Virus record (IMG/VR): IMGVR_UViG_3300008108_000016
Location: 62,001 to 126,000 of that record
Direction: 5' to 3' (one strand)
DNA: 64,000 nucleotides
From: a virus
This document shows, one piece after another, positions 1 through 64,000 of this stretch; position 1 is the first letter of the stretch, and each line of letters begins with the position of its first letter. A program made the translations under genes and the position numbers. The notes below the pieces were generated by a model that was not told where the DNA came from, made no database searches, and saw only the letters and a list, made by a program, of their open reading frames with translations.

Positions 1-1774
1 TGTTAATATTTTTAGCGGTCTTAACTATAGCATCCGCATTAATAGGATTTGATGCCCATTCTGTCATTATTTTTGTAACTTCAGCGGACGTTAAATTAGG
101 CGGTACTTTTGAAAAATCAAAAACGTGAGTTAATTGTATGTTTTGTGCGGTTTCAGTGGCAGTATTTATTCTTGTATTTGTTGATGAAATATTGGTTGCC
201 GGACTTGTTATTGTATTTGTTGTTGCCGGTGTTGCGGTTGTTGTTCCTAATATATTTGACATATCAGGTAAATAATTTGTAACTCCTTTAATTTTATCAC
301 CAATACCATTAATAATATTTTGAAACCCGCTTGTATCAATTCCCATAACGGCAGTATCAAGCGTTTCCATTAATTTCTTCATAACATTATCAAAATCTTT
401 ACTAACCAATTCAGGGGTAACAAATTTTCCTTTTTCAACAGTACTAATGATTGTATCAGTCGCTTCTTTATAACCTTTTTGCGCCGGCACTGATTTTGCA
501 ACACCATAAGTAATACTCGTCACCAATCTATCAATTGATGTGTTTAATTGAACCAATTGTGATAATTGATTTCTTGCAATTCCTTCCGCGGTTTCTCCTT
601 GTAGTAATTGTTCGTCTTTTAATGATTTTATCTCATTAGCAGTTAATTGTCCGACTTCTTTTGTAATATATTCACCTGTCCATTCACCTGTCTTTTCATC
701 AACTTCTCTAACTTGTATTTGTGCTTTTCCACCTTCATCAATCTGAGCCATGCTCGCAATTAATTCTCTATCCTCTTCTTTTATATCAGGGGAGAATTTA
801 ATTTGTTTTAACTTCATATCAAAATTAGCAGCATTAAGTGCCATTTTCTGAAGTTCACCTCCCGTCATTCCTATTGACTTGGCGATTTCATTCATCTGTC
901 TTTTTGCTCCAGGTAATATCTCAAATTGTTTTGTCTGCTCATTAAATCTTGTGAACTGTTTTGTCATATCAACAATTTGATTCTGAAGTTCAGTTGGGTC
1001 ATTTTGTGCTAAATCCATTAATCTTAATGGATCCAATAATTCACTTGTTTGAACTCCCAATCTTTGTAAACTAGCAGCAAAATCAATAGCACCTTCAGGA
1101 TCAAATACTTTTTCTGTTATTTCAAATATTTTACCCATATCAATACCTAAACGAGATGCTTGAGCCGCCATTTTCGCAAGACCTTTAACCCCTCCTTCAA
1201 AATTGAATAGGTTCATCTTATCCAAATTTTTAACAACCCCCGCAGAAACACTTCCAACGGTAACACCAGCCTGATTTGCGATTTTAGCAACATCAACCAT
1301 TCTTTCCCCAATTTGAGATATAGGTACTCCAACATCTTGAAAAGATTTTGCCATAACCTTTCCTTCTTGACCTGTTATCTTTGCGGTTGCGGCAAGCTCA
1401 ACAAGTTGGTCATCAGTCAAACTTAAATTAACATTGAATGCATTAACTAAATCTTTATAATCGTCAGTAACATCACTAGCCTTTAAACCTAATTCAAGAT
1501 ATCTCGGTATTGTATCGGCAATTGTTGACGTTAATTCTTGTCCTCTTTTGGAACCAACCCCTAAAACTTGAATTAATTGTGCGGATTTAGCGTCAAGATC
1601 TAATATTGCTCTACCAATTTTTTGTGGGACTGACGCAATTTCACTTACTAAATTATTTAAGATGTTAGTAGGTTTTTCCCAAAATTCACCTAGTTTTTTT
1701 ACCGCATCAAATTGTTCTGGATCATATCCAGATGAAGAATCCGCCTTAACACCACTATCTTGAAAAAACATCAT
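1..1774 (-). CDS. Tail tape-measure-like protein (partial, runs off the window)
   Basis: The frame is open from the ATG at 1774 (a second ATG follows at 1771) to base 1, so about 591 N-terminal residues are visible and the C-terminus is missing. The protein is largely helical, with segments such as GVKGLAKMAAQASRLGIDMG and a Thr/Ala/Asn-rich linker near residue 510-540. It follows the tail-assembly chaperone and the tube and sheath genes, the classical position of the tape measure, which sets tail length and is threaded inside the tube. No enzymatic motif was seen. The call rests on position and composition; another long baseplate or tail protein is possible. Confidence 0.6.
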   Translation of the reverse strand, partial: MMFFQDSGVKADSSSGYDPEQFDAVKKLGEFWEKPTNILNNLVSEIASVPQKIGRAILDLDAKSAQLIQVLGVGSKRGQELTSTIADTIPRYLELGLKASDVTDDYKDLVNAFNVNLSLTDDQLVELAATAKITGQEGKVMAKSFQDVGVPISQIGERMVDVAKIANQAGVTVGSVSAGVVKNLDKMNLFNFEGGVKGLAKMAAQASRLGIDMGKIFEITEKVFDPEGAIDFAASLQRLGVQTSELLDPLRLMDLAQNDPTELQNQIVDMTKQFTRFNEQTKQFEILPGAKRQMNEIAKSIGMTGGELQKMALNAANFDMKLKQIKFSPDIKEEDRELIASMAQIDEGGKAQIQVREVDEKTGEWTGEYITKEVGQLTANEIKSLKDEQLLQGETAEGIARNQLSQLVQLNTSIDRLVTSITYGVAKSVPAQKGYKEATDTIISTVEKGKFVTPELVSKDFDNVMKKLMETLDTAVMGIDTSGFQNIINGIGDKIKGVTNYLPDMSNILGTTTATPATTNTITSPATNISSTNTRINTATETAQNIQLTHVFDFSKVPPNLTSAEVTKIMTEWASNPINADAIVKTAKNIN

Positions 1775-1794
1775 TTGTTATTATTTTATATATT

Positions 1795-1804
1795 GATAAA
1801 TATC
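1795..1804 (-). promoter_or_regulatory. Candidate promoter motif GATATTTATC
   Basis: Read on the minus strand, the motif lies about 20 bases before the tape-measure ATG, between it and the end of the chaperone frame. It is a member of the recurrent TATTTAT family described in the findings. Confidence 0.35.
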
Positions 1805-1809
1805 AAATA

Positions 1810-2710
1810 TTATTTTTTATTATCTTCAATAATCTTATCAATAAGATATCTTCTAACATATGTTGGCATAGACAAAAATTCCGAGTATTGTGTTCTCAGA
1901 AATTTTGTCATAAAATAATATTCATCAAGTAGGTTTTTAGAATGATCAGAAGAAAGGCCGAAAAAATTCCACCCCAAAAGTGATATTGGTCATCACTCTT
2001 TCTCCTGACGGGGCTATTACTTCTTTTGTTAGGTCTAATCTAGGTTCATTTTCCGCAATGAAATTCTTTATGTGTTTTGAATCCATTATAGGCATTGTTT
2101 CAATAAATTTGGAGATAAATCCTCTATCATCATTTCCATCAATTGACACAATCATTTTATTTAATCTAATAGTTTGAGTTGGTGGTATTCTACCTGACGG
2201 ATATTGATCAATGATACTATCAATCTCAATTAAATCTCCAATTGTCAATAATTTTAATTTAACCAAATTTCCACCTCTAGGTGATGTTGTTGTTAAATAT
2301 CCATTTTCATCTGGTTTGGCATCTGTTTTTCTTATATTAAGTTCGTCCAATAAAATTGATGATGAAAATTCTTTTCCTGTTGCAGGGTCTTTTAGAAGGA
2401 CATTATATTCAGGACCAAACGATGTGTTTCTTAAAAAGATCATTAAAGCCTCAATATCACCATCCAACATTTCGTCAGGTCTAAGGTCTGGTTCATAAAC
2501 CTTACCTCTCAATAAAGGTAAAACAATACTTTCTCTTATTGATTTATTAGGGTTAATATTTGATATGGTATTTTCATCAGTCGCAGTTAGATACCCAACT
2601 TTAACACTTTTCTTTTTTGATTTGTAAAAAATCCCATTAGATGGTAGTTTCACCACATCATGAGGTAAGTTAAAATCCATTTGACCATATTGATTAACAT
2701 CTTGTTCCAT
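1810..2710 (-). CDS. Tail-assembly chaperone / gp26-like baseplate protein, made in two forms by apparent +1 frameshift
   Basis: The zero frame runs from ATG 2710 to TGA 1946-1948 (254 aa). I prefer this start to the ATG at 2755 because the family-like segment begins here (QYGQMDFNLP, then LPSNGIFY) and because 2755 lies inside the upstream gene. A second frame without its own upstream ATG is open across this stop and ends with TAA at 1810-1812. A +1 slip at TTT-TTT-CGG (1958-1966) joins them into about 299 aa, reading EFFGLSSDH and then a tail with MPTYVRRYLIDKI. This resembles the short helical extension seen on T4-type baseplate/chaperone proteins. A shift between two products immediately before the tape measure is the hallmark of phage G/GT tail chaperones. 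A sequencing indel in the T6 run is the alternative. Confidence 0.7.
1957..1966 (-). promoter_or_regulatory. Candidate +1 ribosomal frameshift site (TTT TTT CGG C)
   Basis: tRNA-Phe on the second TTT can re-pair with the overlapping TTC after moving one base forward. The zero-frame A-site codon would be CGG, which looks rare in this AT-rich genome and could cause the pause. The shifted frame then reads GGC CTT TCT. No stem-loop was evaluated. Confidence 0.55.
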
Positions 2711-2735
2711 AATATTTTTTATTTTAAATAATAAT

Positions 2736-4331
2736 TTAATTTGTTTTTTTATCAATACTTAATTCCCATCTCGTATTACCACAATCGTATATTCTATATA
2801 TTTTACGTTCAAACATAATTTCTTTTTCAGTTTTATTAGAATCAAATCCTTCTTTTATTAAAGATGATTTTTTAAAATTAAACCTATAATGTCTTTTATT
2901 TCCAATAACATACCAATAGTTTGGTTTTGATTGAGATATAAATTTGAAATTTAACTTTTCATATAAATCGCCCTTAAATAACCTAATATCAGAATATGAA
3001 ATTATTTTTTTAGGGTTATTTATTTTTATAAAATTTTTTAATAGTTTTGATGCCGACCCAATAACATTAGTATTTAATTTATTACAAAATCTATTTAATT
3101 CCCATTCATCTGTTTTACCTCCCATTATAATTCTCCCTTTTGAGAATGTCATAATAGAAACCATTTCGTCTTTAAAAAATAAACCTAATCTAACTCTTGA
3201 GTTAACGGATCCTTGAATATGGTTTTTCTCCAAAAAATCCTTACACTCTTTAAAACCAACTTCTCTTATTTCACATTTTCTAGCAAAAATTTTATTTTCA
3301 GATATTTTAATTTTATTTTTTATTATTGATTTTATAATTTCTTGATTGTATATCCATTCATCTTCAAAAATATGAATTAATTCAATATTCTCACCCTCAC
3401 ATTTTATTGTTTTTTCTAAATGATAAAATGGTGTTTTAAATAACTCATTATGCCAATATAAACCATTAAATTCTATACCTAAATTATAATCCGGAATAAA
3501 AACATCAACTTCAGTTTTTTTATTTTTTAATTTAAAATTTGTTAGATATTTAACACCTATAACATCTAAAAAATCACAAATCTCATTCTCATATCCACTC
3601 CTTTGTTTAAACCCTAAAGGATTACAATTTAAACAAACATCATAGTTTCTCTTATATCTTTCATATAATAATTGTTTTGTTAATTCAGACTTATTACCAC
3701 ATTTAGGACAATCAATTATAACAGATCCTTTTTTCACCTCATTAAAATATATTTCGGAATATAAATTCTTATATTCTTGAGTGATTCTATTGTGATAATT
3801 ATTTGATTTAGAATAATTATCTACACCATATTTTAATTCGCAAGTTTTTTTATATTTTTCAATATTATTGTAATTTTCATTACCATAATTAATTAACTTT
3901 GTGTATTTACTTTTCTCAATGTTATTATAATTTTCATCACCATAATTAATTAACTTTGTGTTTTTTTGTTTTTTAACAAATTCTTTGTGTTCTGGATAAA
4001 AGTCCACACCATATTTATCATTAAATGTCTTTTTTTGTCTTTTGATTAATTCTTCTTTTGAAGAATTGGCACAAGATAAAGAACAAAAATCACCATATGG
4101 TTTGTCAAATCTGTTTCTAAATTTAACTTCATTACCACACTTAAAGCATTTTGGTCTTTCTTTTAACTTATGAAAATAAAAATAAAGTTTCTCCTTGAAA
4201 GTTAGATCTTGATTTAAAGTTTTTGAGTATTCAATTATACTATTATATAATTCTAACTCATTTTTCATTAACCATTTTTCGTTGGTCTTATATCCTGATT
4301 TATTATTGATTGTGAAAAATGAAAAATCCAT
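2736..4331 (-). CDS. Free-standing homing endonuclease (Vsr/EDxHD-like nuclease domain)
   Basis: The 531-aa protein has CxxC zinc-ribbon-like pairs near residue 60 (CFKCG, then CSLSC) and near 210-235 (CPKCG, CLNC). Around residues 130-170 it carries NUMOD-like repeats ending in YG-E/V-N/D-NY. A PD-(D/E)XK/Vsr-like core lies around 250-295 (YENEICDF, DVFIPDYNLGIEFNGLYWH). Free-standing mobile endonucleases of this EDxHD type are common in T4-like phages. It sits between the tube gene and the chaperone, where it interrupts an otherwise tight tail operon. Its 3' end is 25 bases from the chaperone ATG. Its function should be self-propagation rather than virion assembly. The target site cannot be read from the sequence. 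Confidence 0.75.
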   Translation of the reverse strand: MDFSFFTINNKSGYKTNEKWLMKNELELYNSIIEYSKTLNQDLTFKEKLYFYFHKLKERPKCFKCGNEVKFRNRFDKPYGDFCSLSCANSSKEELIKRQKKTFNDKYGVDFYPEHKEFVKKQKNTKLINYGDENYNNIEKSKYTKLINYGNENYNNIEKYKKTCELKYGVDNYSKSNNYHNRITQEYKNLYSEIYFNEVKKGSVIIDCPKCGNKSELTKQLLYERYKRNYDVCLNCNPLGFKQRSGYENEICDFLDVIGVKYLTNFKLKNKKTEVDVFIPDYNLGIEFNGLYWHNELFKTPFYHLEKTIKCEGENIELIHIFEDEWIYNQEIIKSIIKNKIKISENKIFARKCEIREVGFKECKDFLEKNHIQGSVNSRVRLGLFFKDEMVSIMTFSKGRIIMGGKTDEWELNRFCNKLNTNVIGSASKLLKNFIKINNPKKIISYSDIRLFKGDLYEKLNFKFISQSKPNYWYVIGNKRHYRFNFKKSSLIKEGFDSNKTEKEIMFERKIYRIYDCGNTRWELSIDKKTN

Positions 4332-4345
4332 ACACTTATTTTTAA

Positions 4346-4352
4346 ATAAATA
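4346..4352 (-). promoter_or_regulatory. Candidate promoter motif TATTTAT before the homing endonuclease
   Basis: The motif is 14 bases upstream of the ATG at 4331, in the 59-base gap after the tube gene, so the endonuclease may carry its own transcription start. Confidence 0.3.
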
Positions 4353-4390
4353 TATGGATTAATATTTTGGTTGTAAAGGGTATGTAAAAA

Positions 4391-4879
4391 CTAGTACACG
4401 AGTATACAACGATCCATACGAAGTGTTGCTGAAATATCCGCAAGAGCATCTTGACTATAAGATAATGAACCAAAGTTTACGTCAGTTAAAAAAGTTCCCT
4501 CCAATATCCATTTTTCAACAACAACTCCTGTTGGATCCAACATCTCAATATCAACATTTTTCTTATATCCCGCAGCATAACCCATACGACCTGTTACAGA
4601 TTCAGCACATAAACGAACCCATTCCATAAGAGCCTGTGATGCTGATGGTCCGATTGGGTCACGGAATTTAACCTGAATAGGATCCCAGTTAAATCTACCA
4701 GCAACAAATGTTGAGGTGTTTAAGAATTGTATTTCAGTTGAACCGATTTTTATTGATGGTCTTGCGGCACTTTCCACAAACCACTCATTAATACCCAAAC
4801 TAGATGGGAATCTTATAATAAATCGGTTTTGTCTTTTCGGTTCGTAAGGAACTGGCATTTTCATTAATAAATCAGCCAT
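4391..4879 (-). CDS. Tail tube protein (gp19-like)
   Basis: The 162-aa protein matches the size and pattern of T4 gp19 tail tube subunits: N-terminal PYEPKRQNRFIIRFP, central NTSTFVAGRFNWDPIQVKF, and a C-terminal beta-rich part (LTDVNFGSLSYSQ). It polymerises into the inner tube through which DNA passes. It is separated from the sheath gene by one HAD-type gene and from the chaperone by a homing endonuclease. The start at 4879 has only an A/T-rich leader. The assignment is confident from the family pattern and the neighbouring tail genes. Confidence 0.88.
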   Translation of the reverse strand: MADLLMKMPVPYEPKRQNRFIIRFPSSLGINEWFVESAARPSIKIGSTEIQFLNTSTFVAGRFNWDPIQVKFRDPIGPSASQALMEWVRLCAESVTGRMGYAAGYKKNVDIEMLDPTGVVVEKWILEGTFLTDVNFGSLSYSQDALADISATLRMDRCILVY

Positions 4880-4914
4880 GGTTTTTTAGTTTTAAATTTC
4901 TGTTTATTTTTATT

Positions 4915-4921
4915 ATAAATA
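4915..4921 (-). promoter_or_regulatory. Candidate promoter motif TATTTAT before the tail tube gene
   Basis: Located 35 bases upstream of the tube ATG on the minus strand. The spacing is nearly the same as before the sheath gene, the RHH gene at 9601, the 38127 sulfotransferase and the gene at 42102. Confidence 0.4.
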
Positions 4922-4944
4922 TATCGTTATTAAAATTTTTCTAT

Positions 4945-5844
4945 TTACTTTGATTTAATTTTTGATATCATCCTTTTAACTAGTTGCTCATAAATATTTT
5001 TTTCATCTCCTTTTGTATGATAAGTTCTTAATATATTATCATCTTTCTTTTCAAAATGTTTTTTCATTGATTCAATATTTCTTATGTCATCATCTGAAAA
5101 ACCTACCATAGGGGTAAATGGAACAAAATTATTACTAACATCATTCACAAATTGATATTCTTTCTTTTGAAGTCTTAATGAAAGTTTCTTTACATAACTT
5201 ATAAATTCTTCCATTGCTCTTATTTTACCTTCTTCAGGATTGGTTGCGGATCCTGCACCATATGAAACAGGATAAAATCTACATCTATCAAGGTAATCTT
5301 TTATTAATGAATTTTCATCATCAATAAATTTTAACCCCATTTTTCTTCTATACTCCTTAAGACTCTCCACTAGTTTTGATCTATTAAGACCTCCTCTTCC
5401 CATCATTATTAATTTGTAAACACCTTTTTTAAGTGTATTAGGGTGGTGACCTCTTGCTGTGATGATTGAAAATATTGACCCGTTATTGATTGCCTCAACA
5501 AAATCAGACCAAGGCTCTCTCACTAAAGGGGCGGTCTCAATATCCTTCATAAACTTTTGATCCCCAAGAGTACTAAAATATCTAAATGGAGTTTCGGCAA
5601 AACCAACAATAGTACTACCATTATATTTAAATGGAGTTTTTCCAATTTCAGTTCTGTATTCCGCAAAGTCTTCGGTTGACATGCCAACCTCATCTCCGTT
5701 TTCATCTAAAAGAATAATCTCCGTTGGCATTTTCATAAGATTATCATCCCAATCAAACGCATAATATTTAAGACCATACTTTTTTGATTCAACCTCATTA
5801 ACCATTTCGGTCATAATCTGCCTAACTAATATTCTATGATTCAT
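4945..5844 (-). CDS. HAD-superfamily hydrolase-like protein
   Basis: The preferred start at 5844 (MNHRILVRQ) gives 299 aa; an ATG at 5859 adds five residues. HAD motif I is visible as YAFDWDDNL near residue 30 (nucleophile Asp, DxD). A motif II-like SIITARGH lies near 150. Acidic pairs FIDDEN and GFSDDDI may supply motif IV. The fold predicts a Mg-dependent phosphatase acting on a small molecule, nucleotide or polynucleotide end; the substrate is unknown. Its position between sheath and tube genes is unusual for an enzyme. Confidence 0.7.
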   Translation of the reverse strand: MNHRILVRQIMTEMVNEVESKKYGLKYYAFDWDDNLMKMPTEIILLDENGDEVGMSTEDFAEYRTEIGKTPFKYNGSTIVGFAETPFRYFSTLGDQKFMKDIETAPLVREPWSDFVEAINNGSIFSIITARGHHPNTLKKGVYKLIMMGRGGLNRSKLVESLKEYRRKMGLKFIDDENSLIKDYLDRCRFYPVSYGAGSATNPEEGKIRAMEEFISYVKKLSLRLQKKEYQFVNDVSNNFVPFTPMVGFSDDDIRNIESMKKHFEKKDDNILRTYHTKGDEKNIYEQLVKRMISKIKSK

Positions 5845-5859
5845 AATAATAAATATCAT

Positions 5860-5866
5860 ATAAATA
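5860..5866 (-). promoter_or_regulatory. Candidate promoter motif TATTTAT before the HAD gene
   Basis: Lies between the sheath terminator hairpin and the HAD start at 5844. A second copy at 5849-5855 is too close to the ATG for a normal leader. Confidence 0.3.
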
Positions 5867-5890
5867 AAAAAAGGGAGAATTAATCTCCCT
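5866..5890 (-). terminator. Rho-independent terminator after the tail sheath gene
   Basis: On the minus strand AGGGAGA (5884-5890) pairs with TCTCCCT (5872-5878) around a 5-base loop and is followed by a T-rich run. It begins 20 bases past the sheath stop codon. On the plus strand the same stem is followed by TTCCTTTTT, so it could work both ways. Confidence 0.75.
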
Positions 5891-5909
5891 TTCCTTTTTC
5901 ATTTTATCA

Positions 5910-8900
5910 TTAGATATTCTCAAATGATGCTCCCGTAGGTGTTATATAGAATGTGATATCTATAAATTCTAACGAACGAGTTGGTTTGATGTAAATCTTA
6001 CCTGTCATTTGATTTCTATCAAGATCCGCAGTATCTGAAGAAACTGTTACTCGGAAATCATATAAACCTCTATCTCTTCTGATTGAATCCAAAATTGGGT
6101 TAACCGCATTTAGGAAGTCCTGTCTTACTTGTTCGTCATTTTGATCAAACAATAATCTTACAGAAACCGCAGATATTAATTTACGTGCCTGTAACAATAA
6201 TCTTCTTACGTTGATTCTGTCAAGTGCAGATTCTCTAACTTGTAGAGTTTTATTACCCCAAATTACTGTACCAACATCAGAGAAAGTTGCAATTGGGTTA
6301 ATTCTTCCGATATAAAGAGTATCTCTATCTTCTTGAGTTAACTTCTTACGTGCTTTAACTGAATTTACAATACCACGAGTATAACCCGCCGCTGCGAACC
6401 AAGGGAATGCAATATTATCAGTTAACGCCAAGTTTCTCGTTACTTCCGCGGTTGCTGGAATATAAATTTGAGTGTTGTTAACCGTATCACGAGTTAATAC
6501 CCAAGGGTAGTAAGTTGCGGTGTAATTAGAGTCAATTCCCGCCTCTTCTAGATTGTCAACCGCCTCTTGTGGGTAAATCAAATTATCTCCACTTGTGGTT
6601 GTTGGAACAAACAAATTGTAGTCAGGAGTTGTTGTAATATACAACGAATCCGCTCTTTCATTTTCAATCATATCAATTGTATCACCAACAAGGTCTGAAT
6701 TATTAACATAATCAATACCAGGAGTTACAAATAAATTGATGTTAACCGCTTCAGGGTTAGAGAATGATCTAATACCCAATAGGTATGCGTAGTAGTCAGT
6801 ATTTGCCCAACTTCTTGTACCATCCCCAAGAGATATTTGTTTAAACGCTCCCCATCCAGTAGCCGTAGGATATCTATCAGTTGCACACGCTCCGTTTAAG
6901 AATCCTGTTCTACCAAGAACATATCTATCTCCGTTTGTTCTATACTCTCTATAGATATCCCATCCATCAAATCCTCCTTGTACGAACAATGTGAACTTTC
7001 TTGAGAATAATCTATAGTATGGACTTGTTTCATTTGTAGGTTCTGAACTAAACGCCGCGTCACCAACATAGAATCTTGGAGTACCACTTGTTGAGAAAGC
7101 ACTTCCGATTGTTAGTCCACTAGCGTTTTTATCCATGTGATAACCTCTAGTTTTATATGACCATTCGGCACCTTCCAAATCACAAGGAGAAATAGGATTT
7201 CTCTTACCAACATAATCAAAGAAGTCAGAATCATAACCCCAGAAGTTTGACATACCAAGATAAGTTCTTCTTACATTATCACCTCCTGTTGTTGTTGTAT
7301 TGTCTCCTCCTGTAGGTAATCCAAATGGTGGGTTGTAAATAACTTCACCAGGGAAATCATATTTGGTTTTGAAAATAGGGAATGGAGATCTTGCTCCCGC
7401 ATATTCTCTAAATGTAAACCCTTCAAATCCACAAGGTAGAGCATCAACTGGTGCGTCCTCATTCATTTCAACCATAATGAATTTAGAATTCAATTGGTAT
7501 TCACCATCCAATGTACCTACTTTTTTCGCAATGAAGTTATTTTGACTTGGATCCATAGAACAGTTTGTGAATTTCTCAAGAACTGTTGGTGCTGAGTCTG
7601 TGTCAAAATAATCACGAACTAACACTGTAAATGTTTGGTTAGCAAATGAAATATCTGTAATTGAAAGTTTAACTTCAGTGTTTGCAGAATTACCATCAGC
7701 AATTGTGTAGAACTTAAATAAGTTGTAAACTTTATTACCTCTCAATTCCGAAACAACCCAAGGAGAACTTGGAGATTGGTATCTATCCAAGTACCATCCA
7801 ATGGATGTAGATGAAGCACTTTGTGCTGAGTCCAAAGAAATTAAAGAAGAACTTAAACCTCTAATATATCCTTTTCTATATGCATAATTCAATAGAGATT
7901 GGAATCTTTCTTCCAAGAAAACCGGAACCGTATTTCTTGGTTTACCAAAGTTACTAGTACCAAATACTTTAGTCATGTATTTTGCGTCAGAAGTTGACAT
8001 TGAAGTTTCAAAACTAAAGTTGGTTCCTTCATAATTTGTTACATTAACCAAGAATGGTAAGTATGGGTTTTTAGAAACTCCTGAATACGCTCCCGTCATA
8101 TCTAAAGTAACATCAGTAATTCCTGTTACTTCCCAAGTTGGATTTGTTCCGTCAGTATAATCTGCAATACCTCTTGATCTTAATGTTGCCACAACTAAAT
8201 TATCATAATCCGTAAATGTGTTTCCTGTGTAGTAGTAAAGTCTACCAATCACACTACCTGAATAACAAGTTGTTATTTCACCAAGGTCTTGTGTTCCACC
8301 GCTTGTGAAATTACAAGGATTACATGGATCATTTACAACAACATTAACCACCCAAGTTGTAGTTGTAGAACCATCTTCGGAAGTTAAAGTGTAGGTAACA
8401 GTTCCCGCAGAGAAATTAACAACAGTTGTATTACTTACTTGTGTTACACTTTCCGCAGTAACTCCTGTTGTACAAGCACTGAATGTCGGTGTTAAAGCCG
8501 ATAAATCACCTGTAAACCCTGAAGGTAAACAAACATTAATTACATTTGTATTGTAATTGATAACACCAGAAGTACCACTAATACTATAATCGTAGAATGA
8601 CGCACAATTTGTTGATGTAGTGGTTGCGGTCACACCAGTTACATAACTATAAAATGAAAAACCTGTATAATTTCCATTACCTGTATTATCAAACAATGCG
8701 TAATACCAAGAATCATTAAGAGGTGAAGTTAAATCAGTATCATCAAATGAAACTGAAGGAACATCAAATCTGTTATTACTTGTTCCTGCAGAAAAAATTG
8801 GATTTAATATATTATAATCATCAGTATCTATTGACCCAAAGTAGTCAATTATTGTTTGACCTGTAAGAGGATCATCTAATGTAATAATGTCAAAAATAGT

Positions 8901-9479
8901 TTCAGTGATATTATCATTAAGAGATGAGGTTCCCCCATTGAATTGAGTATAAGGTTCTGTTAATATTGATTGAATCTCATCAGGGAATGAATTCAAGAAT
9001 GAAATAGTTGTTTGTGAATTATTACACCCACTAAAATCAACTGTAAAATCCAAAGTGTTTGCGGATGTACAAACGAAATCACAATCTACCGTAACACCAC
9101 TAGCACAATTAAATCCTACGGTTGCGGGATCAACATTTGCTGTTGTTACAATAGACCAAGAAGGTCCTGCATCATAACCCGATAATCCTAATATTCTGGT
9201 TACAAATAATTGATTTGATTGTTGTAAATATGATTTAGCGATATATGCTGCCTCATATTTAGGAATTTGAGTATTCACAAATTTTTCAGGTGAAGTTCCT
9301 CCGAAATAAGTTGTAAACTCATCGTAGTTTCTAATGAAGATAGGTTCAAATGCAGGGCCTTTTAAAGTCTCTCCCGCAATACCTAAAGTTGTTACACCAA
9401 CACTTTGAGCCACAAAACTTAAATCTACTTCAGAAGTATAAACACCCGGTGATACAAATACTTTACTGTTAGTTGCCAT
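5910..9479 (-). CDS. Contractile tail sheath protein (gp18-like) with inserted Ig-like region
   Basis: The 1189-aa protein starts like a sheath subunit (FVSPGVYTSEVDLSF, then GETLKGPAFEP). It ends with the conserved sheath core: NIAFPWFAAAGYTRG, RINPIATFSDVGTVIWG, then RVTVSSDTADLDRNQMTGKI. T4 gp18 is about 660 aa. Much of the excess is an insertion near residues 130-400 that includes a predicted Ig/BIG-like beta-sandwich around 290-385, rich in Thr, Ser and Val and ending with Cys residues (DPCNPC). Sheath monomers contract around the tube during infection. The insertion probably projects from the tail surface. Confidence 0.9.
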   Translation of the reverse strand: MATNSKVFVSPGVYTSEVDLSFVAQSVGVTTLGIAGETLKGPAFEPIFIRNYDEFTTYFGGTSPEKFVNTQIPKYEAAYIAKSYLQQSNQLFVTRILGLSGYDAGPSWSIVTTANVDPATVGFNCASGVTVDCDFVCTSANTLDFTVDFSGCNNSQTTISFLNSFPDEIQSILTEPYTQFNGGTSSLNDNITETIFDIITLDDPLTGQTIIDYFGSIDTDDYNILNPIFSAGTSNNRFDVPSVSFDDTDLTSPLNDSWYYALFDNTGNGNYTGFSFYSYVTGVTATTTSTNCASFYDYSISGTSGVINYNTNVINVCLPSGFTGDLSALTPTFSACTTGVTAESVTQVSNTTVVNFSAGTVTYTLTSEDGSTTTTWVVNVVVNDPCNPCNFTSGGTQDLGEITTCYSGSVIGRLYYYTGNTFTDYDNLVVATLRSRGIADYTDGTNPTWEVTGITDVTLDMTGAYSGVSKNPYLPFLVNVTNYEGTNFSFETSMSTSDAKYMTKVFGTSNFGKPRNTVPVFLEERFQSLLNYAYRKGYIRGLSSSLISLDSAQSASSTSIGWYLDRYQSPSSPWVVSELRGNKVYNLFKFYTIADGNSANTEVKLSITDISFANQTFTVLVRDYFDTDSAPTVLEKFTNCSMDPSQNNFIAKKVGTLDGEYQLNSKFIMVEMNEDAPVDALPCGFEGFTFREYAGARSPFPIFKTKYDFPGEVIYNPPFGLPTGGDNTTTTGGDNVRRTYLGMSNFWGYDSDFFDYVGKRNPISPCDLEGAEWSYKTRGYHMDKNASGLTIGSAFSTSGTPRFYVGDAAFSSEPTNETSPYYRLFSRKFTLFVQGGFDGWDIYREYRTNGDRYVLGRTGFLNGACATDRYPTATGWGAFKQISLGDGTRSWANTDYYAYLLGIRSFSNPEAVNINLFVTPGIDYVNNSDLVGDTIDMIENERADSLYITTTPDYNLFVPTTTSGDNLIYPQEAVDNLEEAGIDSNYTATYYPWVLTRDTVNNTQIYIPATAEVTRNLALTDNIAFPWFAAAGYTRGIVNSVKARKKLTQEDRDTLYIGRINPIATFSDVGTVIWGNKTLQVRESALDRINVRRLLLQARKLISAVSVRLLFDQNDEQVRQDFLNAVNPILDSIRRDRGLYDFRVTVSSDTADLDRNQMTGKIYIKPTRSLEFIDITFYITPTGASFENI

Positions 9480-9514
9480 TTTGTCTTTTTTAATTTATAG
9501 ATTTATTTTATTAT

Positions 9515-9521
9515 ATAAATA
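9515..9521 (-). promoter_or_regulatory. Candidate promoter motif TATTTAT before the sheath gene
   Basis: Thirty-five bases upstream of the sheath ATG on the minus strand, within AATATTTATATAAT. The gap to the divergent RHH gene also carries a plus-strand copy at 9558. Confidence 0.4.
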
Positions 9522-9557
9522 TTGATGTTTTTGTCAAAAACTTTACTTATATAAAAG

Positions 9558-9564
9558 TATTTAT
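9558..9564 (+). promoter_or_regulatory. Candidate promoter motif TATTTAT before the RHH gene
   Basis: The plus-strand motif lies 36 bases before ATG 9601. This spacing favours 9601 over the TTG at 9568, which would be only three bases from the motif. Confidence 0.35.
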
Positions 9565-9600
9565 ATCTTGGTGAGATTTTATTCTGCCTTTTTTCTACCT

Positions 9601-9762
9601 ATGGAAAACGAAGAAAAAAAAATAAAGAATTTGAAGATATCAATTGATGTTCACAATGTTTTAAAAAAGTATTGTGATAAAAGAGGTATTAAAATGTATA
9701 AGTTTTTGGAAAATCTTATTCTTGAAAAATGTCAAGAAAAAAAAGATATCTATGGTGAGTAA
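9601..9762 (+). CDS. Small ribbon-helix-helix-like protein
   Basis: The 53-aa protein (MENEEKKIKNL...) has an Arc/MetJ-style layout: a short beta strand (LKISIDVH), then two helices split by a glycine turn (LKKYCDKRGIKMYKFLENLI). RHH proteins bind DNA as dimers and often act as repressors. It is the only plus-strand gene within the left tail block and lies between the sheath and a neck gene that ends at 9763, directly adjacent to its stop. A regulatory role is inferred; no operator was identified. Confidence 0.55.
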   Translation: MENEEKKIKNLKISIDVHNVLKKYCDKRGIKMYKFLENLILEKCQEKKDIYGE

Positions 9763-10800
9763 TTATAATAACTCTTGAGTAAAGATTAAAATTGCATCAT
9801 CAAACCCAACATTTTTTACCACATCAATTTGTAGTTGATCCCCATTATTAATTTGGATCTCCTCAACGTTATTACCATAATAATCCCCATTAATATAAAC
9901 ATCAAAATTATCCACATTCAAAGAATAGGATGGTTTAAGATTAACATTATAATTAAATGTCTTAATTGTTTGAGTTATACCTGACGGATAATTAACTTCA
10001 TAATTTGATGGTGGATTTGGTTCTTCTTTTTTTTGTTTTCTCTTTTTTGTTGAAGTATCTGTTTCATACATTTGAAATATTCTTGAGATTGCAGGAGAAA
10101 CCTCAAACTCCTCTTCATCAATTAAAAACCCTAAAAGAGTGAAGTTATATTTTTGAATGTAGACTTTTCTCTTCTCAAGATCAAAAGAAGATTCATCTTG
10201 TATATCATCATTTACTATTGGAATATAGTGTCCTTTAATAACTTGATATGCTTGTCTTGATGAGAATTTTTCTAAAACTATTTGATTGAATTTATTTAAT
10301 TCCCTCATTCTATTACAAACTATTATAACAGTATATTTTATATCAACAGGCACTGGTTGTGGAATTTTATATATATCCATACCATGTCTTTGTCCATCCC
10401 AAGTTGGGACTTGAGCATAATAATATTGTCTTCTATTGGGGATATTATATCGTAAAGCGGGATTAGTTCCGTATTTAGGAACAGGGTCTCTAACTACCGT
10501 AATAAATGGAGGTTCGGCATTTCTATCAATATTTTGGAAGTTCCAAGTCTCCACGAATTGAGACCAATTTTGTGTTGATATTAAGATATCCACCATTGGT
10601 ACTGTCTTACCCTCAACCACACAAGTTAATTCATCTCTAACGAAATCCAAAAATCCACGATCCAAATCTGCATGAAGTAATGATTTGGGAAGATATGTTC
10701 CATCTCTCTCAATTAGCTCTTTTAATTCCTCTCTTCTTGGGTATAATGTTTTTGGTTCAACAAGAGGTAAATATTTTTTTATTTTTTTTGGTAATGGCAT
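9763..10800 (-). CDS. Neck/tail-completion protein candidate (gp15/gp3-like position)
   Basis: The 345-aa protein has no enzymatic motif. Its N-terminal half is mixed alpha/beta (VDILISTQNWSQFVETW, then VPVDIKYTVIIVCNRMRELN). A charged linker (KKRKQKKEEPNPP, near residue 255) leads to a C-terminal beta domain. It is placed directly between a neck-type gene and the sheath gene, the place held by the T4 tail terminator/sheath stabiliser. The short gap of two bases to the upstream gene suggests co-translation. The identity is positional. Confidence 0.4.
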   Translation of the reverse strand: MPLPKKIKKYLPLVEPKTLYPRREELKELIERDGTYLPKSLLHADLDRGFLDFVRDELTCVVEGKTVPMVDILISTQNWSQFVETWNFQNIDRNAEPPFITVVRDPVPKYGTNPALRYNIPNRRQYYYAQVPTWDGQRHGMDIYKIPQPVPVDIKYTVIIVCNRMRELNKFNQIVLEKFSSRQAYQVIKGHYIPIVNDDIQDESSFDLEKRKVYIQKYNFTLLGFLIDEEEFEVSPAISRIFQMYETDTSTKKRKQKKEEPNPPSNYEVNYPSGITQTIKTFNYNVNLKPSYSLNVDNFDVYINGDYYGNNVEEIQINNGDQLQIDVVKNVGFDDAILIFTQELL

Positions 10801-10802
10801 AA

Positions 10803-11320
10803 TTATAATCCTCTAAATTCGTTAGGACCAACGTAAGAAGCAACAATAGTTCTATAGAAAGGTCGGTAACCAGCGTAGGTATGTTTATTGTCGGACACAA
10901 CACGACCATCATTATTTACAGAATAATATCTAACATTTGTTTCGCTTTCATAATATCCAATGTAATCACCATAATTTATATCAATATCAAGATCTTCTAA
11001 TGTCTTTTGATATACCGATATTCTAATATTACCTGGTTCCATCTGTTCTATTTTTGAAGATCCCATATTTTTATTTTCAGGAGCCATAACTTGGACAAAC
11101 GCATTAAATTCTACGGGAGGTAAAAACTTAATTCCATCCTCAACTGTTTCACCATAAACATCATCAGTTTTTGTTTTTTGTCTATCAATACGATAAAGAA
11201 CACAAGTGAAATTCATATCACCGATCAACCATTCTTCACCAAGCGATATTTCTAAAAAAAAAAATCTTCTTCGGAGAAGAATTTACCAAGCCTTGTTATA
11301 GGTACTTTGTTATTTGACAT
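10803..11320 (-). CDS. Neck/head-completion-like protein with apparent frameshift at a T11 tract
   Basis: ATG 11320 opens MSNNKVPITRLGKFFSEEDFFF and hits TAG just after an 11-base T run (11254-11264). One extra T would join it to the downstream frame as EEDFFFLEISLGEEWLIGDM and continue to TAA at 10803. The downstream part alone (141 aa) has only a TTG start at 11228. The joined protein is about 171 aa with a beta-rich C-terminus (YYSVNNDGRV, GYRPFYRTIVASY). It lies upstream of the gp15-like and sheath genes, so a head-tail joining role is plausible. The break may be homopolymer error, transcript slippage or -1 frameshifting. Confidence 0.5.
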
Positions 11321-11539
11321 ATAAGTTATGTTTTTTTACAAATTTATGTATAATTTTATTATTACATCCGTAGATTTTACCAATCTGAACATAGTTTAAT
11401 CCATTTATTAAATGGTTTTTTATATCACTAACCACTAAATTATAAATATTAGATTTTGGTTTATATATCCCATATTGTCTTAATTTTTTATTTCATTAGT
11501 ATAAGGACAATATAAACCATATAATTCAAACTTATCCAT
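11310..11539 (-). pseudogene. Small HTH protein, frame broken at an A6 tract
   Basis: ATG 11539 starts MDKFELYGLYCPYTNEIKN and then stops. Adding one A in the A6 run joins it to an open frame (KKLRQYGIYKPKSN...) that ends with TAA at 11310-11312, for about 76 aa in all. The C-terminal half reads as a helix-turn-helix (NGLNYVQIGKIYGCNNKIIHKF). It overlaps the next gene's ATG. It resembles the DNA-binding tail of phage homing endonucleases and could be a remnant. Marked as broken, but a one-base sequence error would restore it. Confidence 0.45.
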
Positions 11540-11546
11540 ATTATTG

Positions 11547-11553
11547 ATAAATA
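11547..11553 (-). promoter_or_regulatory. Candidate promoter motif TATTTAT (within GGATATTTATC)
   Basis: Minus-strand copy 7 bases before ATG 11539, in the divergent gap with the SNF2 helicase gene. The GGATATTTATC core is the same as that before the gene at 13386. Confidence 0.3.
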
Positions 11554-11590
11554 TCCAAATATTGATTATTATTAGTATAAATTAACTATT

Positions 11591-13357
11591 TTGGAGATTA
11601 CATCAAAAACAATAGAGCAAAAAGCTTTAGACGCACTTGATACATATTCAGGGGCGAATAACTATATTCTATACATTAAATCAAAAAAAGAAAAGAATAA
11701 AAAGTTTTATCCTACAAGAAGTCAATCTGATTATATATTAACTTATTTTGATGTTAAACCAAAAGTTGCTCGTAAATGGGTTGATCTTGATTCTTATTTT
11801 GCAAAGAAGTTTGCTGAAGAAAAATATCTATTAGAAACACCTGAAAAAGTATACGTTGAAAAACTTTTAGTTGAAAAGGAAAAGTCTTATCATATTTGGG
11901 GTAAATTTTTTGAGAAAGATCAGTTATCAGAATTTTGGGTTCCAAAATCGGCATTAATTAAAACACACACCATAGAAAAAGTTGACATTGATTATTTCAA
12001 ATATAATCATAGACCATTGTTATCCCACCAAGTTGAGGCGGTGGAAAAATTGGTTGGGTCAAAAAGATTCATTTTGGCGGATGATATGGGTTTAGGTAAA
12101 ACTACATCCACAATTGTTGCATCATTAGAAACAGGTGCAAAAAAAATATTAATTGTTTGTCCATCATCATTAAAAATAAATTGGCAAAGGGAAATTGCAA
12201 ATTATACCGACAGATCCGTTTATATTGCTGAAAGTAAGAATTTTTCATTGGATCATGATTTTGTTATTGTAAATTATGATATTTTAAAGAATTTTTATGA
12301 CACAGGAAAAGACAAGGAAAATAGTTTGATTTACAAATACAATCCTGATTTGGTTATTATTGATGAAGCTCATTATATACAAAATGCTCAAGCACAAAGA
12401 ACTAAATTGGTTAATAGTTTTAGTAAAAGTGCAAATCGTTTGTGGTTGTTAACAGGAACACCAATGACTTCAAGACCTATGAATTATTTCAATTTATTGA
12501 GTTTGATTGAGAGTCCCGTAGCACAAAATTGGATGGCATATGCTATTAGGTATTGTCAAGGATATCAGTTCAAAGCAGGAAAAAGAAAAGTATGGAACGT
12601 AACGGGAGCATCAAATCTTGAGGAATTAAGAGATAGAACGTCAAAACAAATTTTAAGAAGGTTAAAAGAAGAGGTGTTAGATCTACCTGAAAAAATAATC
12701 ACCCCAATCTATTTGAGAGTAAAATCAAAAGATTATGAAGAAATGATGGGTGAATATTATGAATGGTATGAAAACAAAAAAGAAGAATCCACATCTTTAA
12801 CAATTCAGTTCAGTAAATTAATGAAAGCAAGAAAAATAATTGCCAACGAAAAAATAAAACATACAATTGAGGTTGCCGAAAATATTATTGAGCAAGGTAA
12901 AAAAGTTATTATATTTACAAACTTTACCGACACATTACAAATGATACATAATCATTTTGGAAAACAATCTGTTTATTTAGATGGTAGTTGTACAAAACCT
13001 CAAAGACAATATGCTGTTGACCAATTCCAAGAAAACGATAAAATAAAAGTTTTTGTTGGTAATTTAAAAGCGGCTGGTGTTGGGTTAACTCTAACCGCAG
13101 CTGAAGTTGTAATAATGAATGATTTATCTTTTGTTCCTGCCGAACATTCACAAGCGGAAGATAGAGCTTATCGTTATGGTCAAAAGAATAATGTTTTAGT
13201 TTATTACCCTTTGTTTGAAAATACGATAGAGGGTGCAATCTATGATATCCTTAATAATAAGAAACAAATTATCAACACCGTAATGGGGGATGATTTATTA
13301 ATGAACGGTGGGGATGTTGTTGAGGAGATCTTAAATTCAATACATAGAAAACGTTAA
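11591..13357 (+). CDS. SNF2-family DNA helicase/translocase
   Basis: The 588-aa protein has the superfamily 2 set: Walker A in LADDMGLGKTTS near residue 162, VIIDEAHYIQ (motif II) near 255, LWLLTGTPM (motif III) near 283, and EDRAYRYGQKN (motif VI) near 525. It should couple ATP hydrolysis to movement on duplex or branched DNA, in replication fork remodelling or repair. The frame has no ATG near its start: TTG 11591 is the first usable codon, and TAG lies upstream at 11573. An upstream ATG lost by mutation or error is possible. Confidence 0.85.
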   Translation: MEITSKTIEQKALDALDTYSGANNYILYIKSKKEKNKKFYPTRSQSDYILTYFDVKPKVARKWVDLDSYFAKKFAEEKYLLETPEKVYVEKLLVEKEKSYHIWGKFFEKDQLSEFWVPKSALIKTHTIEKVDIDYFKYNHRPLLSHQVEAVEKLVGSKRFILADDMGLGKTTSTIVASLETGAKKILIVCPSSLKINWQREIANYTDRSVYIAESKNFSLDHDFVIVNYDILKNFYDTGKDKENSLIYKYNPDLVIIDEAHYIQNAQAQRTKLVNSFSKSANRLWLLTGTPMTSRPMNYFNLLSLIESPVAQNWMAYAIRYCQGYQFKAGKRKVWNVTGASNLEELRDRTSKQILRRLKEEVLDLPEKIITPIYLRVKSKDYEEMMGEYYEWYENKKEESTSLTIQFSKLMKARKIIANEKIKHTIEVAENIIEQGKKVIIFTNFTDTLQMIHNHFGKQSVYLDGSCTKPQRQYAVDQFQENDKIKVFVGNLKAAGVGLTLTAAEVVIMNDLSFVPAEHSQAEDRAYRYGQKNNVLVYYPLFENTIEGAIYDILNNKKQIINTVMGDDLLMNGGDVVEEILNSIHRKR

Positions 13358-13373
13358 AACTTTAATTAACGGA

Positions 13374-13380
13374 TATTTAT
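13374..13380 (+). promoter_or_regulatory. Candidate promoter motif TATTTAT before the protease/SOD gene
   Basis: Part of CGGATATTTATCG, five bases before ATG 13386. Such a short leader would imply a nearly leaderless transcript if this is a -10-type element. Confidence 0.3.
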
Positions 13381-13385
13381 CGTTA

Positions 13386-14816
13386 ATGAAAGTATCTATT
13401 AAACATATCAAATGCCCTATGACAAAGGAAAGTAGGGATCTTGCAAAAGTTTTTATTGAATTCTTACAAAAGAGATTTCCTCTTAATCACGATATTACAG
13501 TTTTATTTTTAGGCGAAAGAACTGGTACTATGACAACAGGTAGTAGAAATAATGATCACGTTTTAAAAGTATTAACAAAAAAAAGATTAAATAGAGATAT
13601 TTTAAAAACATTATCTCACGAGTGGGTTCACGAATACCAACATTCAATTTTAGGTAGAGAAAGAGGCCCAGATATTGGTGGTCAAAATGAAGATGAAGCT
13701 AACTCATATGCGGGAAGATTAATGAAGATTTTTGAGAAAGAACACCCTGAATTTACTGAATTAGTTTACGAAGGTTTTAAAAATACATTAAAAAGAATTG
13801 ATTTAATCTCTGAACAATTTGTTAAAAAAGATAAAGAATTAATACAAGAACAATTCCTATTAGAAATGAAAAAAATAGGAATAGATAAATTACCCTATTC
13901 TTATTCGGCATTAAAACAATTTGTGGATCCCGAAACAATGGATATTCACTATAACAAACATTACAAAGGATATGTAAAAAAACTTAACGATGCCTTGTCA
14001 AATAAGAAAGGTGAAATGGAACTTGAGGATATAATTAAAACCATAAGTAAGTTTGATACTAAAGTTAGAAATAATGCTGGTGGAGCATTTAATCATGCAT
14101 TATTTTGGAAAATGTTATCACCAAAAAAACAAACACCAAAGGGAGATATCTTGGAAAGAATATTAAAACAATTTGGTTCTTTTAAGAAATTCAAAGAAGA
14201 ATTTAACAAAGTCTCAATGGATAATTTTGGATCGGGTTGGTGTTGGTTAGTTCTAACGAAAACAAATAGATTAAAAATAATGTCAACACCAAATCAAGAC
14301 AATCCTTTAATGAATATAATTGATGGTGGTGGATATCCATTATTAGGTCTTGATTTGTGGGAACACGCATATTATTTGAAATATAGAAATAAAAGAGATC
14401 AATATATTAAAAATTTTTGGGATTGCGTGAATTGGGAATTCGTTAATAGTCTTTATGACTTGAAAACAAACAAAAAAGAAACAATTAATGAATCGGTTGA
14501 TCGTAGAGAAAAATCGGCATTAAAATGGTTAAACAAGAAATTTGGTGATCTTACACCGGTGGTTGTTGACAATAGAACATATTATATTGATGAGGACAGA
14601 AAACCATTATTTTACTATTCCCAGGATTCAAAATATAAGGATATTTATATAAATTACGAAAGAATTTGGTCGTTTTTTAATTCTATTTTTGGTCTGAATA
14701 CCTTGCAAACACAGGAGATTCTGAAGGTATGGTTGGAAGAGACCTATAATTTAAAGGGGGTCACACCTCCTAAAATTGTGTACCGCGGCTTTAAAATGGT
14801 TGGAAGAGACCTATAA
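13386..14816 (+). CDS. Zinc metalloprotease-like domain fused to Fe/Mn superoxide dismutase domain
   Basis: The 476-aa protein has three parts. Residues 1-130 contain SHEWVHEYQH near 77-86 (HExxH) with a downstream acidic NEDEANSYA, as in gluzincin-type peptidases. Residues 161-353 are a full Fe/Mn SOD: LPYSYSALKQFVDPETMDIH, NNAGGAFNHALFW, FGSGWCWLV and GLDLWEHAYYLKYRNKRDQY. All four metal ligands expected from the family are present (H188, H237, D323, H327). Residues 354-476 are of unknown fold. SOD converts superoxide to oxygen and peroxide. The C-terminus runs into a duplicated segment, so the true end may differ. The fusion is unusual; packaging in the virion is possible but unproven. Confidence 0.85.
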   Translation: MKVSIKHIKCPMTKESRDLAKVFIEFLQKRFPLNHDITVLFLGERTGTMTTGSRNNDHVLKVLTKKRLNRDILKTLSHEWVHEYQHSILGRERGPDIGGQNEDEANSYAGRLMKIFEKEHPEFTELVYEGFKNTLKRIDLISEQFVKKDKELIQEQFLLEMKKIGIDKLPYSYSALKQFVDPETMDIHYNKHYKGYVKKLNDALSNKKGEMELEDIIKTISKFDTKVRNNAGGAFNHALFWKMLSPKKQTPKGDILERILKQFGSFKKFKEEFNKVSMDNFGSGWCWLVLTKTNRLKIMSTPNQDNPLMNIIDGGGYPLLGLDLWEHAYYLKYRNKRDQYIKNFWDCVNWEFVNSLYDLKTNKKETINESVDRREKSALKWLNKKFGDLTPVVVDNRTYYIDEDRKPLFYYSQDSKYKDIYINYERIWSFFNSIFGLNTLQTQEILKVWLEETYNLKGVTPPKIVYRGFKMVGRDL

Positions 14817-14828
14817 TTTAAAGGGGGG
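14729..14828. repeat. Tandem duplication with 32-base identical core
   Basis: The block beginning ATGGTTGGAAGAGACCTATA occurs at 14729-14760 and again at 14796-14828, 67 bases apart. The sequence following each copy is also related but diverged. The first copy encodes WLEETYNLKG in the SOD fusion gene; the second is in another frame and creates that gene's present stop. A weaker third echo (GGAAACCTTATAATTTA) is near 14873. Confidence 0.8.
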
Positions 14829-14921
14829 GGCACGCCAGTTGTGTCTCGTATGTTATAAAAATAACAGTCGGAGGAAACCTTATAATTTAACCCACAAATA
14901 ATTAGTTTTTATTTAGTTGGA

Positions 14922-14928
14922 TATTTAT
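14922..14928 (+). promoter_or_regulatory. Candidate promoter motif TATTTAT before the gp13-like gene
   Basis: Part of TTGGATATTTATATAAAAAC, 15 bases before ATG 14944. It supports that ATG over the in-frame TTG at 14917, which lies upstream of the motif. Confidence 0.35.
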
Positions 14929-14943
14929 ATAAAAACATTTATT

Positions 14944-16068
14944 ATGTCTATAATACCAGAACCAGAAAGATCTGACTTATATAAAAAAATCAGACATTTA
15001 TTAGGAGCACCATTGAGGGGTGTAGAATTGGAGGATGAACAAATGGATACATTATTGGAGTTTTCAATTGATCAGTATTCTCAATATGTTCACGATTGGT
15101 TGATTGAATCTCAATGGACAAGTTTATATAACTTAAACGTTGACACGCAATCTGTTGCAAGAGCGTTCGTATCTAAAAGTTTGGATTATGAAACAAGATA
15201 CACATATGCGTATTCCAAAATTGTTGGTTTACAGGCAGGTGGAGAATGGGAATTAAAGAAAGACTATATTCAGTTGGTTCCAAATCAACAAATATATGAG
15301 ATACCCGCAAACAGAGAAATTAATGAATTATTATGGTTTACACCGGCAGAGTTAAATAATATGTTATTTGATCCTTGGACATTTGGTGGTATTGCTGGAG
15401 GTGGTATTTCAGGCCCTGCGGGATACGCTCAACTTGGTAATATGTCAGGATCATATTTTATGATGCCAGCATTTGATATGTTATTAAGAATGCAAGAAAT
15501 TAATATTCAAAGAAGAATTATTGCGGGAGATTTAACATATAGAATCACTGCATTACCGGGAGGGAAGAAAGCAATACATTTAATGAACACACCGGGAGGT
15601 AAATTTGATTTTGGTAATTCAACTTTAGCAAAGGGTAAAGTTTGGTATTGGTATTATGACACAACTGAAGGAGGAAGAGATCAATGTTTAAAGGATAACC
15701 CTGATATTATCAAATTACCTTCCGATGTTCCAATTGATAAATTAAGTTGGGTTGATCTTAATCACCCTGCGCAGATATGGGTAAGAAACTGGTTTATTGC
15801 AAGTTGTAAAGAAACACTATCAAAAGTTAGAGGTAAATATAGTGGTAATCTTAAAACACCCGATAGTGAATTAACAATGGATTACCAATCATTAGCAACT
15901 GAAGGTAAAGATGAAAAAACCAAATTAATTGAGGAATTAATTGGTGCTGAAGGTAAATTAACAAGATTAAGACCTGATAAGGTATTAGAGCGTGAGGCGT
16001 TAATTGCAGAAAATTTAAATAAGCAATTAAAGTTCAGAGCCATGCCAAGACAAATTTATGTAATATGA
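14944..16068 (+). CDS. Neck protein (gp13-like candidate)
   Basis: The protein is 374 aa from ATG 14944 (MSIIPEPERSDLY). The N-terminus has the pattern of T4-like neck/head-completion proteins: a helix, then LLGAPLRGVELEDEQMDTLLEFSIDQY. A Gly-rich loop lies near 160-175 and aromatic-rich beta segments follow (WYWYYDT). The C-terminus is helical and charged. Such proteins cap the head before tail joining. It ends in an ATGA overlap with the next gene, so the two are probably translated together. The family call rests on the N-terminal pattern and on the other neck genes nearby on the opposite strand. Confidence 0.5.
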   Translation: MSIIPEPERSDLYKKIRHLLGAPLRGVELEDEQMDTLLEFSIDQYSQYVHDWLIESQWTSLYNLNVDTQSVARAFVSKSLDYETRYTYAYSKIVGLQAGGEWELKKDYIQLVPNQQIYEIPANREINELLWFTPAELNNMLFDPWTFGGIAGGGISGPAGYAQLGNMSGSYFMMPAFDMLLRMQEINIQRRIIAGDLTYRITALPGGKKAIHLMNTPGGKFDFGNSTLAKGKVWYWYYDTTEGGRDQCLKDNPDIIKLPSDVPIDKLSWVDLNHPAQIWVRNWFIASCKETLSKVRGKYSGNLKTPDSELTMDYQSLATEGKDEKTKLIEELIGAEGKLTRLRPDKVLEREALIAENLNKQLKFRAMPRQIYVI

Positions 16069-16424
16069 GTTTACGTATTGAAAACATTTCACCAAGAAAA
16101 AATGTGGTTAAGTATCAAACACATAGAGTTGTTGTACCACAAAATGTTATAACAGATAAAGTTGTAACAACCGAAAACTACACAATTAATGAGGAATTGT
16201 TAGTGATAGTTAAAGATGTAGAAAATTCTGAAATAACTTTAAATTCAGAAAAAAATAAAACGGTAACCATTAAATCTTTGACTACCGTTTTAATTAAACC
16301 TGATATTGGATCCATTGATGAAGAATGGGATGAACTTCTTTTAGAAAAAGGTTCTTGTGTTCATCTGTCTTTTGTTGAGGGTAATTGGTATATTATTTCA
16401 TCAGATGGGTTAAAGTTAAATTAA
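16065..16424 (+). CDS. Small beta-rich protein of unknown function
   Basis: This 119-aa product starts inside the upstream stop (ATGA) and ends within a terminator stem. It is made mostly of short beta strands (RVVVPQNVITDKVV, LVIVKDV, KTVTIKSLTTVLIKP) and ends GNWYIISSDGLKL, a type of ending often seen in phage structural proteins. No cysteines of note or catalytic motif were seen. A virion decoration or neck-accessory role is plausible from the operon only. Confidence 0.5.
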   Translation: MSLRIENISPRKNVVKYQTHRVVVPQNVITDKVVTTENYTINEELLVIVKDVENSEITLNSEKNKTVTIKSLTTVLIKPDIGSIDEEWDELLLEKGSCVHLSFVEGNWYIISSDGLKLN

Positions 16425-16435
16425 CCCATCTTTTT
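16404..16435 (+). terminator. Rho-independent terminator at convergent gene ends
   Basis: GATGGGTTAA (16404-16413) pairs perfectly with TTAACCCATC (16421-16430) around a 7-base loop, followed by TTTTT. The stem contains the end of the plus-strand gene, and its T run overlaps the polymerase stop on the other strand. Confidence 0.85.
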
Positions 16436-19361
16436 ATACGTGTTGTTCCCAACCAGGTTCTGCCAATTCATACATATAGTTAGGATCAATACCAACCTTA
16501 TCCCAAAACTCAACTTCACCTTCTTCCATTTTCATTAAGTGTTCATCAAGATCATCCTGATCCCTTTCCTCAAATGGAACACCATTAATAAGTTCACATT
16601 GTTCCTTTGTGAAAAATCCTCTTTCTTCAGGATTCTTAACTAATAGTCCACTTCTTACCTCTTCCTTAAAAACAATAAGTAATGGTTCTACCCTTTTATT
16701 AAAAGTAACAATTGCTCTCGGTACGTTATATTCCCCTGTCATATCGGGATTATTTTCAATGTCAGAAGGATCTAACATATAGGAATTTAATTGAATTACC
16801 GAATCTGAAGTTGCAACTCTATATGCCATATCTGTTGGTATTCCCGTATTAGCCTCCTTATATTTACTATCACTACGAACCCAGTTATCATCCGACCAAG
16901 ATTTTTCCCAACCATTATTAAGTAGGTATTGTTCTTTATTTTTATAATCTGATTTTTTGTAGTTTGAAAAATACAAATTTATCTGTTCATCAGTCCATCC
17001 CTTTTTTGGTCTGTTAACTTTTTGAACATCTCCGTGTGATGCCTTTGTACCGTTATTAACATAATAGATAATATCACCCAAATTTACATTAAGACCATCT
17101 CTAATTGCAAGTTCCATGTGTGCTTGTCTTGACATCAAAGCACCTGCCTTTGTAGTTTGTTTACTTCTTTTAATGTAATCCTCAATACTCTGTTTAACTT
17201 TTGATTTAGAAGCAATTTGCATTAATGGAATTTTTTGATCAAATATAGTTTGTAAATAATCGTAATAGTAGTCAACAAATTCCTGACCCCTACCCTCAAG
17301 AAGTAGTCTAATTCCTTTATCCAAAAACACCTCAATGTATTTAGGCATTTTTTTAGATTTTATTGAGTTACCCGTTAATTTAATTTTTCCGTTGTGTTCT
17401 AAGGTTGCATAGTTTTTACGAGCAAGATTAATACATGAACTCCATGTTCCATCACAATCAAGACCCATTTCACCCCTCATAAACATATCGTTAAATTCCG
17501 CAACATCAGCATCATAACCTCTGTACTCTTTTCCTTCTTTAACCAACCAATTTAAACCTTTCCCAATATAAACACGATCATCTACACCACCTTCAGGTAA
17601 TGAGAAGTTCATACCATCGGTATCACATACGAGTGGGGTATAACCTCGTTTTATAAAGAACTTTAACATTTGACGAAGATACTGCCTACCCGTACAGGTA
17701 ATCTGTTCTCCCATGTCAATATCACCCCATGGGAATACTTGTGGTGCCGAAAGTGAACCAAAGAATGCGTTGATAAAGATCTTAATTGGTAATTGTTTTC
17801 TATCGTAAGACAATGACTTTTTCTTGTCAATACTTTTATATTCAGAAGCCAAATTCTTATACATGATACGAGTACTTCTAAAATAAGATAGTAATCCCTT
17901 CATCGCTCCCGTTATATCGCAATCAGGGAAAACATCATGAACCAACTGAATTGATGGATATAGTGATGAGTAGTCAAGTTTTAATACATCTTTAGAATAT
18001 CCCACCTTTAGTAGTCTTGATAGACCACCAACAAATCTTCTTTGTTCTTCTTTCTTTGGTATAGCAAGTCCATACTTATATGACCAAGCAAGCATTATCA
18101 TTTTCCATAATGTTGCAGTTCCCATTGTTGAAACCCTTTCATATGTTGTTGGTACTAATGATGCAAGAAGAAATGTCCCTTGATTGAACTCATCATCAAC
18201 AATTAGGGTTTCCTCAAGGTCATCGTCAAGATATCTCTCAACAATATCATCACCAGTTGTTTTTATGTATATATCTCCTCTTCTATAACATACCTCATCA
18301 ACCTTTGGGTCTGATCCGACTTTTTTATATTTACCATTTGTTGTATTTAACCAATACTCATTTTTTTCAGCATACATAGGGCCAATCTTAGTATGATCAA
18401 TATAAATACGATCTTTAGCCTCGGCATCAATATATTTTGTAATATACTTAAGACCCGCTTCTTTTATATTTGAATTGATTGCCTGAGCTCTACGAACAGA
18501 ATGGATAATATCAATTACGTTATACCCCCACATTTGTACTTGGTTATATCTCTCAACTTCGTTTGCCAATTTCAACATTGATTCCTTTTGTGAAATTGGT
18601 TTCAGATGATTTAAAGATGTTGGGATCTTTTTAAGGTCAATATGAAGGGCTTTACACCTTTCAAAGATCCAATACCAGTCAAAGTTTGCTGAGTTATACC
18701 CACCAATAATAGAAGGTTTTATTTCGTCTATAATTCTAAAGAACTCAACAAGTCCTTTTCTTTCTTGATCTTCATCTTTACATTCAATAACTTTTAAAAA
18801 CCCTTTATTAGTTTTCATACCTATCATGAATATACGACCGTCTTTAGGTTCCAATGCGGTCGTTTCCAAGTCAAATACAAACCTTGTAATGTCGTTGTAT
18901 TCCTCAAAACCTTTAAATAATCTTTTTTCTTTTGAGATGAGGTATTGTTCTACAGGAGGTAGAACCATTATTTTATCTTTAGTTTTTTCTCCCCAAGGAT
19001 CTATTCCACCATCTCTAAAAAATTGAATGAGTTCTCTATAACCTTTCAACGATTTAACCATAAACGTTAAACCATTCTCCAATCTTTTATTTCCATCGGT
19101 GCGTAATTTCTCAATGACAATACCATATTTTGTCATTGCTTCTTTTTGTTGATCTTTAGATGAGTTGTAAAAATTTAGACCTCGTAAATCACCAACCCAT
19201 GCAAATGCGGTTAGTTTGTCTTTTTGAATTGATTTACCCTTATCAGGTGTTTCTTTGATTTTATAAATGCAGTTTGAAACATAATCATATTCTATGGAAA
19301 CAATATGTTGTTCAGGATCCGATCCCTCAAGGAACGATTTAATTTCTTCGTGATTAATCAT
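16434..19361 (-). CDS. Family B DNA polymerase (gp43-like)
   Basis: The 975-aa enzyme has proofreading Exo I (FVFDLETTALEP, near 165) and Exo II (IIGGYNSANFDWYWI, near 215). Polymerase motif A is LKLDYSSLYPSI near 460, motif B KIFINAFFGSL near 525 and motif C VCDTDGMNF near 580. All catalytic acidic residues are present, so it should be an active replicative polymerase with 3'-5' exonuclease. It is slightly longer than T4 gp43 (898 aa). It ends against the plus-strand terminator. No intron or split was seen, unlike in some T4-like phages. Confidence 0.95.
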   Translation of the reverse strand: MINHEEIKSFLEGSDPEQHIVSIEYDYVSNCIYKIKETPDKGKSIQKDKLTAFAWVGDLRGLNFYNSSKDQQKEAMTKYGIVIEKLRTDGNKRLENGLTFMVKSLKGYRELIQFFRDGGIDPWGEKTKDKIMVLPPVEQYLISKEKRLFKGFEEYNDITRFVFDLETTALEPKDGRIFMIGMKTNKGFLKVIECKDEDQERKGLVEFFRIIDEIKPSIIGGYNSANFDWYWIFERCKALHIDLKKIPTSLNHLKPISQKESMLKLANEVERYNQVQMWGYNVIDIIHSVRRAQAINSNIKEAGLKYITKYIDAEAKDRIYIDHTKIGPMYAEKNEYWLNTTNGKYKKVGSDPKVDEVCYRRGDIYIKTTGDDIVERYLDDDLEETLIVDDEFNQGTFLLASLVPTTYERVSTMGTATLWKMIMLAWSYKYGLAIPKKEEQRRFVGGLSRLLKVGYSKDVLKLDYSSLYPSIQLVHDVFPDCDITGAMKGLLSYFRSTRIMYKNLASEYKSIDKKKSLSYDRKQLPIKIFINAFFGSLSAPQVFPWGDIDMGEQITCTGRQYLRQMLKFFIKRGYTPLVCDTDGMNFSLPEGGVDDRVYIGKGLNWLVKEGKEYRGYDADVAEFNDMFMRGEMGLDCDGTWSSCINLARKNYATLEHNGKIKLTGNSIKSKKMPKYIEVFLDKGIRLLLEGRGQEFVDYYYDYLQTIFDQKIPLMQIASKSKVKQSIEDYIKRSKQTTKAGALMSRQAHMELAIRDGLNVNLGDIIYYVNNGTKASHGDVQKVNRPKKGWTDEQINLYFSNYKKSDYKNKEQYLLNNGWEKSWSDDNWVRSDSKYKEANTGIPTDMAYRVATSDSVIQLNSYMLDPSDIENNPDMTGEYNVPRAIVTFNKRVEPLLIVFKEEVRSGLLVKNPEERGFFTKEQCELINGVPFEERDQDDLDEHLMKMEEGEVEFWDKVGIDPNYMYELAEPGWEQHV

Positions 19362-19459
19362 TAATAATATATTTAAATTGGTTCATTATCTGCTGGTCTA
19401 TGCCAACATTTACCTTCCTTTTTAAATATATTATAAAAACAAACTAATGTCAAAATAAA

Positions 19460-19481
19460 CCCCCAATTTTATTTTTGGGGG
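19460..19481 (-). terminator. Rho-independent terminator after the small-protein pair
   Basis: CCCCCAA (19475-19481 on the minus strand) pairs with TTGGGGG (19460-19466) across an 8-base loop and is followed by TTTATTTT. It lies six bases past the stop at 19487 and should insulate these genes from the polymerase gene. Confidence 0.75.
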
Positions 19482-19486
19482 ATATA

Positions 19487-19723
19487 TTATGCTTGATAAA
19501 TTTCTTTTAGTCTTGCCTCAACATCGGCATTTGTCCAATCACCAATTGCATCGTAAGCATCGCCTTCCCATAAAGTAATCGGCTCACCAAATTGATCAGT
19601 GTGAATTACAACCATCTTTCTTTCAGGAAAATCAACCATTCTTTTAATGTTAATCTCATTAACGGTTTTTGTTTGTTCTGGTACAACTACCACAGTTTTA
19701 GGGTTTTCAATTGTTACTTTCAT
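19487..19723 (-). CDS. Small protein of unknown function
   Basis: The 78-aa protein has a beta-rich N-terminal half (VTIENPKTVVVVPEQ) and an acidic helical C-terminus (DVEARLKEIYQA) after an aromatic patch (ITLWEGDAYDAIGDW). I recognise no family. It is the second gene of a two-gene minus-strand unit that ends at a terminator. Its neighbour looks like a virion protein, so a structural role is the best guess. Confidence 0.5.
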   Translation of the reverse strand: MKVTIENPKTVVVVPEQTKTVNEINIKRMVDFPERKMVVIHTDQFGEPITLWEGDAYDAIGDWTNADVEARLKEIYQA

Positions 19724-19744
19724 TTTTAATTTATTTTATGTTTA

Positions 19745-20161
19745 TTAATTACAACAAGGAAAATCAATTACATAACAACTTTCATAAGGCAAGTCTTCAG
19801 ATATGAAACTTTCTTGTATGTTTATAAAAAGTCGTTCACGTATTGGTAAAATTAATGTACCATCAGTATTTCTTAATAAGAATTGACCTTCATACCTACC
19901 CACTTTATTTGTATCTCTTGGGGTAAACTGATAGTATATATAATATTCTGGATCCGCATTTGGATCTATTTGTACTTTCTCAACAAATCCTGCGGGTCTT
20001 GTGGAAATTTTAGGAATTCCTGTCTCAACATTAACCATTGAAAAGAATATTGAAGACTCCTCTATCATAGACATAAAATTATTATAATCACTCCTCCCGT
20101 CTTTTACTACTTGTAGTTTTAAAATAGGTAAAGTCGCATTTTTCTTTATGTAGAATTCCAT
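19745..20161 (-). CDS. Probable virion-associated beta-sandwich protein
   Basis: The 138-aa protein starts MEFYIKKNATLPILKLQVV and contains YYIYYQFTPRDTNKVGRYEGQFLLRN. This layout is like the N-terminal beta-sandwich of baseplate-upper-type or fibre-associated phage proteins, but the resemblance is weak. It ends with a Cys cluster (ESCYVIDFPCCN). It is the first gene of a short unit with the 78-aa gene. No enzyme motif was seen. Confidence 0.45.
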   Translation of the reverse strand: MEFYIKKNATLPILKLQVVKDGRSDYNNFMSMIEESSIFFSMVNVETGIPKISTRPAGFVEKVQIDPNADPEYYIYYQFTPRDTNKVGRYEGQFLLRNTDGTLILPIRERLFINIQESFISEDLPYESCYVIDFPCCN

Positions 20162-20174
20162 TAGTGTTTTTACT

Positions 20175-20181
20175 ATAAATA
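20175..20181 (-). promoter_or_regulatory. Candidate promoter motif TATTTAT before the two-gene unit
   Basis: Within AAGTATTTATAG, 13 bases from ATG 20161. Together with the downstream hairpin at 19460 it would define a complete two-gene transcript. Confidence 0.35.
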
Positions 20182-20246
20182 CTTGATAGAAAGAAAATAT
20201 TTTTTATTTATTATTAATTATAGTGAAACTTTAATAATAAACAAGA

Positions 20247-20253
20247 TATTTAT
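20247..20253 (+). promoter_or_regulatory. Candidate promoter motif TATTTAT before the small RHH gene
   Basis: Within AAGATATTTATATAATATG; the motif ends five bases before ATG 20259. Confidence 0.3.
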
Positions 20254-20258
20254 ATAAT

Positions 20259-20414
20259 ATGGCAAGACCAACAAAATTAGAAAAAGACAGAAAGATTAAA
20301 TTTGGAATAAGTTTAGATCGTGATTTGTTTGATAGAATGGTTAAAGAAAAAATTAAAAAGTCAACATTACTTAATAAATTATTAAGAGAATATTATGAAA
20401 ACAAAAATTTGTAG
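20259..20414 (+). CDS. Small ribbon-helix-helix-like DNA-binding protein
   Basis: The 51-aa protein (MARPTKLEKD...) has a basic N-terminus, a short strand (IKFGISLD) and two helices (RDLFDRMVKE and STLLNKLLREYY), as in CopG/Arc repressors. Its last 20 bases overlap the start of the HNH gene, so it could control or be co-translated with that mobile endonuclease. The MARP start is shared with the partial gene at 63671, but the rest of the sequence differs. Confidence 0.6.
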   Translation: MARPTKLEKDRKIKFGISLDRDLFDRMVKEKIKKSTLLNKLLREYYENKNL

Positions 20415-21006
20415 TAAATGTAAGGAAGAAAAGGATGTTTGTGAGTTTTATAAAAACAACAAAAATCCTAACTTATATAGAGGAAGTTGTAAAATATGTA
20501 TGAATAAACAATCAAAAGAATATACTGAAAAAAATAAAATCTCTATCTCCGAAAAAAATAAAGAATATCGTAAAAAAAACAGAGAATTGATAAAAATTAA
20601 AAGAAAAAAATATTTAGAAAACAACCCAAATTTATTTAAAAATTGGTATAATAAAAACAAAGAAAGTAGGAAGGAGTATTTAAAAAAATATAATTCCAAC
20701 CCAATAGTAAAAGTAAAAAATTCATTAAGATCAAGAATAAACGAACTAATGAATAAAAAATACAATAACCCAAAAACAACAGATTTAGTTGGGTGTGATT
20801 ATAGTTTATTAATTGAGTATATTGAGAGTAAATTTACAATTGGAATGTCTTGGGAAAATTATGGTTATTATGGTTGGCATATTGATCATATAGTCCCATT
20901 ATCCTCGGCAAAAAATGAAAATGAATTAAAAAAATTATTCCATTATACAAACCTACAACCATTATGGGCTGAAGAAAATTTAAGTAAAGGAAATAAAATA
21001 TTTTAA
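20395..21006 (+). CDS. HNH endonuclease (probable homing endonuclease)
   Basis: The 203-aa protein has an N-terminal zinc knuckle (CSKCKEEKDVCEF, CKICM). A very lysine-rich helical middle follows, then a C-terminal HNH core near 160-200: WHIDHIVPLSSA, then TNLQPLWAEENLSKGNK. This matches the common phage HNH family that cleaves DNA with a single divalent metal. It lies alone with an RHH gene between two minus-strand blocks, as expected for a mobile insertion. Its 3' end overlaps the 3' end of the HtrL/GT gene by four bases. Confidence 0.85.
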   Translation: MKTKICSKCKEEKDVCEFYKNNKNPNLYRGSCKICMNKQSKEYTEKNKISISEKNKEYRKKNRELIKIKRKKYLENNPNLFKNWYNKNKESRKEYLKKYNSNPIVKVKNSLRSRINELMNKKYNNPKTTDLVGCDYSLLIEYIESKFTIGMSWENYGYYGWHIDHIVPLSSAKNENELKKLFHYTNLQPLWAEENLSKGNKIF

Positions 21007-22664
21007 CATTCTTTTCTTAATTCTTTTGCATAGTGGTCAAATCTCTCGTGATCAACTGGAGTTAATAATAATAAACCACCCCTTAATTGATTTTTCTTTG
21101 TTAATTGGTAATGATGACTCATCCAAGTGTTTTCAAAAGGATAAGTCCACTTTGTATCCAAAAACATTTTTTTATTACCTTCCTGACTTATAATATGAGT
21201 CCAATTACAATAGTATATTTCACCATCAACATATGGTAATCCTTTATGTGACATTATATTATTAAACTTAGTTTTTGGCGCATTTGGGTCTAATCCATTG
21301 ATTGGTAAATTTGGTTTTTCTGGAAAATACTCATTTCTTTTTTCTTGTGGAAGATTATACCACGGCCAACAAGTTCCGTTGTCACCGTAAAATTCAGTGT
21401 AATTTATTTTTAGAAATTCAAAATTTTCTTTATTCATTATTTCAGTACACTTGTTAAATAAATTTGGTGTGTATCTATTGAATCCATTTCTACAAGTCTC
21501 ATCTGGTTTATTTTGGAAAAACATATCGTCCTCTGACCACCACATATATTGTAAATCTGTATTAGCAAAATGTTCTGCAACAAACTGTCTTCCACCACAA
21601 ATACCCAAATTATTTTTCTTTATATGTAGAAAATTATACTCATCACATAGTTCTCTATACCTTGGTGTTGTTGAAAGGTCGGTTGAGTTATCAAGTAAAA
21701 ATTTTTTTGTTTTATGAATAAAGTTTGGATCATAATCCAACATTGATTTTATTAAAGTTTCAAATTGTTTTGGTGAATTAAATGTAATTACATATAAACC
21801 AACATCTCCATTATAATTTGTAACAACTTTTTTTCCTTCATTTTTTAATACAACCTTATTATTTTTCACATCCTCAAAAAATTTATATACAAGTCCATTG
21901 GATTCTATTTGACAATAATCAATTAATTTTGGGTATTGATATAGTAAGATTGTAAATAGACTTTCTTCTGTCCCCATAAATCCTCGTTTAAGTGTATCAA
22001 TTAATAACCCATAATACAATGTATTCATTTGTGATATAGTATCTTTGTTACCACCAAAGAATCCTCCACGAGCAACAACATTGGGTATAGAATTTGTCAG
22101 CTGTTTCATTTCATTATAATCAAATCCGTGAATTTCTAACTCGGCGTCATATGGAAAACTAACAAACAAAAACTTATCTGTTATAATGTTGATTTTTTCT
22201 AAAACATTATCGTGAGTGAAATATCCCGAATGAACCGTGTTTGTTAAACCAGCATCAATCCAGTATAATTTTTCTGAATTAAACTTATCTAAAATTTTGG
22301 CATCGTTAAGTAAAAACATTTTAGACATAACAAGGGGGTTATACATTTCTAACCTTGATTGTGTGGAATCTTTTAACCAACCAACTTGATTATACCATTT
22401 TGGGTTGTTCCTGATATTTTGAATTAAATCAAAGTATTCATTGGTTTTAAACCAACTTAAATCTCTTAAAATAAATTGAGTATTACTTTCGTCTCTCACA
22501 CTAAAAACGAATTCTTTTAATTCCGAATCCCCAAATATTATCATCTTGGAGTCCATCTTTAATAACTCCGAAAATTTATCAAGGTAGTGAGTATAAGATC
22601 TTGACCAACCATCATTGAGTTCTCCTCTACCAATATCCCATAAACCAGTTACTAATGTTATCAT
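21003..22664 (-). CDS. Two-domain glycosyltransferase: HtrL/YibB-like N-terminus, GT2-like C-terminus
   Basis: The 553-aa protein has an N-terminal half of HtrL/YibB type (MITLVTGLWDIGRG, NPLVMSKMFLL, YWIDAGLTNT). That family is associated with lipopolysaccharide sugar transfer. From about residue 290 a second domain has GT-A features: GLYVITFNSPKQFETLIKSM, then YMWWSEDDMFF with a DD pair for metal and nucleotide-sugar binding. It starts inside the stop of the preceding methyltransferase gene (ATGA). A fused enzyme could add two successive sugars; donors and acceptors are unknown. Confidence 0.75.
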   Translation of the reverse strand: MITLVTGLWDIGRGELNDGWSRSYTHYLDKFSELLKMDSKMIIFGDSELKEFVFSVRDESNTQFILRDLSWFKTNEYFDLIQNIRNNPKWYNQVGWLKDSTQSRLEMYNPLVMSKMFLLNDAKILDKFNSEKLYWIDAGLTNTVHSGYFTHDNVLEKINIITDKFLFVSFPYDAELEIHGFDYNEMKQLTNSIPNVVARGGFFGGNKDTISQMNTLYYGLLIDTLKRGFMGTEESLFTILLYQYPKLIDYCQIESNGLVYKFFEDVKNNKVVLKNEGKKVVTNYNGDVGLYVITFNSPKQFETLIKSMLDYDPNFIHKTKKFLLDNSTDLSTTPRYRELCDEYNFLHIKKNNLGICGGRQFVAEHFANTDLQYMWWSEDDMFFQNKPDETCRNGFNRYTPNLFNKCTEIMNKENFEFLKINYTEFYGDNGTCWPWYNLPQEKRNEYFPEKPNLPINGLDPNAPKTKFNNIMSHKGLPYVDGEIYYCNWTHIISQEGNKKMFLDTKWTYPFENTWMSHHYQLTKKNQLRGGLLLLTPVDHERFDHYAKELRKEC

Positions 22665-23254
22665 TGTTCTTTAATTTTACATACCCATACAACTAAACGA
22701 AATTCATCCTCCATATATGGTTTAAGGTTATAAGTTAAACAACTTTCATTAATATCGGAATCTTGTATTTCTAACCAATTCCATATTTTATCTTTTATAT
22801 TTTTATTAAAGTAATCTTCATTTGGTGCATAATCGTGAGCCATAATAATATCACCAATTTTTAGAAATTGTGATAATAATCTAAATTCGTTTTTTTTACT
22901 ACCACCATCACAAAGAACTAAAGTACGTCCTTCAGATTGTATAAAATCTTTTATCTCGTCAGGATAATCCAAGTCAGAATATGGATAATTAAAAATATTT
23001 TTTGTTATTATTTCTATATTTTTATTTTTTAACTTTAGATTTTTCTGTTCGTTAAGATCATAAGTTCTAATAACATTAGATTCTAAATTATTATTGTCTA
23101 ATATATTTCTTAACATTAATGTTAGTCCTCCATCCGCAGTACCAATTTCTAATATTCTATTTGGTTTATAATTTTTAATTAACTCATTAAAAACATTATC
23201 AACATTTGGGTGTTGACTAATAATTAAATTTTCATATATAAAATGTCCATTCAT
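22661..23254 (-). CDS. Class I SAM-dependent methyltransferase-like (CmcI type)
   Basis: The 197-aa protein shows a Rossmann SAM-binding motif (ILEIGTADGGLTLML near residue 35) and a later acidic strand (TLVLCDGGSKKNEF). A catalytic-region-like GDIIMAHDY follows, as in cephalosporin-hydroxylase/CmcI-type methyltransferases. Such enzymes O-methylate sugars or other small acceptors. It sits between two glycosyltransferases, four bases from one and overlapping the other, so methyl-capping of a glycan is likely. Substrate is inferred from context only. Confidence 0.65.
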   Translation of the reverse strand: MNGHFIYENLIISQHPNVDNVFNELIKNYKPNRILEIGTADGGLTLMLRNILDNNNLESNVIRTYDLNEQKNLKLKNKNIEIITKNIFNYPYSDLDYPDEIKDFIQSEGRTLVLCDGGSKKNEFRLLSQFLKIGDIIMAHDYAPNEDYFNKNIKDKIWNWLEIQDSDINESCLTYNLKPYMEDEFRLVVWVCKIKEQ

Positions 23255-23257
23255 ATT

Positions 23258-24505
23258 TTATAAATTTCCCGTTAATCTTTCACACCATCCTTTTGATAAG
23301 CTGTGAGGCCAAACAACCCAATATTTTGGTTTTTCGGTTGTATTAAATTCTCTCCATATTTTACAATATTTATCAGGATCGTTCATCATTCTGTTTATTT
23401 CATTAATGTCGGCATCTTGTCTATGTAGTGTCTCATCTTTTTCATTGTGAAACGCAACAACCCAAAAGTCATAATCCGTTTCTTTAACATAGTCATAAGA
23501 TATATCAATACAATGTTTAAACACTTGTGTAAAACTATTTAACCACTCTTCTTCATCATTAAAGTCATATGGATTTGGTGGATAATTCTTATCTAATGTA
23601 TATTTCTGAACAGATCTTTTTGAGAACAATATTCCCGCATATTTTTCATAATCTCTAATTGTTCTCTCAGAACCAAAACCGTATTTACCCAAATCACCCT
23701 CATATGATTCTCCATCAATACCTAATATTTGTCTATTTTTTCTATGACAAGATTCATTCTTCTTATACCATTCCTTATCATCATCCCATTGTTTGGTTCT
23801 ACCTTTTCTTGTGTATTCGTGCCAAATAACAACTTTATGAGGGTGGAATAAATCATATCCGTGTGTATATGCTCTCACGGCAATTGATATCTCTTCCCCG
23901 TGAAAGTAATATTCAGGGTCGTGTTGAACTTCCTTTGAAAATTCTCCCAAAGTGAAAGCAAAATGTGCGGAATAGAATCTTGTGGGAATTGGTTCTTTTA
24001 GATCTTTCCAATTAGGAATGACTTCAGGTAGAAAAAACACAACACCTTCAGGTGTGAATCTATCAAAAACCATTCGCCAAGGTTCGGTAACTCTCCCTTG
24101 TGGGTCATTTTCAGGGTCAAATGATGAAACATAACCAGTCAATAAAGGTTTCTTATATCCTTTCTTTTGTAATTGTTTAATCATTTTGATTAATGTATCA
24201 TCCCAATCTTGTTCAAATCTCATATGGGAATCTAACTGAAGTGTATATTTTTCACCTTTGTATAATTGTTGTACTTGGTTTCTTGCCCAACAAACTCCTG
24301 TTGATTCTTGGTATGGTATATTTAAAATACGAAATCTCTTATCATTTTCATATTCAGATAAATTATCAAATCCATCTTCAGGGTGAAATTGACGACAAAT
24401 ACCAAATACTAAATTTTCAGGTTTTTTTGCTTTATCAATACAATCTTTAATTGTTGGGATAAGTTGGGGATCCCTATAGGATGCAATTTGAATAAAAATT
24501 TTCAT
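23258..24505 (-). CDS. GT60-like (Skp1-type) N-acetylglucosaminyltransferase-like protein
   Basis: The 415-aa protein has the pattern of the GlcNAc family (GT60): IFIQIASYRDPQLIPTI at the start, FGICRQFHPEDG, and QESTGVCWARNQVQQLY. The metal-binding region is LQLDSHMRFEQDWD near 93-105, and YFHGEEISIAVRAYTHG lies downstream. Eukaryotic members add GlcNAc to hydroxyproline of cytoplasmic Skp1; bacterial and phage relatives are mostly uncharacterised. It heads the sugar block beside the fibre genes, so fibre protein or host surface glycan may be the acceptor. Confidence 0.75.
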   Translation of the reverse strand: MKIFIQIASYRDPQLIPTIKDCIDKAKKPENLVFGICRQFHPEDGFDNLSEYENDKRFRILNIPYQESTGVCWARNQVQQLYKGEKYTLQLDSHMRFEQDWDDTLIKMIKQLQKKGYKKPLLTGYVSSFDPENDPQGRVTEPWRMVFDRFTPEGVVFFLPEVIPNWKDLKEPIPTRFYSAHFAFTLGEFSKEVQHDPEYYFHGEEISIAVRAYTHGYDLFHPHKVVIWHEYTRKGRTKQWDDDKEWYKKNESCHRKNRQILGIDGESYEGDLGKYGFGSERTIRDYEKYAGILFSKRSVQKYTLDKNYPPNPYDFNDEEEWLNSFTQVFKHCIDISYDYVKETDYDFWVVAFHNEKDETLHRQDADINEINRMMNDPDKYCKIWREFNTTEKPKYWVVWPHSLSKGWCERLTGNL

Positions 24506-24565
24506 TTTTTATTAAAAAAATAAATAAATGAGAATAAAAATAAATAATGTAATGTAATTATTCCC

Positions 24566-25591
24566 TTAATAATCACTTTCCAAGGAAAATCTTGATAAGT
24601 CCCACGCAACCGCACCAGCCGTAGCGTTGTTAGTTGCCCAACATACTCTTCCTAATGGTGTTGTGGTTGAGGGTAAGTTAGTGGATAATGTACCCGATGT
24701 TTGAGCTGTGGTTGATAAATTTGTTATTCTGTAGGTTATTACAGAATCGTTAGGTTTTGCAAATAAAACTATTTCATATAATGAAGTAGTATCTACTGGG
24801 TAACTACCTCCTAAAGGTATAACAGTTGGTGGTGTGCCTGTAATATTATGAACTAAGTTCCAGTTACCCGTACTTGCATTTATTGCCATGCCTATTTTAC
24901 CTGGTGTTGTGGATGTTGTCGGATCAATATTAGTTGGCGCCGCAGTGGCGTTATCGGTCAAACCAATAAACATTCTCATACCTGTTTGAGTTGTTGTTAA
25001 ACCAAATCTACCCACAATAAAGAAACCACCTAATCCCGCGGCGTTACCCCTCCAGCATTCTAATGATGCAATACGAGTTGATGCTAATGAACCGGCACCT
25101 GCTGCTGATGTATTTGTAATTCTTCTTGTTTGACTTTTTAAGTTAGTTGTGGTTATGTTTGGATTTGATATAGTACCAACACTAGTTACTGTACATCCTA
25201 TAGTACCAACTGTTGTACCACCACCAGGTCCTATTACCGATATTTGGTTAAACATCATATTTGGTTGGAACGGTGTATCAACCCCACTTGGCCCAATCCA
25301 TTTTGGCATCTGTCTTCCCGCAATATCTTTTGAATATAATAGTAGGTTACCCGCAGTTGGAGCTGATGGGTCAGCTGTTGATACTAATTGTAAATTACCT
25401 AATAATATCTCAACGTTGGACGCACCACTAAATGTTCCTCCGTTATTGAACTGAACCTCGTTTGTAGTACCTCCTGGTGATCCAGCACTTATTCCGGTTA
25501 AATTAGAACCATTACCAAATAATGTTCCACCACTTATGGTTGTTCCTGTAATTCCTCCTTCCGATAATATTTCGTCTGTTATAAATGTCAT
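24566..25591 (-). CDS. Tail fibre or virion structural protein
   Basis: The 341-aa protein starts with a fibre-like stretch (GGITGTTISGGTLFGNGSNLTG) also present in the giant fibre upstream. It continues with an FNNGGTFSG segment and has a beta-rich C-terminal domain from about 150 (FIVGRFGLTTTQTGMRMFIG, IVLFAKPNDSVITYRITNL). That layout suits a lectin-like or jelly-roll receptor-binding end. It follows the 2503-aa fibre by 12 bases and probably shares its transcript. Shared modules suggest exchange or duplication between the two genes. Confidence 0.7.
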   Translation of the reverse strand: MTFITDEILSEGGITGTTISGGTLFGNGSNLTGISAGSPGGTTNEVQFNNGGTFSGASNVEILLGNLQLVSTADPSAPTAGNLLLYSKDIAGRQMPKWIGPSGVDTPFQPNMMFNQISVIGPGGGTTVGTIGCTVTSVGTISNPNITTTNLKSQTRRITNTSAAGAGSLASTRIASLECWRGNAAGLGGFFIVGRFGLTTTQTGMRMFIGLTDNATAAPTNIDPTTSTTPGKIGMAINASTGNWNLVHNITGTPPTVIPLGGSYPVDTTSLYEIVLFAKPNDSVITYRITNLSTTAQTSGTLSTNLPSTTTPLGRVCWATNNATAGAVAWDLSRFSLESDY

Positions 25592-25603
25592 ATTTTTTTT
25601 ACA

Positions 25604-28600
25604 TTAAGATTCTCCCGTTGCAATTGTTTGCCAATCAACATTTCCTGTCAATGCGGCATTAGCATTAGTGTTTATTATAAAACCTGTAGTTGTTTTTGAT
25701 TCATAAGTAAATACTCTATTGTCCGAACCCGTAATCCCAATAGTGTAATTTGTGGTCGGGTAAGTATTTGTAAAGGTTACTGTATATTTTCTTGGTGTTC
25801 CTATAAAACTTGCGGCAGTAACAGTTCCTGATTTTATATTTAATCCTATGGTTGCCGTTAAATTTGATTGACCTTGATTTCTACTAATTGTTAATGTGTT
25901 GGCGGAATATGTTACTCCGGTAACAAAGGTATCCGCCGAAACAAATCCTGTTACATTAAACGTTCCTCCCGTATTATTTGTAAATGTTGCGGTTCCGTTT
26001 GAATATGTTCCACCTGTAACTCTTATATCAGTTGGTAAATTTTGGTAAGTTGTTGCCGATAATACAGACGAGCTTATCGTACCTGTTGATGTTAGTCCTG
26101 TCACAGTATTAAATAAAACATTGAAAGTCCCACCTGTGTTATTTGTAAATGTAAATGTATTATTAGAATAAGTGGATCCTGTTACAAATACATCAGTTCC
26201 TGATGTTCCTCCTGTTGTGAAACCTGTAACAGTAAATGTACCTCCAGTGTTGTTTGTAAAAGTTGCGATTCCACTTGAATATGTTCCTCCTGTTACAAAA
26301 ACATCAATTGGTAAATTCTGATATGTGGTTGCTGATACTGTGTTTGCAGTTAATCCATTTGTAAACACTGTTGGCCCTGTAACCGTACCTCCCGTAAATG
26401 TTGATCCTCCTGACGATGGTTGCCATGAAGCATTGCCATTAGCATCTGATGTTAAAACATAACCATTAGTTCCTCCTGATGTCATTTGGAAGTTTGTTGT
26501 TATCGTTTTACCTGAAATGTTTACTTGATTTCCTGCCGCAAATATTAAATTACTTCTGTTTGAGTTATTTGTGCCATTACCAACAATGAACGCACCTTGA
26601 GTGGTATCTCCTGTTGTATTCCACAAACCTTGAGCGTGTTGATAATCACCTGATGTAACAGTTCCAATCCCCTCAGAATGTGAATAATCACCAAAAGCAT
26701 TTGTGGATATACCTTCAGAATGAGAACCATTACCCCAAGAAATAGTTTCCTTACCTTCAGCATGTGACCATAAACCAATTGATCTTGTATCATTTCCTTC
26801 GGAGTGAGACCACAAACCATGTGTAATACCGCTTAATCCTTCTGAATGAGAAAAATGCCCTGTATTTATATCAGATTTAAAAGGTGTTCTTACATTTGGA
26901 AATGATAAAATAACAGTACTATTAAAACTAGTATCCATTAATTGTAAATCAGTCTCAGAACCATTAAATGTAACACCACTTACTTCATAATACCCATATA
27001 TACTATTGCTAATATAGTCATCTAATACAACATAGTTACCAAAATAACTTGTAATATCACCAATGGACGGATCAAACTGAGTGAATCCAGATAAAAATTT
27101 AACTAAGTACCCAAAAGCTCCTGATATCGTTGAGTCACCTTCCGAATGTGAATTTTTACCCGCGGAAATAGTTTCTGATCCCTCTGAATGAGACCAATTA
27201 CCTCTTGAAATTGTTTCTGATCCCTCTGAATGAGACCAATCACCAATTGAAATTGTTTGCTGACCTTCAGAGTGAGAATAAATACCACTTGAAATTGTTT
27301 GATTTCCTTCTGAATGAGACCAACCACCACTTGAATTTGTTTGTTTCCCTTCAGAGTGAGAATAAATACCACTTGAAGTTGTTTGCTGACCTTCAGAGTG
27401 AGAATAATTACCTGTTGAGGTTGTTTGGTAACCTTCAGAATGGGAGGATCTTCCAGATGATATCGTTGATTCACCCTCAGCATGAGAATAGTTACCTGAT
27501 GATAATGTTGCAATACCTTCAGAGTGTGACCCATATCCTGATGATGTTGTACCGTTACCTTCAGCGTGAGAATAGTTACCTGATGATGTGGTAGCCCCTC
27601 CTTCGGCATGAGAATAGCTACCTGACGAAGTAGTATAGTCCCCTTGCGCAAAACTATAATTTGTTGTTGCCGAAACGGCATTACCAAAAGCAAAAGATGT
27701 TATTCCTGACACGTAAGATGTTGGAGATTGTATTGAATCGTGAATTGTTATTGGTGAACAACCATATACGTTTGTAACATATAAATCTGTGATGCAATTA
27801 CCCGAACCCCCACTAAATGGTTCTGTTAGTCCTGTAACACTAAATGTTCCACCAGTATTATTGGTAAATGTTGCTGATCCTGACGAATATGTTCCTCCCG
27901 TTACAAAAACATCAACAGGTAGGTTTTGATAGGTTGTTGCTGAAATTGTTGTTGCGGATAACCCATTTGTAAATATTGTTGACCCTGTAACAGTACCTCC
28001 CGTAAACGAAGATTGTAACCCCCAATAAGAGTTTCCTAATGAATCTGAAGTTAAAACATAACCATTTGTTGCTCCAGATGTCATTTGGAAATTGGTTGTT
28101 TTTGTTTTTCCGTTAACCTCTAATCTTACTGAAGGTGTTGATGTGTTTATACCCACGTTACCCACGGCAGTAATTATCATCTTTTCACTAAATGATGATC
28201 CTGTTAATGTAAAAAATTGTAAATCTCCCGACTCTTGGGAAATAGTGTTGTTCGTATTACCAACTTTAATTGCAGCCCTTGCAATATATGTGGATCCATT
28301 ATTTGCAACAGCAAAAACTAAACCGTTTTGATTTACAGGGTCAAAAATGTATCTTTGATTAGTTGCTCCGACTGATTCCACCCCAAATGTTGCTCTTGGA
28401 GATATATTTGATCCCCCGAGAGAAGTTCTATATTGAGGATCCGTTACAGTTGTACCCCCAAGATTCACTAAACGACCACCTAAAACAGTATTACCCGTTA
28501 CGGTTAAATCACCATTATCTGTAAGACCTGTCACAGTATTAAATAATACATTGAAAGTCCCACCTGTGTTATTTGTAAATGTAAATGTATTATTAGAATA

Positions 28601-31600
28601 AGTGGATCCTGTTACAAATACATCTGTGTTGCCTGCAGAAAAACCTGTGATATTATATGATCCACCAGAAACGGTACTCAAAGATAATGTCCCACCTGAA
28701 TATGTTCCACCTGTAAATGAATTCAAAAATCTATTATCATTATCACTTACAACTGTTGTACTTGAACTTGATGTTTTTACTTTACCAAACGTGGTTGTTG
28801 ATGCGGTTGAAATCCAATCGTTTAATGTACCACTTACATCCGCATAAGGTATTGCATTTGCGGATGGTGTTGTAGAACCAACAGGATCTAAACCACCAAA
28901 TTGATGTCTTGTTGCGTGAGATTGTATTGTTACACCATTTATCGTTCCAGCACTTACAATATTATTAGTACCCATATCAAGGTTTCCGCTCATCGCACGA
29001 GCACCACTAACCAAAAGATATTGTGTATGATCGTCAGCCGTTAAACCAAGCAAGTTTCCATGAACCGAAGATGCGTTCACCCCACCCGCTCTAAATGCGA
29101 TTGTGGGTCTTATATCCTCAATTTGAGTAATACCACTTGTACCTTCTTGAACATATATGTTTGCAATTTGAACAACACCATCTGTAAAATATGTTGGTGG
29201 TGTTGGTAAAAGAGCGTTCTCCGTTTGTACTAATGTTGAGTATTCATTTTGACCTAACACCAAAAAGTAATTCTCGTAGGATCCTTCACCTACAGTGTAT
29301 AATGTGTGTTTTGTAAAATAACCTGTAGTTAACCCTGTTAAAGTACCATTAAAATCATATTGGGTATTGTTAACTAATGTTGTTGCGGTGGTAACCCAAG
29401 TTGATCCTGTTCCATTTCTATAATATTGTGTAAATGTTAATCCAGTACCACCTGTCGGTAAAAATTCATTTGACGAAAAATGATAATCACCTTGAGTTAC
29501 ATCTAATGTAAATGGTGTTGTTCCTTCTGTTACTATTGATCCATTTGCAAAAATTGGCCCTAACGCTTCTGTGAATAATGAATCAAAACGATTTGATGTG
29601 TGTTCCGCATTTAAAGGGGACAAATCAATGAACTCAACCCCTGTTGAATTTGTTACAACTCTACCCAATAATATATTATAAGACGTAATTGGTTTTGTTC
29701 CTGAACTTACAAGATTAGTATTTTCGTTAATATAAATGTAATTATCGGTATTTGCCGATAATGTGATTAAATTATTTACCCAATCTATTCTTCTAACGAT
29801 TCCACTATTATCGGATTTTTCTAAATAACCAAACCCACTATCAGCTTGAACTGTAAAACCACTTATAACACTTATGGAACCACCACTTAACAACCCCATA
29901 GTTGATCCTTCAAATATAAGAGTGGTAAAATCGGTATGTGAACCATCGGTAAATGTAACAGATGCTTTTCTTGTTATACCAAATTCACCATCCTCAATAT
30001 CCAAAAATGCCCAATATACATCATCAGAAACTGTAAATACTTTTTCGTGGTTTGAACTACCACCAAATGTACCAAACGTACCAATTCTTTCAACATATAA
30101 ATCCCATTCACCACTAACAAAACTTGCATTATCAACATCAAATCTAATAGGAAGACCAACATTTGGATTTCTAATCCCATAGGTAAATCCATCAACTGTA
30201 ATTGTACTACAATACAATCCAGCCCCATCTTGAACGTAATATGCGGTACTGCCTGATACTCCATTACTTTGATTATCACCAACAAAGATACTTAATGTTG
30301 CCCCACTACCTGTGGCATAATTACAATATGTGATATTACCACCAGTTGGGAAGTTAAAGTAGTTTTCCATATTTGCCAACGCCAAGTACCCATTGTTACC
30401 AATTACTTTGGTTCCATATGTGTATTCTCCGTTGTAATCTATATATTCACCATAAAATTTAGTATCCTGAGTATCAGACTCTATCCAAATATTAGTATCA
30501 CAATCATACATTGATATTTTATGTGCTTGGGCAAAATCACCAACATCGTAACAATAAATTCCAGCATAACCTGATGGTGCTCCACTTAAACTTAAAAATG
30601 ATATTTCATTATTAATACCAATTTTTATAATGTGCTGAGTGTTTGTATTCGGTAAAATTTGAGTTGTTTGAATGTTACTACCAACAATACTTACATATGG
30701 TGTTTGTGTTAAATCAATTTCATTTTCATAAAATTCTCCGGGATCAACTGAAATTACATATCTATTATTAATAGAAGTATTACCTGAACTAATTAAATAG
30801 TCAACCGCAGATTTAATTGACGAAAAGTCCCCACCTTTTTTTGCTACGGTTATTTCTTTCGGGTCTTGGTTTACCTCATAAAGTGGCGCATTTTGATTTA
30901 TAATTGTTTTTAAAAAGTTGTCAGTTCCTTGAACTTTTCCCGTTGCTCCTGAATGTGCAATATTTACATCTATTGTGTTGTTCTCAAAATTAAGAGCAAT
31001 CGCATCAATACTAGGAGCGGATCCAATTTGGGGTGCGTCAATACCTATTGCCCATCTTTGGAAGTTGACTGCGGTTAATCTTAAAAATCCTCCGTTTTCT
31101 ACGTAGAATCCTGTTCCCGCAGCAGCACCTGCCGCCTTTGTTAAAAGACATCCATTAACAATGAAACCACAACTTGGTGCGTCGGCTTTAGCAAAAACCA
31201 ATCCAGATGTTGTAACAATACCACCATTTGTGGATGTTACGTTTCTTAATTGCATTCTACCAATACCACTTCCACTATTTGTTGAGTAAAAACCTATTGT
31301 GAACGGATACCCACCATACTTAACATTTGAACATTGCATAATGATGTTAGCACCACCATAAGCAACTACTTTAGCGTGTGTGTAATTCGCACCAAACCTT
31401 ACGTTTTCTACGTAAGAAATTGCCGCAGATTGTGGTGTTGTTGAAGATGAATAAACAATTGCAGATACACCCGTTCCCGTACATCCTTGAATTTGAAAGT
31501 CAAATATACCTGATTGATCACTTAAATGTATTAATGTTTGTGATGGATCATTTGCTTGAATTACGGTTGATATTGATGTATCACCTTTAATTGCAGCATA

Positions 31601-33115
31601 AGATGGTATAGTAAAGGGGTCTTCATTATAAACACCACCTGCAACTCTTACGGTATATGTATTTGCCGATGTCGCTCCTGTAATACTATTTATCGCATCT
31701 TTTATTGAATTAAAATCAACTCCAGTACTCCCTGTTAACGCAACGGTAATCGTGTTATTAGTTATCAACAAAGAATTAATACTACTCAATTCAACATCAC
31801 CTGTTGTTGAATTTCTAACTAAAACAGATGTTTCATTATTATTTGTTGTCGGTGTTGTTGATATATTTAGAGTATTTGCGGTCAAGACATTTGTTAATGT
31901 TTGACCTGTAACACTAAAATCACCATTAACCGTAAGTCCTGTCACATCATTAATAGTTGCGGTTAAAGTATTCCCTGAATTATCAGTTAATGTAAAAGTA
32001 TTATCATTGTAGGTAAAACCAGTTGTGAATTTATCGTTATCTGTAATACCCGTTGTTGATATTGTGAAATTAGGATATGTTCCTGTAACTGAAATGTATT
32101 GTCCGTCATTTAATGTAACAATTTGATCTGGATCAGTATTTGTTATTGTAAAATTAGGATATGTCCCACCCGTTAATATTCCTGTTCCTCCTGATATTGT
32201 AACAACTTGATCAGGGTCAGTATTTATGATATTTATGTTTCCTGTGGTTGTGTTTGCTGATAATCCTGTTCCTGTTGTTAATGAATTAACATAACTTGTT
32301 TCACCTGTATAAAATCCTGTTACATTAAATGTTCCTCCTGTATTATTTGTAAACGTTGCAGATCCATTTGAATACGTACCTCCTGTAACAAAAACATCAA
32401 TCGGTAAATTTAAATAAGTTGATGCGGAAATTGTATTTGCGGTTAAATTATTAGTGGTTGTATTTCCGGTCACATTTAAATTACCATTAATTGTTAAACC
32501 ACTAAAATCATTAATTGTTACCGAAAAATTAGTATTATTATTATTATTAGATATTGTTAATACGTTATTTGAATATGTGTATGCGGTTATAAAGGTGTTT
32601 GCATCTCCGGTTAAAGACGTTAAGTCTAAAGTGTACGCCGATAAAATATCATTTCTATCAAAATATGCAAATCCATTTGAATACGTTGCTCCCGTTGTAA
32701 ATGTATTTGGTATCCCCGTTAAATTTGATCCATCACCATATAATGTTCCTCCACTAATTATTGGTGAATATATTGTATTTGCGGTAAGACCATTTAGAAA
32801 AATTGTTGATCCCGATACTGTTCCACCAGTAAAAGTTCCTCCACCACCTCCTGTATTGAAAATAGACCAATCGGATAATGTTCCGTTCCATGGAGAAGGG
32901 TTCAGTTTATAATAATCTGTTCCACCTGAAACACCAACAACCATTCCCGCTCTTCTACGAAGATCTGGTATGTTATTTAAATCGGAAAGTAAATCAACAT
33001 TTCGGAATCCATCAATACCATATAATGGATCAATAACGGGATACTGATCCGTAGGTTCTGATGGTGAAATAAAACCAAAAACCTCAACACCTCCTGATAA
33101 ACTAAAACTCATCAT
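25604..33115 (-). CDS. Giant tail fibre with beta-helix and YadA-head-like repeats
   Basis: The 2503-aa product starts at tandem ATGs (33115/33112). Residues 1-130 are a likely attachment region. Two pectin-lyase-like beta-helix segments begin near 468 (FNSIKDAINSI, VRVAGGVYNEDPF) and 762 (FSSIKSAVDYL, ISVDPGEFYENE). A fibre hinge GLTADDHTQYLL lies near 1358, and NVGINTSTPSVRLEVNG near 1655. About 17 SH(S/A)EG repeats of 14 residues, like YadA head coils, fill 1820-2160 with one insertion. The C-terminus is a small beta domain. Many copies of a TFTNNTGGTFNVTGF module separate the parts. It is a trimeric receptor-binding fibre by inference. No S74 chaperone domain was seen. Confidence 0.85.
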   Translation of the reverse strand: MMSFSLSGGVEVFGFISPSEPTDQYPVIDPLYGIDGFRNVDLLSDLNNIPDLRRRAGMVVGVSGGTDYYKLNPSPWNGTLSDWSIFNTGGGGGTFTGGTVSGSTIFLNGLTANTIYSPIISGGTLYGDGSNLTGIPNTFTTGATYSNGFAYFDRNDILSAYTLDLTSLTGDANTFITAYTYSNNVLTISNNNNNTNFSVTINDFSGLTINGNLNVTGNTTTNNLTANTISASTYLNLPIDVFVTGGTYSNGSATFTNNTGGTFNVTGFYTGETSYVNSLTTGTGLSANTTTGNINIINTDPDQVVTISGGTGILTGGTYPNFTITNTDPDQIVTLNDGQYISVTGTYPNFTISTTGITDNDKFTTGFTYNDNTFTLTDNSGNTLTATINDVTGLTVNGDFSVTGQTLTNVLTANTLNISTTPTTNNNETSVLVRNSTTGDVELSSINSLLITNNTITVALTGSTGVDFNSIKDAINSITGATSANTYTVRVAGGVYNEDPFTIPSYAAIKGDTSISTVIQANDPSQTLIHLSDQSGIFDFQIQGCTGTGVSAIVYSSSTTPQSAAISYVENVRFGANYTHAKVVAYGGANIIMQCSNVKYGGYPFTIGFYSTNSGSGIGRMQLRNVTSTNGGIVTTSGLVFAKADAPSCGFIVNGCLLTKAAGAAAGTGFYVENGGFLRLTAVNFQRWAIGIDAPQIGSAPSIDAIALNFENNTIDVNIAHSGATGKVQGTDNFLKTIINQNAPLYEVNQDPKEITVAKKGGDFSSIKSAVDYLISSGNTSINNRYVISVDPGEFYENEIDLTQTPYVSIVGSNIQTTQILPNTNTQHIIKIGINNEISFLSLSGAPSGYAGIYCYDVGDFAQAHKISMYDCDTNIWIESDTQDTKFYGEYIDYNGEYTYGTKVIGNNGYLALANMENYFNFPTGGNITYCNYATGSGATLSIFVGDNQSNGVSGSTAYYVQDGAGLYCSTITVDGFTYGIRNPNVGLPIRFDVDNASFVSGEWDLYVERIGTFGTFGGSSNHEKVFTVSDDVYWAFLDIEDGEFGITRKASVTFTDGSHTDFTTLIFEGSTMGLLSGGSISVISGFTVQADSGFGYLEKSDNSGIVRRIDWVNNLITLSANTDNYIYINENTNLVSSGTKPITSYNILLGRVVTNSTGVEFIDLSPLNAEHTSNRFDSLFTEALGPIFANGSIVTEGTTPFTLDVTQGDYHFSSNEFLPTGGTGLTFTQYYRNGTGSTWVTTATTLVNNTQYDFNGTLTGLTTGYFTKHTLYTVGEGSYENYFLVLGQNEYSTLVQTENALLPTPPTYFTDGVVQIANIYVQEGTSGITQIEDIRPTIAFRAGGVNASSVHGNLLGLTADDHTQYLLVSGARAMSGNLDMGTNNIVSAGTINGVTIQSHATRHQFGGLDPVGSTTPSANAIPYADVSGTLNDWISTASTTTFGKVKTSSSSTTVVSDNDNRFLNSFTGGTYSGGTLSLSTVSGGSYNITGFSAGNTDVFVTGSTYSNNTFTFTNNTGGTFNVLFNTVTGLTDNGDLTVTGNTVLGGRLVNLGGTTVTDPQYRTSLGGSNISPRATFGVESVGATNQRYIFDPVNQNGLVFAVANNGSTYIARAAIKVGNTNNTISQESGDLQFFTLTGSSFSEKMIITAVGNVGINTSTPSVRLEVNGKTKTTNFQMTSGATNGYVLTSDSLGNSYWGLQSSFTGGTVTGSTIFTNGLSATTISATTYQNLPVDVFVTGGTYSSGSATFTNNTGGTFSVTGLTEPFSGGSGNCITDLYVTNVYGCSPITIHDSIQSPTSYVSGITSFAFGNAVSATTNYSFAQGDYTTSSGSYSHAEGGATTSSGNYSHAEGNGTTSSGYGSHSEGIATLSSGNYSHAEGESTISSGRSSHSEGYQTTSTGNYSHSEGQQTTSSGIYSHSEGKQTNSSGGWSHSEGNQTISSGIYSHSEGQQTISIGDWSHSEGSETISRGNWSHSEGSETISAGKNSHSEGDSTISGAFGYLVKFLSGFTQFDPSIGDITSYFGNYVVLDDYISNSIYGYYEVSGVTFNGSETDLQLMDTSFNSTVILSFPNVRTPFKSDINTGHFSHSEGLSGITHGLWSHSEGNDTRSIGLWSHAEGKETISWGNGSHSEGISTNAFGDYSHSEGIGTVTSGDYQHAQGLWNTTGDTTQGAFIVGNGTNNSNRSNLIFAAGNQVNISGKTITTNFQMTSGGTNGYVLTSDANGNASWQPSSGGSTFTGGTVTGPTVFTNGLTANTVSATTYQNLPIDVFVTGGTYSSGIATFTNNTGGTFTVTGFTTGGTSGTDVFVTGSTYSNNTFTFTNNTGGTFNVLFNTVTGLTSTGTISSSVLSATTYQNLPTDIRVTGGTYSNGTATFTNNTGGTFNVTGFVSADTFVTGVTYSANTLTISRNQGQSNLTATIGLNIKSGTVTAASFIGTPRKYTVTFTNTYPTTNYTIGITGSDNRVFTYESKTTTGFIINTNANAALTGNVDWQTIATGES
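26097..26194. repeat. 98-base near-identical repeat, copy A
   Basis: Matches 28527-28624 with one visible mismatch. Both copies encode the same module of the giant fibre (NTVTGL/LFN and FTNNTGG on the minus strand), so they reflect recent duplication or gene conversion within the gene. Confidence 0.8.
26630..27650 (-). repeat. 42-base coding repeats (SHSEG, YadA-head type)
   Basis: Twelve consecutive 14-residue units with SHSEG or SHAEG cores lie at about 27110-27650. Five more lie at about 26640-26850, after an 85-residue insertion. Bases vary between units while the key His-Glu-Gly pattern stays, indicating selection on the protein fold. Confidence 0.85.
28527..28624. repeat. 98-base near-identical repeat, copy B
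   Basis: Partner of the copy at 26097-26194 in the same fibre gene, about 2.4 kb away and in the same orientation, so recombination between them would delete the YadA-like region. Confidence 0.8.
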
Positions 33116-33128
33116 AATTTATTAATAT

Positions 33129-33914
33129 TTATCCACACATCCAACAATATACTTGACCACTAAACGAGAAGAATGTTCTATATATATTGTATGTTATTGG
33201 GAATCCGTTTATATCTATAACTATCACAGTTCCGATTAAATTAATCGGAATATAATTACCTGAACAACCTGTTTCACTATCCCTAAATTCATTTGGTTGA
33301 GGAATTGTTTGAGGTATTAATATGTAACCATACCCACTTCCAAATTGGAAATCTACATAAGATTCTCTAGGGTCATTTGTGTTTACAAATGTTAATAATG
33401 ACACATCACCTGATGTTATTGTAGTACCACTAAACTTACCAAAATAAATTCCTGGCGGAGCCGGTAATGGAGTTTTTGTCGGTGTCGGAGTTGCGGTAAC
33501 AGTACATATGAACGTTGATGTTGGTGTAGGTGTCTGTGTTTTTGTTGGTGTAGGTGTTGCCGGAAGAGATTTTGTTGGTGTAGGTGTCGGCGTTAACTTA
33601 CAAGGATCAAAAGTTGGTGTAGGTGTTACAGTCGTTGTTGGCGTAGGTGTTTGAGTCCTTGTAGGAGTAACAGTCGGTGTTGGTGTGGGTGTCGGTCTTG
33701 GTACATTTAAAAAGTACGAACATTTTTGTGAAATAACATAAATTGTGTATGTACCAAAAATTTCAGTTGTTGGTGAAATTGATGAAGAATCAAACGTATA
33801 TGGCAATAGATGATCACCCAAATTATATACATTTTCTTCATTATCGGGCTTAAATATTATGTTGGCAATATTACCATCATAACTAGGGCTACTTATAGTT
33901 ATAAATTGTTCCAT
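33129..33914 (-). CDS. Virion-type protein with long Pro/Thr linker
   Basis: The 261-aa protein has an N-terminal beta domain (1-75, with a Tyr/Cys patch [11 protein letters not shown]). A Pro-Thr repeat linker of about 85 residues follows ([10 protein letters not shown]-like), with two Cys-containing breaks. A C-terminal beta domain has [19 protein letters not shown] and ends YCWMCG. PT linkers keep domains apart and are typical O-glycosylation targets. It lies between the giant fibre and a sugar-modifying block, so it is probably fibre- or baseplate-associated. I recognise no specific family. Confidence 0.6.
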
Positions 33915-33939
33915 TGTGTCATTTATAAATACAATGGAA
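33909..33939. promoter_or_regulatory. Inverted repeat over the start codon of the PT-rich gene
   Basis: TTCCATTGT (33909-33917) and ACAATGGAA (33931-33939) are perfect 9-base inverted repeats. The minus-strand ATG (33912-33914) lies in one arm, and a TATTTAT motif (33925-33931) in the spacer reaches the first base of the other arm. It could be an operator or an RNA hairpin hiding the start codon. Confidence 0.5.
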
Positions 33940-34008
33940 TATCTATTTTTTTAATCTAATGTGTTTATACCAAACTCTTTCGTCTATAAATTAAAAAAAT
34001 AAATTTTA

Positions 34009-34815
34009 TCAAAAATAACCAAATTGATCAAACATCCATTTATATCTATTTTTTACCCAGTTGGATGCCTCAATACCTAATACTTCATTGTAATCTTTTT
34101 TAATTGGTTCAATCTTTTGTTTTATTGTATGATCACCATATATACCATATACACTATCATCTTCTGTTGTTATTTGTTCAACATGATCAAAATCGTGACC
34201 GTCATAATAAGGTAAACCCAAATAATTATATATTCTATCCATTTCAGTTTTTGGACTTGAGGTAAAGTCCTCAAATCTAACAAACAACATTTTATTGTTT
34301 AAACCTTCTTTAAAAATTTGATATAACCTTTCTAAAGCTAACCCAACAGGTTGACCTTGAGACCAAATATCAATTCTTTTTTCCGTTGTTGTGCCAGCCA
34401 TTTGAGAATGGTTTACAATTCCGGCATCCAAATGTTGATTTTTTCTGAAGTTTTTTTCCATTGATGCAAAAATTGCTCTTGGATCTCTAACCATACAAAT
34501 TATTTTTGGATTAGGATAAAATGAATTTAAGAAACCGTAATGAACTCCCCATCCTCTACTCTTATCTAAAACATATGGTTTGTCTGTAATCCCGTTATAA
34601 AAACCCTCAAGACCGTTACGACAAAAAGATAAAAAACCATCTTTCATTAAGTTTTGATCTTGGGCTTTAAATTCGGGTGAGTTAGAATAATTTGCTCTTG
34701 CGGCATAAACTAACTCTAATACACCTGAAGTTGGTGTAACATAAAAATCAGGATTTTGTCCCATTACATTTTGTAGTAATGTTGACCCTGCTCTTGGTAA
34801 AGAATGGACACTCAT
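34009..34815 (-). CDS. Sulfotransferase (copy 1)
   Basis: The 268-aa protein has the PAPS-binding 5'-phosphosulfate loop SLPRAGSTLLQNVM at residues 5-18 and the 3'-phosphate motif IICMVRDPRAIFASM near 105-118. This defines a PAPS-dependent sulfotransferase. Acceptors in the family are carbohydrates or tyrosines. It is paralogous to the gene at 37309: both have TPTSGV, KAQD, LDKSR and the same C-terminal GDH-IK-I pattern. Its start at 34815 lies 68 bases inside the upstream GT9-like gene, an unusually long overlap. Confidence 0.82.
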   Translation of the reverse strand: MSVHSLPRAGSTLLQNVMGQNPDFYVTPTSGVLELVYAARANYSNSPEFKAQDQNLMKDGFLSFCRNGLEGFYNGITDKPYVLDKSRGWGVHYGFLNSFYPNPKIICMVRDPRAIFASMEKNFRKNQHLDAGIVNHSQMAGTTTEKRIDIWSQGQPVGLALERLYQIFKEGLNNKMLFVRFEDFTSSPKTEMDRIYNYLGLPYYDGHDFDHVEQITTEDDSVYGIYGDHTIKQKIEPIKKDYNEVLGIEASNWVKNRYKWMFDQFGYF

Positions 34816-35632
34816 GTGTCATTCCGTTGAAATTATAATCAAACAGATAACTGTCAGGTAATTTAACATCTGTAGGTAAATCGGCAATAATATTTTTATG
34901 AATATCATAACCAAATAACTTTGGTGATGTTCCCACCCATAAAACGACCGATGGGAGATTTAATGCTGCCGATGCGTGTTGTAAAGAAGAATCAATTAAA
35001 ATTCTTTTTTCTGACATCAACAATAAAGAAAACAATTCCATGTTTGACATTGGGTCTTTAATTACCTCTACATTTTCTAAAGCATTAAATTCATGTCTAC
35101 AAATTTGTATTATGTGATAATATTTTGAATAGTGATTAACCAAATGTTGTGATACAGAAATTGGCATATCTCTTGTCCATGAATAAGGATAAGGTTGGTC
35201 GTTTAAAGGTCCTCCGTTTGTTTGAATAACCATAATTGGTTTTTCTCTTTTCCATCTGTTAAACCCAACTTGTTTTTGCCTTAAATTGAATTTTAATTCA
35301 GGTTGTTCCCCGTTGTACTCCAATCCAAATAATTTACACCAATTTAAAATCAATGGTAATTTTTTATGAATGTGGTCATCCGTAAAATATGGTTCGTGTT
35401 TAAAAATCTTAATATCCTTATCTTTAATAAAATCATCATAAAAATATGGAGTATTACCGATTCTATAAACTCTATCCACAAAATCCAAATTCAAGAATAT
35501 TTCTGGATACGCACAAACAACAATAAGATCCCTATCGGGAAAATTGTTTTTAATACATTTAGCAACTGCGGTTGATGATACGTGTTTTCCTAATCCACCC
35601 TCAAGGTGAAATAATGAATATTTTTTTTCCAT
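34748..35632 (-). CDS. GT9-like (heptosyltransferase-type) glycosyltransferase
   Basis: The 294-aa protein has a GT-B layout: N-terminal FHLEGGLGKHVSSTAVAKCI (glycine loop). A C-terminal nucleotide-sugar half has MVIQTNGG, MSEKRILIDSSLQHASAALNLPSVVLWVG and a late HECPF. This is the pattern of ADP-heptose:LPS heptosyltransferase relatives. It lies between a sulfotransferase and the BAHT-like gene, all minus strand. The last 22 codons overlap the sulfotransferase start, so its original C-terminus may have been replaced when the genes were joined. Confidence 0.7.
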   Translation of the reverse strand: MEKKYSLFHLEGGLGKHVSSTAVAKCIKNNFPDRDLIVVCAYPEIFLNLDFVDRVYRIGNTPYFYDDFIKDKDIKIFKHEPYFTDDHIHKKLPLILNWCKLFGLEYNGEQPELKFNLRQKQVGFNRWKREKPIMVIQTNGGPLNDQPYPYSWTRDMPISVSQHLVNHYSKYYHIIQICRHEFNALENVEVIKDPMSNMELFSLLLMSEKRILIDSSLQHASAALNLPSVVLWVGTSPKLFGYDIHKNIIADLPTDVKLPDSYLFDYNFNGMTHECPFFTKSRVNITTKCNGTKS

Positions 35633-35652
35633 GATTAAATTATAATTTGATT

Positions 35653-36558
35653 TTAACTATTAGTAAATGAGAGAGCTTTGTTAATTTGATCAATAACCAT
35701 TTGTGGTGTTATTGTCGTATGACATTCATTTTCTCTATTCGTATTTAAAAAAATTGGGCACTTTGATGATATATTTGGGATTATATTAAAACATCCATTA
35801 CAAACATTTTTATTTATAACTCTAAAACAATCAAACTCATTATGTTCTTTTGTAAATCCCGATATCATCACAACAGGAACATCGTACGCCCAAGCAAGCC
35901 AAGAAAGACCTGACGACAATCCAATAAATAATCTTGACTCCAATATATGATTTAATGAAACATTAATATCATCAAATCCGTGGTATCCTTTAACATTCTT
36001 AAGATTTAATGTATTTTCATACGAAACATTATATACCTCAAATCCTGATCTAATAAGTTCATCAACAATAATTTGCCATTTATCTTTATCCCAAGTAGCA
36101 ATTGATTTTAATGATTCCGGAGCAATTGTTATTTTATTATTAATAATTTTTCTTTCTTTTTTAATAAGAGAAGGTTTGATAGGTTTTGTTGATTGTGGGA
36201 TCATCATTGTATCTTTTGTTGCATACATCATGCCACCCAACGTATGAGAAACATCTTCCTTATCATATCCAACAGAAATATGTTTATCAACAATGATTCG
36301 TTTTTTTTGATTTGCATTTATAAATTCATACTTATCATTATTTGATTTTAATAAATGAGGAAAAAATGTTGAAACCAAAACTTTTTTTGGTTTATGATAA
36401 TCAACAAATTGATCCATAAATGATGCAAAACAAATTGTATCACCCAAACAAAAGGAATTGAAATGTAATAGAATTTCTTTATTTTCTAATGTTTTGGTAT
36501 TCTTATCATTTTCAACATAGTCTAACAATTCCGTATTGTCGTAATGTCTTTTAATCAT
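35653..36558 (-). CDS. Autotransporter-heptosyltransferase-like protein (BAHT/TibC type)
   Basis: The 301-aa protein contains LHFNSFCLGDTICFASFMDQF and KITIAPESLKSIATWDKDKW. It then has RLFIGLSSGLSWLAWAYDVPVVMISGF, followed by a four-cysteine cluster with spacing C-x2-C-x10-C-x11-C (C253-C279). The family's iron-finger cysteines lie in the same region. BAHT enzymes O-heptosylate beta-helical autotransporter passengers in the cytoplasm. It shares an ATGA overlap with the GT8 gene. Because the neighbouring fibres have autotransporter-like beta-helix and YadA-type repeats, they are candidate acceptors. Donor sugar is unknown. Confidence 0.72.
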   Translation of the reverse strand: MIKRHYDNTELLDYVENDKNTKTLENKEILLHFNSFCLGDTICFASFMDQFVDYHKPKKVLVSTFFPHLLKSNNDKYEFINANQKKRIIVDKHISVGYDKEDVSHTLGGMMYATKDTMMIPQSTKPIKPSLIKKERKIINNKITIAPESLKSIATWDKDKWQIIVDELIRSGFEVYNVSYENTLNLKNVKGYHGFDDINVSLNHILESRLFIGLSSGLSWLAWAYDVPVVMISGFTKEHNEFDCFRVINKNVCNGCFNIIPNISSKCPIFLNTNRENECHTTITPQMVIDQINKALSFTNS

Positions 36559-37295
36559 ACTTTTAATTTTAATATTTTTGAGTAATACTCAAACCAATAT
36601 CTTTCAGTCCATATGGTTCCTTCTTCCAAAGAAACTAATGGTTTTTGTTGCCAAGGCTTTTTAACAATATAATGAAATATTTTAATATACTTTGGAAGTC
36701 CTGTATTATGAAAAACTTGTTTGTTATAAGTTTTTAGGAAATTATATTCTATTGGGAATGATGTTATAATATCTTGAAAATAGTAATTTATGATATCCTG
36801 ATCTAAATGTTCCGTGATACCATAAAGTTTTGTTAAATTGATTAGATCGTTTGTTATTTTTTGATTAAGGTATTTTTTACTTATTACCATAACTCCGGTA
36901 TTATATTGATCAATATATAATTCTCTAATGGCACCGAAAGAACATTGTGAATCAATTAATTTGTCAATATTACCCAATATTAAAGTATCACAATCTAAAA
37001 AAATTATTTTGTCCACATCCTCCATTGAAAAAATCTCATATTTGGTATAATCACCAAATGACATTTGTTTCTTTTTTAATTCCTCAATTTCATAATATTT
37101 TGACAAATCGTAAGTTTTTAACAAAACATTATTGTGTATTTTTCTTGAAGTAATCAAATCATCATGAGTCAAATCGTTACTAATTACAGTGAATGGAATA
37201 TCTTCTTTAATTATTCTTGGGTTATTCTCAATTAGAGATTTTAACATAACCTCAAACCCAATTAGATATTCTTTATTACATACGGTTACAAACAT
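36555..37295 (-). CDS. GT8-family glycosyltransferase
   Basis: The 246-aa GT-A enzyme has DKIIFLDCDTLILGN (DxD near residue 100), YNTGVMVISKKYL, TEHLDQDIINYYF and IKIFHYIVKKPWQ, the usual order in GT8 (glycogenin/LgtC-type retaining galactosyl- or glucosyltransferases). It starts at 37295 after a sulfotransferase and overlaps the BAHT-like gene by four bases. It may extend the first sugar placed by that enzyme, as GT8 partners do in some protein glycosylation systems; this is inference. Confidence 0.8.
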   Translation of the reverse strand: MFVTVCNKEYLIGFEVMLKSLIENNPRIIKEDIPFTVISNDLTHDDLITSRKIHNNVLLKTYDLSKYYEIEELKKKQMSFGDYTKYEIFSMEDVDKIIFLDCDTLILGNIDKLIDSQCSFGAIRELYIDQYNTGVMVISKKYLNQKITNDLINLTKLYGITEHLDQDIINYYFQDIITSFPIEYNFLKTYNKQVFHNTGLPKYIKIFHYIVKKPWQQKPLVSLEEGTIWTERYWFEYYSKILKLKV

Positions 37296-37308
37296 AGATT
37301 AAAGTTTT

Positions 37309-38127
37309 TTACAGGTAATTAAATTTTTCAAAAAACCACAAATAGTTTTGAATAATAATATTACAATTTTTTGAACCTAAAATATTCAAATAATCATCCT
37401 TTAATGGTTTTATTTCTCGTTGTATTTTATGATCACCAAATATTCCATGTATTATATCATTTTCGTGTGTTAGTTGATCAACATTTTTAAAATCATGTTT
37501 ATAGTAAGGGATTTCCAAATACTTGTAGATTTTTTGAATTTCTATTTCTGGGGTTTTACAAAAATCTTCATATCTTATAAATAAAACATTTGAATCTAAT
37601 CTTTGTTGTGTAATATCATACAACCACTCAAGAGCTGGCCCAACGGGAGGTGAAACAGAAAAATGAACCATTCTTGAATCTGTTGTCATGTTTTTTAATT
37701 CCGCACCATTAACAATTAATGGGTCTTTATGTGGATTTTTTCTGTAATTTTTTTCCATTGACGAAAAAATTGATCTTAAATCTCTAACCATAATTATTAC
37801 TTTTGGGTTGGACTCAAAAAAATCTAAAAAACTATAATGTCCTGACCACGCTCTACTTTTATCTAAAACATATGGTCTATCTGTTATTTCATTAAAGAAT
37901 CCCCATAAACCACCTTTACAAAATCCTCTAAAACCTTTTTTCATTGTTTCAGCATCTTGAGCCTTAAACGCATCTCCTGTTGAATATATTGTTCTTGCTT
38001 GTAATAGAAACTCAACCACTCCTGATGTTGGTGTTGAGTAAATGTCCGGATTTTGCATCATAACATTTTGTAATAATGTTGATCCTGCTCTTGGTAATGA
38101 TGCATTAAAGAATATATTTTTAACCAT
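37309..38127 (-). CDS. Sulfotransferase (copy 2)
   Basis: The 272-aa protein has a 5'-phosphosulfate loop NASLPRAGSTLLQNVM at residues 8-23 and a 3'-phosphate motif VIIMVRDLRSIFSSM near 110-124. It matches the copy at 34009 across its length and has a longer, more typical N-terminus (MVKNIFFNAS). The two copies flank the GT9, BAHT and GT8 genes, which suggests duplication around the cassette. It begins the block after the repeat fibre gene. PAPS would have to come from the host. Confidence 0.82.
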   Translation of the reverse strand: MVKNIFFNASLPRAGSTLLQNVMMQNPDIYSTPTSGVVEFLLQARTIYSTGDAFKAQDAETMKKGFRGFCKGGLWGFFNEITDRPYVLDKSRAWSGHYSFLDFFESNPKVIIMVRDLRSIFSSMEKNYRKNPHKDPLIVNGAELKNMTTDSRMVHFSVSPPVGPALEWLYDITQQRLDSNVLFIRYEDFCKTPEIEIQKIYKYLEIPYYKHDFKNVDQLTHENDIIHGIFGDHKIQREIKPLKDDYLNILGSKNCNIIIQNYLWFFEKFNYL

Positions 38128-38163
38128 AATGATATCTTTATATCAAAATACTAAAAAAATATT

Positions 38164-38170
38164 ATAAATA
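38164..38170 (-). promoter_or_regulatory. Candidate promoter motif TATTTAT before the sugar block
   Basis: Thirty-six bases upstream of ATG 38127, in the gap after the repeat fibre gene; it would head the sulfotransferase-GT8-BAHT-GT9-sulfotransferase unit. Confidence 0.35.
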
Positions 38171-38183
38171 AATTGTGTTTTTA

Positions 38184-39791
38184 TTAAACCAACAATATTT
38201 TATAATCAGCACCATTCAATCGGATTGTTAATGTTTTTGTTGACGTACAAGATTCTGTAGTCACCGGCCCAATAGGAGTTCCCGCAGACCCTAAAACAAA
38301 CTGAGAATTTGCCGTTGCTGTCGCTCCATTACCCAATATAACTGAATTTGAGAAATCCCCTGATTGTACATTGTACCCTAATGCCACGTTAGTGTTTCCT
38401 GTTGTATTATATCGTAAAGCGTTTGACCCTAAAGCAACGTTATTGTTTCCTTCTGTGTTTGAATATAATGAGTTTTGTCCTGCCGAAATATTATAATTCC
38501 CTATTGTGTTGTTATATAGAGAGCTATTACCTAATGAAATATTGTTTACACCTATAGTGTTTTGTACCATAACACTTTTACCTATTGCAACATTGTATTG
38601 TCCTGTTGTGTTAGAATATAAAACATCAAAACCTAAACCAATATTGAAAAATCCTGTTTGATTATTTTTTAAAGATCTATATCCTAAACCAATATTATTT
38701 TCACCTGTTGTGTTAGTTCCTAAAGAACACCTACCTAATGAAATGTTATTACATCCTTCTGTGTTTTTTTCTAAAGCACTGAGGCCTAAAGCAATGTTAT
38801 TTGAACCGGAGGTGTTATATATTAAAGCACTTTGACCTAAAGCAACATTATTGTTTCCTATTGTATTGTTAAGTAAAGCACTGTTACCTAAAGCAACATT
38901 ATTTGAACCGGAGGTATTATATTCTAAAGAGGATTCACCTAAAGCAATATTATTATCTCCTATTGAATTAGCTCGTAAAGCGTTTGGACCTAAAGCAATA
39001 TTGCGAAAACCTTCTGTATTATTTTGTAAAGCGTTTGGACCTAAAGCAATATTATAGGTTCCTGTTGTGTTATAAAATAATGATTTGTAACCTTGTGCAA
39101 TATTATTTGATCCTGTTGTATTTTGTTGTAAAGATCCATTACCTAAAGCAATGTTATGATTTCCATAACTATTAAGTGAAAGAGAACCGTCTCCCATACC
39201 TATATTATGAGACCCTGATATATTTGAACTAAGAGAGCTATTACCTAAGGCTATATTTGAATATCCTATGGTATTTAAAAGAAGAGACGATTGACCTATT
39301 GATATGTTATCTACTCCTGATATGTTACTTTGTAAAGCACTTATTCCTATGGCAACGTTACTGGATCCTGAGATATTTGAATATAAAGCAGCGTTACCTA
39401 TTGCAATGTTTTGATATCCTGTTGTATTTGAAAATAATGATTTGTAACCTTGTGCAATATTGTTTGATCCTGTTGTGTTGTTAGATAATGTATTATATCC
39501 AATACCAATATTTGTATTGATATTACCGGCACCAATACCCAACATTAAACTATTAACAGTATTTGCGGTTAATCCTTGCGTAAAAATAGTATCACCAGTA
39601 ACAGTACCACCACTTAATGGTAAAAAGTTATTATCCGATCCTGTAAAACCACTAAGAATATAACTTTGTAATTGGTTTATTTCTATTTTTTTAGTTTCAT
39701 CGGTCGCAATATCAACTATTGGTAATACATCGTTTGATGATACCTCGCCAGATAAAATTTGATTTAATTCGGTTATTTTTGTGATTCCCAT
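38184..39791 (-). CDS. Repeat fibre protein with about 22 YadA-like 17-residue repeats
   Basis: The 535-aa protein begins with a baseplate-fibre N-terminus (MGITKITELNQIL, DVLPIVDIATDETKKI). It passes through FLPLSGGTVTGDTIFTQGLTANTV, a linker also found in the giant fibre. About 22 units with the pattern T-x-G-x-x-N-(I/V)-A-(L)-G-x-x-(A/S)-L-x-x-N follow, like trimeric adhesin head coils. The short C-terminus (TIRLNGADYKILLV) is a plausible trimer cap. It should form a rigid trimeric shaft for host recognition. Confidence 0.8.
   Translation of the reverse strand: MGITKITELNQILSGEVSSNDVLPIVDIATDETKKIEINQLQSYILSGFTGSDNNFLPLSGGTVTGDTIFTQGLTANTVNSLMLGIGAGNINTNIGIGYNTLSNNTTGSNNIAQGYKSLFSNTTGYQNIAIGNAALYSNISGSSNVAIGISALQSNISGVDNISIGQSSLLLNTIGYSNIALGNSSLSSNISGSHNIGMGDGSLSLNSYGNHNIALGNGSLQQNTTGSNNIAQGYKSLFYNTTGTYNIALGPNALQNNTEGFRNIALGPNALRANSIGDNNIALGESSLEYNTSGSNNVALGNSALLNNTIGNNNVALGQSALIYNTSGSNNIALGLSALEKNTEGCNNISLGRCSLGTNTTGENNIGLGYRSLKNNQTGFFNIGLGFDVLYSNTTGQYNVAIGKSVMVQNTIGVNNISLGNSSLYNNTIGNYNISAGQNSLYSNTEGNNNVALGSNALRYNTTGNTNVALGYNVQSGDFSNSVILGNGATATANSQFVLGSAGTPIGPVTTESCTSTKTLTIRLNGADYKILLV
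38385..39540 (-). repeat. Array of 51-base coding repeats
   Basis: Consecutive 17-codon units with conserved NNIALG cores. Some neighbours are nearly identical in DNA (for example GAACCGGAGGT at 38805 and 38910), which suggests unequal exchange; others are diverged. Confidence 0.85.
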
Positions 39792-39803
39792 TGTCTTTTA
39801 TGA

Positions 39804-39810
39804 ATAAATA
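39804..39810 (-). promoter_or_regulatory. Candidate promoter motif TATTTAT before the repeat fibre
   Basis: Within AACTATTTATTC, 12 bases from ATG 39791 and overlapping the intergenic gap after the Cys-rich virion gene. Confidence 0.35.
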
Positions 39811-39811
39811 G

Positions 39812-42025
39812 TTATAAAATAATATAATTATTATTTTGTGTTGTAATATAAAATAAATTTTGTGTTACCAAATAATCAACATCAATCAAGACATATACGA
39901 AGTCATTAGGTTCACACACTATTGTATTGCAATTAGGGCAATCAGGATTTAACATATCAAATGTAGACTGAAGTAATAAAAAATTATGTTTTATTTCAGG
40001 GGCAGACAATGGAGTAACGTACATTCTAAATTGTGATACCCCACCCTCAAATGTTCCTGCAAAATTTTCTTCAAGTAAAATATTTGTTTGTAAACCTGAT
40101 AATGACGTTGTGTTTAATAAATCTGTTGAGAATGATTCAGGATCCTGAATATATTTTCCATCTAACGCAGTACATGCCGAGAACGTCAAGTTCTCTCTTA
40201 AACCTTGCGTACCTCCACCCCAAGATATGTTAAAAGGAACACCAAGTTGTTTTTCTTTGTCGGTATTTAACGCTCTTGGAATTATCTCTTCAAAATTTTC
40301 AATGGTGTAGAAGATTTTACCATTAACATAGATTTTTAATCTACCCATTCTAAAGTCGGTTTCATCAAGCCAAGTTTGTTCCAAATTAACAAGTTCAATT
40401 TGTTCGGCAACTTGTTGACCATTCGTATATGGTGGAGCGATTAATTTTGCGGTATCATTTGCCAAAGAATTTAAATACTCAAACTTTGTTATGTCTCCTA
40501 ATCCACCTCTCCATTTTAAATCACAAGTGTCCAACCAAGTATACCTTTCCCATACGATATCAACTTGGAACCAATGTTCTTGATCCAAATAATCAGGATT
40601 TTCATTTTCACAATAATCATATATCCCGTTTGGAGAACAATATTCATCAATCGTATATCCTGTAACATATGTTTGACCTGTAGTACAAGTCCCCGTTGTT
40701 TCACAATTACCCGTCCATCTTAAAACTTTAACACCAATTTTTGGATTTTCTTTTGACCCACATAACTTAACGGCTAAGGCGTTTGACATTGAATCAAATA
40801 ACGGATCCGTTTCACAAGTACTTTGAATTGAAGTGAATCCAGTTGGGGTACAATCAACACAATCTTTACATTCCTCACATTTTGTACAAGACGGAGTACA
40901 TACAGGAGTTGGAACATCACACGTTGGAGTTGGAGAAGGTGTTGGTGTTGGTGTGGGTTCAATAATAGTTGAGCAAGAATGTTCAAAACATTCCCAACCA
41001 CAAGTTTCACAAGGAGTATCATAACATCCGCACCCACAAGTTAATTTTTTATCTTTTATTCCATTACATAAATCACAACCATAATTTAGATGAGGATCAT
41101 GTTGATTGTTTTTTGATCGTGGAGGATAAACATAAACACATCTACTATTCGTTACCGTTCTATTACAACACGCACAAGTTTCAACACATTCTTCTAACCC
41201 ATTTGTAACTCTTGTATAACCTGTAAAACAATTTGGTGTCCCATCGGCGTGATGATAAAATTTATTTTCGGCTCTTGTACCAAAATAAAAGAAAATACCC
41301 GCATTGTCAGGATAAACCTCGTTTAATGTTGTTTCACCTGATGATGGAAAAAATTCATTTATTAATCTTGGTTTTAATAACATTTCTACCGCCCATCCTT
41401 TATTCATTCTTTCAGGTAGGATGTCGTAATCATAACCAAATAATTTATAAAATCCTTGATAAAACCCACCATATAATTCATGATATTTACCAACAGATCC
41501 TGTTTTACTTACAACCTCATATAATGTTGTTTTTGGTATACCGGAAAATCTTTCATTTTGTGATGTATACCCGGTAACTTGAAACATTTTAAATCTTCTA
41601 TCATAATATTCTCTATCAAATTTAAATGAATCAGAATATAAACCATTTGTGAAATTTATTGATTCTCCTGTCATTGATGTTACTAGACCATTATCAATTC
41701 CTGTTAGTCCAATATCACAAGCAGTTGATGATGAAAAACAAGAAAGATCTAATTCATCTGGATTATAATAATTTTGAGAAACAAAAACGTTGTTATAATT
41801 ATATTGTTTATATAATAAAGTTAAATTTTGAACACTTATTGGGTTATTTATGTCAATATTTATTGGTAATCTATTACCATATGTTTGAGCAATTAAATAT
41901 GGTGAGAATACAACCTCTTGATTAAAGTCAACCTCATCGGACGCCAAAGACATATCTTGACAATCATTTACGATGTTTAACTTTAGTTTTTGGTAAACAT
42001 ATTGATTAATATTCTGTTGAGCCAT
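39812..42025 (-). CDS. Large Cys-rich virion structural protein
   Basis: The preferred start is ATG 42025 (MAQQNINQYVYQ, 737 aa); the TATTTAT motif ends just upstream. The N- and C-terminal thirds look like a beta-rich baseplate/fibre protein, with a lectin-like segment (RMGRLKIYVNGKIFYTIENF) near 570. Between about residues 275 and 400 lies a Cys-dense insert: CVETCACCNR, CDLCNG, CGCGCYDTPC, CETCGWEC, a PT linker, then CTKCEECKDCVDC. The paired CxxC spacing suits metal binding or disulfides. The function is probably structural; the insert is the odd part. Confidence 0.65.
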   Translation of the reverse strand: MAQQNINQYVYQKLKLNIVNDCQDMSLASDEVDFNQEVVFSPYLIAQTYGNRLPINIDINNPISVQNLTLLYKQYNYNNVFVSQNYYNPDELDLSCFSSSTACDIGLTGIDNGLVTSMTGESINFTNGLYSDSFKFDREYYDRRFKMFQVTGYTSQNERFSGIPKTTLYEVVSKTGSVGKYHELYGGFYQGFYKLFGYDYDILPERMNKGWAVEMLLKPRLINEFFPSSGETTLNEVYPDNAGIFFYFGTRAENKFYHHADGTPNCFTGYTRVTNGLEECVETCACCNRTVTNSRCVYVYPPRSKNNQHDPHLNYGCDLCNGIKDKKLTCGCGCYDTPCETCGWECFEHSCSTIIEPTPTPTPSPTPTCDVPTPVCTPSCTKCEECKDCVDCTPTGFTSIQSTCETDPLFDSMSNALAVKLCGSKENPKIGVKVLRWTGNCETTGTCTTGQTYVTGYTIDEYCSPNGIYDYCENENPDYLDQEHWFQVDIVWERYTWLDTCDLKWRGGLGDITKFEYLNSLANDTAKLIAPPYTNGQQVAEQIELVNLEQTWLDETDFRMGRLKIYVNGKIFYTIENFEEIIPRALNTDKEKQLGVPFNISWGGGTQGLRENLTFSACTALDGKYIQDPESFSTDLLNTTSLSGLQTNILLEENFAGTFEGGVSQFRMYVTPLSAPEIKHNFLLLQSTFDMLNPDCPNCNTIVCEPNDFVYVLIDVDYLVTQNLFYITTQNNNYIIL

Positions 42026-42036
42026 CTTTTTTTTAG

Positions 42037-42043
42037 ATAAATA
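42037..42043 (-). promoter_or_regulatory. Candidate promoter motif TATTTAT before the Cys-rich gene
   Basis: Within GTGGTATTTATC, 11 bases from ATG 42025. A plus-strand copy 14 bases away (42057) faces the other direction, so this is a candidate divergent promoter region. Confidence 0.35.
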
Positions 42044-42056
42044 CCACAAAACAAAG

Positions 42057-42063
42057 TATTTAT
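42057..42063 (+). promoter_or_regulatory. Candidate promoter motif TATTTAT for the 42-45 kb operon
   Basis: Within AAGTATTTATTG, 38 bases before ATG 42102; with the terminator at 44895 it would bound a five-gene transcript. Confidence 0.4.
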
Positions 42064-42101
42064 TGTAAAAAATACGAACGATTAATATTAATCATTTTAC
42101 T

Positions 42102-43091
42102 ATGAGAAGCAAAAAAATATTGGATGAAATAAAAAAACCCTCTATTGAGGATATCACCAACAAATTAAAAAAGTATAAATCTATTGCCATAGATGAACTT
42201 AAACAAACTAGATTGTTGGTTAAGATTATTATGTCTTCAATTAAGCAATATTTAAAAGATAAAGATTTTGAACTTGACGCTGAAGATAAAAAATTTATAA
42301 AAGATCAATCTTCAGACGTATTAAAATTAATCCCGTTAGTAGTATTCCAAGTTGTTCCAGGGTCATCAATCGCAACACCATTTATAGTAAAGTTAGGTCA
42401 AAAATTAGGTATGAAACTTAATTCCGATATTCCCGAAAAATACAAAGAAAAAGAAAAGAAAGATGGTGAAATGAATGAACTTGTTGATTCTGATGGTAGT
42501 TTTGCGGGTTCTAACATTCCAATTTTAAATCAAGGATTACACCCAAGAAAAACTCAAGATCAAACAGTTATAACAACAAGACAAACTAATAATCCTGTTG
42601 TTAGAGGTTATCGTGTTTATTATGGGGAATCAATTGATAAGAATGATGAGAAACTTTTGGATGAGGTTGATATGTCAGATGCGTTTGGTTATGAGGAAAC
42701 AGAAGACGCTCAAACATACTCAAAGGCAAGTAAAATATTAAAGAAGATGGGGATTGAAGATCCTATTGAAAGAAACGATAGATTAGAGGTTATGGGATTT
42801 GACCCAAGGTTAGATAAAGAATTAAAAAGAGAAAAGAGAAGAGGTAAATGTAAAAATTGTTTTACCAAACGAAGATTGTCTGAAACCGAAAGAGAGATGA
42901 TGATAAAAATGATTGATGAAATTTTACTAAAGAAAAAAAATAAAGGGGATGATCTTGTAAAAAAAAATAATGAAGAAGAAACTCCTGTTAGTAGAATTTT
43001 AACAAGAAATTTACAATCAATTAAAAAAGTTGCAGAAAAAGAGGGAATAAGTATTAACCAATTAATTAAAATTCTTAAAAAAGGTGAATAA
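42102..43091 (+). CDS. Unknown protein with LETM1-like hydrophobic segment
   Basis: The 329-aa protein has a lysine-rich helical N-terminus and then DVLKLIPLVVFQVVPGSSIATPFIVKLGQKLG (two pieces, residues 74-105). This resembles the membrane-proximal segment of LETM1-family proteins (D-x-x-K-L-x-P ... PG). The remainder is charged, with a short Cys pair (GKCKNCFTKRR) near 248 and a helical C-terminus (SINQLIKILKKGE). It is first in an operon of small proteins of late type. Whether the segment spans a membrane is uncertain. Confidence 0.5.
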   Translation: MRSKKILDEIKKPSIEDITNKLKKYKSIAIDELKQTRLLVKIIMSSIKQYLKDKDFELDAEDKKFIKDQSSDVLKLIPLVVFQVVPGSSIATPFIVKLGQKLGMKLNSDIPEKYKEKEKKDGEMNELVDSDGSFAGSNIPILNQGLHPRKTQDQTVITTRQTNNPVVRGYRVYYGESIDKNDEKLLDEVDMSDAFGYEETEDAQTYSKASKILKKMGIEDPIERNDRLEVMGFDPRLDKELKREKRRGKCKNCFTKRRLSETEREMMIKMIDEILLKKKNKGDDLVKKNNEEETPVSRILTRNLQSIKKVAEKEGISINQLIKILKKGE

Positions 43092-43551
43092 GGAATTATA
43101 CGGACAAATTATTAAATTACCTGAAGAACTTGTTGAGTATCTTCAGAAGTGTTTTGAGCAAGTCCCTAACTCTGATTCTACAGTTGAGGGTCATAAGAGA
43201 AATATCTTTTTAAGAGATAAAGGACAAGTAACATTCCAACAACTTGAGAGAATACAAAATTGGTTCAAATATTTTGATGGTAAAAAGGAAGACGCACCAT
43301 ATGTATTAAATGGTGGTGATTATATGAATAATTGGGTATCAACAACTATTGATGGTTTAAGAAGAGGAACACAAACACCACAAATAACACAAGATGTTAT
43401 GCCCGATGATGTTAATGATGAATTAATTGATAACATGGGATGGTTATCAAATATGAATAGAGAATCAAAAAGTCATAAAGGTTATAATGATGATATCAAA
43501 ATAACCGAAAACCTGAAAAGGATAAACGATATTATGAAAAAAATAATTTAA
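43084..43551 (+). CDS. Protein of unknown function
   Basis: The 155-aa product starts at GTG 43084, overlapping the upstream stop by eight bases, so translation is probably coupled. It is helical and mildly acidic, with KLPEELVEYLQKCFEQV near the start and a Trp-rich middle (RIQNWFKYFDG, MNNWVSTTIDG). No family is recognised. Its neighbours suggest a virion or assembly protein. Confidence 0.5.
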   Translation: MNKELYGQIIKLPEELVEYLQKCFEQVPNSDSTVEGHKRNIFLRDKGQVTFQQLERIQNWFKYFDGKKEDAPYVLNGGDYMNNWVSTTIDGLRRGTQTPQITQDVMPDDVNDELIDNMGWLSNMNRESKSHKGYNDDIKITENLKRINDIMKKII

Positions 43552-43552
43552 A

Positions 43553-43840
43553 ATGGCGGTTACAGAAAGATTAAATTTTGATCAACCACAAAATGAGTTA
43601 GGTCAAATTGCGGAACAACAAAGACAGAGACTTATACCAAAGAATGATTATAAACCAACTAATCAATATTCACAAACAAATAAAGATGCAATATCCGATG
43701 GGGATGAATTAGGTAAAGGTACTGGAGGATTTTTGGATACAACTAATGGAGGATCTTCAATTGATATTCTTGAAAGAAAGAATGAAATAAAAATTAATGA
43801 ATATCAATCTAATAAACCGTATACAACTCCTTCGGTTTAA
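43553..43840 (+). CDS. Small polar protein of unknown function
   Basis: This 95-aa product is Gln/Asn-rich and probably unstructured (LNFDQPQNELGQIAEQQRQR, then NQYSQTNKDA), with a Gly-rich turn (GKGTGGFLDTTNGG). It abuts the next gene, sharing the base at 43840. It could be a scaffold-like or linker protein of the virion; nothing more can be said. Confidence 0.45.
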   Translation: MAVTERLNFDQPQNELGQIAEQQRQRLIPKNDYKPTNQYSQTNKDAISDGDELGKGTGGFLDTTNGGSSIDILERKNEIKINEYQSNKPYTTPSV

Positions 43841-44244
43841 TGAAACTTTACAACTCTCTGAAAAGTCTTATTCTTGAGATAGCATCAATAGATTCAATTG
43901 TTGATGCAATTAAGAAAAAACAGAAAGTTGTAATTTATTACAAAGGAGATGAACCAGGTGGAAATGGACTAAGAACTATTGAACCCGTTTGTTTTGGGTA
44001 TAGTAAGGCAGGTAACCCTGTTTTACGAGCTTGGGATTTAGAAGGAGCTTCACATAGAGCATATTTAGGGAAGAAACCTTTACCAAGTTGGAGATTATTC
44101 AGGGTTGATAAAATAGTTTCGTTTAGACCAACCGCAGAAAAGTTTGATACACCAAGACCTGGTTATAACCCTAACGGAGATAAAAGTATGACTAATGTAA
44201 TTGTAAACGCTGTATTTGGTGGTACTGAAGAAACTATAACATAA
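43840..44244 (+). CDS. WYL-domain-like small protein
   Basis: The 134-aa protein has a short N-terminal helix and then a compact beta domain. This resembles a WYL-type fold: KQKVVIYYKGDEPGGNG, RTIEPVCFGYSKAGNPVLRAWDLEG, and WRLFRVDKIVSFRPT. WYL domains bind ligands or nucleic acids in bacterial regulators and appear as stand-alone proteins in some phages. No helix-turn-helix is attached. In this operon it could be a regulator or a virion component. Confidence 0.55.
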   Translation: MKLYNSLKSLILEIASIDSIVDAIKKKQKVVIYYKGDEPGGNGLRTIEPVCFGYSKAGNPVLRAWDLEGASHRAYLGKKPLPSWRLFRVDKIVSFRPTAEKFDTPRPGYNPNGDKSMTNVIVNAVFGGTEETIT

Positions 44245-44263
44245 ACAATACAATATTTTTAAT

Positions 44264-44872
44264 ATGTCGGCAGATCAAGATTTAATTAACAAGTTGTTAA
44301 TATCAAAAAAAATAATGGAAAGACACGATAGTATGGGTCGTGGAAACCATGCAAATGTCTCAATACCAAACACACCTGTGGTTGAGGACTATAAACCCGT
44401 AAGTGGTAATTACAATATACCTCAAGATTTATTATCTGAAGTGGAAGTACCAACACAAAAGAATTATAATACTTCAGTACCAACGGCAGATAGAATTGCT
44501 AGTTCAAAACTACCTGATGAGATTAAAAGGTTAATGATGGAACACCCAATACAACAACCAAATAACCCATTAACCGCAGGATCATCATTATCACCAGATT
44601 TAATTGATAAAGCATCAAGACTAATGAATTCAAAAGCAAATGGGGAACCGATTGTAGAAAATGTTAGACCTAAACAACAACCAACTCAATCATCAATTTC
44701 TTTTAACCCAAACCAAATTAAAGATATTGTAAGAGAAACAGTTGAGGATGTGTTAAGAGAAAATGGTCTAATGGTTGAATCCACAAAAAAATCAAATGAA
44801 GTTTTTAGATTCAAAGTGGGTCAACATATTTTTGAGGGTAAGATTACAAAAATTAAAAAAGTTTCAGAATAA
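44264..44872 (+). CDS. Protein of unknown function with C-terminal helix-strand motif
   Basis: The 202-aa protein is helical at the N-terminus (DQDLINKLLISKKIMERHD). It has a long Pro/Asn-rich disordered middle (30-140), then a helix (NQIKDIVRETVEDVLRENG) and a small beta end (FRFKVGQHIFEGKITKIKKV). It closes the operon before a strong terminator. The order (flexible body, short folded tail) fits a scaffold or structural accessory; the family is unknown. Confidence 0.5.
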   Translation: MSADQDLINKLLISKKIMERHDSMGRGNHANVSIPNTPVVEDYKPVSGNYNIPQDLLSEVEVPTQKNYNTSVPTADRIASSKLPDEIKRLMMEHPIQQPNNPLTAGSSLSPDLIDKASRLMNSKANGEPIVENVRPKQQPTQSSISFNPNQIKDIVRETVEDVLRENGLMVESTKKSNEVFRFKVGQHIFEGKITKIKKVSE

Positions 44873-44894
44873 CTTAAGTTATTTAAATTCATAT

Positions 44895-44930
44895 CCCCAT
44901 TCATAAAGAGTGGGGTTTTTTGTTTTTTTT
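44895..44930 (+). terminator. Rho-independent terminator of the 42-45 kb operon
   Basis: CCCCATTC (44895-44902) pairs with GAGTGGGG (44908-44915), one G-T wobble, loop ATAAA, followed by TTTTTTG and a further run of eight T. Confidence 0.88.
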
Positions 44931-44955
44931 ATTTTACCTTTTGATACAACAGAAC

Positions 44956-44962
44956 TATTTAT
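44956..44962 (+). promoter_or_regulatory. Candidate promoter motif TATTTAT before the 44980 endonuclease
   Basis: Just downstream of the terminator, 17 bases before ATG 44980, within AACTATTTATAATAAAAAC; the same sequence layout precedes the tube gene on the other strand. Confidence 0.4.
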
Positions 44963-44979
44963 AATAAAAACAACATATT

Positions 44980-45882
44980 ATGGCAAAAAAAATTGATTTA
45001 AATGAAACGTTAATTATTAAAGAATATTTGGGAGGTAAAAGTTCATTAATATTGTCAAAAGAATTTGGGGTGTCTAAACCCACTATTTTATCAGTACTAA
45101 AAAAACATAATGTAACTAGAAAAAGAAATAGATGTGATTCATTAAAAATAATTAAAAATGATAATAAATATGTTATTTTAAGAAAATGCCCTCAATGTGG
45201 TTCAGACGTTAAGACAACATCAAAAGATAGGATAATTGCCTGTAGAAATTATTTTAATTTGAGGAATTCATTATGTAAAAATTGTAGTATTATAAATCAA
45301 AAAGGAAATGGGAATCCATTTTACGGTAAAAAACACACTGGGGAGTCCAAACAAAAAATATCAAATAGTAGAAAAGGAAAAGCAACCGGTAAAGAAAATT
45401 CTATGGCAAACCCAAAACATAGGGATAAGGCTAGAAAAAATTTAAAAAAGAAATGGGATGAGGGTAATATGGAGCATGCCAGAAAAATAATGTCAGAAAA
45501 GATGAAAGAAACAAGAAGATTAGGTAAAATAAAATCTGTGATAAGATCTAAAGCTGAATATGAAATAATAAAAAAAATAAAAGAAATAGGATATAAAGTT
45601 AAATCATCATTTAGAGTTGACACTAAAATATGTGATATATTTATCCCTAAGTTAAATTTAATTATTGAGTATAATGGAGACTATTGGCATTGCAACCCAA
45701 AAAAATATCCATCGGATTATTTTCATTCCGTTAAAAATATGACAGCAAAAGAATTATGGGATTATGATAAAAACAAGATTGACTTAGTAAGGAATAAAGG
45801 TTATAATTTAGAAGTAATTTGGGAATCTGAATATAAGAAAAACCAAAACATAATAAATAAACTAATTAAAAAATATGAGTAA
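44980..45882 (+). CDS. Homing endonuclease with HTH, NUMOD3-like and Vsr-like domains
   Basis: The 300-aa protein has an N-terminal helix-turn-helix (KSSLILSKEFGVSKPTILSVL) and a zinc pair (CPQCG, CKNC). A NUMOD3-like motif (NPFYGKKHTGESKQKIS) lies near 113-129. The C-terminal Vsr/EDxHD-like nuclease core has DIFIPKLNLIIEYNGDYWH near 220-238, then VIWESEYK. It is a free-standing mobile endonuclease placed between a terminator and a glycosyltransferase gene whose ATG it overlaps. It shares its nuclease type, but little sequence, with the one at 2736. Confidence 0.82.
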   Translation: MAKKIDLNETLIIKEYLGGKSSLILSKEFGVSKPTILSVLKKHNVTRKRNRCDSLKIIKNDNKYVILRKCPQCGSDVKTTSKDRIIACRNYFNLRNSLCKNCSIINQKGNGNPFYGKKHTGESKQKISNSRKGKATGKENSMANPKHRDKARKNLKKKWDEGNMEHARKIMSEKMKETRRLGKIKSVIRSKAEYEIIKKIKEIGYKVKSSFRVDTKICDIFIPKLNLIIEYNGDYWHCNPKKYPSDYFHSVKNMTAKELWDYDKNKIDLVRNKGYNLEVIWESEYKKNQNIINKLIKKYE

Positions 45883-47122
45883 AGAAAGCCCCATGAATGG
45901 TCGTGAGAGAATTAGAGTATTAGTTCTCCCAAGTGACCAATCTGGGGTTGGCTGAGGTAAATTCCGTTCAGTTGACCCCCATGTAATGTTACAAAACAAA
46001 TATCCTGATGAATTTCACGTTGATATTGATTACGAACCAAAAATAAATGATCAGAACTATTGGAAACAATATCAAATTGTTCATTTCCACAGAAATATCG
46101 GTCAAAATTATGAAGATTGCCCTGCACTTATTGAATGGTTAAAAAGTGTTGGTATCGTTGTTATTGCGGATGTTGACGATTATTGGTTACCAACAAAGGA
46201 ACATCCTATTCATCAGTTAATTATTAACAATAAAATTCACGAGAAGATTATTGCAAATCTTAAAGTATCATCATACGTTACAACAACAACAGATATTTTT
46301 GCGAATGAAATTAGAAAGTTCAATAAAAATGTTTATGTTTTACCAAACGCAATTGATCCAAGAGAAGAACAATTTAATCAACCAACTTTACCTTCCGAAA
46401 AAATCAGAGTAGGTTGGCTTGGTGGATCCTCACATTTACACGATTTGAAGTTATTGGATGGTATGGTAAATAAATTAAAACCTCAACAGGATAAATTACA
46501 ATTTTATCTTTGTGGTTTTGATACAAGAGGAACCGTAACAGAAATTAATAAAAATACGGGGGAAGAAGTAAGAAGACCAATTAAACCCGAAGAAACGGTT
46601 TGGGTTAAATATGAATCAATTTTTACTGACAACTATAAAATAATTTCACCAAATTATAAATTATTTTTGGATAGGTTTAATGATGAAGAGTTTCTTGGGT
46701 GGGAAAATGAAAACTACGTAAGAGTATGGACAAAACCTGCAACATCATACGCAAAGAATTATTCAAGGTTTGATATATCATTATCACCAATTGTTGATCA
46801 CGTTTTTAACAGGATGAAATCACAACTTAAAGTTATTGAGGCGGGATTCTATAAAAAAGCCTTAATCGCATCAAACGTTGGGCCTTATACCATAGATCTT
46901 AAACATTCGGTAAGTAATGGTAAATTTGTTGATGGTAATGCCCTATTGGTTGACAAACATAGAAACCATTCAGATTGGGTTAAAAACGTTAAATTGTTGG
47001 TAAACAACCCAAACATGGTTAAAGATATGGGTGAAAGATTATATGAAACCGTAAAAGACACATATGATCTTAATATTGTTACAAAAAATAGAAGTGAATT
47101 TTACAAATCTTTAATTAAATAA
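45875..47122 (+). CDS. GT-B glycosyltransferase interrupted by an in-frame TGA
   Basis: ATG 45875 opens MSKESPMNGRERIRVLVLPSD and QSGVG, meets TGA at 45953-45955, then continues in the same frame as GKFRSVDPHVMLQ to TAA 47122. The motif SGVG...FRSVDPH spans the stop, so the two parts belong to one protein of about 415 aa. The downstream ATG 45986 alone gives 378 aa. GT4-like features include RVGWLGGSSHLHDLKLL near 188 and a C-terminal GNALLVDKHRNHSDW. TGG-to-TGA change, readthrough or sequence error are the options. Confidence 0.65.
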
Positions 47123-47124
47123 TT

Positions 47125-47826
47125 ATGATTAATATACCAATTACCAAAATTTTATTCCTTGACATTGAAACCGTTGGTGGATGCCCTGATTATGAATCCT
47201 GTGAGAAATTCAATCCAGATCTTGCCAATCAATTTAACAAATATTTTGATTGGTTTCAAAAAAGATTTCCCGAAGATGAAAGTCTGTTTAGAGAGGAAGT
47301 GTTTAAGAAACGAGCAGCTCTTGTTCCTGAATTTGCAAAAATTATCTGCGTATCAATGGCGTTTGTAATGGACAACGGAGAAGTAAAAAAACAGACATTT
47401 TCTGGTGATGATGAAAAAGAATTATTGATTCAAGTTAGAAATCTTCTTGATAGATGTAGTAAACTTGATTTCTATCTTTGTGGTCATAATCTAAAAAACT
47501 TTGACATTCCGATGCTTGCAAAACGTATGATCATAAATGGAATTATGCCATCAAAACTTTTACCATCATATGATACAAAGCCTTGGGAGGTAAAAGCAAT
47601 TGACACAAAAGAAATTTGGCAATACGGAGCGTATACATCAATTGGTTCTTTGGATCTTGTTTGTTCAACAATGGGAATACCAACACCAAAAGATGGGGAA
47701 ATTACTGGTGATAAAGTTCACGATGCTTATTGGATAGAACAAAAATTAAACTCAATATCTGAATATTGTGAAAAGGATGTTGAAGTTCTTATTGAATTTA
47801 TAAAAAAACTTAAAAACTTGGGATAA
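47125..47826 (+). CDS. DnaQ-like 3'-5' exonuclease (PolB-related, DEDD)
   Basis: The 233-aa protein has ILFLDIETVGG (DxE, residues 9-19), LCGHNLKNFDIPMLAKRM near 130 and a C-terminal SEYCEKDVEVL (Y-x3-D). These are the three DEDDy exonuclease motifs, in the spacing of the predicted exonucleases related to family B polymerases. It could proofread or degrade DNA. It is wedged between a glycosyltransferase and dUTPase, with gaps of two and one bases, so the sugar array and nucleotide genes share transcription. Confidence 0.8.
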   Translation: MINIPITKILFLDIETVGGCPDYESCEKFNPDLANQFNKYFDWFQKRFPEDESLFREEVFKKRAALVPEFAKIICVSMAFVMDNGEVKKQTFSGDDEKELLIQVRNLLDRCSKLDFYLCGHNLKNFDIPMLAKRMIINGIMPSKLLPSYDTKPWEVKAIDTKEIWQYGAYTSIGSLDLVCSTMGIPTPKDGEITGDKVHDAYWIEQKLNSISEYCEKDVEVLIEFIKKLKNLG

Positions 47827-47827
47827 T

Positions 47828-48415
47828 ATGACTAAAGAAAATGATGATTTTTTTGAACAAATAAAAGATCTTGAAGAAACTTTTGATGGTGATGAACCTG
47901 ACTATAATGCTGTTATGGAACTATTTGGAATCGACATAAATGAAATTGATAGAGAAATGAAATCGTATAACACAAAAGTTGAGGTTAATTATACCACAAA
48001 ACATGAAAATTCTGTAGACCCTGTATACGCTTACCCAACAGATTCAGGATTTGACTTGCATTCAACAGAGGAAATAGATATTGATCCATTTGGTAGAACC
48101 TTGGTTCCAACAGGATTGTTTATTGACATTCCCGAACATTATGAAATTCAAGTTAGATCAAAAAGCGGTTTAGCATTAAAACAAGGTTTGATGGTATTAA
48201 ATTCACCAGGTACGGTAGATCAAGGGTATACAGGTGAAATAAAAGTAATTATTTTTAATACGAATAATCACAAAGTTAAAATTGATAAAGGTCAAAAAAT
48301 TGCTCAGGCGGTTTTTTCTCCTGTTGTTTGTGGTAAGTGGATCAATTTTAATAAAGTAATTAACATTAACGATAAAGACAGATCTGATAAAGGATTTGGT
48401 AGTACAGGGATATGA
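47828..48415 (+). CDS. dut: dUTPase (dUTP diphosphatase)
   Basis: The 195-aa protein contains all five trimeric dUTPase motifs: AYPTDSGFDLHS (1), VRSKSGLALKQG (2), NSPGTVDQGYTGEI with the catalytic Asp (3), KGQKIAQAVF (4) and DRSDKGFGSTG (5, P-loop-like tail). It converts dUTP to dUMP and keeps uracil out of phage DNA. The first 55 residues are an extra acidic helical extension not in the basic family. It ends with an ATGA overlap into a glycosyltransferase. Confidence 0.93.
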   Translation: MTKENDDFFEQIKDLEETFDGDEPDYNAVMELFGIDINEIDREMKSYNTKVEVNYTTKHENSVDPVYAYPTDSGFDLHSTEEIDIDPFGRTLVPTGLFIDIPEHYEIQVRSKSGLALKQGLMVLNSPGTVDQGYTGEIKVIIFNTNNHKVKIDKGQKIAQAVFSPVVCGKWINFNKVININDKDRSDKGFGSTGI

Positions 48416-49836
48416 TAACAATAGGATACTCAACAAGAAAACATAACCAAGAATACATTGATTATCTTCAAAAAACTTCAATGTACAAAGAAGTGGAAAT
48501 TATAGAAAAAATTAATAATGGTGAAAAATCATTGTCTCAAGTTTATAATGAAATTTTATCTGAATCAAAATACGATATAGTTGTTTTATGTCATGACGAC
48601 TTAGAATTTGACACAAAAAATTGGGCAGATAAAATACTTAAACATTTTAATAAAAATCCTGAATATGGTATTTTAGGTTTAGCTGGAACAAAATATTTGG
48701 ATAATAATGGAAAATGGTGGGAAGTTCAGAATACCATGTATGGTATTGTTAATCACAAACATGAAGGTAAAAAATGGACAAGTAATTACTCAAAAGATTT
48801 AGGTAATAAAATTGAGGACGTAATAATTGTTGATGGATTATTTATCGCAATAAATAAGAAAAAGATTAAACACAATTTTGATGAATCGTTTAATGGATTT
48901 CATTTTTATGACTTAGGGTTTTGTTTGCCTAATTATTTAGATGATGTTAAAATTGGAGTAATGTTTGATATAAGGGTTACTCATCTTTCCATAGGACAAA
49001 CTAACCAACAATGGGAAGATAATAGAATTCAGTTCGCAATTAAATATAAAGATAAATTACCTATAGACATTAATAATAAAGAATTATCCGAAACTTTCAT
49101 TTTTGTTCACGATCAAGATATAGTTCTTGAATTTGAATCGTCCAATAAACTATCTAATTTATATAAATATAAATACGTCTTTTTAGGTAATAGACCTATT
49201 GATAAGATAGGGTATTTATCTAATTTAATAATTGCAAGAAATTATGAAGACAATATAGAACAATATCCTTTATTTACTTCCTATACTGGTTGGTATTGTC
49301 TTTGGAAAAATAATTTAATTAATACTAAATACATTAATCTTTTTGAGTACGATACCATCTTAAATAAGAATATTGATCAATTTCATACAAAAATTTATGA
49401 GAATGACGTTGAAATGGTTGGATACGTTCCGTTTCCTGTAAGAAGTTATGAATTTATTTTAAACCCTTCTTGGAATGAAAATGTTATACCGGCAATTAAA
49501 GAAATACATAAATTTGATTTAATCTCACACTATAACAAAATTGTACAAAATTCACCAGATTCAGTGTGGTCTTCTACATCAAATACAACATTTAGAAAAG
49601 ATATTTTTGATGATTTTATGAAATGGTTTTCTCCTGTTGCCGATAGAATTAAAGATACAAAAACTTGTGGTCACGCGCATGAAAGATCCATAACCTACTA
49701 TTCTTACCATAAGAATAGAAAATTTATGATTACAAAAGGACTACTGCAACACTTACAATTAGACTCACATAAAACTCAAGGTCATTTTGTTGACTTACAA
49801 AGTAATTACGATAAATTATTAAAAAATAAACTATAA
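48412..49836 (+). CDS. Two-part GT-A glycosyltransferase
   Basis: The 474-aa protein has an N-terminal GT2/StrF-like domain: ITIGYSTRKHNQEYIDYLQ, YDIVVLCHDDLEFD with an acidic triad near 65, and VIIVDGLFIAINKKK. From about 225 a second domain contains YKYKYVFLGNRPIDKIG and ends with GHAHERSITYYSYH, the sort of segment seen in capsular or DUF4422-like transferases. It overlaps dut by four bases and abuts the next gene. Two sugar transfers by one chain are plausible. Confidence 0.68.
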   Translation: MITIGYSTRKHNQEYIDYLQKTSMYKEVEIIEKINNGEKSLSQVYNEILSESKYDIVVLCHDDLEFDTKNWADKILKHFNKNPEYGILGLAGTKYLDNNGKWWEVQNTMYGIVNHKHEGKKWTSNYSKDLGNKIEDVIIVDGLFIAINKKKIKHNFDESFNGFHFYDLGFCLPNYLDDVKIGVMFDIRVTHLSIGQTNQQWEDNRIQFAIKYKDKLPIDINNKELSETFIFVHDQDIVLEFESSNKLSNLYKYKYVFLGNRPIDKIGYLSNLIIARNYEDNIEQYPLFTSYTGWYCLWKNNLINTKYINLFEYDTILNKNIDQFHTKIYENDVEMVGYVPFPVRSYEFILNPSWNENVIPAIKEIHKFDLISHYNKIVQNSPDSVWSSTSNTTFRKDIFDDFMKWFSPVADRIKDTKTCGHAHERSITYYSYHKNRKFMITKGLLQHLQLDSHKTQGHFVDLQSNYDKLLKNKL

Positions 49837-50492
49837 TGAATTATTTAAGTTTTAGTTTATGGGGTGACAATCTTCTTTATAATATAGGAGCCATAAGAAA
49901 TTCAGAACTGATAAAAACCATATACCCCGGATGGAAAATGATCGTTTATTATGATAACACCGTACCATCAGAAACAATTAAAGAATTGGAAAAAAATGAT
50001 GTTATATGTGTTGATAGTTCGGGAGTACCTTATGGGTGTTTTTGGCGTTTTTTCGCTTCTGACATAGAAGATGCCGAATATGTATGTTTTAGAGATTGCG
50101 ACTCAAGAATATCTGAAAGAGAATTTTTAGCTGTGCAAGAATGGATGAATAGTAAAAAACTAATACACGTAATGAGAGATCATCCCGCACATGGTGTCCC
50201 TTATGGTGCAAGTGGTTTAGGTATTTTAGCGGGTATGTGGGGTATTAAAGGTAAAATAATGGAAATGAGAAAAACTATAGAATCTTTTTTAAAGGATAAA
50301 ATAAATTATTACGGCATTGATCAAAATTTTTTACAACACATATATAAATTTTTTAAGGATAATAAATTCACACATGATGAATTTTTTGAGAAAAAACCAT
50401 TTCCAATAGGAAGAGTTAATGGTAGATTTGTTGGTGAACGAATTAGTATAAACGAAACCCCTGTAACGGAAGACTACAAAATATTATTATGA
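49836..50492 (+). CDS. GT-A-type glycosyltransferase
   Basis: The 218-aa protein starts MNYLSFSLWGDNLLYNIGAI and has a Rossmann-like first half with a metal-binding-type triad VCFRDCDSRISERE near residue 90. A His/Gly-rich acceptor-side segment follows (RDHPAHGVPYGASGLGIL). It ends TEDYKILL. It resembles uncharacterised polysaccharide transferases with a D-x-D motif. It overlaps its neighbours by one and four bases. Confidence 0.6.
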   Translation: MNYLSFSLWGDNLLYNIGAIRNSELIKTIYPGWKMIVYYDNTVPSETIKELEKNDVICVDSSGVPYGCFWRFFASDIEDAEYVCFRDCDSRISEREFLAVQEWMNSKKLIHVMRDHPAHGVPYGASGLGILAGMWGIKGKIMEMRKTIESFLKDKINYYGIDQNFLQHIYKFFKDNKFTHDEFFEKKPFPIGRVNGRFVGERISINETPVTEDYKILL

Positions 50493-51208
50493 AAATAGAT
50501 TACATAATTGTTAGTACCAATGATAATAATTTGTACAAAGATTTTTGGCCCGTAGTAAAAAAATTATGGTATGAATTGATTGGGATAAAACCTATTTTGG
50601 TTGAGATATGTGATACAAATGAAATAGTTGATTATGGTGATCATATCATACACAAAATAAAAAAAATAGAAGACATAGATACAGGATTTCAATCACAAAT
50701 AGCAAGAATGTACGTAACTAAGTTTTATCAAAATAGTGTCTGTTTGACATCAGATATTGATATGTTACCATTATGTAAGAATTATTTTGTTAATGATATA
50801 GAAGACATAGATAATGATAATTTAGTTATTTTTAGTTCTGATGCGTATCAAGGTGTTGTTAGATACCCAATATGTTACAACGCATCAAAAGGAAAGGTAT
50901 TCAATGACATTATGAAATTTGAAGACACTTTTGAGGAGTACTGTATAAAATTAAATGACATGGGGTTAGGTTGGGATACGGATGAGTTATATTTTGGAAA
51001 AATGGTTAACCTATATGAAAATCAATCAATAATTACTAAATTAAATCGTGGTTGGGAGTACGGAAGAGCAAAAAAAAGAATAGATAGAGTTTATTGGACA
51101 TATGATGAAAACGAATTAAAATCTCAAAATTATGTAGATTCTCACTCTTTACGCCCATATTCAAGATACAAAAATGAAATAGATAAATTAATAAACTTTT
51201 TAATATGA
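50489..51208 (+). CDS. GT-A-type glycosyltransferase
   Basis: The 239-aa protein has MKIDYIIVSTNDNNLYKDF, then QIARMYVTKFYQNSVCLTSDIDMLPL, with S-D-I-D as the metal site near 88-91. GLGWDTDELYFGKMV near 152 has the position and character of the catalytic-acid region of such folds. The C-terminus is helical. Overlaps of four bases on both sides indicate coupled translation. Sugar and linkage are unknown. Confidence 0.62.
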   Translation: MKIDYIIVSTNDNNLYKDFWPVVKKLWYELIGIKPILVEICDTNEIVDYGDHIIHKIKKIEDIDTGFQSQIARMYVTKFYQNSVCLTSDIDMLPLCKNYFVNDIEDIDNDNLVIFSSDAYQGVVRYPICYNASKGKVFNDIMKFEDTFEEYCIKLNDMGLGWDTDELYFGKMVNLYENQSIITKLNRGWEYGRAKKRIDRVYWTYDENELKSQNYVDSHSLRPYSRYKNEIDKLINFLI

Positions 51209-51840
51209 AAATATTAATTTTAGTTCTTTCATATGACGATTCAGGAATATATACTGAATTTTATAAAACACAAAAACAAACGTGGGATAGTTTACCTGTT
51301 GAAGGTGTAGACACATATTACTATTTTGGTAATTCAGACGAGGAAAAAATAGACGGGAATAATATTTTTTTAGGGGTGAGGGAATCACTAATGAATTGTG
51401 CTCATAAAACAATAGACGCATTTAATTTAGTGAAGGATTTTGATTTTGACTTTATATTTAGAACAAATTCAAGCTCTTATGTTGACAAAAAACTTTTAAA
51501 AAAATACGTAGAAAATAAATCAAATCAGAATTTTTATTCAGGTATCATTGGGAATCACATGGGCATTCCTTTTTGCTCAGGATCTGGTTATTTTTTATCT
51601 AAGGACTTAGTTAAACTTATTATAAATAATAAGTCAGAAATAAACCATAATCTTATAGACGACGTTGCTTTTGGGAATTTTTTAAAAAATCAAAATATAG
51701 AATTTAAACAATCTGAAAGGTTTGATGTAATAAGTAATGATCACATACCTATGGATTATTTTCATTATAGATTAAAAACATCTCATAGACAAAATGATAT
51801 AAAAAATATGGAATTAATTTTTTTAAACAAATGCAAATAA
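51205..51840 (+). CDS. GT31-like glycosyltransferase
   Basis: The 211-aa protein has an N-terminal pattern of beta-1,3-type GT-A enzymes (ILILVLSYDDSGIYTEFYKTQKQTW) and DFIFRTNSSSYVDKKLL near 90, where the metal-site Asp is replaced. CSGSGYFLSKDLVKLI and IDDVAFGNFL follow near 130-160. The lost D-x-D may mean metal-independent catalysis or an accessory role. It overlaps the next gene by ten bases. Confidence 0.58.
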   Translation: MKILILVLSYDDSGIYTEFYKTQKQTWDSLPVEGVDTYYYFGNSDEEKIDGNNIFLGVRESLMNCAHKTIDAFNLVKDFDFDFIFRTNSSSYVDKKLLKKYVENKSNQNFYSGIIGNHMGIPFCSGSGYFLSKDLVKLIINNKSEINHNLIDDVAFGNFLKNQNIEFKQSERFDVISNDHIPMDYFHYRLKTSHRQNDIKNMELIFLNKCK

Positions 51841-52595
51841 TTACAGGAAATAAATTTAAAAAAATATGTGACTATATCTTGGATGAAAAAGGATTCAATA
51901 AAACAGAAGTCACTAATGAAATACCTATTTATTTTGTAAAAACTGATTACTTACATTCATTTTTTACCACATATAAGCCCAACCATAAATATAAAATTAT
52001 TACACATAATAGTGACTATCCTATTGATATAAAATTTATGAATATATTAGAGGATGTAAATTTAGTGTACTGGTTCGGTCAAAATATTAATTTTGAACAC
52101 AAAAAATTAAAATCTATACCAATAGGGATTGCAAATGAAATGTGGGATCACGGTAATGAAGAGGTTTTATTAAAAATTATTAATCAAGATAATAAAAAAA
52201 GTAAAATAATTCATTGCTCGTTTGATATAAACACAAATAGATACGAAAGAACCCAATGTGTTAACTCAATGAATAGGAACAATTTAGTTATGAACCAAAG
52301 GGAAAAGTTTGAAGATTATTTAACATCTTTAAGTAATAGTTTTTTTACTTTAAGTCCTAATGGTAATGGTGTTGATTGTCATAAACTATGGGAATCATTA
52401 TATTTAAAAACTGTTCCTGTGGTTACTAAAAGTATTAATATTGATTTTTATAGACATTTACCTATCTATGTTATAGACTCATGGAGTCATTTCAATATTA
52501 ATGATTTAACAGAAGATTTGTATTATGATATAATAAAAAAACATAATATAGAAAAAATAAGTTTAGATTATTTTCTAAATAAAATAATTAAATAA
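51831..52595 (+). CDS. Exostosin/GT47-like glycosyltransferase
   Basis: The 254-aa protein has a weak N-terminal half (PIYFVKTDYLHSFFTTY). Its C-terminal half is typical of exostosin-like donors: SNSFFTLSPNGNGVDCHKLWESLYLKTVPVVTKS (two pieces, residues 170-203), then HLPIYVIDSWSHF. This pattern recurs in capsule-cluster enzymes. It is embedded in the tight array with coupled starts. Confidence 0.6.
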   Translation: MQIITGNKFKKICDYILDEKGFNKTEVTNEIPIYFVKTDYLHSFFTTYKPNHKYKIITHNSDYPIDIKFMNILEDVNLVYWFGQNINFEHKKLKSIPIGIANEMWDHGNEEVLLKIINQDNKKSKIIHCSFDINTNRYERTQCVNSMNRNNLVMNQREKFEDYLTSLSNSFFTLSPNGNGVDCHKLWESLYLKTVPVVTKSINIDFYRHLPIYVIDSWSHFNINDLTEDLYYDIIKKHNIEKISLDYFLNKIIK

Positions 52596-52602
52596 AATAT
52601 AA

Positions 52603-53184
52603 ATGGAAAAAATAAAGTTAATCTATGAAAATGAGTGTGTAATACCTTCTGATATTAATGAACATTTACCCACCTTACTAAAATACGCCAATGAATGCGA
52701 TCACATAACAGAAATGGGTGTTAGATGGGTTTCATCTACTTGGCCACTATTACTGTCTAACCCCAAAAAAATGATTAGTTATGATATAGTAAAACACCCT
52801 AAAATTGATGAGGTAATTGAGTTATCAAATGAATATAATTTAAATTATCAATTTATTGAGGATGACGTTCTAAAAACTAATATAGAAGAAACTGATTTAC
52901 TTTTTATAGATACCTTACATACATATAACCAATTAATTTGTGAATTAGAATTACACTCTGACAAATCTAAAAAATATATAATTTTACACGATACTACGTC
53001 ATTTGGTAGTGTTGACGAGGTAATATATAACCATGCTAGTTCAGATATTAAAAATTTAGAAACTAAAAAACAAGGACTGTGGACTGCAGTAATTGATTTT
53101 TTAGAGTCGGATAAAGGTAAAAATTGGCAGATTCACGAAAGACATATGAATAACAATGGATTAACAATTCTTAAAAGAAAATGA
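52603..53184 (+). CDS. Class I methyltransferase-like protein (CmcI-related)
   Basis: The 193-aa protein contains HITEMGVRWVSSTWPLLL (SAM-loop-like, near 35-52), ETDLLFIDTLHTYNQLICEL near 105 and KKYIILHDTTSFGSVDEV near 125. It is similar in order to the CmcI-type protein at 22661. The glycine loop is degenerate, so activity is uncertain. It probably modifies a glycan made by its neighbours. Confidence 0.55.
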   Translation: MEKIKLIYENECVIPSDINEHLPTLLKYANECDHITEMGVRWVSSTWPLLLSNPKKMISYDIVKHPKIDEVIELSNEYNLNYQFIEDDVLKTNIEETDLLFIDTLHTYNQLICELELHSDKSKKYIILHDTTSFGSVDEVIYNHASSDIKNLETKKQGLWTAVIDFLESDKGKNWQIHERHMNNNGLTILKRK

Positions 53185-54002
53185 AAATTTTATTTATAAC
53201 AAAAGGAGATAGTCCAGATTATATGTCTGATATGGTTTTCCATGGGGGTAAGTCTATTTACGGTAATGATTTTTACGAATCAAATAAAGTTTGGTATATG
53301 TATGACGACTTAAAAAATAAACAAAATCTTTATGGAAGAGGGTTTACCATGTACGGTAAAGTACCATTTAAATTATTTAATGATATTTCTCAAAAAATTA
53401 CAGAAATGATTAGTGATAAATATTTTGACAAAATAATTTATGGTTCTGTTTGGAGGTGTATGGACTATTTTGATTTGGTAAAAAAAGTTTACAATAAAAA
53501 AGACGTATTACTTATTGATGGAGAAGATACTCCAGTCATCAAAGAAGACATTAAAAATTTTGGAAAATATTTTAAAAGAGAACTTTATCGTGATGACAAT
53601 GAACTTTACCCAATTAACTTTGGTGTACCTGAAGAACTCATATTAAATAATGTCGGAGAAAAAGTAAAAAAAATATCGGACATAGTACCAAATACTAATA
53701 GAAAGTATGTTTTTGATAATGAAAATGATTATTATAAAGAATATTCTAATTCGTGGTTTGCACACACAAGAAAAAAGGGGGGGTGGGATTGTTTAAGACA
53801 TTATGAAATTATGATGAATGGGTGTATTCCATTGTTTGAAAATTTAGATGCCTGCCCAAAAAACACTATGACGGACTTTCCTAAAAAAGAAGTTTTAAAA
53901 TTTATGAAAGAAGGGGAAAATATAGAAAATAACCAATATATTTTAGACTATACAAAAAATAGATTAACAACAAAAAAAATAATAAAAAAAATATTAGTAT
54001 GA
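53181..54002 (+). CDS. Glycosyltransferase-like protein, family unclear
   Basis: The 273-aa protein starts MKILFITKGDSPDYMSD. The distinctive C-terminal region is SWFAHTRKKGGWDCLRHYEIM followed by NGCIPLFENLDACP, near 195-225. The small motif E-x-M-x-N-G-C-x-P resembles the donor-binding segment of exostosin/GT1-like proteins (E ... G-x-x-P). It sits with four-base overlaps between two methyltransferases. It is placed in sugar transfer from this segment and context. Confidence 0.45.
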   Translation: MKILFITKGDSPDYMSDMVFHGGKSIYGNDFYESNKVWYMYDDLKNKQNLYGRGFTMYGKVPFKLFNDISQKITEMISDKYFDKIIYGSVWRCMDYFDLVKKVYNKKDVLLIDGEDTPVIKEDIKNFGKYFKRELYRDDNELYPINFGVPEELILNNVGEKVKKISDIVPNTNRKYVFDNENDYYKEYSNSWFAHTRKKGGWDCLRHYEIMMNGCIPLFENLDACPKNTMTDFPKKEVLKFMKEGENIENNQYILDYTKNRLTTKKIIKKILV

Positions 54003-54571
54003 AAAAAATAGTACAAATAGGAGCAAACAAAGGTAACGATGATTTAAGTCAAATTATAAAAAATGATCAACCTGAGATTTTAATACTTGTCGAACCAATG
54101 TTTCTACATAATGATAATTTAAAAAGCCACTATTCTTGGGTTAATAATTTATATATAGAAAATTTAATAATAAGTGACGTAAAATCCAATAATGTTGATT
54201 TTTATTACCATTTGGATGATGGTCCAGGGTTTGAGGTTGCTAGTGTTGATATTAATCACATAACTAAACATTACCCAAATACGGTGGATAAGATTGTTAA
54301 AACAAGTTTAGAATCTATAACTATAAATGAGTTATTTGAAAAACACAATTTATCAAAAATTGATATCCTTTTTATTGATGCAGAAGGTATTGATGATATC
54401 ATTATAAGATCTATAAATTTTTCTAAAGTAGAAGTTAATCAAATTTATTTTGAAAATTTACACATAAAAGATTTTGGAGTGTATGATTACTTAAAAAGTA
54501 TTGGTTACAAATTAACTATGAAAACTGGAAGTCATGGTTGGTGTTCATTAGCAGAAAAAATAAATAATTAA
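53999..54571 (+). CDS. FkbM-family methyltransferase (copy 1)
   Basis: The 190-aa protein has a SAM-loop (IVQIGANKGNDDLSQII), the acidic LILVEPM and the FkbM-type IDILFIDAEGIDDIII near 122-136. FkbM enzymes O-methylate sugars or polyketide hydroxyls. It overlaps the preceding gene by four bases and is followed ten bases later by a second FkbM-like gene of clearly different sequence, so two positions of a sugar may be methylated. Confidence 0.7.
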   Translation: MKKIVQIGANKGNDDLSQIIKNDQPEILILVEPMFLHNDNLKSHYSWVNNLYIENLIISDVKSNNVDFYYHLDDGPGFEVASVDINHITKHYPNTVDKIVKTSLESITINELFEKHNLSKIDILFIDAEGIDDIIIRSINFSKVEVNQIYFENLHIKDFGVYDYLKSIGYKLTMKTGSHGWCSLAEKINN

Positions 54572-54581
54572 AATATAAAAT

Positions 54582-55193
54582 ATGTCAGCTCAAAATAACA
54601 TAGATAAAATAGTTTTAGAAATATTTGGTATTGATAAAACTTTTGTAGAAGCGGGTGGATCACACCCACAAGATCAAAACAACACACATCTTTTAGAAAA
54701 TCATGGATGGGTTGGATTGGTCGTTGAACCAAAAACGGATTTTAATATGATGTATAAAACATATAGATCTAAAACTATATTAGAAAATTATGTCTTAGTG
54801 AGTAATAAATATGAATATGATGAAATTGATGGTGACTTTTCTCACTATATGGTAGGTGGAGTTTTTAATAATCATTTATCTGGTACATGGAACCCAACTA
54901 AATATAAGTGTACAACATTAGATACGTTATTGTCTAAACATAATATTAATGAGGTACATTTTCTAAGTTTGGATGTTGAGGGGTATGAAAATGAAGTAAT
55001 TGAGGGAATAAACTTTGATAATACTTTCATACATCTTATAGTTGTTGAAATCCATAATTTTAATGGTGTGCCTACTAATTTTGATTACCTTACTAACTAT
55101 GGTTTTGAAAAGGTTAAATCTGTTGGTAACAACCATCATGATTTCTATATGAATATTAAAAGTGAATTTTACGAAAAATCAAAAACAATTTAA
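54582..55193 (+). CDS. FkbM-family methyltransferase (copy 2)
   Basis: The 203-aa protein has KTFVEAGGSHPQDQNNTHLLE near 20 (SAM loop variant), GLVVEPK (acidic strand end), and VHFLSLDVEGYENEVIEGI near 125, the L-D-x-E-G motif of FkbM proteins. TFIHLIVVEIHNF follows. It is preceded by an A-rich leader (AAAATATAAAATATG) rather than a coupled start. Confidence 0.75.
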   Translation: MSAQNNIDKIVLEIFGIDKTFVEAGGSHPQDQNNTHLLENHGWVGLVVEPKTDFNMMYKTYRSKTILENYVLVSNKYEYDEIDGDFSHYMVGGVFNNHLSGTWNPTKYKCTTLDTLLSKHNINEVHFLSLDVEGYENEVIEGINFDNTFIHLIVVEIHNFNGVPTNFDYLTNYGFEKVKSVGNNHHDFYMNIKSEFYEKSKTI

Positions 55194-55195
55194 AA

Positions 55196-56233
55196 ATGAA
55201 AAAAATTTTAATTTTAGGTGGGGGTGGATTTATTGGAGGACACCTCTCCAAAAAGTTGAGTAACGAAGGAAATTTTGTAAGAGTAGTTGACATTAAAAAA
55301 CACGAATACTTTAATGAAAAAGAATTTTGTTCTGAATTTATACTGGGAGATTTAAGGGATCCACATTTTGTATCAACAATAATGTTTGCGCCAAATCAAA
55401 TATCCGTTGACGATAAAAAAAATTCATTTGATGAAGTTTACCAATTAGCAGCAGATATGGGGGGTGCGGGATATATTTTTACAGGAGAAAATGATGCAAA
55501 TGTTATGCACAATTCATCATTAATTAATTTAAATGTTGCTTACTATGCATCTAAATTTAATGTTAAGAAAGTTTTTTATTCTTCATCCGCTTGTATGTAT
55601 CCTGAACATAATCAGTTAGATACTGAAAACCCAAATTGTGAGGAATCATCCGCATATCCAGCAAATCCAGATAGTGAGTACGGATGGGAAAAATTATTTA
55701 GTGAAAGATTATATTTTGCCTTCATGAGAAATTATAAATTAGATGTTAGAGTTGCAAGATTTCATAATATCTTTGGACCTTACGGAACTTGGGGTGGGGG
55801 TAAGGAAAAGGCACCAGCCGCTATGTGTAGAAAAGTTGCAGAAACAGAAGATGGTGGTGAAATAGAAGTTTGGGGTGATGGCAATCAAACAAGATCATTT
55901 TTGTATATTGATGATTGTATTTCGTCAATTTTAAAAATGATGAACAGTGATTTTGTTGGACCAGTAAATATCGGATCAGAGGAAATGGTAACAATAAATG
56001 AATTGGCACAAATGACAATCTCAATATCAGGAAAAAATATAAAAATTAAAAATATTGATGGAAAAGATTTTTTTAATAAATATGGGTTTAAATGCCCTGT
56101 AGGGGTTAAAGGTAGAAATTCAGATAATAGATTATTTACCGAAAAAATAGGAGACCCTAATTATAATGATTTAATTGTTGGGTTAGAGAAAACATATAAA
56201 TGGATTAATAATGAAATATCTTCATTATCATAA
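55196..56233 (+). CDS. GDP-mannose 3,5-epimerase-like NAD-dependent SDR
   Basis: The 345-aa protein has the dinucleotide loop ILGGGGFIGGHLSKKL (residues 5-20). VYQLAADMGGAGYI, VFYSSSACMYPEHNQL and YPANPDSEYGWEKLFSERL follow, with catalytic Ser/Tyr-x3-Lys. These segments closely follow plant and bacterial GDP-mannose-3,5-epimerases, which make GDP-L-galactose or L-gulose. A different GDP- or UDP-sugar epimerase is possible. It starts a run of four sugar-building genes. ATG 56211 of the next frame lies inside it. Confidence 0.8.
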   Translation: MKKILILGGGGFIGGHLSKKLSNEGNFVRVVDIKKHEYFNEKEFCSEFILGDLRDPHFVSTIMFAPNQISVDDKKNSFDEVYQLAADMGGAGYIFTGENDANVMHNSSLINLNVAYYASKFNVKKVFYSSSACMYPEHNQLDTENPNCEESSAYPANPDSEYGWEKLFSERLYFAFMRNYKLDVRVARFHNIFGPYGTWGGGKEKAPAAMCRKVAETEDGGEIEVWGDGNQTRSFLYIDDCISSILKMMNSDFVGPVNIGSEEMVTINELAQMTISISGKNIKIKNIDGKDFFNKYGFKCPVGVKGRNSDNRLFTEKIGDPNYNDLIVGLEKTYKWINNEISSLS

Positions 56234-56237
56234 TACT

Positions 56238-57071
56238 ATGATAGAAAAAATAATAAATTTCACCCCAACAGGAACTCAAACAACCAGAACAAATTCATTT
56301 GCACCATTAACTCCTAATGAAATTATTGATGAGGTTCATGAGGCTTATGAGTTAGGTATAACTTTAACTCATATTCATGCTAGAGATCCATTAACTTTAG
56401 AAAACACATACAAAAAAAATGTGTATGAGGAAATTATAAATGGTATAAAAAAGTATTGTCCCGAGTTAAGTGTTTGTGTTTCTTTATCCGGAAGACGTTT
56501 TCCTGAATTTGAGAAAAGGTCGGAAGTACTTGAATTATACCCCGATATGGGATCACTTTCAATGTCGTCTTTAAATTTCCCGAAATCAGCATCTATTAAT
56601 GAACCTGATATGATTATTAAATTAATTAATAAAATGGAAGAATATGGTGTTATTCCTGAAATAGAATGTTTTGATTCAGGAATGTTAAATTATACAAATT
56701 ATTTAATAAAAAAAGAACTATTAAAACCACCATACTATATTAACACAATATTTGGTAATTTATTTAACTCACAATTAGAACCATCAACAATATCAACAAT
56801 TATTAATAACAAACCACAAAATTCACATATGTGTTTTGGTGGGATTGGTGATCATCAATTAAATTCAAATATTATGGGATTAATTTATGCGGATGGAATT
56901 AGGATAGGTCTTGAGGATAATCTATATTTTAAAAACAAAGAAAAAACAACAAACATTGATTTATTAAAAAGAATACATAGAATTATTAATGAAATGGGAT
57001 TATCTATCTTAACCCCATCAAATTTCAGAAAAAATGGATTTAAAAACAAATACAATAACAGTCTTAGGTAA
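56238..57071 (+). CDS. BKACE (DUF849) family beta-keto acid cleavage-like enzyme
   Basis: The preferred start at 56238 (MIEKIINFTPTGTQ) gives 277 aa; a 56211 start adds nine residues. Family features: NFTPTGTQTTR, LTHIHARDP near 45-53 (two His for Zn), then IEIEC-like PEIECFD and HMCFGGIGDHQ, and IRIGLEDNLYF near the end. BKACE enzymes cleave a beta-keto acid with acetyl-CoA to acetoacetate and an acyl-CoA. The next gene is an acyltransferase overlapping by 38 bases, so it may supply an unusual acyl donor. The substrate is unknown. Confidence 0.72.
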   Translation: MIEKIINFTPTGTQTTRTNSFAPLTPNEIIDEVHEAYELGITLTHIHARDPLTLENTYKKNVYEEIINGIKKYCPELSVCVSLSGRRFPEFEKRSEVLELYPDMGSLSMSSLNFPKSASINEPDMIIKLINKMEEYGVIPEIECFDSGMLNYTNYLIKKELLKPPYYINTIFGNLFNSQLEPSTISTIINNKPQNSHMCFGGIGDHQLNSNIMGLIYADGIRIGLEDNLYFKNKEKTTNIDLLKRIHRIINEMGLSILTPSNFRKNGFKNKYNNSLR

Positions 57072-57684
57072 AAGTGATGCAACAATATCACTAATTTTGA
57101 ATAATTTAGAATCAAACAATCTTTTTCCAAAAATTGAAATTATAAATAATTTAAACCTTGAAGTTATCTATGATTTTAATAACCCAAATTTTCAAATAGA
57201 GATTAAAAATTACTTACAAAATACTCCATTGAATTACTGTTTAGGTGGTTATACCCCAAAAGTAAAAAAAACTCTATTTAATTATTTTAATTTACCTATT
57301 GATGGTTATGTAAATATTATACATAAATCATCTGAGATTGCATCAACAGTATCTTTAGGTTATGGAATTTTAATGAACGCATTGATATCAATTGCTCCTC
57401 ATACTAATATTGGTAATTTTGTCTCTATAAACGGACAAGTATTACTAGGACATCATGTTACTATAGATAATTTTGCAACATTAAACCCTAAAGTGTGTGT
57501 TGCGGGTCATTGTGAAATTGGAGAGGGATCAACAATTGGTATGGGGTCAAATGTGTTAAATGGTGTGAAAATAGGTAAAAATGTTGTGATCGGTGCGGGG
57601 TCTGTTGTTACTAAAGATATACCTGACAATGTTGTTGCCTACGGATCGCCTTGTAAAATAATAAGAGAAAATACTATCACATGA
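57034..57684 (+). CDS. Hexapeptide-repeat sugar O/N-acyltransferase (NeuD/PglD-like)
   Basis: The 216-aa protein has an N-terminal Rossmann-like part (ITVLGKSDATISLIL) and a left-handed beta-helix of hexapeptide repeats from about 100 (SIAPHTNIGNFVSINGQ, HVTIDNFATLNPK, EGSTIGMGSNVLNGV). It ends VAYGSPCKIIREN. PglD/NeuD/PerB-type enzymes acylate a 4-amino sugar nucleotide. The catalytic His-type segment GQVLLGHHVTI is present. It overlaps the aminotransferase by four bases, which supports an amino-sugar pathway. Confidence 0.8.
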   Translation: MDLKTNTITVLGKSDATISLILNNLESNNLFPKIEIINNLNLEVIYDFNNPNFQIEIKNYLQNTPLNYCLGGYTPKVKKTLFNYFNLPIDGYVNIIHKSSEIASTVSLGYGILMNALISIAPHTNIGNFVSINGQVLLGHHVTIDNFATLNPKVCVAGHCEIGEGSTIGMGSNVLNGVKIGKNVVIGAGSVVTKDIPDNVVAYGSPCKIIRENTIT

Positions 57685-58787
57685 TTTCAGTATTTGGTTC
57701 AAAATATACTCAAGAAGATATTGACGGAGTAATAGAATGTTTAAAGAATGGTTGGACGGGAATTGGGTCAAATGTTAAAAAGTTTGAGTCAGAATTTAAA
57801 CAAAGATTAAATGTTGATAATTTTCTAATGGTAGACTCAGGATCTAACGCTTTATATTTGGCGTTAAAAAATTTAAACCTCCCTAAAGGATCTGAAGTTA
57901 TTTTACCATCATTTACTTGGGTTAGTTGTGCTCAATCAATTTTATTAAACGATTTAATTCCCGTTTTTTGTGATGTTGATCTATATACACAAAATGTAAC
58001 AGTTGATTTAATACAAGAAAAAATAACAGATAAAACATCAGCAATAATGATTGTTCATTATGCGGGATTACCTGTTGATATTAAACCTATTATTGAATTA
58101 GGTTATCCTGTAATAGAAGATACTGCCCATGCGGTTGACTCTAAAATAGATGATAAATATTGTGGAACATTTGGTGATGTTGGTATATGGAGTTTTGATT
58201 CCGTTAAAAATATTGCCGTTGGCGAAGGTGGGGGGATATATTTTAGAGATAAAAAAATGTCAGAAAAATCATTACAAATGAGGTATTGTGGTATTGGTTT
58301 CTCGGGATTCAATAATGCGCAAAATGATCCAAATAAAATATGGTGGGAATATAATATAACCACCCCAAATGTTAAAATGTTACCATCTGACATTGAGGGG
58401 TCATTAGCGTTAACACAATTAAAAAACTTACATTTAAATCAAAAAAGAAGAAAAGAAATTTGGGATTACTATCAAGAAAGTTTTAAAAATATAAATTTAA
58501 TAACTCCGACAGAGTGTAAAAAAAATGAAACCCATTCATATTTTACTTACTTCATACAAATGAATGAAAATATTAGAAATGAGGTTGCCAAAAATTTATT
58601 TGACCTTGGGATATACACAACTTTAAGATATCATCCTTTACATTTAAATCCAATTTATAAAACAAATGTTAGATTACATAATTCAGAAAAATTAAATAAA
58701 ACAGGTTTAAACATACCTTTACATCAAAACTTATCTGATGAGGATGTAAATTATGTATGTGATAAATTAAAAAAAATAATAAAATAA
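57681..58787 (+). CDS. DegT/DnrJ/EryC1-family sugar aminotransferase
   Basis: The 368-aa PLP enzyme has MVDSGSNALYLALKNLNL, EVILPSFTWVSCAQSI, VIEDTAHAVDS and SFDSVKNIAVGEGGGIY, where Lys near 176 holds PLP. GTFGDVGIWSF and a C-terminal TLRYHPLHLNP complete the DegT pattern. It adds an amino group to a keto-sugar nucleotide, usually before acylation by a NeuD/PglD-like enzyme such as the one just upstream. No dehydratase for making the keto sugar is in this window. Confidence 0.88.
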   Translation: MISVFGSKYTQEDIDGVIECLKNGWTGIGSNVKKFESEFKQRLNVDNFLMVDSGSNALYLALKNLNLPKGSEVILPSFTWVSCAQSILLNDLIPVFCDVDLYTQNVTVDLIQEKITDKTSAIMIVHYAGLPVDIKPIIELGYPVIEDTAHAVDSKIDDKYCGTFGDVGIWSFDSVKNIAVGEGGGIYFRDKKMSEKSLQMRYCGIGFSGFNNAQNDPNKIWWEYNITTPNVKMLPSDIEGSLALTQLKNLHLNQKRRKEIWDYYQESFKNINLITPTECKKNETHSYFTYFIQMNENIRNEVAKNLFDLGIYTTLRYHPLHLNPIYKTNVRLHNSEKLNKTGLNIPLHQNLSDEDVNYVCDKLKKIIK

Positions 58788-59395
58788 TGCTACACATAAT
58801 TACACCTCTTTATAGATACGAAAATCTAACTCAACTATTTAGTTCAATTTATGCGAATGATGATATAACTTGGCATATCGCACATTCAAATAAAAAACCC
58901 TTACCTGAATTGGAATTTTTAAAAAGTAAAAATATAAAAATATATAGTGTGGATTGTTTAGATACAGATGCAACCAGTAAAAGAAATGAAGTATTAAAAA
59001 ATATCAAAAATGGATATTTTTGTTTTCTTGATGATGATACAATTTTCCACGAAAATATGTATATGAAATACCGTGAATGTGTTGATCACAATTTTGTTGG
59101 GATGATAATCGGAGAACAAATAGATAATGATGGGAAATTAAGATTGGTTGCAAGTAAACCTGTATTCCGTAGGATAGACACTGGAAATGTATTATGTCAT
59201 CATTCTTGTTTATCTGAATGTGAATGGCCAAGTGAATACATACCCGAAGTTAATCAGAAAGATTTTCTTTTTTGGGATTCTGTCTATAATTATTACAATA
59301 AAAAATGTGGTATTTGGAATCAACCAATAAGTTACTACAATAAATTATCAAAAATAGAAAATGACAACAAGAAAAAAACCAAGTCAAACAAATGA
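58787..59395 (+). CDS. GT2-like glycosyltransferase
   Basis: The 202-aa protein begins MLHIITPLYRYENLTQLFSS and has DATSKRNEVL near 61 and NGYFCFLDDDTIFHENMY, with D-D-D near 80 for metal binding. It is shorter than full GT2 enzymes but keeps the core. Its 3' end overlaps phoH by 35 bases, an exceptional overlap here, and its Lys-rich tail comes from that overlap. It probably uses the sugar built by the preceding cassette. Confidence 0.72.
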   Translation: MLHIITPLYRYENLTQLFSSIYANDDITWHIAHSNKKPLPELEFLKSKNIKIYSVDCLDTDATSKRNEVLKNIKNGYFCFLDDDTIFHENMYMKYRECVDHNFVGMIIGEQIDNDGKLRLVASKPVFRRIDTGNVLCHHSCLSECEWPSEYIPEVNQKDFLFWDSVYNYYNKKCGIWNQPISYYNKLSKIENDNKKKTKSNK

Positions 59396-60101
59396 ACAGG
59401 TTGAATCTAAACCCTTCTCAAGAAAAGATTTCATAAACTCAGTCATTAAGAAAAAACAAAAAAACAAATTTTTATCCACAAATCAAGAAGAATATTATAA
59501 CATTCTAAAAGACAATCAAATCACAATTTGTTCAGGACCTGCTGGTGTAGGTAAAAGTTATATATCAATGAAAGCCGCGGTAGATCTTTTATTAGATCCA
59601 AATAACGCATATGAAAAGATAATAATTGTAAGACCTGCAGTTGAGGCCGAAGAGAAATTAGGATCATTACCTGGTAACTTGGAGGAAAAATTGGATCCAT
59701 ATATTTTCCCATCTTATTATCTTTTAAATAAAATTATTGGTAAAGAAGCAAGAGAAGAATTAAAAAAGGCTGAAATAATTGAGGTGTTTGCATTGGCCTA
59801 TATGAGAGGTATGAACATTGATAATTCAATTTTAATATTTGAGGAAGCGCAAAATTCAACACCAAATCAAATGAAATTATTGTTAACAAGAATAGGATTC
59901 AACAGTAAGTTTTTCATATCAGGAGACTTAGAACAAACAGATAGATATAAAGATAAAAAACAATCGGGTCTATATGATGCATTACAAAGATTTAAAAATG
60001 TTAATGACATTGGAGTATATGATTTTAGAAACGCCAAAAACGTTAGAAATCCATTAATTGGTAAAATACTTGACAAATATGATGAAGAGAATAGGGATTG
60101 A
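59361..60101 (+). CDS. phoH: PhoH-like P-loop ATPase
   Basis: The 246-aa protein has CSGPAGVGKSYISMKAAV (Walker A, near residue 57-74) and ILIFEEAQNSTPNQMKLLLTRIG (Walker B, near 157-180). KFFISGDLEQTDR follows. These are the PhoH/PhoL signature, common in T4-like and marine phages, with roles proposed in RNA or nucleotide metabolism. The first 40 residues are a charged extension. It is followed by a HAD-like protein with an overlapping start. Confidence 0.9.
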   Translation: MTTRKKPSQTNEQVESKPFSRKDFINSVIKKKQKNKFLSTNQEEYYNILKDNQITICSGPAGVGKSYISMKAAVDLLLDPNNAYEKIIIVRPAVEAEEKLGSLPGNLEEKLDPYIFPSYYLLNKIIGKEAREELKKAEIIEVFALAYMRGMNIDNSILIFEEAQNSTPNQMKLLLTRIGFNSKFFISGDLEQTDRYKDKKQSGLYDALQRFKNVNDIGVYDFRNAKNVRNPLIGKILDKYDEENRD

Positions 60102-60765
60102 GATTAACGGAGTATTGAGGGATACAATTGGGAAATTTAAACATTTGTATGAAAAACATTTAATTGAAAATAATGGATTTGATGTAGAATCTATTGACAA
60201 AACGTATGAGTTAACTTTTTCAGGCGATACTGACGAGTTAGTTGAGATGAATGAGAGTACCAATGTTAATTGGTTTAAATATGAGATACTAAGTGAAGTT
60301 GATTCTCTTGAACTTGATAAACATTTCTCTTTTCAGTCAAAAGAGGAGTTATATTCATTTATGTACGAAGATTATACAATGGAATTATTTGGTCATGCAC
60401 CATCAACGGAAACTCTAACATTTAATTACTTGAATGATTTTTACCTTAATTTAAGAGATGAAAATGATATTATAATATTGTCAGATGAGATTGGTAGATC
60501 AAAACCATCCTCACTTTTCTTCTTATCTAAGTTTGGATGTTTGGTTGAAAAGATAATTTTTTACTCAAATCAAACAAAAAATACAATTTGGGATAATGTA
60601 GACATTTTACTTACCTCAAACCCTGACTTATTATTAAATCATCCACCAAATAAAATAGTGGTTAAATTTATAACAGATTACAATAAACAAACACCCTCAA
60701 AATATCAGATTGAATCATTGTCTGAATTTGAGAATTTAATTAAAGAATTAAAAGAATATGCTTAA
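60079..60765 (+). CDS. HAD-like hydrolase of unknown substrate
   Basis: From ATG 60079 (MMKRIG; the next codon is also ATG) the product is 228 aa. The N-terminus KRIGIEINGVLRDTIGKF matches the position of HAD motif I, but the usual D-x-D reads E-x-N-G-V-x-R-D, so the nucleophile is changed. DIIILSDEIGRSKPSSLFFL near 135 resembles the motif II-III stretch. It may be a non-catalytic or altered relative of the 5'-nucleotidases seen in T4-like phages. It overlaps phoH by 23 bases. Confidence 0.5.
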   Translation: MMKRIGIEINGVLRDTIGKFKHLYEKHLIENNGFDVESIDKTYELTFSGDTDELVEMNESTNVNWFKYEILSEVDSLELDKHFSFQSKEELYSFMYEDYTMELFGHAPSTETLTFNYLNDFYLNLRDENDIIILSDEIGRSKPSSLFFLSKFGCLVEKIIFYSNQTKNTIWDNVDILLTSNPDLLLNHPPNKIVVKFITDYNKQTPSKYQIESLSEFENLIKELKEYA

Positions 60766-61033
60766 GATCCTTGGTGAATATTATTATGTTGATATGGACA
60801 TGATTGATACATTTACAAAAATTGAAGATACGAGTGAACCAACTGAAGAAAATGAAATGGATGGTACAAAAGTACATATTGTAAAATACGAAACCGTAAA
60901 ATTTATGTTGGAAATTGTAATGGATCAACAATCAGAAGTTGATGAAAAATTATTAGGTAGTTCAGAACTTTCTATTCCATTTAAATTGGCATTTAACACT
61001 CTTTTAAATAAAAAAATAATTAATAAACTTTAA
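60758..61033 (+). CDS. Small acidic protein of unknown function
   Basis: The 91-aa product starts eight bases inside the upstream stop. It is acidic in the first half (DTSEPTEENEMDG) and helical in the second (SIPFKLAFNTLLNKKII). No family is known to me. Tight coupling to the neighbouring genes supports it being real. Confidence 0.45.
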   Translation: MLKILGEYYYVDMDMIDTFTKIEDTSEPTEENEMDGTKVHIVKYETVKFMLEIVMDQQSEVDEKLLGSSELSIPFKLAFNTLLNKKIINKL

Positions 61034-61037
61034 AATT

Positions 61038-62099
61038 ATGAATCAAGAACAACTATCAAAACTTGAAAAGTCTATTCAAACAATGAAAGATAAACAGTGT
61101 AGAATTTATCTTGTTGTACAGGACACAAAAGGAAACGCCAAAGCCTCAATAAGATATATATATCAAGTTGGAATGGCTCTTAAAAATAACGGATTTAATC
61201 CAATCATTCTACACGAAAAACCAGATTACTTTGGTGTGGGTAATTGGTTAGGGGAAGAATATATGACTGAATTACCTCACATGGCAATTGAGGGGACTAA
61301 TCTTGAGGTTTCCCCTGAAGATCTAATTATTATTCCCGAAATTTATGGATTTGTTATGGATCAAATCACAAAACTTCCTTGTGGTAAAGTGGTGTTATGT
61401 CAGGCGTATGATCATATTTTTGAAACATTAAACCCCGGAGACACTTGGTCAAGGTTAGGTTTCTACAAATGTATCACAACATCAGAAAAACAAAAGGAGG
61501 TTATTGAAACGTTAATGAGAGGAGTATCTATTGATGTCTTACCACCTGTAATTTCGGAATGTTTTGAAAAACAAACATTACCACCTAAAACTATAATTTC
61601 TGTACATACCAGAGATCAAAGAGAAACTGTTAATCTTATCAAGGCATTTTATGCTAGGTTTCCACAATATAGATGGATAACATTTAGAGATATGAGAGGG
61701 TTATCTGAAAAAGAATTTGCAAACGCAATGAAAGAAAGTTTCTGTTCTGTTTGGATGGATCAAACAAGTGGTTTTGGAACATTCCCTCTTGAATCATTCA
61801 AAATGGGAATCCCTATTATTGGTTTAGTCCCTAATCTAGTACCTGAATGGATGAATGAGGATAATGGTATATGGATTAACAACCCAAATATGATGGTAGA
61901 CGTTATTGCGGATTTTACTCAAAACTGGCTTGAGGATAATATTAGTCCTGTTATTTTTGAGGGTATGGAAAAAACAATATCAGAGTATTCTGACATGAAT
62001 AGATTTGAATCAAACGTTGTAGAACTTTTTAGTAAAATGATTGACACTCGTTTAGAATCATTTGAAGAACAATTAAATAAATTTGAAACAATAGAATAA
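61038..62099 (+). CDS. GT-B (GT4-like) glycosyltransferase
   Basis: The 353-aa protein has a two-lobe layout: IYLVVQDTKGNAKASIRYI near 24-42 and LLIIPEIYGFV-type strands. CITTSEKQKEVIETLM, then a C-terminal IISVHTRDQRETVNLIKAF, and GFGTFPLESFKMGIPIIGLVPN follow near 250-275, the donor-binding E-x7-x motif region. It has no N-terminal signal, so it acts in the cytoplasm. It is directly followed by a GT2 gene one base later. Confidence 0.72.
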   Translation: MNQEQLSKLEKSIQTMKDKQCRIYLVVQDTKGNAKASIRYIYQVGMALKNNGFNPIILHEKPDYFGVGNWLGEEYMTELPHMAIEGTNLEVSPEDLIIIPEIYGFVMDQITKLPCGKVVLCQAYDHIFETLNPGDTWSRLGFYKCITTSEKQKEVIETLMRGVSIDVLPPVISECFEKQTLPPKTIISVHTRDQRETVNLIKAFYARFPQYRWITFRDMRGLSEKEFANAMKESFCSVWMDQTSGFGTFPLESFKMGIPIIGLVPNLVPEWMNEDNGIWINNPNMMVDVIADFTQNWLEDNISPVIFEGMEKTISEYSDMNRFESNVVELFSKMIDTRLESFEEQLNKFETIE

Positions 62100-62100
62100 T

Positions 62101-62904
62101 ATGGAAAACAATACTATTTCGGTAATTTTACCAATTAGAAGCGGAAAAACAGGATTTTTTGAGGAGTATTTTGATAAAGCGATTACTTCATTAAAACAAC
62201 AATCAACACCAATTGATGAATTAATTATTGTTCATTGTAATGAGACTTATCTAAAGAATCATTTAGATAGTTATGATTTTGGTGATCTAAATGTAAAATT
62301 TGAGGAATGGACTAAAGATCCTAATTTTGCAGGACAAATTAATCAAGGAGTTAGAGTCTCAGCATCAAAATGGGTTTCTATTTTTGAATTTGATGATGAG
62401 TATTCAAATATATGGATTAAGAATTTTAAAAAATATGCGGAAATATATCCTGAAGTTGATGCATTCTTACCTATAGTTGTTGATGTAGATGAAAAAGGTG
62501 TTTTTGTTGGTTTCACTAATGAAGCAACATTTGCGGCGAATTTTTCACCTGAAATGGGTATCCTAACAAATGACACTCTATTGAACTATCAGAATTTCCA
62601 ATTATCAGGATTGGTTATTAAAAAGGATTCATATGTTGATTATGGAATGTTAAAAACATCATTCAAATTAACATTTGGTTATGAATTCTTATTAAGAATG
62701 ACTCGTAATTCAGTTCGTTTTATGACAATCCCTAAAATCGGTTATAAACACACTAATTTAAGAGAAGGATCCATATTTTGGAATTACAAAAATGGTGATG
62801 ATAGATTAAGTGAGGATGAGGTTAGATTTTGGATTGATTCGGCGAAGAAAGAATATTTATATATTAATCAACGAGAAATAAAATATGAACCTCAAGAAGT
62901 TTAA
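62101..62904 (+). CDS. GT2-family glycosyltransferase
   Basis: The 267-aa GT-A protein starts ISVILPIRSGKTGFFEEYFDKAITSL. It has the strand FAGQINQGVRVSASKWVSIFEFDDEYS, with F-D-D-E as the metal site near 94-97, and NFQLSGLVIKKDSYVDYGML near 160. FGYEFLLRMTRNSVR follows near 190. It ends on the first base of the sigma factor gene's ATG. With the previous gene it forms a second glycosyltransferase pair apart from the main array. Confidence 0.8.
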   Translation: MENNTISVILPIRSGKTGFFEEYFDKAITSLKQQSTPIDELIIVHCNETYLKNHLDSYDFGDLNVKFEEWTKDPNFAGQINQGVRVSASKWVSIFEFDDEYSNIWIKNFKKYAEIYPEVDAFLPIVVDVDEKGVFVGFTNEATFAANFSPEMGILTNDTLLNYQNFQLSGLVIKKDSYVDYGMLKTSFKLTFGYEFLLRMTRNSVRFMTIPKIGYKHTNLREGSIFWNYKNGDDRLSEDEVRFWIDSAKKEYLYINQREIKYEPQEV

Positions 62905-63650
62905 TGACTGAAAGTGAAAACATTTTAAACGACACGAATGAAGGTAAAAGAAAAGGAAGAAAAGCAAAGTTAAATAATTATTTTGATGAAAGAGAGGAAA
63001 ACGCGGTTAGGATGTACCTAACCGCAACCACTTTTGAAGAAAAAAACAAAATATATAATGATTATTTAAAACATCCTTTAGATAAAATGATATCGTCAAT
63101 TATAAGACGGTATAAATTATACAGAAAAGATATGAACTACGATGAGGTTCATATAGATACCCATTCATTTTTAATGACCAAAATTGATAAGTTTAAACCA
63201 TCAAAAGAAAAAAAGGCTTATTCATATTTTGGTACAATTTGTAAAAATTATTTGATGGGTCAAATAATGAAAGATCAAAAAGAAATGAATAGAAAAATAT
63301 CCTATGAGGATATTTCTAGTGATCTACAACATAGTCCAGATATGATTTATCATATTGATGATGATACTCTTACAACCGAAGAAATTATAAATAAATTTTT
63401 AGGGAGATTGAGTGAATCAATGAATGATAAACAAATAACTGAACAAGAAATAAAATTAGGTAAGGCTCTTTATGATATTTTTGAAAATTACAATGAAATT
63501 TTTATTGATATATCAAATAATAAATTTCATAAGAATGTGATCTTATTTGAACTTCGTGAAATGACAAACCTAACGACTAAAGAAATAAGAAACTCAATAA
63601 AGAGGTATAAAAAAATATATTTCCAACTAGTACAGGAAATGTTAAAATAA
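62904..63650 (+). CDS. Late-transcription sigma factor (gp55-like)
   Basis: The 248-aa protein has the sigma region 2-like layout of T4 gp55: HPLDKMISSIIRRYKLYRKD, then DTHSFLMTKIDKFKPSKEKKAYSYFGTICKNYLMGQIMK (positions 87-125). DMIYHIDDDTLTTEE follows, and a C-terminal helical part. T4 gp55 is 185 aa; this one has an extra basic N-terminus (GKRKGRKAKLNNYFDERE). It would direct host RNA polymerase to late promoters, plausibly the TATTTAT-type sites near virion genes. That promoter link is inference. Confidence 0.75.
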   Translation: MTESENILNDTNEGKRKGRKAKLNNYFDEREENAVRMYLTATTFEEKNKIYNDYLKHPLDKMISSIIRRYKLYRKDMNYDEVHIDTHSFLMTKIDKFKPSKEKKAYSYFGTICKNYLMGQIMKDQKEMNRKISYEDISSDLQHSPDMIYHIDDDTLTTEEIINKFLGRLSESMNDKQITEQEIKLGKALYDIFENYNEIFIDISNNKFHKNVILFELREMTNLTTKEIRNSIKRYKKIYFQLVQEMLK

Positions 63651-63659
63651 ATAATTTAA

Positions 63660-63666
63660 TATTTAT
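63660..63666 (+). promoter_or_regulatory. Candidate promoter motif TATTTAT before the last gene
   Basis: Within TTTAATATTTATTG, four bases before ATG 63671, directly after the sigma factor gene; the leader would be very short. Confidence 0.25.
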
Positions 63667-63670
63667 TGTT

Positions 63671-64000
63671 ATGGCAAGACCTCAAAAAAAACAAATTAAT
63701 TTAACAAAAGAATCAATGTTGTCTCTAATGCAAGAGATCTACAATGAACTTGTTGAGCAAAGAAATACCGCTATCAGGATCCAAAATAAAATGCTCACAA
63801 TGATGAAGGAACCTGAAGATATGCAATTAATAGGACCGGTTATTGAAAAACAACAAAAAATAATTAATGATTGTGTTGAAAAGAAACTAACTCTATCTAA
63901 ATTACAATCTCAAATGTGGCAAAAATCAAACGAAAAACAAGAAGAATTTACATTGTCTGATATTGATCTTGATGATGATATTATCAAAACTTTAATAGAT
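63671..64000 (+). CDS. Unknown coiled-coil protein (partial, runs off the window)
   Basis: The first 110 residues are visible (MARPQKKQINLTKESM...). They are helical and charged, with heptad-like spacing (MLSLMQEIYNELVEQRNTAI, VIEKQQKIINDCVEKKLTL), suggesting a coiled coil. It directly follows the gp55-like gene, where a small partner of late transcription would be possible, but no sequence match to T4 gp33 was recognised. Confidence 0.5.
   Translation, partial: MARPQKKQINLTKESMLSLMQEIYNELVEQRNTAIRIQNKMLTMMKEPEDMQLIGPVIEKQQKIINDCVEKKLTLSKLQSQMWQKSNEKQEEFTLSDIDLDDDIIKTLID

Follow-up and report, generated by a model that had tools for sequence, protein, structure and literature searches.

We analysed a 64,000-nucleotide stretch of viral DNA (the window), together with the first 20 kb of the record outside it, and found a region of a large contractile-tailed freshwater phage that is likely to be an island for virion glycosylation. 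It comprises two candidate pairs of enzyme and acceptor, the glycans being predicted from the genes. Computation showed two separate enzyme-acceptor linkages: a TibC-like glycosyltransferase was linked with periodic fibres rich in Ser, Thr, and Asn, and a GT60 enzyme, together with an HtrL_YibB-domain protein, with proteins that carry alternating threonines. The latter pair is at least as strongly supported as the former. Virion glycosylation has been documented in very few phages. The TibC-like gene and its surroundings are organised as follows:

25604-33115, minus strand: 2503-aa fibre protein with 17 SH[SA]EG motifs, candidate acceptor of the BAHT-like enzyme
34009-34815, minus strand: sulfotransferase 1 (PF13469, Sulfotransfer_3, E=2.7e-23)
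34748-35632, minus strand: GT9-like glycosyltransferase (weak PF01075 match, E=0.014; weak RfaC/heptosyltransferase I matches)
35653-36558, minus strand: TibC/AAH (BAHT)-like glycosyltransferase, 301 aa, with a four-Cys finger and without the N-terminal beta-barrel
36555-37295, minus strand: GT8 glycosyltransferase (PF01501, E=2.4e-20), with its stop overlapping the BAHT-like start
37309-38127, minus strand: sulfotransferase 2 (PF13469, Sulfotransfer_3, E=8e-14)
38184-39791, minus strand: 535-aa fibre protein with 19 copies of a 17-residue unit, candidate acceptor of the BAHT-like enzyme
39812-42049, minus strand: 745-aa probable virion protein with a PTPTPTPSPTPT segment

The product of 35653-36558 matched the NCBIfam model TIGR04414 (hepto_Aah_TibC) over model positions 79-373 of 374 (E=4.5e-37), and its 128 bits fell below the curated cut-off of 200 bits of this equivalog model; bacterial relatives (L088-L090) scored 298-352 bits. 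A PDB search with the same sequence matched TibC (E=1.9e-16). The original prediction had proposed structure prediction against TibC as a check, and the AlphaFold model (pLDDT 89) gave TibC as its top Foldseek match (E=1.8e-17). The best 21 matches were all TibC, with TM-scores of 0.77-0.81 by query length, and WaaC/WaaF ranked behind them. Since TibC models and structures clearly outperformed WaaC/WaaF, a plain LPS heptosyltransferase was rejected. The GLSSGLSWLAWAYDVPVVMISGF segment read earlier in this gene was found in the translated open reading frame, and the four-Cys finger corresponded to C253, C256, C267, and C279. By profile, sequence, and predicted fold, this protein is thus a TibC/AAH-type glycosyltransferase, and it is an atypical member because of its sub-cut-off score and the absence of barrel and thumb. 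The GT8, GT9-like, and two sulfotransferase genes that had been reported beside it were recovered with the family matches listed above. Both the GT8 and the GT9-like gene were conserved next to the BAHT-like gene in related cassettes, and sulfotransferase 1 occurred in most of them. As for PAPS supply, the APS kinase of sister cassettes (L006) had no match in the window.

The residue census showed that D40 (catalytic Asp110), W220 (Trp305), and the four cysteines, which form an iron finger in BAHT enzymes and would bind a putative metal here, were kept in 46/46 sequences. The protein belongs to a phage-only clade on a long branch with 100/100 support, and the donor-binding positions were rebuilt in this clade: K230 was A/S in 19/19 members, with a Lys at Ser+2, three residues earlier (K151 in this protein), instead; T226 was L/I in 18/19; and R286 was S/A/V in 19/19. 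R286 was also absent from most long-form phage BAHT domains and from one bacterial member. The N-terminal beta-barrel gave no PF21129 match in this product, in agreement with a TIGR04414 alignment that begins at model position 79. Similarly, the beta-hairpin thumb fell in gaps of the TibC alignment, and no hairpin was found at that place in the AlphaFold model. With barrel and thumb gone and K230, T226, and R286 changed, the enzyme may use another donor and work in another way than TibC. ADP-heptose is doubtful as the donor because the key lysine is replaced and shifted by three residues throughout the clade; unlike TibC, the enzyme probably does not use this sugar, since the donor-phosphate site has been rebuilt. 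The donor-site changes could also have modified or abolished its activity, although every member retains D40, W220, and the four cysteines. A 274-genome sample from the class of a Methylomicrobium relative, searched for further bacterial relatives, returned only the starting genome.

The second pair is encoded at lower coordinates of the window, apart from its candidate acceptor, which lies between the 2503-aa fibre and the sulfotransferase 1 gene:

21003-22664, minus strand: HtrL_YibB-domain protein, the constant companion of phage GT60 (PF09612, E=6.6e-18)
22661-23254, minus strand: methyltransferase, RMNT_CmcI/Methyltransf_24-like (PF04989, E=1e-4, below cut-off), possibly a sugar O-methyltransferase
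23258-24505, minus strand: GT60 polypeptide alpha-GlcNAc-transferase homologue (PF11397, E=8.4e-72)
33129-33914, minus strand: 261-aa protein with a conserved N-terminal domain followed by a mucin-like (T-X)n stretch, candidate GT60 acceptor

The GT60 protein scored 243 bits against a Pfam gathering cut-off of 21, the DSH motif was invariant, and an HtrL_YibB homologue was present in 80/80 GT60 loci. In Trypanosoma cruzi, a GT60 enzyme makes GlcNAc-alpha-Thr on mucins (PMC9472816). Among the surveyed records, many of which are fragments and some near-duplicates, the PTPTPTP coding pattern was found in 28/28 GT60-positive whole records versus 2/34 GT60-negative ones, and the reversed-pattern control in 0/62. 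A T/P-rich open reading frame lay inside 72/80 GT60 loci, and 148 of the 149 such frames were on the GT60 strand. When records were drawn only for carrying PTPTPTPT, GT60 was present in 11/50 and absent from 39/50. Distinct runs of 8 or more comprised 194 with alternate Thr versus 4 with alternate Pro, indicating that threonine, not proline, is the fixed residue; the longest alternate-Thr runs held up to 238 Thr. Hydroxyproline as the acceptor was disfavoured by this rule and by the rarity of the prolyl-hydroxylase-type family PF13640, detected in only 2/24 records. The original prediction did not mention GT60, HtrL_YibB, the alternating-threonine proteins, or the further nucleotide-sugar and glycosyltransferase genes.

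As for the fibres, the SHSEG and 17-residue repeats described in the original prediction were counted as 17 SH[SA]EG motifs, spaced by 14 residues with the exception of one larger gap, and 19 units of 17 residues, respectively. The 535-aa protein matched PHROG virion structural/tail spike families. The beta-helix attributed to these fibres was not established: the single-sequence model of the 535-aa protein was all-beta, of low confidence (pLDDT 55), and gave no significant match when compared with the PDB, which was too weak to prove a beta-roll for the 17-residue fibre. A periodic (14/17-residue) fibre frame was found within 0.09-2.5 kb and on the same strand in 25/27 contigs of the short clade (16 clusters at 90% identity), and the other two contigs were truncated. 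In related phages bearing GT60, a periodic fibre occurred in 20/25 records that carry a TibC-like domain (short clade, 16/18; long-form BAHT, 4/7) versus 0/13 that carry no BAHT domain (Fisher p=1.6e-6, for records that are not fully independent). The pairing is not universal, because most long-form phage BAHT loci, the majority of them without GT60, had no nearby periodic fibre (present in only 7/54). The tie of the phage clade to fibre genes parallels that of bacterial BAHT genes with autotransporters (PMC4358343). Linkage is by itself no proof of acceptor identity. Decoration of autotransporter-like fibres by the TibC-like enzyme gains genetic support and is partly supported. The idea that the phage took over BAHT chemistry for its own fibres stood as to enzyme type and the tie of the clade to S/T-rich fibres, and did not stand as worded, given the missing barrel and thumb, the replacement of K230, and the changes at T226 and R286.

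A somewhat unlikely reading is that the BAHT-like enzyme only elongates mucin-type glycans initiated by GT60 and does not use the fibre repeats as acceptor. Its co-transcription with the GT8 and GT9-like genes, the presence of GT60 and T/P-rich proteins on 24/27 BAHT-like contigs, and the lack of barrel and thumb would fit such a role. However, most phages that have both GT60 and T/P proteins do not carry the short BAHT form, and three divergent clade members (L031-L033) have neither GT60 nor T/P proteins and still adjoin periodic fibres.

The window also encodes, on the opposite strand, further sugar enzymes:

48412-49836, plus strand: GT2-like glycosyltransferase (PF13712, E=4.5e-28)
51205-51840, plus strand: Galactosyl_T (GT31-like) glycosyltransferase (PF01762, E=4.5e-8)
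51831-52595, plus strand: RXYLT1/exostosin-like glycosyltransferase (PF24785, E=2.4e-7)
55196-56233, plus strand: nucleotide-sugar epimerase/dehydratase (PF01370, E=2.9e-37)
57034-57684, plus strand: hexapeptide acyltransferase (PF00132, E=3.2e-14)
57681-58787, plus strand: DegT/DnrJ sugar aminotransferase (PF01041, E=8.2e-81)

Phage glycosyltransferases often alter the host surface, as in O-antigen converting phages, and LPS/O-antigen loci typically contain genes of the GT9, GT8, GT25, GT2, epimerase, and aminotransferase families. The enzymes might then modify host surface polysaccharide, for superinfection exclusion or receptor change, instead of the virion. We regard this as improbable: the enzyme genes lie within the fibre cluster and are co-oriented with the fibre genes, the families scanned yielded no lipid-carrier transferase, flippase, or polymerase, and the strict association of GT60 with (T-X)n proteins and of BAHT with periodic fibres would be left without a reason. 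Transfer of sugars to phage DNA (nucleobase hypermodification) has a precedent in some large phages with glycosylated DNA and is highly improbable here, as no DNA glycosyltransferase was among the matched families, the substrates of GT60 and TibC-type enzymes are polypeptides, and the genes sit in the fibre cluster. GT60 is, moreover, a polypeptide glycosyltransferase family (PMC9472816, PMC8724618), which also argues against the host surface.

Under virion glycosylation, both enzymes would act inside the infected cell prior to assembly: GT60 would initiate O-glycans at the alternating threonines, and the TibC-like enzyme would glycosylate Ser/Thr within the repeats of the fibres. The chains may be lengthened by the GT8, GT9-like, HtrL_YibB, and other glycosyltransferases and capped with sulfate by the two sulfotransferases, and the epimerase, aminotransferase, and acyltransferase that the phage itself encodes probably supply a modified sugar. 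Two scans of viral contigs confirmed 511 TibC-like and 380 GT60-like stretches. We give about even chances to a widespread lineage of large phages with mucin-type O-glycosylation of dedicated alternating-threonine virion proteins by GT60 and a second, independently linked, rebuilt-TibC module for periodic autotransporter-like fibres, with glycans that phage enzymes extend and sulfate. GT60 had been associated with mucins and Skp1 of eukaryotes, and a search of the literature available to us for phages with GT60 or a TibC-type enzyme found no earlier report. If true, hundreds of environmental phages would carry the system, and the enzyme that a phage has would predict its acceptor protein; bacterial viruses would have a mucin-like coat, and a minimal TibC relative would be open to study.

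Compared with TibC/AAH (BAHT; PDB 4RAP/4RB4; PMC4358343), the 35653-36558 product shares the GT-B fold, the catalytic Asp (D110 = D40), Trp305 (= W220), the four-Cys finger, and a gene linked to that of a repetitive, beta-rich surface protein. As with BAHT, the gene lies beside its candidate acceptor, the autotransporter-type fold of the fibre being putative. It differs in lacking the N-terminal beta-barrel and beta-hairpin thumb, in its score below the curated cut-off, in the replaced T226, K230, and R286 with an invariant Lys three residues away, and in its phage-only clade. The 14-17-residue periodic, S/A/N/G-rich units of the window fibres resemble YadA-type trimeric autotransporter heads and stalks in periodicity only: Pfam gave no match, and structure comparison none of significance. 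The phage GT60 resembles T. cruzi TcOGNT1 and Dictyostelium Gnt1 (PMC9472816, PMC8724618; PF11397 match, 8e-72), and the Thr-glycosylated mucins that T. cruzi GT60 modifies have their proposed counterpart in the phage (T-X)n proteins. Unlike them, it is a bacteriophage gene with a constant HtrL_YibB companion, and its donor and acceptor are putative. In mycobacteriophages Che8, Corndog, and Myrna, virion proteins are glycosylated (Freeman 2023, as described in PMC12363180), and phage-encoded glycosyltransferases act on the phage's own virion proteins, as proposed here; their hosts differ, their acceptors are capsid and tail-tube proteins, and that account describes no dedicated repeat proteins paired with TibC-like/GT60 enzymes. 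The cultured Xanthomonas jumbo phage XacN1 (AP018399) shares GT60 (ORF334, 47% identity), HtrL_YibB (41%), and T/P segments in a large protein of the structural region, and tblastn found no TibC-like enzyme in it. At least two glycoproteins were reported for XacN1, and the portion of its account consulted does not name the glycosylating enzyme family or the acceptor (PMC5852040, which lists the public XacN1 data set PXD008065). The cultured phage RAS14 likewise carries GT60, HtrL_YibB, and T/P segments, and, if our reading is true, the function of phage glycans would become open to direct tests in culture, with these two phages as examples.

Gene 35653-36558 had been predicted to encode an enzyme resembling the bacterial autotransporter heptosyltransferases (BAHT type), and this was borne out by profile, sequence and structure comparisons with TibC and with the autotransporter O-heptosyltransferase model TIGR04414. 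An AlphaFold model of the product (pLDDT 89, pTM 0.88; input alignment of 43 sequences) had TibC as its top 21 structural matches, with a best E of 1.8e-17, and the LPS heptosyltransferases ranked behind. Among its neighbours, the GT8 gene, the GT9-like gene and both sulfotransferase genes were likewise confirmed, as were the 14- and 17-residue repeats in the flanking fibres. The GT60 and HtrL_YibB genes and the candidate acceptor were absent from the original prediction.

Glycosyltransferase-related genes and candidate acceptor
35653-36558 (-), TibC-like glycosyltransferase gene, 301 aa; TIGR04414 E=4.5e-37, PDB TibC E=1.9e-16
23258-24505 (-), GT60 polypeptide GlcNAc-transferase homologue; PF11397 E=8.4e-72
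21003-22664 (-), HtrL_YibB protein; homologue in 80/80 phage GT60 loci
33129-33914 (-), alternating-threonine (T/P) protein, candidate GT60 acceptor; contains [19 protein letters not shown] and other stretches like it

The residue census showed that the catalytic Asp (D40, TibC D110), W220 (equivalent to TibC Trp305) and all four finger cysteines were kept, each invariant in 46/46 aligned members. Alignment to TIGR04414 started only at model position 79, the profile search gave no TibC_1st match to indicate an N-terminal barrel in this product, and the beta-hairpin thumb region was shortened when compared with TibC, whose dodecamer assembly requires thumb and iron finger (PMC4358343). TibC binds ADP-heptose through T226, K230, R286 and W305, and its Ala mutants of D110, K230, R286 and W305 lost most or all activity (PMC4358343). 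The K230 position was Ala or Ser in 19/19 representatives of the short clade, to which the window's enzyme belongs, and all 19 had an invariant Lys three residues before it; K230 was retained in 23/23 long-form phage domains and in 4 bacterial ones. In the tree, the short clade was monophyletic (support 100/100), with a long stem and viral sequences only. Since the barrel is absent, the thumb shortened, K230 replaced and the clade its own, the enzyme is best called, from its sequence, a minimal, rebuilt TibC relative rather than a BAHT proper.

Periodic fibres, defined as ORFs with regular repeats of 12-18 residues, were found near the short-BAHT gene in 25 of 27 short-clade contigs (16 clusters at 90% identity), at 87-2505 bp, on the same strand and upstream in 24 cases; both contigs lacking one end just upstream of this gene. 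The 25 include three divergent members, on contigs L031-L033, where no GT60 was found. As a control among phages of this kind, 20 GT60-positive records without short BAHT were covered up to 20 kb either side of GT60, and the 4 with periodic fibres each also had a long-form BAHT domain. Pooling the GT60-positive records gave periodic fibres in 20/25 BAHT-bearing vs. 0/13 BAHT-free records (p=1.6e-6, only a guide because some records are near-duplicates). The pairing is not universal, since only 7/54 long-form loci, in phages mostly without GT60, had a periodic fibre.

A T. cruzi GT60 enzyme forms GlcNAc-alpha-Thr on mucin-like proteins (PMC9472816). Relatives of the 33129-33914 product had a common N-terminal domain, with variable T/P stretch and C-terminus. 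The PTPTPTP coding pattern was detected in 28/28 GT60-positive vs. 2/34 GT60-negative records, and its reversed control in 0/62; among long-form BAHT phages alone, the values were 3/3 with GT60 vs. 2/31 without (p=0.0017). Moreover, 148/149 T/P-rich ORFs were on the GT60 strand. Alternate Thr made up 194 distinct runs of at least 8 (longest 238) and alternate Pro only 4, and in a set of 499 separate 24-aa windows Thr filled 86% of the Thr register and Pro 53% of the opposite one; the fixed residue is threonine. Given these counts and the rarity of PF13640 oxygenases among the compared records, threonine is indicated as the glycan site and hydroxyproline is disfavoured. Many viral records, G367, G335 and G359 among them, had PTPTPTPT coding and no GT60; initiation there may fall to a different transferase, or the stretches may be ordinary linkers. 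Outside the window, in the first 20 kb of its record (L372), a distinct gene cluster encodes a further pair of proteins, each carrying several alternating-threonine segments (4484-5593 and 5596-6804); two others have shorter segments (15144-17579 and 17611-19173).

Related cassettes kept, with variants, the order GT8-BAHT-GT9-sulfotransferase-T/P protein-fibre-GT60-HtrL_YibB. Alongside the observed enzyme identities, two enzyme-protein associations, alternate-threonine rule and gene order, we propose that GT60 would initiate glycans on threonine and the TibC-like enzyme would act on the fibre repeats; GT8, GT9, HtrL_YibB and the transferases listed here may extend the glycans, and the sulfotransferases could cap the chains.

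Proposed extenders
start 51205, GT31-like transferase
start 51831, RXYLT1-like transferase
starts 48412 and 62101, GT2 transferases

The adjacent pair at 51205-52595 (+) resembles Galactosyl_T/GT31 and RXYLT1/exostosin, families best known from eukaryotes. No match was obtained in the 64-kb window to APS kinase, the enzyme expected to produce the sulfate donor. Sister cassettes do have it: in these, for instance on contig L006 (10643-11562), it and a cytidylyltransferase-like gene come immediately after the sulfotransferase, which suggests that the phage makes the donor itself. The epimerase, DegT aminotransferase and hexapeptide acyltransferase genes in the window suggest an amino sugar made by the phage itself. 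A beta-keto acid cleavage enzyme (BKACE, PF05853, E=1e-60; 56211-57071 (+)) lies between epimerase and acyltransferase, inside the sugar-nucleotide cluster.

Pattern scans detected TibC-like domains in at least 511 viral contig stretches vs. 5 in 84,980 species genomes, a contrast affected by the phage bias of patterns built from the same alignment. Most long-form proteins examined were fusions to GT4, GT2 or methyltransferase domains. Close to the GT4-TibC fusion of the 735-kb phage LR756501 (L008, 2954-5041 (-)) is a long protein, collagen-like and rich in S/T/G with a (GTSGSSG)n pattern, possibly a different acceptor type. Microcystis phage Mel-JY01, also with a TibC-like domain, was the nearest annotated relative by coverage of the window's very large tail sheath (5910-9479 (-), 1189 aa; standard-sheath match in the C-terminal third only), near which an HNH/homing endonuclease gene lies (2736-4331 (-)).

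The evidence is all comparative, and the window's virus record, of 157,807 bases, is probably a fragment. In the literature searched, no earlier report was found of TibC-like and GT60 enzymes paired with dedicated repetitive virion proteins; virion glycosylation by phage-encoded enzymes is already known in mycobacteriophages (PMC12363180). GT60 matches in the annotated phage collection came from three records only, XacN1, RAS14 and CM1, and the first two also had an HtrL_YibB homologue, as well as a large protein of the structural region that contains T/P segments. The XacN1 GT60 is ORF334. Proteomics by the XacN1 authors reportedly revealed at least two glycoproteins, for which they suggest that the phage's two glycosyltransferases, ORF328 and ORF334, may account (PMC5852040); this is the closest approach to experimental support.
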